A stretch of 64,000 nt of DNA from Onthophagus taurus. Its lineage: Eukaryota; Arthropoda; Insecta; Coleoptera; Scarabaeidae. Shown piece after piece: positions 1-64,000 of the stretch; within the stretch, counting starts at the first letter, position 1; the number at the start of each line of letters is the position of its first letter. The DNA lies in assembly GCF_036711975.1 (NCBI RefSeq), contig NC_091971.1:193501-257500 (forward strand), in the 5' to 3' direction. The position numbers and the translations under genes were made by a program. The notes beneath the pieces were generated by a model that saw only the letters and a list, made by a program, of their open reading frames with translations, had not been told where the DNA came from and did not search any database.

Positions 1-14
1 AAAGAATCAATAAA

Positions 15-3000
15 ATGGCATCACGCCCTATAAAATACATCTCGCAATCATCGATTTCTTTTGCATCCGCTTTATCGGACAAAGTAAAAAGCACGTTTTC
101 CATACATTTACATTTAAAAGCATATAGAAGATTATTTTACCTTGTTGCTGAACCAGTTTGGTACATCAGTATCCTTTTGTTTAATTATCTGGCCATTATT
201 GCTATAATTTTCGCCTCATTAAATGGAAAGTGTATTCATGACGAAGATTATAGAAAATACAATATTAATCGTAAGAAGTATTTTTTATGTATTAAAATAT
301 AAGTTTAAAACAATTTTTATTGTAGTTGTTATGTATATTTTGGATTTAGTTTATTTGTTGGATATGATATTGGTGATTGGTTGTAAACTTTTACCAAGTT
401 TTGACTTAATTGATGTCGATGTTGTTCTTCGTCCTTATTACATAATCAGTTTGGAATTAATTTCTATAATACCTGTTGAATTTTGTATACCAACAAGTTC
501 AACATTGGGAGCAAGGGTGTTTTGCCTTGTAAAATTAGTGAAAGTTTTAAGGTTTGCAAGAATTTTACATTTCTTTGTAACCCATCGAAATTTAATTGGC
601 AGTAATCTTTTTACGCGGATTATCGCTTTGATAGCAATGGAAATGGTTGTTATAATGCTAATGTACACGGTTTATTGTAATATAAATTGTGCAACCGGAT
701 TTTGCGAAGACAATAATTGTAATTCTCCAAGAATTATTGTTTTAATGAGCTCCGTTGTGATGTCGTCTGGTCTTTCAAATTTCGCTTACCATTTCAGTTG
801 GAGTTTAATAAGCATTTTTGGCATGTTAATAAGTTATTATTTGATTTTTATTTTAACATTAAGCGAGATTGCTTTTGAATTTTTTCAAAAACACATTCAA
901 GGCGTTTCTTTCGCAAACACTTACAATAACGTTATTGTTAAACAAAAAAAATGGAAATCTCCGAGACATTTGCAACAAGCGACTCGAGTGTACTTTAGAA
1001 ATGTTTGGAAGGATCGTCGGGGTTATCCCGAAACGAATTTTGCGGATGAAAATTTACCTTATTCGTTTAAAAGTGAGATGATGATTGATGTTTCTTGGCT
1101 CGCATTTCAACATTCGCATCTTTTCAATAAACAACCTTTGCCGTTTTTAAGGGAAATTTCGAAATATATTAAACAAGAATTTAAATTACCCGGTGAAATG
1201 ATTTATAAACGAGGTCAATGGAAAGATAAAATGATTTACATCGTTTCAGGAACTCTTCAATTATTATCGGAGGAAGATGGAGAATCGCCGATTTTATCAT
1301 TAACCAGTGGTTCTTGTTTTGGAGATTCTTGCATGATTCGAATGTATCCATCAAGAAATAATGTTCGTTGTAAAGGATTCGTTGAACTTTATACATTAAA
1401 AACGTGTGATCTTATTCGGTTGTATAAAAAATTTTCTGAAGATCTTTCAGTTTGTAAAATTGATATCAAATGGAGATACAAGCAGGCAATGAATTTACAC
1501 GGAATGGTTTTGGAAAGTAAACGGAGAATGCATGGAACTCCGCGACATTTAGACATTTACAATTTGTTGTGGACGAAGAATACTTTACACAAACACATGT
1601 CAAAAACTAGAGAATCAATGCGAAGACATCGCTTCCAAAATATTTATTTAATAAACGAAACGAATCCGCGCGATTTTAAACAGATGCATTTCACCGCTTA
1701 CTTTTTGGACACCCTGGCGATTACTGAAAGATTAGAAATTGAAACCGATACGGTTTTTTTGAAACATTCGTGTCCTTGTATTTTGCAACCGGATTCTGTC
1801 ATCGTTTATTTTTGGGAGTTTTTTGTTATCGTCGTTACCCTTTTTGTGGCATTTTTAATACCTCAGAAAGCTTTTATAAGAAACGTCGATGTTAGCTGGT
1901 TACCGCTCATTATGTTTATATGCACTTTTATTTTTTGTTTTGATATTTATGTGCAGTTTTCTATTGGAATTATTTCGAAGGATGGCACAAAAGGTAAAAC
2001 AATTAAACAGTTTCATAATACTACTCAATTACATTAACAATTAAACATTTTAATAATACTCAGAACAATAATACATCTCAGCACGTATTACAAAATTAGT
2101 TACCCGTGTGAAGTTACCCATAAATTCCATCCATAAAAAAAACTTTTTTGTTTGTGTATCGATTTTAATGATTAATAGCTCATTAGGAAGATCTCGTAGA
2201 GTAGAGCCTAACACAGTTTTGGCGGCGCAGATTTTGGGCGGGAACACCTTAAATTCCGCGAAAACAGTGAATTATAAACTGACCGGCAAAGAAAACCGGC
2301 CACTATAAATTTGCCGCAACTTCAAAGCTGGCTTTCTCGCGAAACGCGCATTCGATTTTGATGATTCTTTTTTTGATGGAAAAATTGATTCTTCTGTAAT
2401 AATCCTGCGATAGAAATTTTCGTTCAGATTTGAATTTGGGCATATACGGGGTGAGAAAAATGAGAAAAACTTTTATTCTCGAAATTTGTAACTCCCTGTG
2501 TGGTGCAGCTGCTACAGCAGAGGGTATTACCTGGAATCAAACAGTAGCCCAATCCTTTCTGAGCATTTTCTTTTTTTATTCACTCTATTATCTCTGTTAC
2601 TAACGAAGATGCAGTATTTTAAAGCGATCGCCTGTGAAAACAAGATCAGTGACAATAGTAGCTGATGACCGTTTTATTGTTCTAAGCAATCGTAGAACGA
2701 CAGCTGTAGAGCCTCGGCATCATCTTCAAATGGTGCGTGTTGTTGATGTCAGTGAGAGAACCATTCGCTGAAAACTTGCTAGAACTGGTCTGGCTACAAG
2801 AAGGCTGCCAAAGGGCCGAGGCTGCTTCCTAGATATCGACATGCGCGCTTACATGTGAATTGGGAGATGGAGCAATGGAGGAATGAGTCCGTCCTTTTTA
2901 CGGATGAGTAGTGGTTTTGTCTACTATCACCCGATAGTCAGGAGCGAATATGAAGATGTTGAAATGAAAGATTTGTGGACTATGTCTGGTTCTGTAATGG

Positions 3001-6000
3001 TGTGGCCGGGAATTTCCAAAGAAGCCTATACAGATTTTTAATCATTGTTAAAAGTGGCGCCTTAAATCACTGACCTTGAAAACTAAAACTGGGCACCCGA
3101 AACAGTTTTGCAGAAGCACTTACATTTCTTAGAATTACAGAATTGCAGACGTCCTTCATTATTGTAAACATCTGTTCTCAGTTCTAATATGCGGTAAAAA
3201 CAAAGACAAATAAACAAGAAAACAAATTTAATTTAATGTAATAATTAATAATAACACGAAAGTTAAAAGCGTGTGTGCCCCCCACGAGCCAAAATAACGT
3301 CATGTAATCGACGCGGCATCGAACTGATTAAGTTCGTAATTGATTCCTGAGGCATTGCGGTAAACTCTTCGTCAAGAGCAATTCGTAACTCCTGAAGGTT
3401 GTCCGGTAGGACAGGACGACGACGAATGCGTCTCTGAAGTTGGTCCCAAAGATGTTCGATAGGGTTAAGGTCCGGACTGCACGCTGGCCACTCTATCCGT
3501 TCAATACCCACCTCATCAAGATATTCGCTAACCACACGTGCTACGTGCGGTCGCGCATTGTCATGCATTAGCATGAATCCGTCACCAATAAAATGGGAAT
3601 AGCGCACGACAGCTTCTTGCAGTATATCTTGGATATAACGGTGGGCATTTAGCGTGCCATTTTCAACACAGATGAGCGTCGAAATACCGAACCTCCATGG
3701 AAAGGTACTCTTTCCGAAATTGTGCAGGTCGCAAACCTTTCATTACGACGTCTCTACACTGGTTCTCGACCATCAGGTGACCGGAGACAAAATCGGGACT
3801 CGTCAGTGAAGAGCACCTTACCCCATTGTTCCATTTCCCAATTCGTATGTAGGCGCCCATATTGAAGACGTTCTCGCCGATGTCTCTGGAGCAGCCGCTG
3901 TCTTTTGGCAGGTCTTCTTGCAGTTAGATCACTTTCAGCAAGTCTTCGACGAATGGTTCTTACGTCAACCCCACGCACCATTAGAAGACGATGCCGAGTT
4001 TCTACAGCAATCGTTCTACGATTCTTCAAAGTGTTTAGCACAATAAATCGATCATCAACTGCTGTTGTTACTCGTCTTCTAGGCATCCTGAACTGTTGTT
4101 CGGGGTATACCCAACGTATGGGTAACGTACCGCTGACTTTTGCCATCTTCAATTAAACTAATAATACGCGCAACATCAGTTATTGACAACGGCATCTTTG
4201 ACAACTGTCAATTTACTATTCGAAACAACTGACATACGCTACCTAGCGCGCCACCTTAGATTTTGTATGCTTGTTTGTCCTGTTTTCACAGGCGTTCGCT
4301 TTAAAACACTGCATCTTCGTTAGTAACAGAGATAATAGAGTGAATAAAAAAACAAAATGTTCAGAAAAGATTGGGTTACCGTTTGATTCCAGTTAACACC
4401 CTCTACTGTGGTATCTGCACCCCACAGGGTATTACAAATTTCGAGAAAAAATGCTTTTCTCATTCTTGCACCCCGTATATGCTCAAATTAATATCCGAAT
4501 AAAAATTTCTTTCGTAGGATTATTACAGAAGAATCAACCTTTCGATCAAAAAAGGAATCATCAAAATCGAATGAGTGGTTCGCGAGAAACCCAGCTTTGA
4601 AATTATGGCAAAATTTTAGTGGCCGGTTTTTTTGCCGGTCAGTTTATAAAAAAAATCTCTAAATTTAGAGTCCCAAAAATTGAAAAGTAATTAACATAAT
4701 ATCAGGTATGATTATCAAATCAGAATGCGTATACTGTCTTCTACACAAAAGTGAATTTTGGTCGTCGCTAAATCATATCGGTAATTAGAAAAGTGCAACA
4801 AAGCACGAACCTGTTTCCAGACGTACGTGACGCTAGGCGGTTCTTTGAAAAGCAAAATCATCTCCATAAGTATAACTGTTTTGTTAATTGTCCGATTTTA
4901 ATATGTGATACCTTTTTGGAAAGGGCTCGTCCTGTAGATCATGTCATAGTAATGGCGGCGCGAAATTCTAACAATAATTGGGTGATTAAACGATTAAAAC
5001 CGTTATAAATAATTATATTCTTAGTCCTTTAAACATTGTTAGTAACTGTCCCACTTTTAAAATAAGTAAAAACACAGTATATTAATAAAATACTATAATT
5101 CATTATTATTAACGACAAGTCAACTGTATATTATATAATTTTTCTGTAAAGATAATAAGTATCTAAAACAATTATTTACAAAATGAGATCAATTAAACAA
5201 AATTGTATAAGTAATCAACTACTAAAATCTAATTTAATTGTAGTTACATTTAGTTGCTACATTAAATTGTATATAAAAATTGATGGCACGTTTTTATTGT
5301 ACCGTATAGGGCCGTTACCCTCAATCAAATAGAAAGATAGTCATTCAAAAAATCAATAAAGTATGTAAAAATAGAAGGATTGGTAACATTTTCAGATCCT
5401 AAAAATGTTTCATTTTTGCAATAATTAATATTAAAATTCAAAATCCCCTGTATAACAGCTTTGGTGACGTTTGCGAGGTTTTCACTTACGATCAAGAAGA
5501 TCAGACAAAACGTGAATCGTTCGGATCTCTTCTTCTAGCGCATAAGATTCTCGTGGCATCTCGGTCATGCACCTTTTATTGATTTTTATTTCAACCAACC
5601 GCGTGCGAAACGACGGTGACGTATCCAAAGTTTTTTCAAATTTTCATTATTTTTTTTTTTTTGAAAAACTAAGGCCCAGTTTGAAAAATAAAAAGTTAAA
5701 AGAAGTCTTCAATTTTGCTAAACTATCGAATAAGCCAATAGAAAAAAGAATGTGTAACATGGTATCATGGGCCATCTAAGAGCATTGCTTGCATTTGAAT
5801 TCATTATGAACCTCTTCAGCGAAATAGAGACATTTTTCCTTTAATGAGTCGGAGTTTTTTTTAATAAAGTTTCAATAATGATGTTTCTGTATGAATCTGC
5901 ATTTAAGGATTTAAATGGTTTATTTGATAACATACAGTCAATCAAATGACAGACAAGAACTCCACAATTGTATCAATCTGCTTGTAAAGGATAATCTAGT

Positions 6001-9000
6001 TTTGGAAATTTGTTTTAAACGTTCCTGGCTGTTGTTAAAGGTCGTATTTTCATACTGTGAATTGTATGGTAATGGATCGCATTTCGCTCAACTCTCCTCT
6101 GGCACTTTGTTTAACTTTTCGTTTATTACACATCTCGTAGTAAGTTATATTTATTAGTTATTAGTTAGTTACAGACAATTAACAAAAACGTTATATTTAT
6201 GGATATGATTGTTTATAACCTTTTTAATCGTTTAAATACCGTTATTGTTAGAATTTTGCGCCGCCATTACTATGATATGATCTACAGAGATCCAAATCCA
6301 CGAGATCTTTCTAATGAGCTATTAATCATTAAAATCGATACACAAACAAAAAAGTTTTTTTTATGGATGGAATTTATGGGTAACTTCACACTGGTAAATT
6401 AGTTTTTGATTTAAAATTGATATTATTTTAAATAATTAATTATTTATTTTTAATTTTAGGAACATTTAAGATTATAGCAAAAGAAAAAATGAATACATGG
6501 GGATTTTGGGCAGACTTAATGTCATGTTTCCCCATGGAAGTATTAAAATGTATCGTATACGAAGACAAAAACGATACTCGAGCGACCGTTCTATACATAA
6601 ACCGTTTAATAAAACTATGGCGTATCGAAAAATGCTTATTAAACCTCGAAAAAAGATTTAACACCAACATATTTATCATACAATTTTTCCGTTACCTTTG
6701 GACATTAATTTACGCAATTTATTTCTCATATTGTTACTTACACATGGCGGTTAACGTCGAAGAGATCGAAGACATCCCCAAATACGAGATATTATTTACA
6801 GCCGTTCAGATTATAACCTTAACGGGGATTAACGCCGGACGTCAATATGATTCGATAATCTTTTTTTATTTGAACATAATTTCGTTGATTATAACGATAT
6901 TGATGCAAGCACATTTTATAGCAGCTTGTACTTTGAGTAATTTAAAACATATTCAAATTCAGTATTACGTGAGAACGATTTATGAGATTTTCAAATCAAA
7001 ACCGAAATACATTAAGAGGATGCGAAATTATTTTAATACCCAATGGGAAGATAACCGATGCGAAAATATATTAAAAAGCGTTAATTTAATTTATGAGTTA
7101 CCGAAACATTTACGAGACGATATGTTTTTATACGTTTCAAAAGATAGAGTCGGAAATTTAAAATTATTCCAATATTTACCAAAATCGATTGTTCACGAAA
7201 TGTGTTCGAGCGTTTTAAAATATAACATTTACTCCCCGAATCAATTTTTAATCAAATCGGGGGATATTTCGAGGATGGTTATTTTAGTTTATGGCGGAAT
7301 AACTGAAATTGTCGATTCTTTTGGAGTTCTTCACGAATTAGATTCTCGACCTTACGCTGTTAATTTCGTTGAGGCCGCTTTAAGGGCACCATCGGCGGGG
7401 ACGATAATTACGTCGACTAACGTAAAGGTGTTTTATTTTTATATCGATGAATACGAGGATGTTTTAAAGAAACATTACGATTTATGGAAAGATTATGAGG
7501 TGGCGATTAAGAAATGTGCCGATTTAAGAGGAAAGTGTCGCGAGATTTGCGACGAAGAGAGAGATATTAACGTTATTTTTAAAGAAAAAGTGAATGAGGG
7601 AAAATCTTGGCATAAATTTCCTCATAATATAGTTAAAGATTCTTATTTGGAATACGACTTTTTTATCCCCTACGATAAATTATACCCGTTTCACGGGTTA
7701 AGATATTTTTTGTTACGAACGACTTTTTTACCCGAAGGGAAATTTTTGTTTTATTGGGAATGTTTTCGGTGTTTATTTGCGTTTATTGCTTGTATAATAT
7801 TTTTTTCAACTCCATTCATTACGCGGTATGGAAATTTAACGATTTTTTTGGATTTAACGTGTTTGGCCGATATTTATGTTAGATTGCACGTTTGTTATTA
7901 CAACGAATATGGTGTTTTAATTTATCACCCGGTTAAGACATCGAAATATTATTTAACTCACAGTTTTGTTATTGATTGCTTAGGTTCTTTGCCGTTTGGA
8001 TATTTTTCAACGTTCGACGCATTCGGGTATTTCACGTTAAATTTTCCGAGGTTGTTTCAATTGTATCGCTACATCGGGTTTATGAAGTATTTGAGGAAAG
8101 ATCCGACGAAATCATCGTATAAATTGATTGGATTTCTTTATATCCCTTTATGCTTGGTTATAATAAATTTATTGGGCGCTTTTATGGTTACGGTTACTTG
8201 TGTGAGAGAAATTGGTACGCAAATGTGTTTAGAATCGATAATGATCGCATGCCCGAATAGAAAATGGTTTAACGACGTGTTTATTTATGTCTCTGGTATT
8301 TACGTTACAGCAACATCTTTTATGAATTTCGGAATGGGCGTTTTCGATTTGCGAAAACGCTTTCATTATTATTGTATTGCAATTATTTGCGTGGTGGGGT
8401 TGTTTTATAAAGTTATTACAGTTTCAAAACTTCTACCGTTATATTCGTTTCGCCAACAACGCCTTCTTAAGTACCAAGAAGAAATGAAATCGCTAAAATT
8501 CTTTTTAAAAACAATCAACACGCATTTTATCCTCAAAAAGGCGATTTTCGATTTGTACAAATTAAAATGGGATTTTAATCGGAACCGCGATATTCATAAA
8601 TTAACCGAAATCATAATCGGAACATTACGCACCGATTTAATTTACACATATTATGGTGATACTCTCTATCAAAATTGCATTTTTGATTACACAAAGAAGC
8701 GATCTTTTTACCGCAACTTTCTAAATTTGGCCAAATACGAGTGTTACCCACAAGATGGTTATATCTTAACAATAAACGATGTTTCCGACTCAATTTATGT
8801 TTTATACACGGGATCCGTTGATGTTATAGCGGCCGATGGCTCAATTATGGCTCATTTAAAGCCGGGGGGTTTTTTCGGAAATCTAAATCAAATTAATTTC
8901 GAACGAATTAAAGTTAGCGTTATTGCGATAAAACCAACAGAAATTATGTGCGTACGCACAGAACAATTTTATAACCTTTTAAATCAATACCAAAAAATAA

Positions 9001-10517
9001 AATCGCAATTTGACGAGTTACGCTTAAAATACATTTGTTACATCCCATCGAATAAACAAGACGTTTTAAACATAGTTTCAACAACGAACGTTAAGGCGAA
9101 ATGGAAAAAATTAAAATCGAATAAATTTATTGATAAAATAATAACTTGGAGGTTATTATCGTTGTTTTATTGTTGTTATTTCGCGATTATTTTGGATTTG
9201 TATCAATTCGGCGCTTTAGATTATACAATTCCCATATTAACGCTTCAATATATTTCTGATTTAATTTATATCACGCGGGTTATAACGATAGGCATGTTAA
9301 TTTATTTGAAAGATTTTATTATTGGAAGTTTAAAGGGGAAATTAAAAGAGAAATTAATCGAATTGAAAAATAAAATTTTCCAAAAAAAGAATACAAGCGT
9401 GATAATTTCAATGATTAGTTTAATTCCAATTGATTTATTAATTTTGTATACGATGAACAAAGAATCGCTTTTAATGCACATTCTTTTTAGTACGTTTCGA
9501 TTAAACCGTTTACTTAGATTATTAAATTTGCGCGATTTTTTCCGCAAAATCAAAGCGACGGTAAACACGAATGTAAGTTTAGTGAGAATTTGTTATATCA
9601 TGTCTTGGTTATCTTTGGTGTGGATGCTTTTAACATCAACTATTTCGTTAGCATCTTGTGCTGTACCATTTAGTATTTTACCTCCACTTCCGGTTTGCTC
9701 TTATCTACTTAAAATATCATCCTGGGAGCGTTTTGAGTTATACATAAAATATTTTAGTTTAGTTTCAGATATCTTAACTTTCACAGGACAACATAATTAC
9801 ACCCCACAACACGCAGCGCTTTTGGCTGTGTTTATTATTGCGAAATTAATTAGTTTGTTTTTGTTGGCGATTTGTTGTTCGCAAATTTTTTGTATTGTTA
9901 AAGATTGTAGTCAAAGGAGAATTTCTTATCGAAATTTTGGTAAACGTATACAAACGTTTTTGCGTCTCGAAAATGTTTCTATCGCGCTCGTTGATCGCAC
10001 GATGAGATATATTGAGTTGCTTTGGATGAGAAGTAAAGGATGTAATTATCCGGAATTGTTAAAATCGGCCCCTTTATATCTTCAAGATGCGATTTTAAAC
10101 GATGCTTATCATAAATTAATCGGATTACATCCGATTTTTATTCATTGCCATAGAGATTTTATTCGACAAGTTATTCAAAAAACAAAGACTAATATTTATT
10201 TCAACGATGATTACATCCAATTTAAAGGATCAATTTCGACGAGTATGTACTTTATTTATAAAGGAAATGTAAAGGTTTTTGAAGAAACCCCAACGCACGA
10301 TGTTAAGATAAAAACTTTGAACGCCGGGGAATCTTTTGGAATCGTCGAGGGGCTTTATGGAAAAAAGAAGCATTCGTATACTTTTCAAGCGGATGGAACC
10401 GTTATTGTTGTTAGCTTGGAATTTGAAAAGTGGGGATTTCTTTTGGATTTTTTTCCTGCTAGTAAAGTTCGATTGTATAGTATGGCTATGGATTATATTC
10501 CGAATGAAAAAGTGTAA
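15..10517 (+). CDS. Four-repeat (pseudo-tetrameric) HCN/CNG-like ion channel, 1993 aa
   Basis: Three exons join in frame: 15-270, 326-1993 and 6460-10517 (introns 271-325 and 1994-6459, both GT-AG). The predicted membrane protein has four channel units. Unit 1: S1 ~47-68, S2 ~87-107, S4-like ~148-169, pore ~220-241, cyclic-nucleotide-binding-like domain (CNBD) ~373-460. Unit 2: S1 ~577-598, S4-like ~682-702, pore ~750-773, CNBD ~895-985. Unit 3: S1 ~1070-1094, S4-like ~1170-1189, pore ~1244-1268, CNBD ~1406-1490. Unit 4: S1 ~1537-1559, S4-like ~1652-1673, pore ~1739-1759, CNBD ~1884-1971. HCN/CNG channels are normally tetramers of single-unit subunits. Here one chain could form the whole ring (inference). 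No pore carries GYG. The CNBD phosphate-binding signature is decayed: FGD in unit 1, absent in unit 2, FGN in unit 3, FGI in unit 4. The ATG at 15 has a good context (AAAATGG), but the frame stays open to position 1, so a start further upstream is possible. Ion selectivity and ligand cannot be told. Confidence 0.85.
271..325 (+). other. Short intron 1 of the four-repeat channel gene
   Basis: The donor GTAAGAAGT (271) and the pyrimidine-rich acceptor ending TTGTAG (325) are 55 bp apart. Removing the intron joins the S1-containing frame to the S2-containing frame at phase 1, without a stop. This fits the compact introns of insects. Confidence 0.75.
2093..2101 (+). repeat. 9-bp target-site duplication, left copy
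   Basis: AAATTAGTT directly precedes the left terminal inverted repeat. Confidence 0.75.
2640..2990 (+). pseudogene. Decayed 5' half of a second Tc1-like transposase copy
   Basis: A plus-strand translation with stops gives DDRFIVL, then a stretch like TTAVEPRH and VDVSERTIR, which parallels the N-terminal part of the minus-strand copy at 4152-3754. It is in the opposite orientation to that copy and has no catalytic C-terminal half. Confidence 0.6.
3263..4152 (-). pseudogene. Tc1-like DD34E transposase, frameshifted
   Basis: This is cut-and-paste transposase remnant of the Tc1 family. The 5' part (4152-3754) carries the HTH region and ends with the first catalytic aspartate in LFTDESRF. The 3' part (3607-3263) carries the second aspartate in MHDNARPH and the glutamate in SPDLNPIEHLW, with 34 residues between them (DD34E). 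The two parts are in different frames, so a frameshift or deletion lies at 3608-3753 and the copy is inactive. Confidence 0.85.
4656..6300. other. Interior of the Mutator-like element, no gene recognised
   Basis: AT-rich DNA with only short open frames. It contains the partial inverted copy of the element's subterminal sequence (4931-5020). No transposase motif was found. Confidence 0.5.
6396..6404 (+). repeat. 9-bp target-site duplication, right copy
   Basis: AAATTAGTT directly follows the right terminal inverted repeat and is identical to 2093-2101. Confidence 0.75.
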
Positions 10518-10523
10518 TTTAAC

Positions 10524-10529
10524 AATAAA
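10524..10529 (+). promoter_or_regulatory. Polyadenylation signal of the four-repeat channel gene
   Basis: AATAAA lies 6 bp after the TAA stop. If it is used, the 3' UTR is very short. Confidence 0.5.
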
Positions 10530-10744
10530 ATAGTAATTTGAAAATCAAGAAATTTAAGAATTAGAATCGTTATGTTATATTAAGAAATGTTTTCTTTTAA
10601 ATCAATACCAACAAATTAAATAAATTAAATTAATTTTTTAGTTTATTTTTGTTACTAATTTGTTGTATGATAATTTGAACATTGTTGTGACCATGTTAGA
10701 TTTATAGAAAATTTTCCGCTCTATACAGTGGTATATAACAATAA

Positions 10745-10759
10745 AAGATCGGATTGTTG
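10745..10759 (+). repeat. 15-bp target-site duplication of the LINE, left copy
   Basis: AAGATCGGATTGTTG precedes the LINE and is repeated exactly at 14518-14532. Confidence 0.8.
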
Positions 10760-11241
10760 GTATTATTGGAGCAGCTGTGGGGTAAAAACACTGAGCAAGG
10801 GGTTGGGATAGGCTGGCATGACTTCAAGAATGAGGCCAGAATATTGTTCAAGACGGGCAGAAGGGAAAAGGGGGTGGTAAATTATGTCATGGAAGTGTCA
10901 GGGAGAGTGAGAAGGGAGATTACAAGGTTTGGGAGGGTATTGACGATTTCATAGACGTGAAGAGGTGCTACAGATGCCAGGGTTTCGGACATCTTCAACG
11001 TTTCTGCAAATCGGAAATGGTATGTGGGCATTGTGCGGAAAAGGGCCACGAGTTTAAGAACTGTGGGAATAGGGAGAGAGAGGCGGTATGTGCAAACTGC
11101 AAAGCCAGGGGGAAGGAGGACAGACACGAAACGAGGGATAGAAACTGTGGGGAATACCAGATAGCGGCGGAGTTGGTAAAGAGAAGTATTAATTATGACG
11201 ACATGAAGAAAGGGCAGCAAGGGATTTTATCAAAAAACTAG
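10760..11241 (+). pseudogene. LINE gag-like ORF1 fragment with three CCHC zinc knuckles
   Basis: The readable part (10957-11241) has three consecutive cysteine-histidine knuckles (CYRCQGFGH, CGHCAEKGH and CANCKARG followed by H and C), as in ORF1 proteins of R1/I/jockey-type LINEs that bind the element RNA. The preceding piece (10754-10954) is in another frame, so there is a frameshift, and the N-terminus is missing through 5' truncation. Confidence 0.75.
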
Positions 11242-11276
11242 ACGGGGGAGGGGAGAAGCCGGAGAAGAGCGAGGGG

Positions 11277-12093
11277 TTGAAAATGGTATTCTGGAATGTA
11301 GCGGGGATTACGAATAAGGGAGGGCAGTTCTGGGAATATCTGAAGAGATTTGAGGTGATTTGTATGGTGGAGACCTGGGTTGATGAAGGAGGGTGGGCAA
11401 AGATGGAGGGAAAGTTGCCAGAAGGGTATAGATGGGATTACGTGTTTGCAGAGAGGAGAAGTAAGAGGGGAAGAGCGTGCGGGGGTATTATAACAGGAAT
11501 AGCGAGAAGAATTACGGAGGAGAGTAAGACGGAGGGGAGATGGAGGCAGAAGGGAATGGTAAAAAGGCAGATCAGCTGGGGGAGAGAGACGGTGCAGATA
11601 GTTACGGTGTATAGCAAGTCAATGAAAGAGACGAGAAAGCAATGGAATGAGATGGCGGGGAGATTTTAATGCTAGAGTGGGCGAGAAGGGGGGAAGGGTG
11701 GAGATATGGGGAGAGGAGGGACAACGGCGGTCGAAGGATACTGTGCGGAATGGAGAAGGAACAGAAATGCTGAGATGAGTGGAGGAGAACGGATGGGAGA
11801 TACTGAATGGAAATAAAGAGGAAGGAGAAGAAGGGGAGTATACGTACATCGGGGCGAGGGGGACATCTGTGATTGATTATGTACTGGTGGATCAGGAAAT
11901 GTGGTAGAGGGTGGAAAGGTTTAAAGTGGGAAAAGCGGTAGAGTCGGATCACCAACCGTTGGAGGTGGAGGTAAAGGGGGTGGACGGCAGAAGACGAGCG
12001 GAACTGGGGAGCAAGTTCATCAGGACAGACTGGTCGGAAGAAGGGGTAGCATTCTACAGGGGAAACCTCGATACGTGGCAACAGAAGATACAA
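11277..12093 (+). pseudogene. LINE apurinic-type endonuclease domain, frameshifted
   Basis: The start region (MKMVFWNVAGI, then MVETWV) matches the first motifs of APE-like endonucleases that nick the target DNA. The GDFNARVG motif appears around 11660 in a different frame, and SDHQPLEV near 11945 is in the reverse-transcriptase frame. A frameshift near 11660 and a TAG near 12094 break the ORF. Confidence 0.75.
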
Positions 12094-12126
12094 TAGATCA
12101 ATGGTTGGGAAGAACTTATTCAGGTA

Positions 12127-14370
12127 GTGCGGGAGGCAACACTGAAAAGGGAGTGTGTACGTAGGGGCGGCAGAGTAGGGAGGAACGACTGGTATGATGG
12201 CGAGTGTAGGAAGGCGAAGAGGGAGGCGAGAAGGAGGTTGAGGCAGTGGAGACGGGGTAAGATAGGGGTGGATAGATATAGGGAGGCCAGGAGAGGATAC
12301 AGAGAGTTATGCAGTAGAAAGAAAACAGAACTGAGGGAGAAGGAGGCGGCAGAGATTAGAAGAATAACAAGGGAAGGGGAGGTCTGGAGGTATCTGAAAA
12401 AGAGAAAGAATGGTAGGGAGAGGATAACTAGCGAAATACACATGACAGTTTGGAAGAGTTACTTTATGGGATTATTGGGAGGGGTTGAAACGAGGCTAAC
12501 GGGTTTGGGAGGCTATGACGGAGATGGGGGAGAGGAGATAGCAGAAGAGGAGATGGAAGCAGTGCTTAGGGGATTGAAGAAGGGAAAGGCGCCAGGGGAA
12601 GATGGGATCCAGAACGAGGCATGGTTGGAAGCATCAAGGGTGGTGAGAGTGAAGTTGTTGGAGGGGATGAATAGCGTATGGAGAGGGGGTGGGTTTCCGG
12701 AGGGATGGAAAGAGGGGGTAATTTACCCAGTATATAAAAAGGGTAATAAGGGAAGGGTAGAGAGCTACAGAGGAATTAACCTACTAGACTCGGCATACAA
12801 GGTATACACGAAGATACTGCTGAGAAGACTGGAGGAGGGGATGGAGTTGGGGGGAATTTTGCCGGATGGGCAAAATTCCTTTCGGAAGGGAAGGGGAGCA
12901 ATCGACAACGTGTACGTGTTGAAGCATCTGGCAGATAGAGAGCTGGATAAGAAGGGAGGGAAATTGTACGCCCTATTTATAGATTTGAAGGCGGCTTTTG
13001 ATAAGGTGGATAGGGGAAAGTTGTGGGAGGAGATGGGGAGGACGGGGATCACGGAACACCTAATTGCGAGAGTGAAGGAAATATACATGGAGACTATGGC
13101 TAGGATAAAAGTGGGAGATATGCTGAGCGACGGGTTCTGGACGACGAAGGGACTGAGACAGGGATGTCCGCTGAGCCCAAGTCTGTTTGCACTGTATACG
13201 GCGGACCTGGAGGATAGATTGGGGAAGGGGCAAATGGGAGGGTTGGTGGTGGGAGGTAGAAAGGTGCATATGTTAGCATACGCGGATGACATCGTGGTCA
13301 TGGCGAGAGAAGCGGCGGAGATGAAAGATATGATAAAGACATTGGAAAGATATTTTAGGGGGAAGGGGCTGGAAGTGAATGTGGGGAAGACAAGGATGAT
13401 GAAGTTTTGTAAGGGTGGCAGAAAAAGAATAGAAAACTGGAGATGGGAGGGAAAAGAAATCGAGGAGGTTAGGGAGTATGTGTTCAGGGAGGACAACAGG
13501 GAAGGGTCGCATGTGATAGCTATGGCAAAAAAGGCGAATAAGATGATGGGACAAGTATGGGGTTGGGGGAAGAGAGTTTTTGGAAGGAATGTGGCAGCGA
13601 GGAAGATTATGTTTGAAGGCCTGGTTAGCAGTGTGATGATGTATGGGGCAGAGGTATAGGGATGGAGAGAGCAGGCAATGCTGGAGGACGTGCAAGCTAG
13701 ATACTGGAGATGGGTGCTTGGGGTGACGAGAGAAACACCGGGGTATATAGTGAGGGAAGAGGTAAAGGTGGATAAGGTCAGAGTGGATGCGGGCAGGAAA
13801 GCAGTGAAATATGAAGAAAGAATAGAAGGGAGGCCAAACTGCGGGATCTTGGGGGAGTGTTGGAGGGAAATTAGAGAGGGAAAGATCAGATATGGGAAAG
13901 GAGACAGAGACAACTATTATAGACGAGCGGGCTACTCGGTAACTGAGATAAATAGTAGACGAAGGGTGGGTAGGGAGATGTGGAGGGAGTTGAGAGATAG
14001 GGACCGAGATGTGCAGAGACAGGAAAGAAGGACACAAATAAAAGAGGGGAGGTATAACGAAAGGTACAGGGACATAATAACGGAGGGGCTGCCTAGATAC
14101 TTGTTATTGGAAGGAGATGAGGAAGGGAAGAAGTTGGTGGCTAGGTTCCGTTGTGGAAACGAGGAGAGAGCTAACAGATACTGGATGGCCGATGAGGAGA
14201 TATGGTGTAGGCTATGCAGGGAGGAATGGGAAACGTTGGAACATATGTTGAATGGGTGCAGTGAGTTGAGGGAGGAGGAGTTGGACCGAGGGCAGATCTT
14301 AGGAGAGGGGGGAGATGGGAAACGATGGATGAGAATGGTTGTGGGGGTAAGGAGACAAAGGGAAGGATGA
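12127..14370 (+). pseudogene. LINE reverse transcriptase with one internal nonsense codon
   Basis: One frame runs from 12127 to 14370 and is interrupted by a single TAG at 13657-13659, where the family usually has tryptophan (context YGAEV-stop-GW). RT motifs seen are GKAPGEDGI, SYRGINLLDS, IDLKAAFDKVD, LRQGCPLSP and the catalytic YADD. The C-terminal part has C-x2-C-x8-H-x4-C near 14205-14262. The frame is otherwise intact, so the inactivation looks recent. Confidence 0.85.
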
Positions 14371-14517
14371 GGGGATGATTGGGCCGAGGAGCCGAGGGTA
14401 TGGAAATGGCGGAAGAGGGTAGAGAGTGAAAATAATATACTAATAATATATATATTAGAATGTATTAAGGGGATAAAACTTGTAAATACTAAAAACAATA
14501 AAATGCTTATTATTATT

Positions 14518-14532
14518 AAGATCGGATTGTTG
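14518..14532 (+). repeat. 15-bp target-site duplication of the LINE, right copy
   Basis: AAGATCGGATTGTTG follows the LINE tail, an exact match to 10745-10759. Confidence 0.8.
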
Positions 14533-14885
14533 CACAAGCATTTTTCTCCCAAAAAACTGTACAAACCACGTATAATTACCGTATGTAAATGTTTACAGTG
14601 TCATAACTTTCTTATATGATATGAACAAATCTCCGTGACCGCATTGAATCTATGGGAAATTTTCCGCTGTATGCTATGGTATATAACTTTAGTATATCAC
14701 ATGGTTGCACAAGCATATATCCCCCAAAAATTGCAAAAATCGCGTATAATTTATATCACTTAACATCATGGTTTGCCGATTAATATTAAAAAGATGAAAA
14801 AATTATTTTGAAACTAAAATAGTAATTTGAAAATAAAAAAAATATGTTAGAATGAGGATCGTTACGGTTGTGTTATGAAATGTTT

Positions 14886-15611
14886 TGAAAGAAAGTGAGA
14901 AGAGGAGAGGAGATTCTATGACCTGAGGACTCGAGGTTCACATGCCATTTACTTCGAAAGTTCATTCCTTATAAATACTTACCTGATGCCTATAAATACT
15001 TAGGACTTGGTTGATTTATTTAGTAAATGTTACAAATCTTCCATAAAAAACGTTTTTAATTTAAAGCATTTATGAATTAATTAACTTTCAAAATGACAAT
15101 AGATTTTAATACCGTAACAAACGATTATATAATTTTGTTCCATTGAAAATTTGACATTCAATCAACCATTATTCATTCAAAAAAAAAATAATTTATGACT
15201 TTAACCATAATACCTGGAGAATTTATTATTGTAATTAATATAAATGAGGAATTAAGCAAAGATAATTATTTAACGGCTCTTTCAATAAACAATAAAAATG
15301 TAATATTATGATACAGTTTTCTCGGGCTCCGTCGTATAATGTTACAGGACGGTTATATAACCGACACGGTGTTAACTCTTGGTATTTGTAATTTATCAAG
15401 AACATTACCTTCAATCGATGACAGATTGGAACACATTAAATCTTGAGCTTAACGTATTAATTTTATGTAAAAAATGCAATGACAAAGGTGGAAAAACATT
15501 TATGATTTAATTTTTCTGATTTATACTTTCTTAACTTACGCAGTTTATAACTGAAAAATTACTAGAAATTAAATTACTACTTCGTTCTTGACATTTCTCC
15601 TCTTTTAATAA
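14886..15611. other. AT-rich intergenic stretch
   Basis: No gene or repeat boundary was recognised between the duplicated block and the putative cuticle-gene last exon. Confidence 0.5.
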
Positions 15612-18600
15612 TCAATAATGTTCAAAGTAACCGTGAAGATCCGGGATTGCAGTCGAATAAACTCCACCATCGTAATCCGAGAAATACGCCTTATCATATC
15701 CGCCTAAAAGATTAATAAAAAAAATTATTATAATAAAAGAAGTTATTTGATTTAAAAAGTTTTCTTTTTTAACCGAAAAGGTTAAATTAAAAAAAAATCT
15801 TGAATTTGTTGAACCAGTTTAAAAAAAAATCTTAAACCATTTAAAAAGCAACTAACCTTTTAGAAATTATTTGTTCCTGATTATTTGGAACACCACTTTA
15901 AAATAATGTGCAGTAGCTGACATTTTAGAACGGAAAAAAAATTTTATTTTGGTTATAGTCATTTTTCATTTTAAAAGCGAATCAAAGTTCAAATTAAAAA
16001 AAAAAAAACAAGTTGTAGTTTGTAGAACAAAGGTGTGAGTCTTTAAAAGGATAAAAGTGAAATTGTTCGGGTTACATGTTAAATAAATTCTTGCATCAAA
16101 CGATTGTAATCTATTCGTGTCAAAGAGTGAAGAAAATACCCGTGCTACTTGTTAATTTGTGAGATGAATTTCAATTTAAAAAGGAAAGGAAATGAAATTT
16201 TGAATAAAATGAAATATTTTTTACATAATGTCTTAAATAAAAACGAAAGAAATTTTTTGTTAATAAATTCATTAAACCAAGTATCTATTAGTTCCGTTTA
16301 TTATTATTATTATTAAATTACTAACCGTAATACAATGAAATTACAGGAACTCATTACTTTGTACTTTCATCAATTTTGTGGGAAATACACTTTCATTAAT
16401 TACATTAAACTTTATATTTTCCCATACATTCTTTTTGCAGCGATAAACTTAACAGATAAATTTATAAAAGTATTATTTATTCTTATTCAAATCTAAAGTA
16501 ATTAATACAGAAAAACATATCATTGAATTTCTCATACGGTGAATTTCACTTAAGATGCAATATACAAGAATATATTTTTATAGAAACCACCTACTTACTT
16601 TGCCCCACATAAAATGCAACATGTCAATATCATTTGATGTTATAGTAAAACCTCGACATATTATAGCTTAACAAAAATATACAACAATCTAGCGCTGAAT
16701 AGCAACTAAAACTAGAACCAACACTAGCAGTAGACCTAGAACTAGAAACATTCTGGTTTAGCCAGTGTTGTTAAATACCCGGGTATTTATTTTCAAGGGT
16801 AAATTTCCTGGATATATACCTGGGGGTATTTACTCAAGATGGGTATTTAGAGGTATTTATAAAATTTAATTTAAATTGAGTTGATGGCAATTTGGCAAGC
16901 ACTTCAAGAATGCAGAGTCGATTATCGATATACCAAACTTATTTATAACATCTACAAGAATACTACAATGACGGTAAAATTGCATAAAAGTACTGAAGAG
17001 AGTAAAAGTAGTAAAATACTGATTGTGAGTAAAACAAGGCGAGACACTGTTAAACCCAAATTGTTCCTCACAGTCCTCAGAGTGCATTTAAACAACTGGA
17101 TTGTACCCAAAAAGACATAAACATTGATTGCAAATGTTTAAGTAATTTGCGCTACGGGGACGATATAGTTTTTATATCAAATAGCCTTGGAGAGATCAAA
17201 CTAATTTTGAACGACTTAAGGAGATGTGTGCAAGAGTCGGGTTAAATATCAATGAGGAGAAATCAAAATTTATGATAAATCTTGTTTCCAACTCTAACAT
17301 CAACAAATAATGAGATTGAGAGGGTTGACAGTTATGAATATCTTGGCTATGAGGTTCGTTTATCGAGAGATAATCAAACAAGCGAACTAAACAGAAGGAT
17401 CACACTCGTATGGACAGCCTACAGGAAACTTAGAGACATCTTCAAGAGAAAAGGCTTTCAATCAATGCGTGTTTCCGGTTATGACATAAGGCTCCGAAAC
17501 TTTAACATTAACGGTAGCCACTGCCAGGAGGGTCCAAGGTAGCGCAAAGATAAATGGAGAGGTCGATCCTGGGTCTAACTCTGAGGGACTACATACGAAA
17601 TGAATACCTATGAAGAAGAAGTGGCGTAAATGATGTGGTCAACATTATGACAAAGCTTAAGTGAAACTGGTCATGTCGAGCGAATGAAGAATGAGCAGTG
17701 GACAAAAAGGTTGCTTGAGTGGAGACCGCGAGTGATCAAAAGAATGACCAACAATTGGATTCAGACAGCACAGAATGCAATCGAATGGAATAGAATAGGG
17801 GAGGTCTATGTCCAACATTGGACGCAGAGGGTGTTTGATGACAATAATCATAATAACTTGATCTAATCTAAATTACGACAGATTTGTCTAATAATAATAC
17901 GTCTTTGATTGTTGACAATTCCTCGTCTTCAACGTCCTCATCATCTTCCTCTTCATTTTTTTTTGAATCTGATATATTTTTACTGGTATACAGTGGGTAT
18001 TCTTATATATATACTTTATACCCACTGTTTGGGTATTTACTCTGGGCCGGGGTAAATACCCATTTTAGAAATACCTACCTGCCGGGTATTTACCCAGCGC
18101 CCATCACTGGGTTTAGCCGTGTTAACAGGCGGACGACTCTTAACACAGTGACAGTGTTAGTGTAAAACTAGAACTAACACTAGACCTACAACTAGAAAGT
18201 ATCGGCTTTAGCGTCTGATGACGCACGGCTAAAGTAATACTATAAAGTTGACTTATTAAGCTCGGAACTTGAAGGTACGAGTCCATGTGCCGAGTGTTCC
18301 TCGCCTGCCAAAAATAACTTTCCAGACTTTGATGTAAATATAGCTATAGTTTTTAAATAAATAAACGCTTTTCTATATGAACTCAGTGAAAATAACTTTT
18401 TTTTGCTGCATAATGTAATTTATACCATTTTCTTCCAATGTCCCAATAGTTACACAACAGTTTTACATTTAGTCTAAAACCATAAAATCAATAGAATACG
18501 AAAAACAAGAAGAACTCAAATTTAACTTTCACCAAAGCTATTAAATTTTATTTAGCAATAGAAGCCAATAAAACTTAATATGTGGAAGTTCATAACAAAT

Positions 18601-21600
18601 CCATACATGGACGTCAGAGGCTAAAAATTTTTAATTATTACTTATCGGAAAAAGATAAAGCAAATTTTCTTGGAATTTATGCGAAACTATGTAAGACATC
18701 ATTGCAAAATTGATCATTTGCATCTTTTCTTGATGAACACTCAGTTATCGTAAACCTGAGTTACATCTCAAAACTTGTTTGGCCGAAATAAGCTACTGCT
18801 GAAAAAATCAGTCCTCTTCACAAAGGTTTTGTATAAAATAAAATTCTTTAGTATGTAAATATGCGAATGCTTTATTTTCTGAAACAATTTGGATTTTCCT
18901 GAACTAAAGAAATTTTAGTTTGAAATCCTAAGAATTCTTCTTAGATCGTACAATTTTTGACAATGATGTTTTTACCAACTAAAAATAGAGACACCATAAT
19001 ATTTCTGTAACGCATCAACGTTTTTACACTGTTGGAAATAATTCACGAGCACACCCTGTATAACCTGAACGCGTGTGTCTAGCGCAATAAAATTTGGTAT
19101 GGAAGTAGTACTAAAGTAGTGTAACTTACTCTCACATGGAGAGCGGCACAACTCTGCTGGGAGGAGAAACATCAATAGCGAGAGTATCCCCCGTGAGCTT
19201 CGCGTACCATCGCTACACGACGTGGCATGGAGTCTATAAGTCGCTGTATTGTAGCGAGAGGGATGGCCAACCATGCCACCTCAACTCGTCTCCATAGCTC
19301 CTCAACGTTAGCCGGAGGAAGCCGGATAACGTAGAAGTCTTCGACCAGTCATGTCCCAAACATGTTCGATCGGATTCAGATACGGAAACCGAGCTAGCCA
19401 TGGAAGCATTCGTATACGGTGCTCTTCCACAAAGGTCTGTACAACACGCCCGATGTGCTGTCGTAGATTGTCGTGCATGTATAGCAGACCTGGGAGCCGC
19501 CGAACGTAGGGAAGCACAACGGACCGTAGCACCTCATCTACGTATCGTTGACCCGTCATGGTCTGTTATACAGGCAGCAGACGTGTACGTCCACCATATG
19601 TAATCGCATCCCATACCATAATGTTCGGTTGTCGGTGGATAGGGTGTTCTTGCACACACTGCTCGAATAGACGATCACCACGGCTCCGATGAACTAAAAT
19701 TCGCGCATCACCGGTGCTCAATTCGAATCTTGATTCGTCGGAAAACAAAATGTCCCTCTACTCGGCAACCTACTAATGCCTAGTATCGACCCACACGTGA
19801 CGTATGCTGCGGTGCTCGGGTGTTACTGGAATCCGCTGTATCGCACGACGCGCGCGCAGTTACTATCAGATCACTATCTACCAAACACCGCAGTACAGTT
19901 CGCGTAGTGAGTGCGCCTTCCCCTGCCGGTGGCCAAACAGCTCAAAGTTACCTTGAGGAGGACACACACGACGCTAAAGCGCTGAGCACAAGAGTGCGAT
20001 CCTCGTGTGTTGGGAACGCGGCTGAAGGTACCTATGTCCTACCTCAGACCATTCTCGCCATGCCCGTTGCACTGCCGATAACGACCGCTCGAGAGGACGC
20101 GCAATTTCACAGAACGATACACCCTCAATGTGCATACCCACAAACATTCCTCGCTCAAACTCGCTTAAGTAACGCGATCGCCTATCCATTGCGCACAGAG
20201 TACGATAACAACGTGGTCCATCACACCACACTAAAAACGACTGGTATTTTCCATCCACTTCGGTCTCCATAGCGACGGAATGTTCCACTTGGAAAGACGG
20301 CTCAGTCAACAATGCCGCGACGGAACAACTCGAAACTCCCTGAATAAACTCGTCTACAGTAAACCTTCGTGCCCCGCAAATATTATGGATTTATCTTCAC
20401 GCGTTCAGATTATATAGGGTGTGCTCGTGAATTATTTCCAACAGTGTATTTTCTTAGAACCTAGCTGCAGATGTCAGTTACTACTTTTTGGACATAAACG
20501 AAAGTATTTTCTGCATTGCTTGTTCTCAATCGTCTCTGTACTTGCTCTTTTAAAATAACATCAACCATAACAGTAAGGTAACAGTAAAGTAACAGTACAC
20601 TATTGGAAGGAGGATGAGGAGAGGGGTGCAGACTATATGGGGAGAGCTGAAAATCTATAGATCATCTGCTGGTGGAGTATAATGAGTTGAGGGAGTAGAT
20701 GATGAACTGGAGGCAGGTGCTGGAGAGAAGGCTGATAGGAAGAGATTGAGAAACTAATTAAAACCTTAGTTCCACCCGAGTTCTTCTGCTATATTTATAC
20801 ATCTGAGAGCAAAAGTGAAAGACAGCAATATTGTTAAAAATAAAATTTTGTGCTAAAAGTTTTTCTGTAATATGTCCAAATCCCGTGTTTTACCATTAAC
20901 AACTAATAAATTCATTTAATTATCGCAATGTATTCCTATACCACAACCTAATTATTTTTTTTTTAAGTATATCACGTTTGCTTTCTTGATTTTGAAAACT
21001 AACGAGCCTGTTACGTACACATGTAAACGACGTCCCGAAGGTAGATTCGACCAGATTTACAAATGTCAGAAATAATTGGACCCGGTACGATATCTTTGCA
21101 AAATTAAAATTAAAGAACACAGTAAGCGAAACCCAATTTGGCTCAGTTTGGTCAGTTCCTCTGACTGTAAATGGATTTCAATGGTAGACAGTTTAAAAGA
21201 AAAGGTAGAAACGACTCGACATTACGAAATAATTCTTAACCCATTTATGTAGGTATAAAAAAAAACGTATTGGAATCAATAAGTCTAGGAATAAGAATTG
21301 AAATTGAGAAAGATTTGTTTTGTAGAAACGAAAATTTAAATAAAAATAATAAAAATTGGAATGTGAAACGTTATGTAACAATCATCCTTTTCAAAATCCG
21401 TGTGTATAATACGCATAATAAGCGGTTTTTGCGTTAAGCCTCAATTAAAATACACTCATGGCAATAAATAAACTATCCCGGATTTGAGAAACCATAAAAT
21501 CGAAAGTGTTAAAACATTAATTTTATATTTTTTTATTAGCCTTACGCACAAATATTTATTAAATTTCGAAGTTTATATTAATGTTTTAAATCAATTTATT

Positions 21601-22206
21601 TTGTTATTTATGTTTAGATTAATTTCTGGAAAATTATTTTTTTAGATTACTTACTTATTGATGGAAACACCGCATGAACTTTTACTTCTTTTGGAAAAAC
21701 GTGCTCAATTGCGATAGGTGCCACCTTTCGAACAATAGCAGGAACTACTTCTTGAACATGAATCGGTTCCTGGTGATGATGATGAACAGTTGGTCCACTT
21801 TTCGAAACAACAGCGTTAAAACCATTTACAGGATCCGCTGTATAATCGACGGTTCGAACAGAACCATCTGGTTCTAAAAGAGAATATTGTCCTTTAACAA
21901 CTCCACCTTCTCTAGTTTCCTGTTGACTTTTAACATCGCCTGTGTGGGGATCTGCTACTCCGTATTTAAAAGCATATCTTGGATGAGACTTAGAATTTAA
22001 AAAAAATAATTTAATTAATTAAAAAGATTAATTATTAAATTACTTACGTGGTAATCTATATCGTGGTGATTTGATATTTCGTTTTCTGCATAACCCGGAT
22101 AGGCGAAACCACACGATATTATCGTTGTAAATATAAGCTAAAATTAAGATATTGTGAAGATAATTTCAATAAAATTACATGATGATTTAAGTACCTCTAG
22201 AAACAT
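15612..22206 (-). CDS. RR-2 cuticle protein (chitin_bind_4), long-intron form
   Basis: The gene encodes a secreted structural protein of the chitinous cuticle. Exons (minus strand) are 22206-22195 (MFLE), 22137-22048 (rest of the signal peptide) and 21988-21647 or 21655. Exon 3 carries an RR-2 consensus: [20 protein letters not shown], then [20 protein letters not shown] and NGFNAVV. If read through, it stops at 21647-21649, giving 147 aa. A perfect donor GTAAGT at 21654 would instead splice (phase 1) to an acceptor TTTTAG at 15704. The exon there (15703-15612) ends in a tyrosine- and glycine-rich tail ([13 protein letters not shown]) and gives 175 aa. The RR-2 core is certain. The distant last exon across a 5.95 kb transposon-filled intron is an inference. 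Confidence 0.8.
16755..16762 (+). repeat. 8-bp hAT target-site duplication, left
   Basis: GGTTTAGC, identical to 18110-18117. Confidence 0.8.
16763..18109. mobile_element. Non-autonomous hAT element, 1347 bp
   Basis: The ends begin CAGTGTTG and (inverted) CAGTGATGGGCGCTGGG, matching the hAT terminal CAGTG. GGGTATTTA-type repeats face inwards on both sides, and the element is flanked by an exact 8-bp duplication GGTTTAGC, which is diagnostic for hAT. There is no hAT transposase inside; the interior is occupied by a retrotransposon fragment. Confidence 0.85.
16880..17865 (+). pseudogene. RTE/BovB-like LINE reverse-transcriptase fragment inside the hAT element
   Basis: Broken frames read [19 protein letters not shown], then VRQ-like sequence, then [11 protein letters not shown] (a changed YADD), SYEYLGYEV and [12 protein letters not shown]. 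This is the order of RT finger, active site and C-terminal part in RTE-clade LINEs. Frameshifts, stops and the YADD to YGDD change make it inactive. Both ends of the LINE are missing. Confidence 0.7.
18110..18117 (+). repeat. 8-bp hAT target-site duplication, right
   Basis: GGTTTAGC, identical to 16755-16762. Confidence 0.8.
19027..20446 (-). mobile_element. Tc1/mariner-like element inside the putative cuticle-gene intron
   Basis: The terminal inverted repeats start CACTGTTGGAAATAATTCAC and run about 50 bp (19027-19076 against 20398-20446). TA flanks both ends (19025-19026 and 20447-20448). A decayed transposase lies on the minus strand. Confidence 0.85.
19308..20312 (-). pseudogene. Decayed Tc1-like DD34E transposase
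   Basis: Pieces in order on the minus strand are an N-terminal HTH region (20312-19974, with [16 protein letters not shown]), a middle part with the first catalytic D in FSDESRFEL (19748-19566), and a C-terminal part with MHDNLRQH and NPIEHVWD (19559-19308). Frameshifts separate them. SPD is changed to FPY before NPIE. The spacing from the second D to the E is 34 residues. Confidence 0.8.
20580..20760 (+). repeat. Possible 3' remnant of a purine-rich LINE
   Basis: A short block with GGAGGATGAGGAGAGG and ATGAGTTGAGGGAG resembles the purine-rich 3' coding end of the LINE at 10.7-14.5 kb (GTGAGTTGAGGGAGG near 14262). It is too short and decayed to be sure. Confidence 0.3.
20761..21640. other. 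AT-rich sequence in or near the cuticle-gene intron
   Basis: No gene, repeat end or structured element was recognised. Confidence 0.45.
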
Positions 22207-22277
22207 GGTTAAATTTTAGTTATAATGAAAGCTGAAAATGTGGTGAATTACTAAGGCGAAAGAACTGGCTCGTTTGG

Positions 22278-22285
22278 TTTTTATA
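22278..22285 (-). promoter_or_regulatory. TATA box of the RR-2 cuticle gene at 22.2 kb
   Basis: TATAAAAA on the minus strand, about 72 bp upstream of the ATG at 22206. This suits the strongly regulated stage-specific promoters of cuticle genes. Confidence 0.5.
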
Positions 22286-22602
22286 CGAAAGTTTCGTATG
22301 ACAATGTGCCATTGTTTGATGAACTCCCAAAGAAATTTCGAAATTTTTCACCCACAATTCTTCGTCAAGGACGTAAAAACAAAACTCTTTAAAAAATGAC
22401 ATCAAAAAGAGTAATTAAAAAAAATTAATTCAATCACAAACGATGAGGAAACTTTATAACATTTAGTGAAGAAGTATCATGAACTGAGAAAGGCGATTAC
22501 AAAGCAGATACCGAGTAATGTGTTTATTAGTACAAACATGAACTCGACTAGAATGCAAAATCTTTCGGCTGATTCAAACATACTTTTAGGATATGCATTA
22601 CC

Positions 22603-25600
22603 AAGATTAGGAGTCTCTCTTAAAAATCGATGATTTTTTTTTAATCGATAGGAAATGAGTCAAAAGAGGCGTAAATGATAAAAAAAGTGCGGAAAAGTGT
22701 AGTACTTACCGAAAAATCACTTTAAAGTTGCGATTTGACGTTTCTTTTTGGAAGTTCAAAGCAATGTTAAAATTGCATTTTCGTATTAAATCCTAACCTG
22801 AAATTGTTTAATTTATACTCACGCACAAAATAAAAAGTTATTTTCACTAAACTTGTTGAGATTACAACATATTTTCGGATGAAAACCTTGTTTCTTAGGC
22901 TATCGATGCAGAACGACAATTAAATGTCGTTAGATAGAATTGTTTCTACCAAATGTGTATTAATAGACTTTGTGTTAATACATTGTGTATCAATTGATCT
23001 GTCAAATGACTGAAAGCTGAAATATCTTTATGTTGTAAATATAAATGATAAATAAGTATAGTAGGTTATTTAATAGTAGTTTAGTTAAATTAAAATAGTT
23101 ATTAAAAAAGACATGCTTACAAAATAAAAATAAATAAATAATCCGTGTGACGATAGCAACAAACTGTGTATTTAACCCTACCAAATGACAATTACAACTG
23201 ACAACACAAGCAATGTTAACCATGTATTTTCTCGTATTAAATCCTAACCTCAAATTGTTTAATTTATTTACCCACGCACAAAATAAAAAGTTATTTTCAC
23301 TAAACTTGTTGAGATTGCAACATAATTATTCATAATGATACCTACGTGAAGTTAGCCCCCAATTAAACAGAATTTTACATGTATAGTATTTTAATTATAA
23401 CATGAGAACCAGTGAACCGATTTCGATAAACAATGTCTCATTCGAAAGCTTAATCCTTGGCCAATACGAAAGTGGAAATGCCCGATTGACGATAGCAACA
23501 AACCTTCCAACAACAAACTTTTATCCGCAATTTCCTATCTATTTTATTAGCTGATATCTTTCGTATTATTAGATATAGCAGAACACTAAATGCACCATAT
23601 GAAAGCTTGAGTCTTTCTTTATGAAATCGTCGGTCCTCGTTTGCCGATATGTTAATATTAAAATCAATAAAAGATGAAGAACACCGCTCTGTACGTAAAA
23701 TAGCTTAATATTACCAAACTTCAAGCCCTTGTGCAATTGTTATCAAACCGAATTTTAAAAAACAGAAAAGAACAGTTTGAAGTTTAAAGAACAGTTTGAC
23801 GGATTTTAATGTTTTATATCTCAATCGAAAGTTTGTGTCTGGCTGAATGCTGTTGTCGAAATGCCCGATTCGAAATATTTAAGGATTTTGATTAAAACAC
23901 AACAAACGAATTAATTAAACACATCAATTATCTTCGTAACTAATTGACCAATTTTAGTCATCAAAATCTCGGTCGAAAGTATGATCTGCAATGAATGCGA
24001 AGGTGGAAATGCCCGATTTCAAAATTTAGTAATTATGTGCGTACGAGAGATTTCGAGTCGGGCATTTCCACTTTCGTATTGGCCAAAGATTAAGCTTTCG
24101 AATGAGATTTTGATTATCGAAATCGGTTGACTGGTTTTCTTGTTATAATCAAAATACTATACATGTAAAATCCTATCTAATTGGGAGCTAGAAAAATTTG
24201 GAGCTAACTTCGCATAGGTCATAATGATTAAGTGCCTGTTGTTACATAGACTGTGTGTCTATTAACTATGTACAAGAGCGTCGCCAGATAGGAGCAAAGA
24301 TAGATTCGAAAAAAGAAATTGAATAGAATATAAGATACAAATAGATTCTAAAAATCTATTTGTATCTATATATAGAGTAGATAAGTAGCTATCGCTGCTT
24401 GGTTATAGAGTTGTTTCCTGGTGATATAAGAAAGTTATTGATCCCAACAATGTTTAAAAGTAGCTAAAACGTGTGAATTTGGTAATTTTTTGACCAAAAA
24501 CGTCCTTGTGTAAGTCTATAACTTCATGATATACTTCTATAGTTTTCCTCATATCAAATAAGAAAGTTGTTTAGAGGTAGAGCAATTAAACGTTTCTGTA
24601 TATAGAGATGTATATTAAAAGTGATTTAACCATGATGCTAATAGATATTGACCGACAAAAACCCGGATTAAGATATTTGAAGAAGCGTTCTTTCTGATTG
24701 TGAACACAGTTTTTTAAAATTCGGTTTGATAACAATTGCACAAGAGCTTGAAGTTTGGTAATATTAAGCTATTTTACGTACAGAGCGGTGTTCTTCATCT
24801 TTTATTGATTTTAATATTAACATATCGGCAAACGAGGACCGACGATTTCATAAAGAAAGACTCAAGCTTTCATATGGTGCATTTAGTGTTCTGCTATATC
24901 TAATAATACGAAAGATATCAGCTAATAAAATAGATAGGAAATTGCGGATAAAAGTTTGTTGTTGGAAGGTTTGTTGCTATCGTCAATCGGGCATTTCCAC
25001 TTTCGTATTGGCCAAGGATTAACCTTTCGAATGAGACATTGTTTATCGAAATCGGTTCACTGGTTCTCATGTTATAATTAAAATACTATACATGTAAAAT
25101 TCTGTTTAATTGGGGGCTAACTTCACATAGGTATCATTATGAATAATTATGTTGCAATCTCAACAAGTTTAGTGAAAATAACTTTTTATTTAGTGCGTGG
25201 GTATAAATTAAACAATTTGAGGTTAGGATTTAATACGAGAAAATACATGGTTAACATTGCTTGTGTTGTCAGTTGTAATTGTCATTTGGTTAAATACACA
25301 GTTTGTTGCTATCGTCACACGGATTATTTATTTATTTTTATTTTGTAACCATGTCTTTTTTAATAACTATTTTAATTTAACTAAACTACTATTAAATAAG
25401 CTACTATACTTATTTATCATTTATATTTACAACATAAAGATTACAAAGAGCTTTCAGTCATTTGACAGATCAATTGATACACAATCCATTAACACAAAGT
25501 CTATTAACACACATTTGGTAGAAACAATTCTATCTAACGCCATTTAATTGTCGTTCTGCATCGATAGCCTAAGAAACAAGGTTTTCATCCGAAAATATGT

Positions 25601-25866
25601 TGTAATCTCAACAAGTTTAGTGAAAATAACTTTTTATTTTGTGCGTGGGTATAAATTAAACAATTTCAGGTTAGAATTTAATACGAAAATGCAATTTTAA
25701 CATTGCTTTTAACTTCCAAAAAGAAACGTCAAATCGCAACTTTAAAGTGATTTTTCGGTAAGTACTACACTTTTCCGCACTTTTTTTTTATCATTTACGC
25801 CTCTTTTGACTCATTTCCTATCGATTAAAAAAAAATCATCGATTTTTAAGAGAGACTCCTAATCTT
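22603..25866. repeat. Giant inverted repeat (foldback element), 3.26 kb
   Basis: The left arm (22603 to about 23780) is the near-exact inverse of the right arm (about 24690 to 25866), separated by roughly 0.9 kb. The ends read AAGATTAGGAGTCTCTCT and its complement. Each arm has an internal ~110-bp direct repeat (22760-22880 and 23225-23330 on the left, mirrored on the right). A partial third inverted copy of the arm sequence (GGGCATTTCCACTTTCGTAT) lies at 24070-24200 in the spacer. There are no coding motifs. No clear target duplication was found. Confidence 0.8.
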
Positions 25867-26051
25867 GATATATGCCCGCTATTCGTCTACACATCATTTT
25901 AATAATAAACTTTGCCTTGTTATATTAATTCTGTTATAGAATGCGTATGTCATTAGTAGAAATTTAATTTTGACAGCTGTCGAGATATCTAAAAAAACTC
26001 AATCTAAATCGTAAAAATAAGTTCGATTAAAAACTTATAAATCAAAAAAAA

Positions 26052-29000
26052 ATGTTAAAAACACCAACGGTAAGTTTTTCTTCAATAAATATATTTAGAA
26101 GATAGACCAAAAAAATTCTTCTAAATTTGTTTAAATTTTTAGACCTCTTTAGGTAAACATGTATGCACAGTAACATTTATCCCAGATGACCTACTAATGT
26201 TCAAACGTTCAACCAACATCATGGTAAGATTTAAAAGATTTTTAACCCGCTCAAGAATGGCCTCGCAAACACACCCAAGAGGAAAATCGATTTTAGACAG
26301 CTATTATTGTTACGTTTTGGAGCACAGAAAACAATTATTACACATTTGCGTCATACATCCTTTCAGTAACTTTTAGTAATCAACATAAAAACGTTACAAT
26401 TCTTTTATTAAATTATATATTTTCTAGTTTAATTTGGCAAGGAATTATGACAGTCGTATTTTACGCCCAATTCTTAATAATCCCATTAGAAGTATCCTTA
26501 TTCGAATATCATTATCAACAAAGTGAAACGCAGAAACGTATGGATTTTACGATTCGGTTCGTTTTGGATATGACTTGTCTTATGGATGTTATTTTACGGT
26601 TTCGTGTTGGTTATATTGATCAAAATAAACAAGAAGTTGTTTTAGTACCAAAAAGAATTGCTTTGTGAGTTTCAATCAAGAAAGAATCTGTTGAATCTAA
26701 GAGGACTAAATACATCCCGGGAATAGGTGTACAGGGGCTGTTATTATAGGCTATCTCAGAAACTATAAGAGATACGAAAAAAGTAGGTGCCATGTCCCGG
26801 TCTCTTTTTTCGAGACTAACCCAATCCCGCAAACACCAAACCTCTATCTTCTTTTGTTTTTTAGTTATAGCCAAAAAGTCAAATTTTCGTGATTTCAAAA
26901 AATGCTCATATTTCGTTTATTTTTGAAATTAGAGGAATGAGGTTGATATGTTCTTAAGACACTTTTTTAAGTAGAATATACTGCCGTTGAAAAATTTTAA
27001 AAATATTTGATTATTTTTGAGATACAACACAAAGTTGTATTTTTTTAAATACAAACTATAGTAAATTATGGTGTTACTGAAAAGAGCATATTTTTAGCTT
27101 TCCAATGATGTATTGCACGCATGGTGTATTTGGGGAAAATAAGCGTTATTTTTTCCCTGTTGGGTGAAATCATGGATTTGGCGAAGAGCTGGGTGTCAAC
27201 AAATATCAACATTCGTTGTCAAATTGTTAGTTATTTGGCATACTGGATTCACAAAAAAGTGAACTCGATTGCTTTAATGGCACTTATAAATGCAAACTAT
27301 AAGTTTATTGTCGTACACGTGATAGCTTAATAGTGGCTTGGCAGTATTTTGGAAAATTATTAGAAAATATAAACTTAAACGCCTCAATTGCTGTAAGAGA
27401 CTAGATATTGCTGGCAGAAGACTAAGTACTACTAATGAAAGACTAGATGTTGCAAATGAAGCAGATTCTTCTTACAGAAGACTGCACACTACTACCAGAA
27501 GACGAAATACTGTTGGTAGAAGACTAGATATTGCTGCAAAAGATTAGATATTGCTGGCAAAAGACTAAGTATTGCTAGTGAAAAACTAGATATTGCAAAT
27601 GAAGCACATCCTTCTTACAGAAGACTACACACTACTACTAAAAATCAAATACTTTTAGCAGAAGACTTAATTTTACTGTCAGAACACCAAAATATGTTGT
27701 CAGAAGTTACTATTACTAATGGTACAAATCCCGTTTAAATTTCTGTCCAATACTTGTTAAAATTGCATCCTTCGCTTCCCGATTTCTATGTTCATTAGAT
27801 GTGATATTCCAAAGAATTGAATTTTCTTCATACACTTCAATTAATTCAAATATTTCTTCTTGGGACTATTTTCTTTTAGGTGTTATCTTTAAACGTGTTA
27901 TATTGAGAAAACTCGCAGGAAAATTCGAACCTTGTTTGGTTTTTGACAGTTACTCTCACGATAGATAAATTGTGCGTGTCCACTTGAGTACAAATCTCAA
28001 CGTGTTTACTCTCCGAAAGTTTGTGGGGACTCTCTGATAGTTACTCTCAGATGCGTGTCCACCAGAAAATATACTCTCGATAGCTTCTCTGGAGAGCATT
28101 TCTCGCAAGTGGACACTTAGCTTAATGGTACAAGACCAACTTTCTGTCATATTCGTGCAATTAGGTAGTAATTACTGTCCGAACCCGCCTACTATAATCA
28201 AAATTTTGAACTTTAGCGCTTACTATTTTGGAATTGAAAATTAACGCTTATTTTCCGCAAATGCACCATACATGCGATACATCATTGGAAAGCTAAAAAT
28301 ATGCTCTTTTCATTAACATCATAATCAAGTATAGTTTGTATTTAAAAAAATACAACTTTGTGTTGTATCTCAAAAATTATCAAATATTTTTAAAATTTTT
28401 CAACGGCAGTATATTCTACTTAAAAAAGTGTCTTAAGAACGTATCAACCTCATTTCTCTAATTTCAAAAATAAACGAAATATGAGCATCTTTTGAAATCA
28501 CGAAAATTTGACTTTTTGGCTATAATTTAAAAAGAAAAGAAGATAGAGGTTGGTGTTTGCGGGATTGGGTTAGTCTCGAAAAAAGAAACCGGGACATGGC
28601 ACCTACTTTTTTCGTATCTCTTATAGTTTCTGAGATAGCCTATAATAACACCCAAATTTGCCCACAGGGTGTCCCAATTTCGATGTCCGCATAGGCTATC
28701 TCCGAAACTAAAAGAGATAGAAAAAAAGTAGCTTATTTGTCATGATCTCGTTTTTCGAGAAAATGCTAATGCCGAAAACTCCGAACAGCTATCGTCTTTT
28801 GTTTTCGCCTTATCGGCAAAAACTGAAAATTTTGCGAAAACGACAATCGCGAATATCTCACTTATTATCAAAGATGGAGTATTATAAATAAAACATTATA
28901 TGGGTAACTTTTTAAGAAGAATTCAGTGGCGTAGGTAGAATTTTTTTCCCATCTTTTATTTTCGAGATTTTAGACGTAACTTTTTTTTTTTAAATGGAAA

Positions 29001-31852
29001 CCATAGTTGGCTATGACTTAAAATAATTTGTTATTTTCTTCTGATAACAAATATATATAGTTTGTGGGGTATATTTCTTATAGTTATTGAATAATTAACA
29101 AAAATTCATTTTGTTCCATCTAAATCTAATGTATGTATTTAAAAGTTAACGTTGCTATGGTGATAACTATACATACTATGATGGAATATAATGTATCAAT
29201 TTTTTTTGTTCTTTCTAAAACTATTGTATGTATTTAAAACTTAATGTTGTTATGGTGATAACCATACCATGAGGGAAAACATTGTTTCCAATTATTGGCA
29301 AAGTTTGTAGCAAGGACAGTAGAATCTAACAGGACTGCTACATCCATTGTATTTTTGTAGTCGACTATGGGTTGGTTGCCTGCACTCTACGTCACACTAT
29401 TTGCCACGCCTGGTAGATAACTGTCTATGTTTTTAGAGGTTATATGATAGACATTAATACCTCTAAAAACATAAAACTTCAAAACTAATATGAATACGTC
29501 TAGGATATAACCTCTAAAAACACACAGCAAACGCATAGACCATAACAACAGCTGGGCGTGGAAAATGGTGTGACGTAGTTTGCGGGTAGGCTGTCACAAC
29601 AATGGATGTAGCAGTCCTGTTAGATTTTATTGTCCTTGAGTTTGTAGTAGTATTTAAAAATTCACTAACAACTCTGGCATTATGTGCTGGTGCTCCGTTA
29701 TATTGAAAATATATCATTTGAGACATATTTAGTGGCAAATTGTCGACTAAAGGCTCAATGTGCTGCCTTAATATATTGAGGTATTTCCCTGAGTTTAAGT
29801 TTTTATGGTAGATACTATATGCCAAAACTCTATTATCTAAAAGGGCACACCATACAATGAACCCCAATCTTCTTTGAACACTCAGAGACTTCATCGGTCC
29901 AGATGACGTTTTGAACAAACAGCAGATTATTTAATTTTTCTAAATATCATCTACACAATTTTAATCTTAGATTGACATCTCCGGCACGTAAATAATGAGT
30001 TAGCCCCGCTTTGTATGGTTTATACTTATTTTTCTTTCATATTCGGGAGCAGCGGCTTTTGGGTGAGACGTCTTGTTGCAATTTCTCTTGCAGGTCATTT
30101 TGGTATGTTTTTGTATGTAGTTTGGGGAAGGACCAAATATCCATTAAATTTTCTGCTAACCGGCTGAAGGTTCTTACGTGTGGTTGTCTTCTTTCTGGAT
30201 ATCTTGTGAAATAAAATTCCGCGGCTAACGTCGCATTCTTATCTGATAACATCATGTTACATTTTTCATAATTTTCGAAATTCATTGTAAAGTTTTATTC
30301 AGTTTTGTTATACTTTGACACTTAACACGCTGGTGCATAATGCCAGCACATAATGCCAGAGTTGATATCGAATTTTTAAATACAAACTTTGGCAATTATT
30401 TGATACATTATGTTCCATCATAGTATGTATGGTTATCACCATAGCAATAGGGCGAAAACAAAAGACGATAGCTGTTCGGAGTTTTCGGCATTAGCATTTT
30501 CTCGAAAAACGAGATCATGACATGTAAGCTACTTTTTTTCTATCTCTTTTAGTTTCGGAGATAGCCTATGCGGACATCGAAATTTGCCCACCCTGTACAG
30601 TTGACTGAGTCATTTTCTATAGATTCTCAACATCTCTCTTCTGTAGATTCAGTCCTTTTAGATTCCACCGTCCTTTTGTTTAAATTATAAAATATTAATT
30701 TGTTTAAATTTTTTTAATTTTAGAAAATACGCTTGTGGATTATTTATTTTTGATTTAATCTCATCATTTACCTTCGTACCACATTTAATATCAATTCATG
30801 ATAAATTACGTCAACGCATAAAATATCTTGGATTATTTAAATTATTTCGCGTCTTTACATTTGCAACTTATTGTAAATACATTGGCCAATTTTTCAAAGT
30901 ATCCTTTATGACACACGGCCTCTTCATGTTAATCAGCGTCTATTTACTTTTCGTGCACGTTGTAACCTGTTTAAACATCTACGTGAATACGATCAACGAA
31001 AACAAAGAACACGAACTTTACTATTGGCGTTTAGAGGAAGTGTACGATGATTATATCACGAATTACGGAAGAAGTGTTTATGCGACGTTGAAAATGATTA
31101 ATTATTTAGATTATGGTTTTCATGATTTGAACAATTTTAATCGGACTTATATGATTATCGTTTGGATTATTTGTAAAATTGTTTATGTTTGGTTGATTTC
31201 TTACATTATGAAGTTTGTGATTAATCGAAAAACTTCAAGTGTTATGTACATGCAGTTATTAAGGGAATTAAAAGAGTATATGAGACATAAACAACTTCCC
31301 GCTCGATTACAAAACCGTTTGATGTCTTATTACGAATTTCATTTCCAAAAATGTTATTTCCGCGAAAGTGATATTCTACCGTCGATGACCAAATCTTTAC
31401 GCGATGAAATTAATCGTCATAAATGTATGAAACTCGTTGAGAATGTGGTACTCTTTCGCGGAATGCCTTCCGGGTTATTAATCGAGATCGCATCATGTTT
31501 GCGTCCCCAAGTTTATATGATAAATGATGTTATATTTAAATACGGTTCTAAAGGAGATTGTATGTATATTATTGCAACTGGTTGCGTTGCTGTTTATGGT
31601 CAAAAGGGTAACGAAGTTTGTCATTTAAAAGATGGACAATTTTTTGGTGAAGTTGGATTAATGGCGCGGGGAATTAGATATGCATCGATTGTTGCCGTTG
31701 AAGTGACGGAATTGTATGAATTATATCATAAAGATTTTAGAACAGCTTTAGAACCTTATCCGGCAATTTACGATCAAATGGTTAATATGGCTGAAGAAAG
31801 GAAAGAAGCGATGAAGATTATACAAATGAAAAATCTTATTAAAAAAGTTTAA
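26052..31852 (+). CDS. HCN-like cyclic-nucleotide-gated channel, single unit, 538 aa
   Basis: Four exons join in frame: 26052-26069 (MLKTPT), 26143-26375, 26428-26664 and 30724-31852, with donors GTAAGT, GTAATC and GTGAGT and acceptors all AG. The N-terminal block before S1 ends HPFSNFYLIWQ, which parallels the HCN-specific motif at the start of S1. S1 ~86-108, S2 ~126-145, S3 ~165-184, S4-like ~190-212, pore ~282-300, S6 ~304-325. The C-linker has the HCN-type LPARLQNRLMSYYEFHFQK. The CNBD keeps FGE (470-472) and the RGIRYAS phosphate-binding arginine, so cAMP binding is likely. The filter reads DYG (292-294) where HCN/K+ channels have GYG, and S4 has fewer charges than classic HCN. At 538 aa it is shorter than canonical insect Ih. 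Transport properties are unknown. Confidence 0.9.
26729..28660. mobile_element. Inverted-repeat element A in the HCN-like intron
   Basis: The left arm (about 26735-27160) is the inverse of the right arm (about 28236-28650), sharing GGCTATCTCAGAAACTATAAG near the ends and GCATATTTTTAGCTTTCCAATG inwards in shifted form. No transposase is recognisable. The interior holds a 21-bp minisatellite. Confidence 0.7.
27395..27700 (+). repeat. 21-bp minisatellite (AGAAGACTA... units)
   Basis: About a dozen imperfect ~21-bp units of the type AGAAGACTAGATATTGCTGGC occur in two higher-order blocks (about 27400-27540 and 27545-27690). In one frame each unit would encode a heptad such as RRLDIAG or RRLSTTN, but the frame has stops and no gene context. 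Confidence 0.65.
28665..30595. mobile_element. Tc1/mariner-like inverted-repeat element B
   Basis: The ends CAGGGTGTCCCAATTTCGATG (left) and CAGGGTGGGCAAATTTCGATG (right, inverted) share about 150 bp of arm, including ATCTCGTTTTTCGAGAAA and GACGATAGCTGTTCGGAG. The right end is followed by TA. Minus-strand transposase remnants lie inside. Confidence 0.7.
29514..30285 (-). pseudogene. Decayed transposase of the DUF4817/DDE type
   Basis: The 5' piece (30285-30037) resembles the helix-turn-helix entry domain (AAEFYFTRYPERRQPHVRTF). The 3' piece (29918-29514) has RRLGFIVWCALLDNRVLAY and YNGAPAHNARVVSEFLN, the latter at the second catalytic site with the usual D changed to N. The C-terminal catalytic part is not recognisable. 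Confidence 0.65.
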
Positions 31853-32237
31853 AAAAATTAATTTCTCTTTATTGTATGAAGATTTTTTATTATTGATCTG
31901 ATACGCAGAGGAAAAAAATGTGGCATTGTTCCTCGGAAACGTTTCGTTCTTTTAAGTCGAGGTCCAACCTCCAAAGAGGATGTTACGCAAGAACATAAAC
32001 AATAGTCCAAACAATAGTAAGATAATTTTCCGACAAATGAGCAAGGTTTAGTTTCGAAAACACCCATTAACTTCTATAACACCTTTTTTTCTCAAAAATA
32101 AAACTCAAAAAGTAAAGTTTTAACTCGTTTTAATTAAAAAAAAATGCAATATATATTTCTTAAAAATCATTTATCATCATCATTTCCTCATAAACATTTT
32201 TCTTCCCCCTTCACCTTTCTCAAAATTTTTCTTCTTA
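31853..32237. other. Convergent 3' ends of the HCN-like and cuticle genes
   Basis: A plus-strand AATAAA at 32096-32101 could end the HCN-like mRNA (3' UTR ~250 bp). A 69-codon minus-strand frame (32067-31858, cysteine-rich, with CLDYCLCSC and dibasic sites) has ACAATAAAG just at its end, but no signal peptide and no known family. It is treated as unproven. Confidence 0.4.
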
Positions 32238-33247
32238 TTAATAATGATGGGCGCTAGGTCGAGTAACCAGGCGAGGAATTCCACTTCCATAAGGACTCAA
32301 TCCCGGTCCATAAGGATAAGCTGGAGCGGCATAAGAAACGGGGGCATGACCCAAAACATTACTCGAAGTGGGTGCTGCACCCGGAGGAGCATGAACGTTA
32401 GGACCAACTTTTTTTACAACCGCATTAAATCCGTTTGCATCATCCGCTGCGTATTCAACAACTCGCAATGAACCATCTGGTTCCACTAAAGAGTACATTC
32501 CACGAACTGCGTCACCATCACGAATTTCTTGCTGAACTTTTGTATCTCCGGTTACCCCATCAGATACACCATAATTATAAGCATATTTTGGATGGGCCTA
32601 AAAGTTAAATAAAAAAATTAGAAACAAACTTTATCGTAAAAATCATTTAATAATTACATAATAATCAACTTCTTCAGCTGGTCGTGTTAAAACTTTTCTT
32701 GGGTAATTTGGTAATGAATAAGAAATTGGAGAAACTGGGCTCGGACCTACTTGCCCAATTGCCGATGAAATCGGAGCGTACGTTCTTGAAGGTGCGGGAA
32801 AAGTAAGTTTTCCAAATCCTAGAGGATCGTGTTGTCCAAAAGCGTAATTGAAAGGGGACACTTCAGCTTTGGAGTAGGTAATTAAAAATGTGACAAGAAG
32901 GAACATCTTAAATTAAAAAAAAATAATTTTATCAAAACTAAATTATTTAAGAAAGCTTTATTTGAAGTGATTTAATTAAAAAAATGTTGGATATAAATAA
33001 CACGTAAGAACTCTCGTGATATACCATAAAGTTTGAACGGCATTTACGTCTTTTATGGATAAAGGCCAAGTGCCATCCGATTGCACAGTTCCAATTCATT
33101 CACAACGCAGAAACGCTTCTTTTATTTATTACCAAACTAATTAGAATATATCGTAATAAGAATAACACATTTTTCTTTTTCAAAGTTAAATAATTAAAAA
33201 AAATTAATTTAATAATAAAAATTTACACTTACATTAAACAATCCCAT
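32238..33247 (-). CDS. RR-2 cuticle protein, 207 aa
   Basis: Three minus-strand exons join in phase 0: 33247-33233 (MGLFN), 32906-32658 and 32597-32238. The product is a secreted structural protein that binds chitin in the exoskeleton. The signal peptide is residues 1 to about 19 ([19 protein letters not shown]). A low-complexity proline/serine region follows, then the RR-2 domain at about 92-153 ([20 protein letters not shown], then [20 protein letters not shown] and NGFNAVV), and an alanine/proline/tyrosine-rich tail ending HHY. The tiny first exon, with the intron inside the signal peptide, is the classic layout of insect cuticle genes and is shared with the other RR-2 gene here. Confidence 0.92.
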
Positions 33248-33303
33248 TGTTAATAGTATGTAACCACTATCGATACTGATCCCATCCGTGTCATTATCTC
33301 TAG

Positions 33304-33311
33304 TATTTATA
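33304..33311 (-). promoter_or_regulatory. TATA box of the 33.2 kb cuticle gene
   Basis: TATAAATA on the minus strand, 57 bp upstream of the ATG. An arthropod initiator TCAGT lies on the minus strand at 33279-33275, about 30 bp downstream, so transcription probably starts near 33278. Confidence 0.65.
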
Positions 33312-34947
33312 CTGGACCAGACCGGCAAAAGATCAATTCACCGGGACTGGGCATCAAGGTCCCATCCTCTCGTAGCTTGTATGTTAGATATTTTTTTTAA
33401 CGTTCCGTATTCCTACTTAGTACTTACCATTCTTGAGATCGGCGCTGAGAGTTTGCTAATAGTTATATTGAGAGAAGTTACGCTCGTGGGACCGTTTTAA
33501 TCCGCGAGATAAACGTTTCTAATTTGAATTTTGACCAAGACAATTTCACACTTAACTGAGCGGAAACAACACATTTTGTCGGGGTTTTTATAATCGCCGT
33601 AATAAAGGAAAAAAATACAACATTTATAAAATTTTTCGTTAACATCGAAATAAATTAGATTTTTGTAATAATCAGAAAATTTTAACCTAATTTGATGTAT
33701 CACACTCTATATCTATCATAAAATTCACTTTTAAAAATAAATGTCATGTATAATTAGTGTTTTGTTTTCGGCCATCTTGATTTTATAAAAATCATTATAT
33801 CTTAGGTGTCATTATTCTTAGATATGTCGAGTTTGGGCTCATTTCAATTGTTTTTTAATTATCTATGTTAATATTTACGGATCAACTGTTTTGGGCCATC
33901 TTGGATTTTATAAAATTTTAGTTAAAATTTAGTTATTTTCTCGCTTAAAGATTGGTACTAATCAGTGAAAACGTTGGGATTCACCGTGTTGACATAAAAG
34001 AATCAGTCACGTATACTAGAGTCGCGTTAAAGTTGTTATCACAAATTGTTCGTTGAAGTTGATAAATCATCGCGTGATGCATAATTATAAATATATATAA
34101 ATATATAGTTAATATAATTAAATTAATTAAATAATACAACAATGCCCATATTAAAAAAGTAGACCAATATGAGTCGTTTCAATTCATATTTCACAAAAAT
34201 TTAATGTGTTTGTGATTTAACTAGTTGTCATTTTGGCGCCAAAGATGTGAGACAACAAAATAAAAGAATACCATAATTTACACTTGCCAAGTAAGTAAAT
34301 CATTTAGTTATTCTTATCTGTATGTTAACATAGGAGATAAAAGCGCTAAATCAGGTCACGTTCTCTTAAAACTTTTTTAAGACGTTCACAGGAACAATAA
34401 TACAAATATTATGATGGGTATTGTTATAGATACTTCATATCATAATTATTGTTCTTATAGTAAGAATAAATAATCAGTGATCAAAATAGATTCATGGAAA
34501 AATGAATAATCTATTGTTTTAAAACTTTTACTATTTCCGATGAACAAGGACGTACGAATTAATAGGAAACAAAAAAATAAAAACTAAATTCTCATAATGT
34601 GACCTTTAGCCTGAAAAAGAATCGAGGAAATTAAAATTGTTCTGCGTTAAATGTTACTGTAACGTACACACAGATACAATCACGTATCAAATTAGTACGC
34701 AGTATCTTTACTTTACAACACTTACGTAAGCATTTAGTAATGGTAATAATAATAATAAATACAAGATGTGGGGAAGAGGTGAACTTTTAGAACGATCCCG
34801 TTTCAAAGAAAATAAATGGCCTTTTTAATTGTTATTAATTGTAATTAGTGAAAAATTTAAAAACTTTTCTTTTACCTAATAGGTTATCGTTGTATAACGA
34901 GATATATATATATATATATATATATAATATTTTGAAACATACATATA
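33312..34947. other. AT-rich intergenic region
   Basis: No gene was seen. It holds an (AT)n microsatellite at about 34902-34926 and short direct or inverted AT-rich runs. The first few hundred bases may carry cuticle-gene enhancers. Confidence 0.45.
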
Positions 34948-37131
34948 CAGCTGTCCCGTTAAGCGTACGAAGCGGCTGTATCTCTAGAACGGTAAGGCTT
35001 AGAGGTTTGGGAAAAAATCCTTATAAGCAAAGTGACCAAGAGAAATAGCTGGAAATTATTTTGAAGTTCGTAATTCGTCCGCTAGGGGGCGTAACTGCCA
35101 TTGAGAAACATAAAGTTCCCGCTATCTCAGAAACTTAGACGATGAGCTATAACTTTGACAACATCATTTAATAGCTTGGATAACACCGCATCACTTTTGT
35201 TTAGCGATATTTCTCATATCTGTCATAATAAGGGAGGGGGAGGCCAATGCGTTTTCATATGTTTACATTTTAATATCTCCTAGACCATTCAACCGATTTG
35301 AATGTTTTCGGTGTTGTTTGAAAGAGCATTTTATACTCTTTTTAAAGATATTTTCAGTAAGGCCGTCTGCCTTAAAACAAATGAGCTAGAGGACGTTATT
35401 TGCAGCGATTACATATTTTTGTGATTTTTGAAGAAAAGTTAAATGGAACGATACTATTTACTTCACAGACCCTTAGTCACCTTAAAATTTGCAAAATTTT
35501 AGTGAAAACCGCATCTCGATATCGCCACCCATTCTCGAGTTATAGAAGAAAATCCAGTTACCTCATCGAGAAAAACAAATCACATAACCATGGTAACTGT
35601 AAACATGTCATTTACTAACGCAGCAGCGTATGATAGAGCATATGATGATTTATTTTCAATGTTTCGAATACGATGCAACTGCATGGTAAAAATGTGCAAT
35701 GCAATTATGACAAAGAAAGGCATTTTTCTCTAAACGTGTTTTTAAGATTGACTTAGCGATTACGGAAAACTGGCAACGTGTAGCCCATTCAGACATCTCT
35801 ATGAATTCGTAAATCACATTGGTGCGCAATGTGATCCCACATAATCTGGGAACTCCGAAAACAATTGTCCACAAGAGTTTTCAAGAGAATAATATCTCCA
35901 CCACGTTGTTTTACATCATGCCTTAACAGATACCAATTATGATAATAGACTGAACTATTACCATTGACTTTTAAATATGATTTGGGCAAATCCAAACCTT
36001 TTATCACAAATGCTATGGATGCATGAAGCACCTGTCCACAAGCTGATATAAACTTGCATAATATGCATTCTTGGTTCGAGCAAAACCCACATTGCTTTCA
36101 CCCCTTTATCTATTGGGTAGACTAAACGACCTGACTTTTCAAGAAAAACCAATAACCAGGGAAAATATGACAAAACACTAAATACTAGTAAAAACGTGTC
36201 CAGGGCCGAGACTTAAGCAGCGCTTTTTTTTCGTCCAAACTAGATTAAATAAATGCATCGAGGTTTATGGAAGGCATTTCGCTCATTAGTGAGTTATTTT
36301 TGCCAAAAATTTAAGTTATACTAAGTGTTTTGGTTTATCTTGTTTTATTATCATTGTTGATGTTTCATTGATCCGTTGGCTTTTCAACACGCCTCAAAAG
36401 TAGTTTTGAAGCAGTTCTAAATTTGGATAAAGTGTGAAGGAAGGTTCTAGATAATAAAATTTTTGTTCTCTCTTATTTGTTTCCTAAGGTAACTTGATCC
36501 GATTAAGATATACGAATTTCTAACATTTTCTTTCATAATTCGAGAATGGATGGAGATATCGAGATGCGGTTTTCACTAATATTTAGCAAATTTTATGGTG
36601 ATTAACGGTCTGTGAAGTAAATAGTACCGTTCCATTTAACTTTTATTCAAAAATCACAAAAATATGTAACCGCTGCAGATAACGCCCTCTAGCTTATTTG
36701 TTTTAAACCAAGCGGTCTTACTGAAAATATCTTTTAAAAGAGCATGAAATGCTCTTTCAAACAAGACCAAAAATATTCAAATCGGTTGAATGGTCCAGGA
36801 GATATTAAAATGTAAACATTTGAAAACGCATTGGCCTCCCCCTCCCTTATTATGACAGATATGAGAAATATCGCAAAACAAAAGCGATGCGGTATTATCC
36901 AAGCTACTAAATGATGTTGTCAACATTATAGCTCATCGTCTAAGTTTCTGAGATAGCAGGAATTTTATGTTTCTCTATGGCAGTTACGCCCCCTAGCGGT
37001 CGAATTACGAACTTCAAACTAATTTCCAGCTATTTCTCTTGCCCACTTTGCTTATAAGGATTTTTTTCCCAAACCTCTAGGCCTTACCGTTGTTGAGATA
37101 CAGCCGCTCCGTACGCTTAACAGGACACCTG
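34948..37131. mobile_element. Long-inverted-repeat element, copy 1 (2.18 kb)
   Basis: The ends are CAGCTGTCCCGTTAAGCG and (inverted) CAGGTGTCCTGTTAAGCG, flanked by TA. The arms extend about 600 bp inwards (sharing GGAGGGGGAGGCCAATGCG). A second, highly similar copy is at 58340-60546. The interior has minus-strand frames of 71-80 codons that recur in both copies but match no family I know. TA flanks and CAGG ends suggest the Tc1/mariner superfamily (inference). Confidence 0.75.
35656..36173 (-). pseudogene. Unidentified decayed coding region inside element copy 1
   Basis: Three overlapping minus-strand frames (36173-35958, 36031-35789, 35874-35656) seem to be pieces of one ancestral ORF broken by frameshifts. 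The same pieces occur in copy 2 at 59587-58995 with a few substitutions. Readable stretches include LLVFLEKSGRLVYPIDKG and KQRGGDIILL. The product is not recognised; it is possibly a transposase or a captured gene fragment. Confidence 0.35.
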
Positions 37132-37224
37132 TATATCCTAACACCATATTAATATAATTCGATAATGCAACCAACATAACGCTGGTGTAATTTCAGTTGC
37201 CTAAATTTTAAATATGTTATTATA

Positions 37225-37760
37225 AATTATATTTTTTGTAATTCGCTACGGTAATGGAAGCTATAACAGTACTCAAACGGGTGCTGTAATGAGACTCCTT
37301 ACAGCATCCGATGCTGTAATGAGATTTTAGTAACATTTTATGGAACCAGTTCAAGTTGGTGACATTGGGTCATTAATTTTTCTAGTTGTCAATGTGACAA
37401 TTTTTGTCTATGGATGTTTAAACACGTTCTTAGCATCGAATACAAGGTCCACAATGATGAGGACATTGACTCTGAGCAATTTCTCTTATTTTGGAAGGTG
37501 TACATCAAACATTTTTTTCAGGTGAATATATTTTGTGTTTTGACAGTTTCTAATTGTCAATTCAAAGTTTCTATTTTCAAGTGTTCCGGTGGTACCACCT
37601 GCTACATACCTATTTCCCTACATTGCCAAAATTGACTTTATTTTTGTTAAAAAAAAAGTATAAAAACGCGAATTACAAAATCCGAATGGCTTCGCCACTC
37701 GTTTTTCAAATTGAATTCGTGCATTTCAAGCGTGTCTTGTTTTTTAATATACTATAATCA
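37225..37760. mobile_element. Short TIR element (TTTTGTAATTCGC family), copy 1
   Basis: It starts TTTTTTGTAATTCGC and ends GCGAATTACAAAA near 37682, followed by a shared flank ending GTTTTTTAATATACTAT. The same sequence with the same flank is at about 50785-51372. The interior has phrases such as CAGTACTCAAACGGGTGCTG and AACCAGTTCA. No known coding motif. Confidence 0.6.
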
Positions 37761-38119
37761 CATTATAATGGCTTGTTTAATAAAAAAAAACGAGATATTA
37801 TATACAAAGAAATTTGTTTTTTATTTTGGAAATATAAATAACATCACTGCAACTATTACAGTAATAATTACAATAAGAAATATGTACAAATCGTTTTAAT
37901 AACAATTGTTTATCTCACACACACTCAATGTTTTTTAATATTTAATACACTCGCTTTAATTGGTATCAGTTCATTTTTTTTAACCACATCTAAATGCGTC
38001 AACGCTTTGAAAATATTCAAATTAATAAAAAAATCTTCCTTATAAAAAGTGAAATATCACGTTTCGTTCCAATCGCTTCGTAAATAATAAATGTTGTTAT
38101 AACTTGTGATAAAAGTTGA
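37761..38119. other. AT-rich 3' flank of DNAJC3
   Basis: No gene was seen. It probably holds the DNAJC3 3' UTR on the minus strand (TTTATT, that is AATAAA on the minus strand, occurs near 37821). Confidence 0.4.
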
Positions 38120-41100
38120 TCAATTAAAATGAAACCTAAACTGAAATGGACTTCCTTGAAACGAATGGAAATTGTGGAAATTATTGAAATTTGGCATCCC
38201 GCTTTTTCCCGATTCAGGATCTAATGGATCTTCGCCGTTATCAAACTGTCTTCGTTTCTCTTCGTCTGTTAAAACTTCTTTAGCGGCTGCAATATCAATG
38301 AATTTTTTTTCTGCAACCTTTTTCATTTTTTCATCATTTTGATAATTATCCGGATGCCATTTTTGTGCTTGTTTTCGATAAGCTTTTACAATTTCTTTTT
38401 TCGATGCGGTTCTTTTCACTTCCAAAATTTTATAGTAATCCCTTCTTTCAGCTTGTTGTTGTAATTTTTGTGCTTTCTGTTGACCTTCTTTAGCCCGCTC
38501 GTAATTTTGATCGACTTCTAAGGCCGATTTAAAATCTTTAATAGCATCATCATACAATTCCGATTGCAAATAAGCATCGGCACGATCACAATAAACTCCA
38601 GCATCTAAATTTGTATTTAAAGCATCCGTACAATGTTTAATTGCCTCGTTTATTTGTTCATCTTTCGAATAACAAGCGCAAAGCAACCGATTCCCTTCAT
38701 AAATAATCATCGAAATATCGCGTTCATTTTTCAATACCTTCAAAGCTGACGCAATACATTCACCATAATTTTTTTCCTCCAAATATTGTTCAGCCTCCGT
38801 TAAAAATTTTTCAATTTTTTTTAATTTCTTGTACAACGGAAAACAATCTTTATGTTCAGGATCTAATTTTAAACATTCCCGAATATATTTTAAAGCGTCC
38901 GTAGCGTGACCAAGTTGATATAACAAATTTGAAAGTTTAAAATATCCATCTACATTATCGGATTGAAGTTTCGAAGCTGTTTTTATATCACTAACAGCGG
39001 CTAAAATATCGTTATTTTCCATTAAAATTTCCGATCTTAATTCGTAAAGGTGTGAAGCCCATGGACTTATTTCAATTACTTCGGTTAATAGTTGAATGGC
39101 ACTGTTGTAATCGTTATTACCGTAATAGTAATCTGCTAAGCGTTTCTTTTCGGTTGCTGGTTCGATTTTTTGAATTAATTCGTTAGCCTCAGGGTTGTAG
39201 GGATCTGCTTGTAACTAAAAGAATATACAGGGTGATTTATAACATACGGAGGAGACTAAATGGGTAGGTACTTGAGGTCAAACTGAAGAGATTTTCTTAA
39301 TAATGTTTTGTTAAAATCTTAATAGTTACATAGATACGCATGTTAATTTTTTAAATAAGTTACCGTCAACTTTTGGGAACCGCTGATATTCACTAAAGAA
39401 CAATTAAAATACTTGTCAACGCCATCCTCATTTTTGAAGGAGCTGTCAAAGTAGACAATTTAATTGTTTAGTTTTAATACGTAATTTATGAAAAGAAATA
39501 ATAGATGTTAATTTATGAAACAGATAATAATAATGTTTTAAATGCAAAATTACAAAATCTCTAAAACAAGAAAATAACATAATAATAATAATAATAATAA
39601 TCTCGTTATAACATATGTTCAAAGTGCTGTCCTTGCATTTCGACGCACAACTGCGCACGACGAATCCAATTTAACGATAATCGTGGAAATCGTGGACGTA
39701 TGTCCTCTATAGCGGCAGTGATGCGATGTCGTAGTTCGTCGATTGTATTAACCTCGGTGGCATATACTCTATCCTTCATGAATCCCCTTAAAAAAAAGTC
39801 CAATGGGTTAAGATCGGGACTACGTGGTGGCCATGGAATAGGTCCACCTCGACCAATCCATTTTTGCCGAAAAGCATTATCGAGGAAATCTCGTACATTA
39901 CGACTAAAATGTGCAGGACAACCGTCGTGCATAAACCACATCTCACGTCGCATAAGTAGCGGAATATCTTCCAGGAGTACTGGTAGATTTTCTTGTAAAA
40001 ACTGTAAATAAGAAGTTCCATTAAGAGTTCCTGGTAATTCGAAAGGTCCTATTAACGTATTGTTCACAATTCCCGCCCATAGATTCACTCTGAATCGTTG
40101 TTGAAAAGAGCCTTGACGAATAACGTGTGGATTTTCGTCCGACCACACATGGGAATTGTGAACATTTAGAACACCATTTCTGGTAAAACAGCATTCATCC
40201 GTTACCAGTATACTGTCCGCAAAATCTGCTTCTCTGTTGGTACGATTTAGTAGCCACTCGCAAAATTGCAACCGCAAAGGATAGTCAGCGGAAGTCAGTC
40301 CTTGCACTTTTTGAAAATGATAGGGGTGTAAACCGTTACTTTTCAACGTACGCCAAACAAAATTCTGGGATACCTCGAGTTGGTGAGAAATTTGACGAGT
40401 ACTCGTGCTTCGATCCGCTTCCACAATTTCTAGAATTTCTTCTTCCACATTCACTCCATGTCAGTTTAGTCTACCGCCACCAAGACCTTTCTTAGGTTGC
40501 AAATTTCCTGTCTCTTTTCCCCGTTGGATTAACCGAAGAAAAGTGTTTTCAGAAGGGATCTGTCGATTTGGATATCGTTCTAAATACAGACGTCTTGCGT
40601 GTGCAGCGTTTTCTCCAGTAGCTCCATAAATAATAAGCATATCTACGTATTCTTCGTTACTGTACATTACCATTGTATTTTTTGATTAGTAAAAATTCTA
40701 ATTTTGACGTTAAATGACATTGATTATTAAAATTAAATGACATGTCCGTTGCTAGGTAACCAAGTCAACTGGATTGACAGCAATAAAAACATGGTATCAG
40801 CGGTTCTCAAAAAACAAACACCAGTTTTTGAGTGATTTAACAAATTTTTAAATAGCCGTAACTGCCATATTACAAAGATTTTATTATTGGTGCAATCAGG
40901 CATTGCTTAAGTAACCCCGAAATATAATAGAATTTAAACGTAGTGTAATACCGTATATCGTAAGAAATGCTGGGCAATTAATTCAACTTTAATGCTCTAT
41001 ATCTTTGTGATTATTACGTTGTAGTCAAAACATTATTAAGAAAATATCTTCAGTTTGGCCCCTAGTACTTGCTCTTTTAATCTGCTCCGTATGTTATAAA

Positions 41101-42505
41101 TCACCCTGTATATGTTAGAATTATATTTTGTAGATATAACGGGAATTTCATATAATTCGCAATATATGAATGCAGTAACCATAGTTACGAAATTACTATG
41201 GTCCCACATAAAATGCAACATAGCTTAATAGTAACGCAACTTAATAGTTATGTTAGTTTTAGTGACAGTGATAGTGCAAAACTAGAACTAACACTAGACC
41301 TATAACTAGAAACATTCGAACTTAGTCGCACGTCTTGTAAGATGGCTAAACCCGAATGATTTTAGTTCTAGCTCTTGTGTTAGTTCTGGTATCGAAAATA
41401 TGCAACATAGTGATATTTTACGCTAACTAGCGCTTCCTACCACTTACCAGCCGTCTTAAAAGAGGTACGGCTAAACGAAATGTTTCTAATTGTAGGTGTA
41501 GTGTTAGTTTTAGTGCTAACGTTAGTCTAGTTTTATTTGTTATTCAGCAATAGATTATTGTATATTTTTATTGAGCTATAACAGACACTGCCTTCCCTGT
41601 ATTAATCCGTTATATTGAGGTTTTACTGTAATGTCATATTATATGGACAGATTGCATTCTATGTGGGACAAAGTAAGTAAGTAATCTTAAGTGTAATTCA
41701 CTAAAAAATGTAAAAATTATTTAAATTTCTGAAGATTCTGATGTTGGTCAAAAGATGGCGCTCACAATTTAAGTCATTTCAAAAATTAACCGAAATTGTT
41801 TAACAAATTATTAAATTTAAGTACAAATTTTTAGTACGTATATTAAGAATTATGATTTACAGCTTTTAACAAGTTTTCTTTCTAAAAATCAATTAATTCT
41901 TTTTGGCTAAAGCGCCATCTCTGAAACATGTCCAAAACTTTAAACAGTTAACATAACCTAATAAAATGTATTATTTATATTAAATGAATAAAATTAAGAT
42001 TTAAAAACTTACTGTGTTATAAAAGTCTAATTGTGCTAAATCGTAATTGGCTAATTTTAAATGCACGTTTCCTCTACTAATACGTGCAGCTGTAAAATCG
42101 GGTTTTAACTCGATAACTTTATCTAAATCACTAAGAGCGTTCTTTGCTTTTCCTAAGGCGAGGTAGACAGTTCCACGTTTAAAATATGTAAGGTAATTTC
42201 TTGGGTCACCTTCAACGGCGGCGTGATAATGTGATAGAGCATCTGATAGTTGCCCTTTTGCTAAAAATTGTTTTCCTAGTTCCAAATGATTGTTGATCTC
42301 TGCTTGAGACGCAGCTTCGCTAACTACAAAATTTTACATTTGCAATTCAATTATGATTTAAATTGAGGTTATGATCAACGTCGAGGTTATGTTTATACAA
42401 AATCTTACCGTCTAAAAGAAATTCCAGGATTAAAAGTGCTAAGTATGGTGTTAATTTGGTCCATATTTCACGTTGCATTTTACTACTATTTGGTTGATTA
42501 GACAT
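38120..42505 (-). CDS. DNAJC3: DNAJC3 / P58IPK ER co-chaperone, 500 aa
   Basis: Three exons (minus) join in frame: 42505-42409, 42323-42013 and 39214-38120, giving 500 aa, close to the usual ~500. The product is a soluble ER-lumen co-chaperone of BiP/HSPA5 that binds unfolded clients through TPRs and limits PERK-type eIF2-alpha kinase signalling. A hydrophobic N-terminal segment (~18-33, TPYLALLILEFLLD) is the ER signal. TPR repeats run ~40-385. The J domain is ~395-464 with HPD at 423-425 (KWHPDNY). The C-terminus ends FQFRFHFN, a hallmark of this family, preceded by GEDPLDPESG. Intron 2 (2.8 kb) carries a mariner-like element. The start ATG is the first in frame before the signal segment. 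Confidence 0.96.
39228..41108 (-). mobile_element. DD41D Tc1/mariner-type element in the DNAJC3 intron
   Basis: The terminal inverted repeats start CAGGGTGATTTATAACATAC and are clear for ~25-30 bp, then patchy. TA/TATA flanks both ends. It is inserted in intron 2 of DNAJC3 with its transposase in the same direction as the host gene. The transposase is almost intact. Confidence 0.85.
39606..40673 (-). pseudogene. Transposase (DUF4817-type HTH plus DDE domain), one stop codon
   Basis: The N-terminal HTH part (40673-40461: NEEYVDMLIIYGATGENAAH, then ERYPNRQIPSENTFLRLI) ends at a TGA, and the frame resumes to 39606 with 282 further codons. Catalytic residues are D in LVTDECCF, D in FMHDGCPAHF and D in SPDLNPLDFF, with 41 residues between the last two (DD41D). 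Apart from the one nonsense codon at about 40461 and any small indel beside it, the ORF is complete. Confidence 0.85.
41222..41720. repeat. MITE-like inverted-repeat block with ACTAGAACTAACACTAGACC motif
   Basis: It contains the motif ACTAGAACTAACACTAGACC and facing copies of TTAGTTCTAG/TAGTTTTAG type sequence, and ends with a segment (TGAGGTTTTACTGTAATGTC ... GTGGGACAAAGTAAGTAAG) that is the inverse of 16590-16680. Related motif copies are at 16697-16750, 18160-18230, 53640-53690 and 55785-55830. Confidence 0.5.
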
Positions 42506-43297
42506 CTTCTCGGTTTAAACTTTTGTGGTGTTTATTCCAACATTTTTTAGATTAGATAGAAAATATACTACTGTCAGCAAAGACTGATTTTCGTGGGTTA
42601 ATGTCATTGGTCCAGCACAGTCGGTTACGTTTTTACGCATGCGTTTTGTAACATTTATTTCAAAATTTTTTTATAACCCGCCAATTTAATAATATAATAA
42701 AAATAATTACTTCTAATTTAATATTTTTTTGACAGTAAAAATTTTTAAATTTGACACAATAACCTCACTTTATTATTTTATAATTAAAAAATTAAATTTT
42801 TGTGTAAATAATGTTTGAATGTTTATAATTATATTAAATTAATCAAAATTACTTTTATAATAATTATCTTAATCTTTTTATTAGTTACTTTGACGTTTAA
42901 GTTATCAACATAACCTCAATTTATCCAAGAATAAATCGCAAGTTTTTGGATTTTACCCAAAATATGTCGAATTTAATCTAAAAATACTTGTAAAAAATAG
43001 ATTTTATTTATAACCATTGAAATAAAACTGGATTTTATTAGGTTGGATCATTTATTTATAATTTTATTCTTACAAATAATAGGAATATAATCTAATAGTG
43101 TTTTCGGCTGGTTGCACTTGAGTACAAAAAAGAGCATTTTAAGTGTAGAAAGGTGAATCCAGCTGGAAACTCTATAAATAATATTGATAATAATCAATAA
43201 TCACAGCAAATCTATAGAAAATAAAACAAGATAAACTATCAATTATAAAAAGAAAATCTTTTCGCAAAAAAACAATAAATTATGAAAAAAAAAACTA
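42506..43297. other. Intergenic DNA between DNAJC3 start and UXS1 end
   Basis: AT-rich. It holds the DNAJC3 promoter side and the UXS1 3' UTR on the minus strand. No further gene or repeat was recognised. Confidence 0.5.
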
Positions 43298-45122
43298 TTA
43301 TGTAATTAATTTATCTTTATGAGTATAATTAAACCGTTGCAACTCCCTTTTAAAATACTCCACGGTTTTTCGGAGACCCACATTTAAAGAAACTTTTGGT
43401 TCCCATCCTAAAACAGTCTTGGCCCTTGTTATATCGGGTCGTCTTCTTTGCGGGTCATCCTCAACTTCTGCTAAATGAACTATTTTACTTTTACCACCGA
43501 CTAGATCCTTTATTATCGTTGCAAATTCTAAAAATAAATAATTTACAAATAAGATCAAAAAATATATCTTTTTACCATTTATAGTATGTTCAACAGGATT
43601 TCCTATATTTACAGGTTGTGAATAATTTGAGTGCATAAGAGCTACCAATCCATCGACTAAATCGGAAATGTATTGAAATGAACGAGTTTGTTCCCCAGGG
43701 CCATAAATCTACGAGAAAAGTATTGATACAAGTTTTGAAAATGACAAATTTTTAAAATTACTGTTATAACATCTTCTTTGAGTGCTTGTAAGATAAAATT
43801 TGAAACAACTCGACCATCATTCATATGCATTCTAGGCCCAAATGTATTAAAAATTCTTGCTACCCGCACTTCCATTTTTTCTTGTTTTGAATATGCGTAA
43901 GTTAACGTTTCCGCAACGCGCTTACCTTCATCATAACACGCTCTGGGACCTATAACAAACGATTTATACAATTAAAATACAAAAAATAATTTAATTTAAT
44001 TTTCAAAGCTAGCACAAAAGCTTATCTATAGTTTTTTATGTAAAAATATTTCTAATATTTTTCTCAAGTTCATTATCAGTTCTTATCAATTTGACGTAAG
44101 TATTTTTTGCTTAAGTAACTTTAACTTAATAACAGGTGGGACTTAACCTTGACAAATTATAACACTAAAAAAATTGTATGTAACAATTAACTATTATTAA
44201 ACAATAATTTTTTAATTATTCAATTTCAAAATTATTAATTGAATGTGTTATGTAACATTACCTATTGGATTAACATGTCCCCAATAAGTTTCAGGTTGTG
44301 GATGAATATCGGGATCCCCATACACCTCAGAAGTACTCGCTATTAATACTTTGGCATTTACTCTACGTGCTAGACCTATTTAGAAACGTAACATTAAAAA
44401 TTATTTTAAATTAAATTAATTAAATCTAACCTAGTATATTAATAGTTCCTAAAGTATTTGTTTTAATGGTTTTAACAGGGTTGTGCATATAATGAGGGGG
44501 GCTAGCAGGACTAGCCAAATGATAAATTTCATCCACCTCTATAAATAAAGGATTCACAATGTCATGATGTATTAACTCAAAATTTTCATGTCCGATCCAA
44601 TGTTCTACATTTCTTTTTCGTCCGGTAAAGAAATTATCTACTACGATTACTTCGTGCCCATCATACATTAATTTATCCACTAAATGTGAACCAACAAACC
44701 CAGCTCCACCAGTTATCTAAAATTTCATTAAACAAATTAATTCAATAATTAATTCATCCAAAATTTCTTACCAAAATTCTTTTCCTCGCAATATAATTCA
44801 AAGATTTTACTTGGGGATACTTTTTCGGTACCCTCGACTCAAATCGATCAAGCCTAGCCTCAAGTTCTTGTATACGATCGTTAGCTTTATCCAGCGCTTT
44901 CGTAAGCAATTCATTCTGCTCGATAATTCCAGACTGTCGCTTGTGACCGCGATATTGCGGCTCGTCCGGTGAAAGTAAAAAGTAACTAACAAATAATATA
45001 AAACCTAAAATGAGAAAAAAAAACATTTTATCCTTCTAAAACTGTTTTTTTAACTTACATAACGCTGAGCACAATAAAAGTGCGGCTCTATGTTTTAATT
45101 TTCGCACCGCCGAATGTAACAT
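43298..45122 (-). CDS. UXS1: UDP-glucuronate decarboxylase (UDP-xylose synthase), 415 aa
   Basis: Seven exons (minus): 45122-45059, 45004-44772, 44716-44431, 44375-44262, 43949-43762, 43708-43576 and 43527-43298. All phases agree and give 415 aa (family ~420). The enzyme converts UDP-glucuronate to UDP-xylose with bound NAD+ in the Golgi, feeding proteoglycan linker synthesis. It has a type II membrane anchor at ~13-33, a short coiled coil at ~45-75, and a Rossmann NAD motif TGGAGFVG at 101-108. [20 protein letters not shown] and [10 protein letters not shown] follow. The catalytic Y238-x3-K242 is in ACYDEGK, and [20 protein letters not shown] lies in the core. The donor of exon 3 is the weaker GTTAGA. 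A start at 45026 would give a different N-terminus; the 45122 start is preferred because it splices cleanly and gives a proper anchor. Confidence 0.96.
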
Positions 45123-46166
45123 TTTTAAACCACATCGTCATCTAGAGGTCGTAAAATCATTTTATCGCTTTAAATAAACAATACTTAAACGTACATAACC
45201 AAAATCATATTGTTTTGACGTTTCTATGATTAATCATGAAGTTAGTTATTTTTTAATCAATACTTTTACGATATGTATTATTTCTGGAAGACGTGTTTGG
45301 CGGTGGTGGGGGTACAAGCAACTTAGAAGTTAGATAATCTTTAAATATTTAAAGACAATAATAATATATAATAATAATATGCTACCAGAAAAGTAAATTT
45401 TGATATATTAATAAGATATGAATTAATATTAATTGGGTTTTAAGTTGTTACTTTAATATGGCTCCCTTTTTAATTTATATTTTGTGAAGAGGTGGGGATA
45501 ATATATATCGTTATCAGATTAGAATTTTTTTAAACGTTAGTTAGGGTGATATTGTATTTAAATATTTCTTGGTATTAATCTATATTAAATAAAATAAATT
45601 CTATAATAAAATAATTCGACCTTGCAAAATTATTTCTACACGTGATAAACGTCAAAAGTGACAAATTGGTGACTAACTTCAATTCTGTTTCATTATTTGC
45701 GATGTTTATTAAAAGGGTTATTGTACAATTTGCGATTACGATCATTGTTTGAGGTCGTTTTTAAAGCCAGAAAACTTGTTTTGAACCAGCTTTAAACGAT
45801 CTCGAAGCATATTTTAGGCGTCTACCGCAACGTCACTCTCGAAAACTCAGGTTATTACTTTTATTAATTTTTGTTACTAATTGACAGCAAGCTTATTATT
45901 ATTATTAGTCATAAATAATTAAATTTAATTTTAATAATAAAAAAACCACAGTTTATCAATCGAGTAAATCGTTTATTAAAAAAATCGTCCTGGAAAAGAT
46001 AATTTTATTAAATATTTTAGGTTATGTCAAACTGGGTCTTTAATTTTTCGCAAAAATAAACCTTGTAACACAAAATAAATAATATTTTCCAATTCTTTTT
46101 AGGTTGTAGTCATAAATTTACATCTGTTTTCATTAAAAAGTTATGTGATTTAATAATTAGGATAAA
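45123..46166. promoter_or_regulatory. Divergent intergenic region between UXS1 and the RING E3 gene
   Basis: About 1 kb separates two genes transcribed outwards, so both promoters must lie here. There is no TATA box at a typical distance from either start. The sequence is AT-rich with one GC-rich patch at 45298-45315. Confidence 0.45.
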
Positions 46167-49100
46167 ATGTTAAAAAGTCAGAGCCCCATATTCGTGTTAT
46201 TCATTGTTTATTTATCGAGCAGAGTGGTGTTTGGAGACATAATCGTTTATGATATCGTAAGTTTTAAAAAAATAATTTCTTAAATTTGTGTATTATTTAA
46301 AATTATTTTAGGCCGAACATGTTGCTTATAACGTTCTTAAAGATATGCCATCAACATTTGGAGAATCAATACCTTTCGATGGTAAAATTGATCCTTTTTT
46401 ATTAAACTTGTCATAATTTTATTGTTTTAAGGTCTGGAAGCGATGTTAACGATAGCAAATCCGGTGGATGCTTGTGAAGCAATTGAGCCACCCCCAACAA
46501 TACACAATTTTCGTGGAAAATGGGTCGCTTTAATAGCTCGCCACAATTGTACATACGAACGAAAAGTACGAATGGCCCAAAACGCGAAATTTCATGGCGT
46601 AATTGTACATAACATAGATTCGGATAATTTGATAGCAATGACGGCCACCAATACAACGGGTATTTATATTCCCTCGGTTTTTATTGGGGCTTACGACGCT
46701 AATTATTTAAAAGAATTAAGTAGTAGACGCGAATTTTATATTATTATTACACCAGATGCTCCTTTTAATATCAATACACATTTGTTGTTGCCATTTGCGA
46801 TTGTTGTTGGAATACTTTTTATCGTAATGGTTATATTTATGGTAAGTTTTGTTGTTTGTGATGTTTCTTTTATTATTTTCTATTCCACTTAGGTGGTAAA
46901 ATGTATAAAAGATCGTCGAAGAGCACGTCGACATAGATTACCAGCTTCCGCTTTAAATAAAATGGTATTACACAAATTCATTAAAGGTGATCCATATGAG
47001 ACTTGTGCGATTTGTTTGGATGATTTTATTGAAGGGGAAAAGCTTCGAGTTCTACCCTGCGCTCATGGTAATAAACATTCTATGTTTTTTCATTTTGACA
47101 GTCTATTTTATGATACTATCTCCTATATCGCTGACTCCCTATCTAAGCAATGAGTGGCGAGCGTTTCCATCAAAAGCAGACGGAATGATATATGTTTTGT
47201 CTTTGTCGTGCCCCCATGTCGCGAAGGCGCTTGCGCGAATCGTAAATTTTAAAGAGTTTGAAGTGTTTCGCGCGTATTTTATGCAGCTTTGAAATGCAAT
47301 TATTGTAGATAGTTGACTTTAATTATAAATTATCGTAGATGCATCAAATAAATTAGAATATATGTACTTTTGTGTGAAATTGACGTTGAATATTGCTTTA
47401 AATATCAACTTTATGTAGGTTGTTCATTAAACATTATATTCTTTACTTTTAACAAATTTTCTTCACTTTCTTAACAAATAATAATTACATTTTAAATTGC
47501 TTAGTCCTAAAATATGTTAATAATTATGTTATTATAAACATGAAACCTATAATATACATAACTAAATATTTAGATTTTAGGTTATGTTTATGTCAAACAT
47601 TTATTTGGTGTTTTACAAGGTCTATAGAACATAAGGTTACCCAATACCCAAGGTTTATAGAACATAAGGTTACCTCATTCCCTATGCCTCTGTAGTATCG
47701 ATTATTACCCCGCAAATTGACGTCACTGGTTCGATACAGTCAGAATAAAAGATAGATACGTGCCAACGTGCCTATACTGTGGTACAGTCTATATAAAATA
47801 TTTAAACCTCGCATCGTGTTGTCCTTGTTTATAGATATATCTATAAACAAGGGCGTTGTGTTGTTGGGCAAGGTCTATAGAACATAAGGTTACCCAATAC
47901 CGATTCTCCTCCTCTGAGAGGCAAGGTGGGTCAGTGACGTAGCTGGTTCTATGAACAACACGATGCGAGGTTTAAATATTTTATATAGACTGTACCACAG
48001 TATAGGCACATGTATAGGCTATCTTTTATTCTGACTGTATCGAACCAGTGACGTCAATTTGCGGGGTAATAATCGATACTACAGAGGCATAGGGAATGAG
48101 GTAACCTTATGTTCTATAAACCTTGGGTGTTTTATAAACATCAAGGTCATCAGCTGCTATTAATTTTTAATTCACCGTCCAATAAGATAAAAGCGTACTC
48201 ACCACGTGTTCACGCATGTCTCTTGTGTAGACGGGGGCACGACAGAGACAGATATATATATATCTGCACTCTAGTGTTTACACCCTTTTGCTGCCTTAGT
48301 CAGCGATATAGGAGATAGTATACAGGTGTCTCAGCGAGACCGGTCATTAGACGTTTCTGGGATTCTGGCCAAACAAAAAATTTGAGAATGCAGACTTAAG
48401 TATTATCAATTACGTTCTCTTCATCTAAAATATTTTCAGATTTCTAGCACTTCCGGTTATACCGGAAATCGCCACCTACTTTATTTTTTTAAATGGAACA
48501 GCCTGTATATTTTTACATATTTAGATTTGTCTGTTTTGAAGGTTTATAAATAACTTTCCTTTTTGCAATTTGAACCAGCAATTCTCGAGTTATTCGAATT
48601 TTTCTAGAAAAATTTGCTCCAGCGGACATTTGTTCAAAAAGTCATAGAACACTCAATTTTTGAGATATCAATTTAGGATTCAGAACATGTTTAAACAACA
48701 TGATGGAGTATGTTTTGGTGCCGAGAACGGCTGTCTAGATCGTTTGGTCACTTTACTATGATACGTTAACTTTTCGAAATTTGGAAGCACCATAACTTCA
48801 TTTTTTTTAAATGGCACCCCCCATATTTTATTACTTAGTCGTCTTCGGCGACTCATTTTACATCTTTTATATTCCATAAGTCCTATGCCTAACATTAATA
48901 GTTTGAGAAATAATTAGGGTTTTTTGAAAAATGCTCACATATCATATGGATATTATTAACCTAATGTGCCATGGAAAACAAATGTTTAATGACTTATTGA
49001 TAAACGTCAAAGTCTAATTTAGGTTGTTTGATGCTTGTGAGTCTAAAACCAGTTAAAATGGATATTAATAACGTAAATAATGTTTATACAAATGAAGAAA

Positions 49101-52100
49101 TCCATAATTTATTTTTTGTGCACGAAAAGTGCGACAAAGTTCTTAGTAGAACTTGCAGAATGTTTAATGAAAATTATCCACATTTATCTCCGATGACAAA
49201 AGGTAAATTTAGAGGAATAGAAGCAAATTTTTGCATTTTGGACGAATTAATCACGTGTTAAACTGACCAAAAAATGTAGTAGATAATGCAACGGAAGAGG
49301 TGAATACCTTGGCTTATTTCGAGCCCAGTCCCAACACCTCAATTCGAGCTGCCAAAGAAGATCTGGGAATCATACTACGAACTTTGTCGTGCTTTTCATG
49401 CAAAAAAAATGAATTAAGAATTTCTTGATTTGTGTAAAATTACTTTCGTTATTGTTATCGATTTTAACTCGTTTCAGTACTAATATTAAGGGACATAACA
49501 GATAATTATTAGCTCACATGCATCAAGTGACGTAAAGAAGTGAGTCTTTGATAAGAACTCATTGAGAAGGCTTGTTTTTCATGGCACACTAGGCTAAATA
49601 TCCATATGATATGTGTGCATTTTTCAAAAAACCCTAATTATCTCCCAAACTATTAATATTAGGTATGGGCCATATGGGATATAAAAGATGTAGAATGAGA
49701 CACCGAAGACGACTAAAAAATAAAATATGGGGGGTGCCATTTAAAAAAATGAAGTTATGGTACTTCCAAATTTTGAAAAGTTAACGTGTCATAGTAAAGT
49801 GATCAAACGTTCTAGACCGCAGTTCTTGGCACCAAAACATACTCCATCATGTTGCTTAAGCATGTTCTCAATCCTAAATTGATATCCCAAAAATTGAGTG
49901 TTTTCTGATTTTTTGAACAAATGTCTGCTGGAGCAGATTTTTCTAGAAAAATTCGAATAACTCGAGAACGACCGAATCAAATTGCAAAAAGTAAAGTTAT
50001 TTATAAACCTTGAAAACAGACAAATCCAAATATGTAAAAATATACAGGGTGTTCCATTTAAAAAAATAAAGTTGGTGGCGACTTCCGGTGTAACCGGAAG
50101 TGCTAGAAATATGAAAATATTTTAGATGAAGAGAACGTAATTGATAATACTTAAGTCTGCATTCTCCAATTTTTTGTTTGGCCAGAACCCCAGAAACGTC
50201 TAATGACCGGTCTCTCTGAGACACCCTGTATATATGATTTTAACACTATGCCGTCCGGCGACACCACAGTGGTGTCGCTCGAAGAATATTGCTCAACGGC
50301 CGGCGTCACCACATTGGTGTCGCCCGCTTACGTATGGATCTACAATCCGTGCAAAAAGTCAAGGCCCCTCAATTTAGAGATCGATATCTTCGCAACCGAT
50401 CGATGAAAAAAATTGCGACAAAGTTTGTTGTAATCACTGAACATTTCTACGTAACATATGTTAATTTGAAAATTTTCGGATCCGCGATTTTCTTTTTATC
50501 GGGAGTTAAATGAAAAAAGTACCCGATTTTAGAGTGTGCCGGCAAACTTTGTCAACTTTGCGATTTTTTTTCTCGAAAACTATTTGACGAAAAAATTTCT
50601 AATTTAAACTGGTTGTAAACCGATGTGTTCTTAATGTGGGGCATATTTTATTTTTTCGATATTCCATATACTTTCGCGGAAAATCGCGGTTTAGTAGGAT
50701 GCAGTTATTTCGAAAACGACCTCGCGGATTTCAAGGCGGTTTTTACCAAAATATGTCAAATAATGTCGGTTGTCGGATTCCGTTATTAGTTTTTTGTAAT
50801 TCGCGACGGTAATGAAAGCTACAACAGTACTCAAACGGGTGCTGTAATGAGACTCCTTACAGCATCCGATGCTGTAATGAGATTTTAGTAACATTTTATG
50901 GAACCAGTTCATGTTGGTGACATTGGGTCATTAATTTTTCTAGTTGTCAATGTGACAATGTTTGTCCATGGATCTTTAAATACGTTCTTAGCATCGAATA
51001 CAAGGTCCACAATGATGAGGACATTGAACTCTGAGCAATTTCTCTTATTTTGGGAGGTGTACATGAAACATGTTTGTCAGGTGAATACATTTTGTGTTTT
51101 GACAGTTTCTAATTGTCAATTCAAATTTCTTTTTTCAAGTGTTACGGTGTTACCAACTGCTACATACCTATTTTCCTACTTTGTCAAAATTTATTTTATT
51201 TTTGAGAAAAAAAAGGATAGAAACGCGAATTACAAAAAATAGCATAAAAAACACGTTTCATAAGACTTAAAGCACTCATTCATTAAAAAACTCGTGGCTT
51301 CGCCACTCGTTTTTCAACTTGAATTCGTGCATTTCAAACGTGTCTTACGAAACTTGTTTTTTAATATACTATTTCAAAATTAAAGCTCCTTAATTTTTTT
51401 AAGAGCGATTTATAGCTTATTTCTGTTTCTCTTTAATTTGTAATTCCATTAAATCGCTCTTAAAAAATTAGGGAGCCCCAATTTTGAAAAACTGATAACG
51501 GAATCTGACAACTGACATTATTTTACATATTTTGGTAAAAACCGCCTTGAAATCCGCGAGGTCGTTTTCGAAATAACCGCATCCTACTAAACCGCGATTT
51601 TCCGCGAAACTATATGGAATATCAAAAAAATAAAATATGCCCCACATTAAGAACACATCGGTTTACCACGAGTTCAAATTTCAAATTTTTTCGTCAAATA
51701 GTTTTCGAGAAAAAAAATCGCATATTTGACAAAGTTGCCGGCACACTCAACTTTGTCGCAATTTTTTTCATCGATCGGTTGCGAAGATATCGATCTCTAA
51801 AGTGAGGGGCCTTGACTTTTTGCACGGATAAGTAGTCTGAATTTTCTGCCGGCGCCAAGCGAAGAAATTTTTGCGAAACTTGCGGACGTCAAAGTGTTAA
51901 AAGTTATTTTCAACAAATATTTGTTTTAAAACTAAATTTTCTTAATTGAAATATATTTTAGCCTATCATTCAAAATGCATTGATCCATGGCTAACAAATA
52001 ATCGTAGAGTGTGTCCCATTTGTAAACGAAAAGTGTTCGCACAAAACGAAGAACCATGTTCTTCAGATAGTGACACTGATGATGATACAACTCCGTTAAT

Positions 52101-52386
52101 AAATGCGTCAACGAATCAAAATCAATCGACGACTGGTGGTGGAACGTTTACGGTTACAAATGAAATGGAACGAGCCCGATTATTATTACGAGCACGAATT
52201 TTGCAACAGATGGCTGAAGAGCAAAACTTTTTTATGTTTCCTAATTCAACGATTATAAATGGTGACAGTAGTTCAGATTCTTCTGATGCAGTTTCACACG
52301 CGTCTAGAACCGATGACGTTTACGTTGATACAAGGTCCCAAAATACCTCAAATGGTAATAATTCAGATCATGATGTAGTTATTTAA
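46167..52386 (+). CDS. RNF13: PA-TM-RING E3 ubiquitin ligase (RNF13/RNF167 type), 389 aa
   Basis: Five exons join in frame: 46167-46256, 46312-46381, 46432-46841, 46893-47067 and 51962-52386. The product is an endosomal/lysosomal membrane E3 ligase. The signal peptide is 1 to ~23, and the lumenal PA domain runs from ~45 to 160 ([32 protein letters not shown]). The transmembrane helix is ~171-190, followed by a basic stretch ([10 protein letters not shown]). The RING-H2 ligands are C228, C231, C246, H248, H251, C254, C266 and C269. The acidic/serine-rich C-terminal tail ([13 protein letters not shown]) is typical of the family. The 4.9 kb intron 4 cuts the RING between H248 and H251 (phase 1). 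The family is firm; RNF13 rather than RNF167 is a best guess. Confidence 0.93.
47113..48321. mobile_element. Foldback element with nested palindrome
   Basis: The outer inverted repeats are 47113-47134 and 48300-48321 (ATACTATCTCCTATATCGCT and complement). The inner arms, about 47649-47825 and 47955-48123, are near-perfect inverse copies of ~170 bp. Short direct repeats CTATAGAACATAAGGTTACC occur at about 47620, 47650 and 47875, and a small palindrome GTTTATAGATATATCTATAAAC-like sits at the centre (~47829-47850). No coding motif. Confidence 0.65.
48323..50228. mobile_element. Deletion derivative of a Tc1/mariner-type element with ~600-bp inverted arms
   Basis: The ends CAGGTGTCTCAGCGAGACCG and (inverted) CAGGGTGTCTCAGAGAGACC are flanked by TA. 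The arms (48323 to ~48920 and ~49600 to 50228) are mutual inverses with moderate divergence. In the middle, the plus-strand frame 49064-49261 ([20 protein letters not shown]) resembles a DUF4817-type transposase HTH start. The catalytic domain is missing. Confidence 0.75.
50240..51870. repeat. Inverted repeat interrupted by a short TIR element
   Basis: Bases ~50350-50780 match the inverse of ~51480-51835 (for example CAAGGCGGTTTTTACCAAAA against its complement). Between them sits the TTTTGTAATTCGC-type element (~50785-51240) plus its shared flank to 51372. Confidence 0.65.
50785..51372. mobile_element. Short TIR element (TTTTGTAATTCGC family), copy 2
   Basis: Same sequence and orientation as 37225-37760, with a handful of substitutions and small indels. 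It is inserted in the spacer of the surrounding inverted repeat. Confidence 0.6.
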
Positions 52387-52473
52387 GTGAGTTTTAATAA
52401 GTAAAAGAATAGGGAAAAGTCTCGTTATATTTTTCTTTTTGTTAATTTTTTTTATGGTGCTAAAAAAATACCA

Positions 52474-52479
52474 AATAAA
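52474..52479 (+). promoter_or_regulatory. Polyadenylation signal of the RING E3 gene
   Basis: AATAAA lies 87 bp after the TAA stop and a second one follows near 52526. Confidence 0.5.
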
Positions 52480-53108
52480 GGTTTTATTAAAAAAATAACT
52501 TTAAGCAAGAATTAAAAAAAAATAATAATAAAGAAATCTCGTTTTTGTGTTTCTTTTCGTTAGGTTTTAGCAGTTAAAAAAGTATATGGAGAAAATCGAA
52601 GATTTTTCTTTCTATTCTAATCCGATTTGATGATTTTATTTTGTAATTATAGTGATAGTTAAGGTAAAAAGGAAACGATTATTGTTGATGACGTTTTTAT
52701 TTGTGATTTAACTTTTAAGATAGCGCGCTTTAGGAACTATATTGATTAATTAATCGAACAAAAAATGTGTAGTATTTTTACAGTTGACTATATAAATGTA
52801 AATAAGTAAATAAAAATGGTTTATGCCAATTCATAATTTAACCTAAATTTAATTAAGAGGAGAAATACATTTAGAACCTGAAAAATACTCAAAAACATTT
52901 TTTTTCATAGTATTTCCATTAATTCTTTGGCAATATAGTTATGAACCGAAACACAAGCTTAGAAGGAAAGGAAAATTGACAGATGGTCTAGTAAGAAAAT
53001 GATGTCATAGTATGGCTGGCTATTCCTGAATCAAGTTTCGTTCCGTAGATGACACCTTTGTGATCTGGCACCATGGAAGAGAACGTCTCCAGAAGTTCCT
53101 AAACCACT
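52480..53108. other. AT-rich intergenic DNA
   Basis: No gene or repeat boundary was recognised. Confidence 0.45.
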
Positions 53109-53109
53109 T

Positions 53110-53525
53110 GGGGCCGATTGTACAATATACCGATAAATCTACCTGATAACTATCTGGCCGATAAATTTATCGGGAGGATAAAGATATTCGCTGTTGTACA
53201 AACGGTTTTTGTCGGTAGGATTGCTATCGACGAAATAAGGGTCGGTTGGTAGTAGTTTTTCCTCATATCCAGTGATTTGTGCCGTAGGTTGGTAACGCTA
53301 ACGTCTTTCTTTGAAGTTTGAATTATGATTTTGACAATAATAACAATTGTTTAAAAATTTTTCACGACAGACAACTGACATAACTGAATACCTCACCGAA
53401 TATAAGTTATCCTGCCGATAATCTCACCGACAAAAATATCTGTACATTATAATACAGTACGAACTAACTTATCGGCCAGATATCACTGTCGGGAAGTTCA
53501 TCGGTTTATTGTACAACCGGTCCTT
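53110..53525. mobile_element. MITE with GGCCGATTGTACAATA ends
   Basis: The left end (GGGGCCGATTGTACAATATA) and the inverted right end (GGACCGGTTGTACAATAAAC) form terminal inverted repeats of ~28 bp. Several GATAAATTTATCGG-like palindromic subrepeats lie inside. It is too short for a transposase. Confidence 0.6.
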
Positions 53526-54290
53526 AAACTCGCAAATCCCATGATCAAATTTACCATGGAAACGAGAGATGTTAAACAGTAACCTTTCCTGGATGTTTTG
53601 GTTACTACGAAGACAGAACTTAGCCATACGTCTCTTAAAACGCCTAAACTCATTTGTTTCTAGTTCTAGCACTAGACCTAGAAACGTTTGGGTCACGATA
53701 TCCCAATAAATACTCTACCAATCTTCCTAAAATTTGTTACAAATCTAAACAGTAATCTTGTTTTCTATTTGAACCTAAAACATAAATTATTAAAAAAAAA
53801 TTGCTCTTTTTTTTTGAATAATTCATCAAAATTTTCTTAACAATTAGGAACATTTTTTTAAAAACATTGTATTATTTTCAATTATTAATTTTCTGCACAT
53901 TTTTAGGTCCACATAGAAGATATGAATGTTAGGAACAACTTAAATGTATTTCCAAGTAATTATAACCATTGTAACGAATCCTAGAATGTCCAAAGCGAAG
54001 CAACTCGCAACCTTCCCTAAGACGATTACTATTTGCCGACCACTTTGAAAAGTTTGGAAATAGTGAGTACATATTTTTATAGTATAAAGTATGAGTTTAT
54101 TATTAAACTGAGTTTTGTAGTAAGAGATGGCGCCATACGCCATATAGAAACTTAAAATTAATAAGTAACCGTTCAGATAAAAGATGGCACCATACTTTTC
54201 AATAAATTAAAAAATTCCTTTTTATTATCACCTAATTAAGTAAATGATTTAAAAACGTTCTAATATGATTAAATCAATTAACACGGCCGT
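53526..54290. other. AT-rich intergenic DNA with a repeat-family fragment
   Basis: A piece of the ACTAGAAC-type repeat lies at 53640-53690. No gene was recognised. Confidence 0.45.
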
Positions 54291-55270
54291 TTTTAATTGT
54301 TTCGGTGTTAATAAAACAGCGTGTTAAGCGGGTTTAATGAAAAGATCCCCTCGGTGGCAATAAGTTTTAATAATGGGTTGCGTCAACACGATCAACCAAC
54401 CCCTTCTTTGGGAAGTTCGCGTATAATCTCGTTACTAGTACGACGGTTTTGGGGGAGTCCTCGCAAAAGCAGATTCATCGAGTCAACAGGATAATCGCAT
54501 TTAAAATGTTTACGAATTATTTATTGTCTTGTAAAGTTTGCGGATGCTTAATGATTCTAGAAAATTGATCGAAATAAGTTTTTAATGTTATTGTAAATGA
54601 TAATAAGGTTCTTTCATGGTTTAAAATCGTTTTTGAGAGAATTTCCAAGAAACGTGTATCATTAAAAGAAAAAAAATTCGGCGCCATTGTGTCTGGTGAA
54701 AAAACTGTGGCAGATTGAGATCGGTTCGCCCCCACGCGCGCCCCTTTTGTCCGAACGACGTTGCGTTTCTGGACAAAACAATCCGGTCTCCTTCGAATAT
54801 CCACCTGTGTGAACCACGGACGAAGAAGAAAAACGACGGTCCGTTTAAAACAATTTATCACCGAGAATGAAATATGGAATGGATGGGATTCATTTCTTTA
54901 CCTGCGCGAAAAAGAGCAGAAACCGCGACGGCACGGCAGTTCTCGGATCCACAAATGGATCGAGAGGCCCTGTATAACAACAACAACAAGTGGAAATACG
55001 CGGCACCTGTCCGTTTGAAGAAAAGAGTAGGAAGGACGTTGTCGGAATTGGTATCATTCGAAGCACTCGGAGGAAGAATTAAAATGGAATCAGCCGGCAC
55101 AAGCGGTCAATAAAAACGCGGGGGCTCCCCGACAATGGCGGCCTGCTTTTAATGGACCTCGGCCATTGTGGCGGCCCGATACCGACAAATGAGAATCGAT
55201 ATTGAAATTCTTACAATTCGGCCCGCCAAAGGCGAACCGTGTCATTAATTAACAGATTAATGTGAGATTG
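54290..55270. promoter_or_regulatory. GC-rich non-coding island, possible regulatory region
   Basis: Base composition rises well above the surroundings. Overlapping frames on both strands match no family. Sox-like sites ACAATGG (about 55125) and CCATTGT (about 55163) lie in facing orientation about 40 bp apart within GGCGGCC-type sequence. This looks like conserved regulatory DNA or the 5' end of a gene outside the window. Function is unproven. Confidence 0.3.
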
Positions 55271-55526
55271 CGTCTCTCAATAGAAGAGATGAAGAAAAAG
55301 TAGTAGGAGAATCTTGTGTATCACTCTTTCTATCTCTTTTTCAATGATTTGAAATGACGATTGTAAATAAAATCATTGTATTATTAACGCTTATGGATAG
55401 CTAGTCACACATGCCTATAGCATCAAGTGTAAAGAAAGTGTGTTAAGATTCGCAGTCTACGTGGATTTATATTTATATCAAGGACGGTGAATCTAAGAGG
55501 ATTGCTACCTACTTCAAATTCGATGT

Positions 55527-55752
55527 ACTAATAGGCTAACTCGGAAACTATAAGAGTTAGAAAAAAGTAGTTTACATGTCATGATCTCGTTTTTCGAGAA
55601 ACTGCTAATGCCGAAAACCTCAAAGCGCTATCGTCTTTTGTTTTTCCTCTAGAGGCCAAAATTGAAAATGTCGTAAAACAAACAAGTGTAATTATCTTGG
55701 TACTTTTTTCTAACTCTTATAGTTTCCGAGATAGCCTATTGAACCACCCTGT
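55527..55752. mobile_element. Short MITE of the HCN-intron element family
   Basis: Inverted repeats 55529-55570 and 55700-55741 (AATAGGCTAACTCGGAAACT and inverse) and the phrase ATCTCGTTTTTCGAGAAA are shared with the elements at 26.7-30.6 kb. The right end is CACCCTGTA. Confidence 0.65.
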
Positions 55753-55756
55753 ACAG

Positions 55757-58339
55757 CTCGAAGGCCCGTTCGTGACGTCACACATAAACACTGACACTAG
55801 ACCTAGAACTAGAAACATTCGGGTTGGCTTGGGAAAATTTATCCGAAATATAAGCCCAGCTGTTAGATAATGCGTCCCTGTCAGCGTAACCACCAAAGTC
55901 TAAATTGAGGGTTGGTAGATAAAAACAATATTATCATAAAAGTGAGAACTGAAATAGCTATGGACAGAAAGAAACAAGGTGAGATGAACACTGAAACACT
56001 TACAGATAAGTGAATCACAGAAGACATTCTAGTTACTTTTCATTAGAGTGTTATTAATCAAAGCCGTGGAAAATTTGCGATGGAATGTGATCCCGGACTG
56101 TTTATCTAACCTCCTAGATGTTCTAGAACTCATTAAGTATTCACTAGAATAGCGGTTATGTACAGAAATCATAACTTGACACACGTTACGCTCATTATAT
56201 CAGAAGACATTAAGATAGTACTAGTGAGATACTAAAACAATTTGAACAAGATTCAGAAAATAGCTTTCTTTTTCATAACATCTTCGACAAGAAAAAATTA
56301 TTACTATGATTATAAAGCACAATGCAGCAAAAATTTATTATAAAACTTGTTATTTCTAGTCTTATTTCTAATTGATGATCTCGAAACTCCAAAATAACTG
56401 TATTTGTCAGAAATGTGAAAAAATTAAACCACGTGTAAACGATTTACTCGAAGGGAGAGCAAATAATCAGTTGTCTCAAGTGCTATTCCAGGACAAACTC
56501 CGTTGATTACCAAATAGACCCACGTAAGTACTTACTATAACCGAAACGGTGATTGCGTTTTTGTCCCTTCTCCCTTTTGTGAATAGATCATCAGGACACG
56601 TGTCGTCGAATCCGCAAAACCAGGACTTGGTGTAATTCTCAAGAGATGATTATTTTTAAGTTTGTAAGGAATCGAAAGTTATTTGAAAAATTATTTTTTA
56701 TAAACGACGATCGTTGAAAAAATTATTTAAAATTATTCGAAACTCGGCGCCACCACAAAAGAGGTCCGGAAAGGGACTCAAAAGCGGGAGAGAATAGGCA
56801 ATAGGCGTCGCAGGTGAATTATGAAAACGAAAAATAAAAAGATATACAAGAAAAAAGAAGAGAAATGTAGGGAGAAGATATGACGGCCGTTTTTATGTTC
56901 TTTGTTATAATATTTTCGAAATATATCACCGTGGAGGTTTTTCTGATCTTAGATAACGGCGCCCGAACCGACCAACAACGCATGGATATGGGTCTTTTTG
57001 GGGCGGAGAAACTTTTTATTCTTATATACCACTTAACATGTACACGATTTTAACGCCCCAAACAGAAACTCTTTTTGTTATTTAAATTTTATTTTTATAT
57101 TTTACCTAAAATAATTTAGTTCCAATTCCATTTCAACCAGAAATTTTTTCGAAGCTTCCCCACCGACCCCACAAAATAAATCAATTTAACATCATTACCA
57201 TTTTATTACGCAAGTCGTTCCTCTTATTTATATTCATTCCCCGTTGAGTGAAAAAAAATTCGAGTCCCCCGCGTTAATAATAACTCTTTAAACGAAGAAC
57301 GATCTATCACCGACACGCGACACACGAAATAGAAAAGGGGGGGTGCCCGAAATCGTCGACGCGTCGTTCGCAAATCCGCAAATCCCAAAGCTAACAAACA
57401 CGTCCGGCCCGGAATAATTTAATTAAACCAGGGTCTCTGGTTTTTAATTTTGACCCCGTAAACAGGGGTTGATTATCGGGACGGCTGCGGATTACCAGCC
57501 GGGATTACCGTCGTCGGAACGTCGCCTGAGTCACTCTTTACTACCACTATACTACAAAATTAAGAGGACCTTCGTTCCTGATCGATGGACGCGTTTTATC
57601 AGATTTCCGGGCGATTAAATTCAATGTAATTGGCTCACAATGGACGTGTGACAGAATAGGATTCTACGTTTTGATCTTTGGTTAGATAAGAGATGCGTAT
57701 CACATCACCAGGTATATATATATATGGTTCGTTTTCTACCTACTTTAGGGGCGTGACTTTGAAGTGTCCTAATCTGTGTTTGTTATTTCGACTATTTCTT
57801 TGTTATTAACCGCCACTGATATTAATCGAATCTAAACAAAATATTTCATAACAACTTATAATGCCATAAAAGATTTTAAACATAAGAAACGGATATAAAA
57901 GAACTAGATGTCGATTTTGCCAAAATGAAACATCACGTACAGAAAATGTTATCTAAAACCTTTGTCAAGAAGTCACCATATGAGACTGATCCTTTAATTG
58001 ATATTCGCAGAGCAATTGGTAATCTCGTTGAGAGCAGACGAATTTCGCCATATTGATAGTATAATGGATAGTAAACTAAGTGATGTTGTTATTTAGAACC
58101 ACAGGATGTTATTTAAGGATTAATCGATTATTTTGGCACAAGCAAAAATGATAGGAAGCTTAACTTGAAACTTTTTGAATTCGTTACTCATGATGGGACT
58201 TTCTGAAAGATGTTTTTCTCGAAACAGAATTCTGCACAACGTTTGCTAATACGATTGTCCTAAATCTATGTAGGCATCTTTAAATGGTAAAGAAAGCATA
58301 GCTTCATATGCCCAAGAGATACGAGATTTTATTATTATA
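55757..58339. other. Intergenic DNA with a GC-richer patch
   Basis: No gene. A GC-richer patch at about 57280-57560 has two GGATTAC sites (57485-57515, K50 homeodomain-like) and short palindromes such as ACCAGGGTCTCTGGT. A TA microsatellite lies at ~57712-57724. Confidence 0.4.
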
Positions 58340-60546
58340 CAGGTGTCCCGTTAAGCGTACGGAGCGGCTGTATCTCTAGAACGGTAAGGCCTAGAGGTTT
58401 GGGAAAAAAATCCTTATAAGCAAAGTGACCAAGAGAAATAGCTGGAAATTATTTTGAAGTTCGACCGCTAGGGGGCGTAACTGCCATTGAGAAACATAAA
58501 GTTCCCACTATCTCAGAAACTTAGACGATGAGCTATAACTTTGACAACATCATTTAATAGCTTGGATAATACCGCATCGCTTTTGTTTTGCGATATTTCT
58601 CATATCTGTCATAATAAGGGAGGGGGAGGCCAATGCGTTTTCATATGTTTACATTTTAATATCTCCTAGACCATTCAACCGATTTGAATATTTTCGGTGT
58701 TGTTTGAAAGAGCATTTTATGCTCTTTTCAAAGATATTTTCAGTAAGACCGTCTGCTTTAAAACAAATGAGCTAGAGGACGTTATCTGCAGCGATTACAT
58801 ATTTTAGTGATTTTTGAAGAAAAGTTAAATGGAACGATACTATTTACTTCACAGACCCTTAGTCACCTTAAAATTTGCTAAATTTAAGTGAAAACCGCAT
58901 CTCGATATCGCCACCCGTTCTGGAGTTATAGAAGAAAATGTTAAAAACTCGAGTGCCATCAATCGGATCCAGTTACCTCATTGAGAAAAACAAATCACAT
59001 AACCATGGTAACTGTAAACATGCCATTTACTAACGCAGAAGCGTATGATAGAGCGTATGATGATTTATTTTCATGTTTCGAATACGATGCAACTGCATGG
59101 CAAAAATGTGCAATGTAATTACGACAAAGAAAGACATTTTTCTCTAGAAGTGTTTTTAAGATTGACTTAGCGATTACGGAAAACTGGCAACGTGTAGCCC
59201 ATTCAGACATCTCTATGAATTCGTAAATCACATTGGTGCGCAATGTGATCCCACCTAATCTGGGAACTCCGAAAACAATTGTCCACAAGAGTTCTCAAGA
59301 GAATAATATCTCCACCACGTTGTTTTACATCAGGCCTTAACAGATACCGATTATGATAACAGACTGAACTATTACCATTGACTTTTAAATATGATTTGGG
59401 CAAATCCAAACCTTTTATCACAAATGCTATGGATGCATGAAGCATCTGTCCACAAGCTGATGTAAACTTGCATAATCTGCATTCTTGGTTCGAGCAAAAC
59501 CCACATTGCTTTCACCCCTTTATCTATTGGGTAGACTAAACGACCTGACTTTTCAAGAAAAACCAATAACCAGGGAAAATATGACAAAACACTAAATACC
59601 AGTAGAAACGTGTCCAGAGCCGAGACATAAGCAGCGCTTTTTTTTCGTCGAGACTAGATTAAATAAATGCATCGAGGTTTATGGAAGGCATTTCGCACAT
59701 TAGTGAGTTATTTTTGCCAAAAATTTAAGTTATTCTAAGTGTTTTGGTTTATTTTGTTTTATTATCATTGTTGACGTTTCATTGATTCGTTGGCTTTTCA
59801 ACACCCCTCAAAAGTAGTTTTGAAGCAGTTCTAAGCTTGGATAAAGTGTGAAGGAAGGTTCTAGATAATAAAATTTTTGTTCTCTCTTATTTGTTTCCTA
59901 AGGTAACTTGATCCGATTAAGATATACGAATTTTTAACATTTTCTTTTATAATTCGAGAATGGATGGAGATATCGAGATGCGGTTTTCACTAATATTTAG
60001 CAAATTTTATGGTGATTAACGGTCTGTGAAGTAAATAGTACCGTTCAATTTAACTTTTTTTCAAAAATCACAAAAATATGTAACCGCTGCAGATAACGCT
60101 CTCTAGCTTATTTGTTTTAAACCAAGCGGTCTTACTGAAAACATCTTTTAAAAGAGCATGAAATGCTCTTTCAAACAAGACCAAAAATATTCAAATCGGT
60201 TGAATGGTCTAGGAGATATTAAAATGTAAACATTTGAAAACGCATTGGCCTCCCCCTCCCTTATTATGACAGATATGAGAAATATCGCAAAACAAAAGCG
60301 ATGCGGTATTATCCAAGCTACTAAATGATGTTGTGAACGTTATAGCTCATCGTCTAACTTTCTGAGATAGCGGGAATTTTATGTTTCTCAATGGAAGTTA
60401 CGCCCCCTAGCGGTCGAATTACGAACTTCAAACTAATTTGCAGCTATTTCTCTTGCTCACTTTGCTTATAAGGATTTTTTTCCCAAACCTCTAAGCCTTA
60501 CCATTGTTGAGATACAGCCGCTCCGTACGCTTAACGGGACATCCTG
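58340..60546. mobile_element. Long-inverted-repeat element, copy 2 (2.2 kb)
   Basis: Same structure as 34948-37131, with ends CAGGTGTCCCGTTAAGCG and (inverted) CAGGATGTCCCGTTAAGCG and flanking TA. The two copies read nearly the same throughout, including the interior minus-strand frames at 59587-58995. Confidence 0.75.
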
Positions 60547-61430
60547 TATATACCGGAAATTTCATATAACTCGCAATATATGAATGGGTAGATTTGCAAA
60601 AGAAAAGTTTTGCTTGGAAAAGGTGACGTCCTTATGACAACTCTGAGTTTCCGTCTTATGTAACGCACGGCTAAACCCGAATGGTTTATATCAGCAACCA
60701 AATCTATGTTCACCTGTAAACATTTGCGAGACTAGTTCTGCACTCAATAATAGTTCAGCGGAACCAGACGTAAATTGAGATTCAAAAATAATTGCTACAA
60801 CAAATATACTGACTGAAGCTACTCTAAAACACCGTCCAGAGTCCGTCCTACTTTAGTGAACTACTCAAGCACTTACATACCACCGGATTACGTTAATAAA
60901 GATAACAAATAAAAGACAGATATAATGAAAATCCGGCTCAAAGGGCTAAAATTGCAGTTATGCAACCAAACATACATGGTATTTATATTTTTGTAAATTT
61001 TTGATAAAGCTACTTTGACAAATTGTATATAAAGTGTGTTTTGTTTAAAATGTGAGTATTATGATGGTACCGGAAATGTAGTTAATAATATGGCAGATCA
61101 CCCCCGCAGACAAACCCCCTTTTGGGCAGATGTTTCCAAAGCGGACATTGTTGTTACACAGCAGGATACTATTGTTATATCCCGGAGGAGTGCGCCTTTT
61201 TGCGCCACCACCGAGCGACCTCTGTCTTTTGCTCCTTCAACTAAGAAAAAGAATTAAGAAACGAAACGAAAAAAAAACAAATCGATTACGATCTTGTAGC
61301 TATAAAAAAAGAATCAATTTAGAAGAAAAAGTCGATTAATTTTTAATTAGGAAGGTCGAGTTGGTTGATTTTTTTAAAGAAAAAACAACTAGAAGCAGAA
61401 GAAGTTTAATAAAAGTTTGAAGAAGCTCGT
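60547..61430. other. Intergenic DNA
   Basis: A 73-codon plus-strand frame (61036-61257) has no recognisable domain and no splice partner. Nothing else was identified. Confidence 0.4.
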
Positions 61431-62800
61431 AGTTCGTCGATAAATCGTAGACGGCGCGGATGGAATTCGCTTCATGCCGCCGCCATGTTGTTTCTCGCGT
61501 GTCCCGTCGCACTAAATAATAGCGGGCGGCCTGGAGAGGATCCGGGGCTTCCCGTGCGCTCCGGCGACGCCCGATTTTTACCGACCACGCGGGATCCCAT
61601 TCAGACCCGATAAATAAACCAATCGTAATTTAAATTTAAATAAATATTTTTGACAGACCTAAGGATATTCGCTTGTTCTCATATATTTACGGCCACGCTT
61701 TATAACCAACCTTATGCAAAACCCCTATCTTTAGTTTATTTATTTATTTACTTTTAAAATTCACCACCCGTATTTTCATTTTTTATCATCTTTTCTCTCT
61801 TTTGATCCTTCTCTATCCAATAATTATAATTAAATAATTATTTAAAATTAGTGTTAAATTAGAATCAAATTACGTCAACGCCAACTGTAATTTCGAACAA
61901 TACCAACTTCCCAGGTGGTAAATTCGATTCAAATTAAATTACATTCATCCTACAAAAGAATGATACATATAATAAGCAAGAAATTATCTTTATCGAAAGG
62001 ATCTTTTAAAGAATAAGAAACATTCAAACAACTTTTTGTTTTGTTAGTTATTTTAGTTTGGTAATTAAAACAAGCTCCACACATCATGGTGGCCGCGTTA
62101 AGACAAAAGAGAACGGCCAATGAGGACGTGCCATCGAGGATAGCCCCAGGCTTGCCAATCAGGCGCGGTCACTTCACACCTGTTTCATCGCGTCAGGATT
62201 GCCAACAGAAAGTATACTATGAGAAGGAAAAAAGGATGGATATATAATGAGTTATGTGGCGTGTAATCGCCTTCCATTACTTGAGAATATTCAGAAATTG
62301 TAGTGCTACCATCAACAGGAATTATGAGGATTACACACGATATGAACTCGAAGCGAAATTTTTATTTTTTAAATTTTGTTTATAAAAAAAAGTTTTCGAT
62401 TAAAAAATTAGAAACGAATATTTGGTCTGGTGGTGGTTGTTGGGTGCGAGTAACATTGTTGCCACGTCGGGTCTGTTGAGTCTTTTGTTCGGGCCGGAGG
62501 CCGGCTTAATTGGATTATAAATTATATCGGCCGCCCTTTTTCTCTTTTCTTGTTGGTGCGCTGGTACGCTCGTCGCGTTCTCTTTTCCGTTGTGGCTGAC
62601 CCTTTTCTCCTCTCTCCGCCGTCTCGGAAGATCGGCCGCAATTTATGGCAGTCGTATTTATTTATTGGATTAATACATGTAACATATTGCCAACACACGA
62701 GGCACATAAATAATCCGCGAGAGGACGTCGGTGCTGTATTAATTTTCCCGTGTCCCGCGCGCTCCCTTCTTTTCTTCTTCTCCACCTCTTGAGCTTTCAA
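61430..62800. promoter_or_regulatory. GC-rich islands, possible regulatory or 5' UTR DNA
   Basis: GC-rich patches at 61450-61620, 62085-62210 and 62410-62790 stand out from the AT-rich background. The 62.1 kb patch has two CCAAT boxes (GGCCAATGAG, TGCCAATCAG) and a 53-codon frame from ATG 62086. None encodes a known domain. They may belong to a gene outside the window. Confidence 0.25.
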
Positions 62801-63100
62801 AAAAATACCCTGATCAACTGGTGATCTCGTTTTTATAGATATCCTTCCTATTTAAGTCTTATCAAAATCTAACATCATTAGTATCTTTAATCCATCAGTT
62901 GTCGCGATACTGGTTTAGGGGATTTTAGGATTTAACCTATATCATTTAGTGCGAAAAGTATATTAGCTGTGTTTGACGATATTGTTTATAGTGGTGTGTT
63001 TTATTTCGTCTAAACAAGTTAATGAAGATACATTAGAATACAAGGTTGGCTAGCTTTTCATATTATAACTAGACGCCAATATAATTTAGAGGTTGTATGC

Positions 63101-63176
63101 GTAACCATGGCAACCGTAGCCATCGAATTTTGACACTTGGAAAAATCAAATCAAAACAATTGGTTGCCATGGTTAC
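63101..63176. repeat. Pair of palindromic RFX-like X-box motifs
   Basis: GTAACCATGGCAAC (63101-63114) and GTTGCCATGGTTAC (63163-63176) are exact reverse complements, each fitting the X-box consensus. They sit in a small inverted repeat that may be a MITE. Confidence 0.4.
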
Positions 63177-63303
63177 GTATGGCTACAGCGATTTTTCCAT
63201 GTACTGTTTTTAATGGTTTTAATGAATTTATCCATTACGTTTGGGAAATATTGTATGTAGATAAGCATATTTAATGGGAAACTTGAGGTTGGTTTGGCAG
63301 CAC

Positions 63304-63597
63304 TCAGTAATTTAAAATTTGGTACATGTATGCATGCTTCATTTCATGTCTAAACTCATACAAACCTCTAAGAACTTTACTCCGAAGCAGCCATTGAACT
63401 TCAATATGGAAAATTAGAGTTTTATGAATACTACGCATTTCTTGACACAGTGATGAGAATAGCCTTGATTTCGTGTAGTGAGATTGGACGTAATTGACCA
63501 CTTCCAAAACGTCTTTCATGCCATTGAGAAGATGCAACAATTTGTCACATTCGAAGCGATCAGAATTCATAATAACAATGGGACAGAAATTTGCCAC
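63304..63597 (-). pseudogene. hAT transposase fragment (ZBED5-like)
   Basis: This minus-strand frame reads SRLFSSLCQEMRSIHKTLIF, then HIEVQWLLRSKVLRGLYEFR. That resembles the segment of ZBED5/FAM200-type, hAT-derived transposases (usually HTEVRWLSRGKVL). Only ~95 residues remain, with no BED finger or dimerisation domain in view. Confidence 0.65.
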
Positions 63598-64000
63598 CGT
63601 CTGTACTTACACCACAGTTCTCTCACACCTTGTTCCTGTTTCGGTAAATCAATGGCATGAAAAATATCTGTACCTGTGTTCGTTTAGATACATATAGAAG
63701 ATGAATTAATTAATTTGAATGAAAAAAATACCTCCTGTTATTGATTTCTTTTATCATTTACCGCAACTTCTTCTCAGCTACACTGACGCAGAGAAATGGA
63801 CAAATTATAACCAACCCGGTGACTAACTCTGAGGTTATGTCAGTGTTGTTTATTGCCATAAAATTCACTTAAAAACCCGGGACAGATGAAATGTGTCAAT
63901 CTACCACACAAGACAAAAAACATTTAATACACATTTACACATTACAAAGCCGAATCCACAAGTGTATACTCAGCGAAAAAAATTTTATTGCAAAAAATTC
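63598..64000. other. Intergenic DNA to the window end
   Basis: Nothing recognised. Confidence 0.4.

Follow-up and report, generated by a model that had tools for sequence, protein, structure and literature searches.

The start of the 64,000-nucleotide stretch of Onthophagus taurus DNA analysed here (the window) raises the question of whether one gene encodes four CNBD-channel units in a single chain and, if so, what such a protein would do and where it came from. As stated in the initial annotation, an in-frame join of exons 15-270, 326-1993 and 6460-10517 on the forward strand yields 1993 codons plus a stop, and both introns (271-325, 55 bp; 1994-6459) are bounded by GT-AG. Exon 1 carries the N-terminus and S1 of unit 1, exon 2 runs from S2 to the CNBD of unit 1, through a linker and on to S1-S2 of unit 2, and exon 3 holds unit 2 from the S2-S3 linker onward, units 3 and 4 in their entirety and the stop codon. 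Intron 1 was picked from 10 stop-free options for its GTAAGA donor and for keeping S2 whole; other options would alter nothing beyond the S1-S2 region of unit 1 and the precise number of codons. The ATG at position 15 was taken as the start. Given that the reading frame stays open upstream of it as far as the window edge, the true start, or even an additional unit, may lie further upstream.

Not one stop interrupts the 1,351 sense codons of exon 3, whereas the longest stop-free run in 200 mononucleotide shuffles of this exon had a mean of 65 and a maximum of 139. Codon-position composition was uninformative (RNY 0.20-0.37, unsteady GC3 signal). All three unit junctions sit within stop-free exons; there the coding frame has no stops, whereas the other frames have 6 to 11. 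The fusion is therefore independent of any guessed splice, with the exception of the interior of unit 2. Unit 1 is contained in exons 1 and 2, and units 3 and 4 lie entirely in exon 3; unit 2 extends across exons 2 and 3 and thereby ties unit 1 to the last two units.

This places weight on intron 2, which falls within the S2-S3 linker of unit 2. It proved to be a 163-bp intron enlarged by a 4,294-bp inverted-repeat element (2102-6395, no strand assigned) with a 9-bp target duplication. The arms of the element, as reported, span 2087-2200 and 6297-6410 (93%), this perfect duplication, AAATTAGTT, flanks it on either side, and a DDE_3 transposase remnant lies inside it on the reverse strand (3266-3739). 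Moreover, an alignment of unit 2 to SthK (query 59-463, domain E 3e-7) crosses the junction of exons 2 and 3; taken alone, the HCN1 match of this unit ahead of the pore is weak (E 0.21). The SthK alignment, together with the short residual intron, the element and its perfect duplication, makes the splice well supported.

Downstream of the stop, an AATAAA polyadenylation-type motif (10524-10529, +) begins after 6 nt. Such motifs occur throughout this AT-rich stretch and, as the four-unit gene is known from DNA alone, they would suit a reading in which two to four separate genes have been merged as one. The unit junctions, however, lie inside exons, unit 2 bridges exons 2 and 3, and the inserted element explains intron 2, so that separate proteins are unlikely; we set this reading aside as highly improbable. 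At the DNA level, a single-chain four-unit CNBD-channel protein is very probable.

Homology searches bear out the claim of four successive channel units in one chain, as the units, though remote from one another, each hit CNBD channels of solved structure at E-values of 8e-9 to 5e-17. The best PDB matches in phmmer were SthK for unit 1 (15-1490, +; aa 1 to about 474, split by intron 1; 2.3e-13), which also aligned with CNGA1 over query 76-456, HCN1 for unit 2 (1792-7445, +; aa 575 to about 970, split by intron 2; 8.1e-9), KCNH1 for unit 3 (7746-9005, +; aa 1071 to about 1490; 1.6e-12) and CNGA1 for unit 4 (9138-10475, +; aa 1535 to about 1980; 5.4e-17). A joint profile of the four units matched CNGA1 best (5.2e-43, residues 198-591), 32 bits ahead of HCN1 (2.9e-33) and followed by KCNH1 (1.8e-29), with SthK also matched; its homology to the CNBD-channel superfamily covers S1-S6, C-linker and CNBD. 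Of the 20 pairings of a unit with one of five reference channels, none had an E-value above 3.3e-8 (calculated for 5 sequences). The controls were far weaker, at 0.0095 for reversed sequences and 3.8e-4 for the best of 200 shuffles (40 each for the four units and a neighbouring gene).

Membrane segments, a pore loop and a CNBD-like domain had been assigned to all four units. The homology holds for each of them; the pore loops are placed by position only, and at a hydropathy cut-off of 1.3 the full six segments appear in unit 1 alone, those of the other units being assigned via homology. Likewise, Pfam detected cNMP_binding in three of the four units and Ion_trans in none (E up to 10), while phmmer matched all four. 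For units 3 and 4, AlphaFold gave models with a mean pLDDT of 51.4 and 52.8 (5 rows each), mostly below 50 in the membrane part, and only their C-linker/CNBD regions were partly credible; models this poor lend no structural support to the pore. Foldseek with the unit 3 model retrieved CNBD channels (best E 2.1e-12), and at a TM of just 0.27 over the model this result supports the CNBD only.

When the units' profile was run against the 2,012 six-frame frames of at least 20 aa in the window, no further unit exceeded the HMMER inclusion threshold besides the known exons, the neighbouring gene and that gene's exon at 26297. Scans of viral contigs (twice, with P0001 and with the neighbour's second exon) and of genome contigs (once, with part of exon 3) gave 11, 1 and 131 pattern matches and no confirmed relative in these viral and prokaryotic collections, which says little about insects.

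The initial annotation had likened the units to HCN and CNG channels, and at the pore this likeness is not borne out. With motif columns placed by hand under HCN1, CNGA1, KCNH1 and SthK, the filters of units 1 to 4 read SSGLS (region MSSVVMSSGLSNF, 745-783), LTGIN (QIITLTGINAG, 6807-6839), NFGMG (TATSFMNFGMG, 8307-8339, G-x-G kept) and FTGQH (DILTFTGQHNY, 9768-9800), all on the forward strand. Units 3 and 4 aligned gap-free; units 1 and 2 had to be shifted by two and one for the glycine to fit. None of the four carries GYG, GFG or TIGE, nor the CIGYG form, and an acidic residue at the CNG glutamate position is absent from all four in the hand alignment. The GMG of unit 3 comes closest to GYG/GFG. 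HCN channels are marked by a long, K/R-rich S4 with a polar residue midway; the S4 segments here hold 5, 6, 5 and 7 basic residues (K/R) in units 1 to 4, compared to 8 in HCN1, in windows picked by hand; the string RLNRLLR is common to S4 of unit 4 and CNGA1.

Besides the arginine, the acidic residue of the phosphate-binding cassette also has a role. Unit 1 keeps the acid and, given a one-residue gap, the arginine; unit 2 has the acid and lacks the arginine; in unit 3 an arginine sits one place off and the acid is absent; unit 4, likewise lacking the acid, has lysines. The cassette of unit 2 is the most altered of the four. The ligand-binding arginine, called crucial in the CNGK literature covered here (PMC4749565), may be retained in unit 1 only, a claim weakened by the hand-set columns, the gap in unit 1, the near miss in unit 3 and the lysines of unit 4. 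Probably at most one ligand site persists across the four units. The proposal that the units have specialised is consistent with these differing cassettes and filters and with the 16-21% identity of units 2-4 to unit 1.

Our best reading is a fast-evolving pseudo-tetrameric CNBD-channel protein. We consider it rather probable that one chain of about 1,993 residues, with four tandem CNBD-channel units, forms a pseudo-tetramer with four non-canonical filters. Each unit would comprise S1-S6, pore loop, C-linker and CNBD, and the four would be arranged about a shared axis like the repeats of CNGK, Nav and Cav channels, with the subunit order fixed by the single chain. With 5 to 7 basic residues in S4, some voltage sensing may be expected. 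SSGLS, LTGIN, NFGMG and FTGQH would form the lining of the central pathway; as all four are non-canonical, the pore would show neither ordinary GYG-type K+ selection nor CNG-like behaviour, and would be poorly selective or novel, or else non-conducting. The prospects that the four-unit protein conducts ions appear evenly balanced. If a cyclic nucleotide acts on it, unit 1 would be the likeliest site, being the one CNBD in which an acid and an arginine lie close to where they are expected, with a structural role left to units 2-4; that nucleotides control the protein through unit 1 is a tentative proposal.

With altered filters and at least three altered cassettes, conduction or ligand gating may have been lost, and a functional yet non-conducting protein is possible. 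The gene could also be a relic that is decaying or does not conduct, in which selection no longer acts on the pore and CNBDs of what would be a pseudo-channel. The eroded filters, cassettes and Pfam signatures would fit this, as would the unit branches, which exceed all others in the tree described below at about 2 substitutions per site; yet neither a stop nor a frameshift breaks the nearly 6 kb of coding sequence, and its splice sites fit the consensus, which makes such a relic quite unlikely.

Considering that the initial annotation attributed the channel to independent assembly by an insect lineage, the question remained of its origin. A separate, single-unit HCN-like gene (26297-31852, +; 26297-26664 and 30724-31852, with a provisional 5' end) follows the four-unit gene on the same strand after about 16 kb. 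The open reading frame of its second exon matches HCN1 at 3.5e-31, its filter is altered (NYLDYGFHD) and its cassette has both acid and arginine. Unit 3 is the closest of the four units to it (BLAST E 8e-8, Z 16.7). Such a neighbour, and the preference of the four-unit profile for CNGA1 over HCN1, would accord with CNG/HCN-like units having been duplicated and fused separately within this lineage. However, the neighbour is clearly HCN-like and the units are not, and, counted by hand, intron 2 differs from that of the neighbour in phase and by about 8 residues in position.

A tree of the four units, the neighbour and five references (10 rows, 427 columns, no CNGK sequence among the rows; reference stretches unequal in extent, with CNGA1 and CNGA3 lacking S1) was poorly supported. 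The unit branches measured 1.95 to 2.32 substitutions per site and the neighbour's 1.64, compared to 0.8 to 1.0 for HCN1, KCNH1 and SthK and 0.1 to 0.2 for CNGA1 and CNGA3 past a stem of 0.76. Left free, the tree grouped units 3 and 4 (43% bootstrap) beside CNGA and set units 1 and 2 apart, which speaks against fusion within the lineage, though a single clade of units, fitted under LG+F+G4, was not rejected (AU p 0.255). In pairwise comparisons, every unit had higher Z-scores to CNGA1, SthK and KCNH1 than to any fellow unit, and a recent fusion of one unit is thus not favoured. On balance, we regard duplication and fusion within the lineage as plausible without being probable.

In the CNGK literature covered, the four repeats group as one clade in which 1 pairs with 3 and 2 with 4 (PMC7576140). 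The same pairing here (1+3, 2+4), under the same model, was neither rejected nor favoured (AU p 0.134). It is compatible with the gene having come down, much diverged, from the ancient CNGK (tetraKCNG) family and lost its GYG filters on the way. Such descent would need no second fourfold fusion, given the range of taxa from which CNGK is reported, and in CNGK, too, individual repeats can have altered CNBDs. On the other hand, none of the four filters has the GYG or GFG reported for CNGK pores, and the Z-scores reveal no kinship of repeats 1 and 3: unit 1 is nearest unit 2 (12.7, the highest of the six) and furthest from unit 3 (2.9, the lowest), which speaks against CNGK pairing. We place descent from CNGK slightly short of an even chance. 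Together, the unrejected pairing and the poorly supported tree leave the independent insect build unsubstantiated, and descent from CNGK with strong divergence is no less possible. A more specific version of the independent build, in which four different filter loops give a second, separately assembled four-repeat CNBD channel an asymmetric pore with a selectivity new to CNBD channels, and gating runs via the sole surviving ligand site in repeat 1, we hold to be unlikely.

CNGK was rightly named as the precedent, and it is the sole four-repeat 6TM-CNBD family named in the literature covered. Its listed taxa include a choanoflagellate, sea anemone, sea urchin, acorn worm, amphioxus, tunicate and fishes (PMC4749565, PMC7576140). 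Among the openly accessible papers that our literature search listed, none showed a four-repeat CNBD channel from an insect or other arthropod. Like the CNGK potassium channels of sea urchin, Ciona and zebrafish sperm, the beetle gene, read from genomic DNA only, places four 6TM-CNBD repeats in one chain, some with altered or non-functional CNBDs. As far as the source was covered, CNGK repeats carry GYG or GFG pores, one cGMP at repeat 3 gates the sea urchin channel, and the zebrafish channel, whose repeat 2 lacks the arginine, is gated by pH (PMC4749565). Here, in contrast, no unit has such a pore, and repeat 3 lacks the expected acid and arginine. Since its filters depart from those of CNGK despite the CNGK-like layout, we would not file the four-unit protein as a CNGK member and provisionally class it as a multi-unit kind of CNBD channel. 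In a 2018 review, as far as it was covered, CNGK repeats are judged to lack obvious specialisation (PMC6259924). Four unlike filters, none canonical, with probably at most one intact ligand pocket, are what is new here.

Protists have tandems that also join several CNBD-channel units per chain with partly reduced CNBDs; unlike the beetle protein, those described in the literature covered have two repeats (PMC7576140) and TVGYG filters or close variants. Animal CNG channels give the four-unit profile its best match (CNGA1) and share the unit 4 S4 string, but their subunits are single units with a TIGE filter. HCN channels share the superfamily and the order of segments; they differ in the CIGYG filter, in having one unit per chain and in a profile score below that of CNGA1. 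If the pore conducts, its selectivity becomes the question; if it does not, a channel scaffold would have been put to another use. Nav, Cav and NALCN channels, which are not known to have a CNBD, likewise carry four non-identical pore loops in one chain; the beetle protein, in the hand alignment, has no acidic residue at the filter position. If our reading is true, the beetle protein would be the CNBD counterpart of Nav/Cav asymmetry and a natural test of what a fixed subunit order permits.

Intron 2 of the gene encoding four tandem CNBD-channel units contains an inverted-repeat DNA element of 4,294 bp (2102-6395), which is accompanied by a 9-bp target duplication and carries a DDE_3 transposase remnant. 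A reverse transcriptase frame was detected on the forward strand (12097-13656; RVT_1, 9.5e-35), and the frames immediately upstream resemble portions of a non-LTR element, namely its zinc knuckle and its endonuclease. Two Tc3-type transposase remnants lie on the reverse strand (19974-20390 and 39609-40460).

Also on the reverse strand, domain content revealed a TPR and DnaJ protein (38123-39214), presumably DNAJC3/P58IPK-like, and a GDP_Man_Dehyd fragment was found (43301-43708; 1.9e-8) that we assume to be UDP-xylose synthase-like. Forward-strand frames with a PA domain (46431-46889) and a partial RING domain (51946-52383) are perhaps exons of a single PA-RING gene of the RNF13/Goliath type.

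The neighbouring single-unit HCN-like gene (26297-31852, forward strand) has a 4-kb intron (26665-30723) with many repeats, as judged by eye. Its phosphate-binding cassette retains both the acid and the arginine, and its filter region reads NYLDYGFHD, compared to LCIGYGAQA in HCN1.
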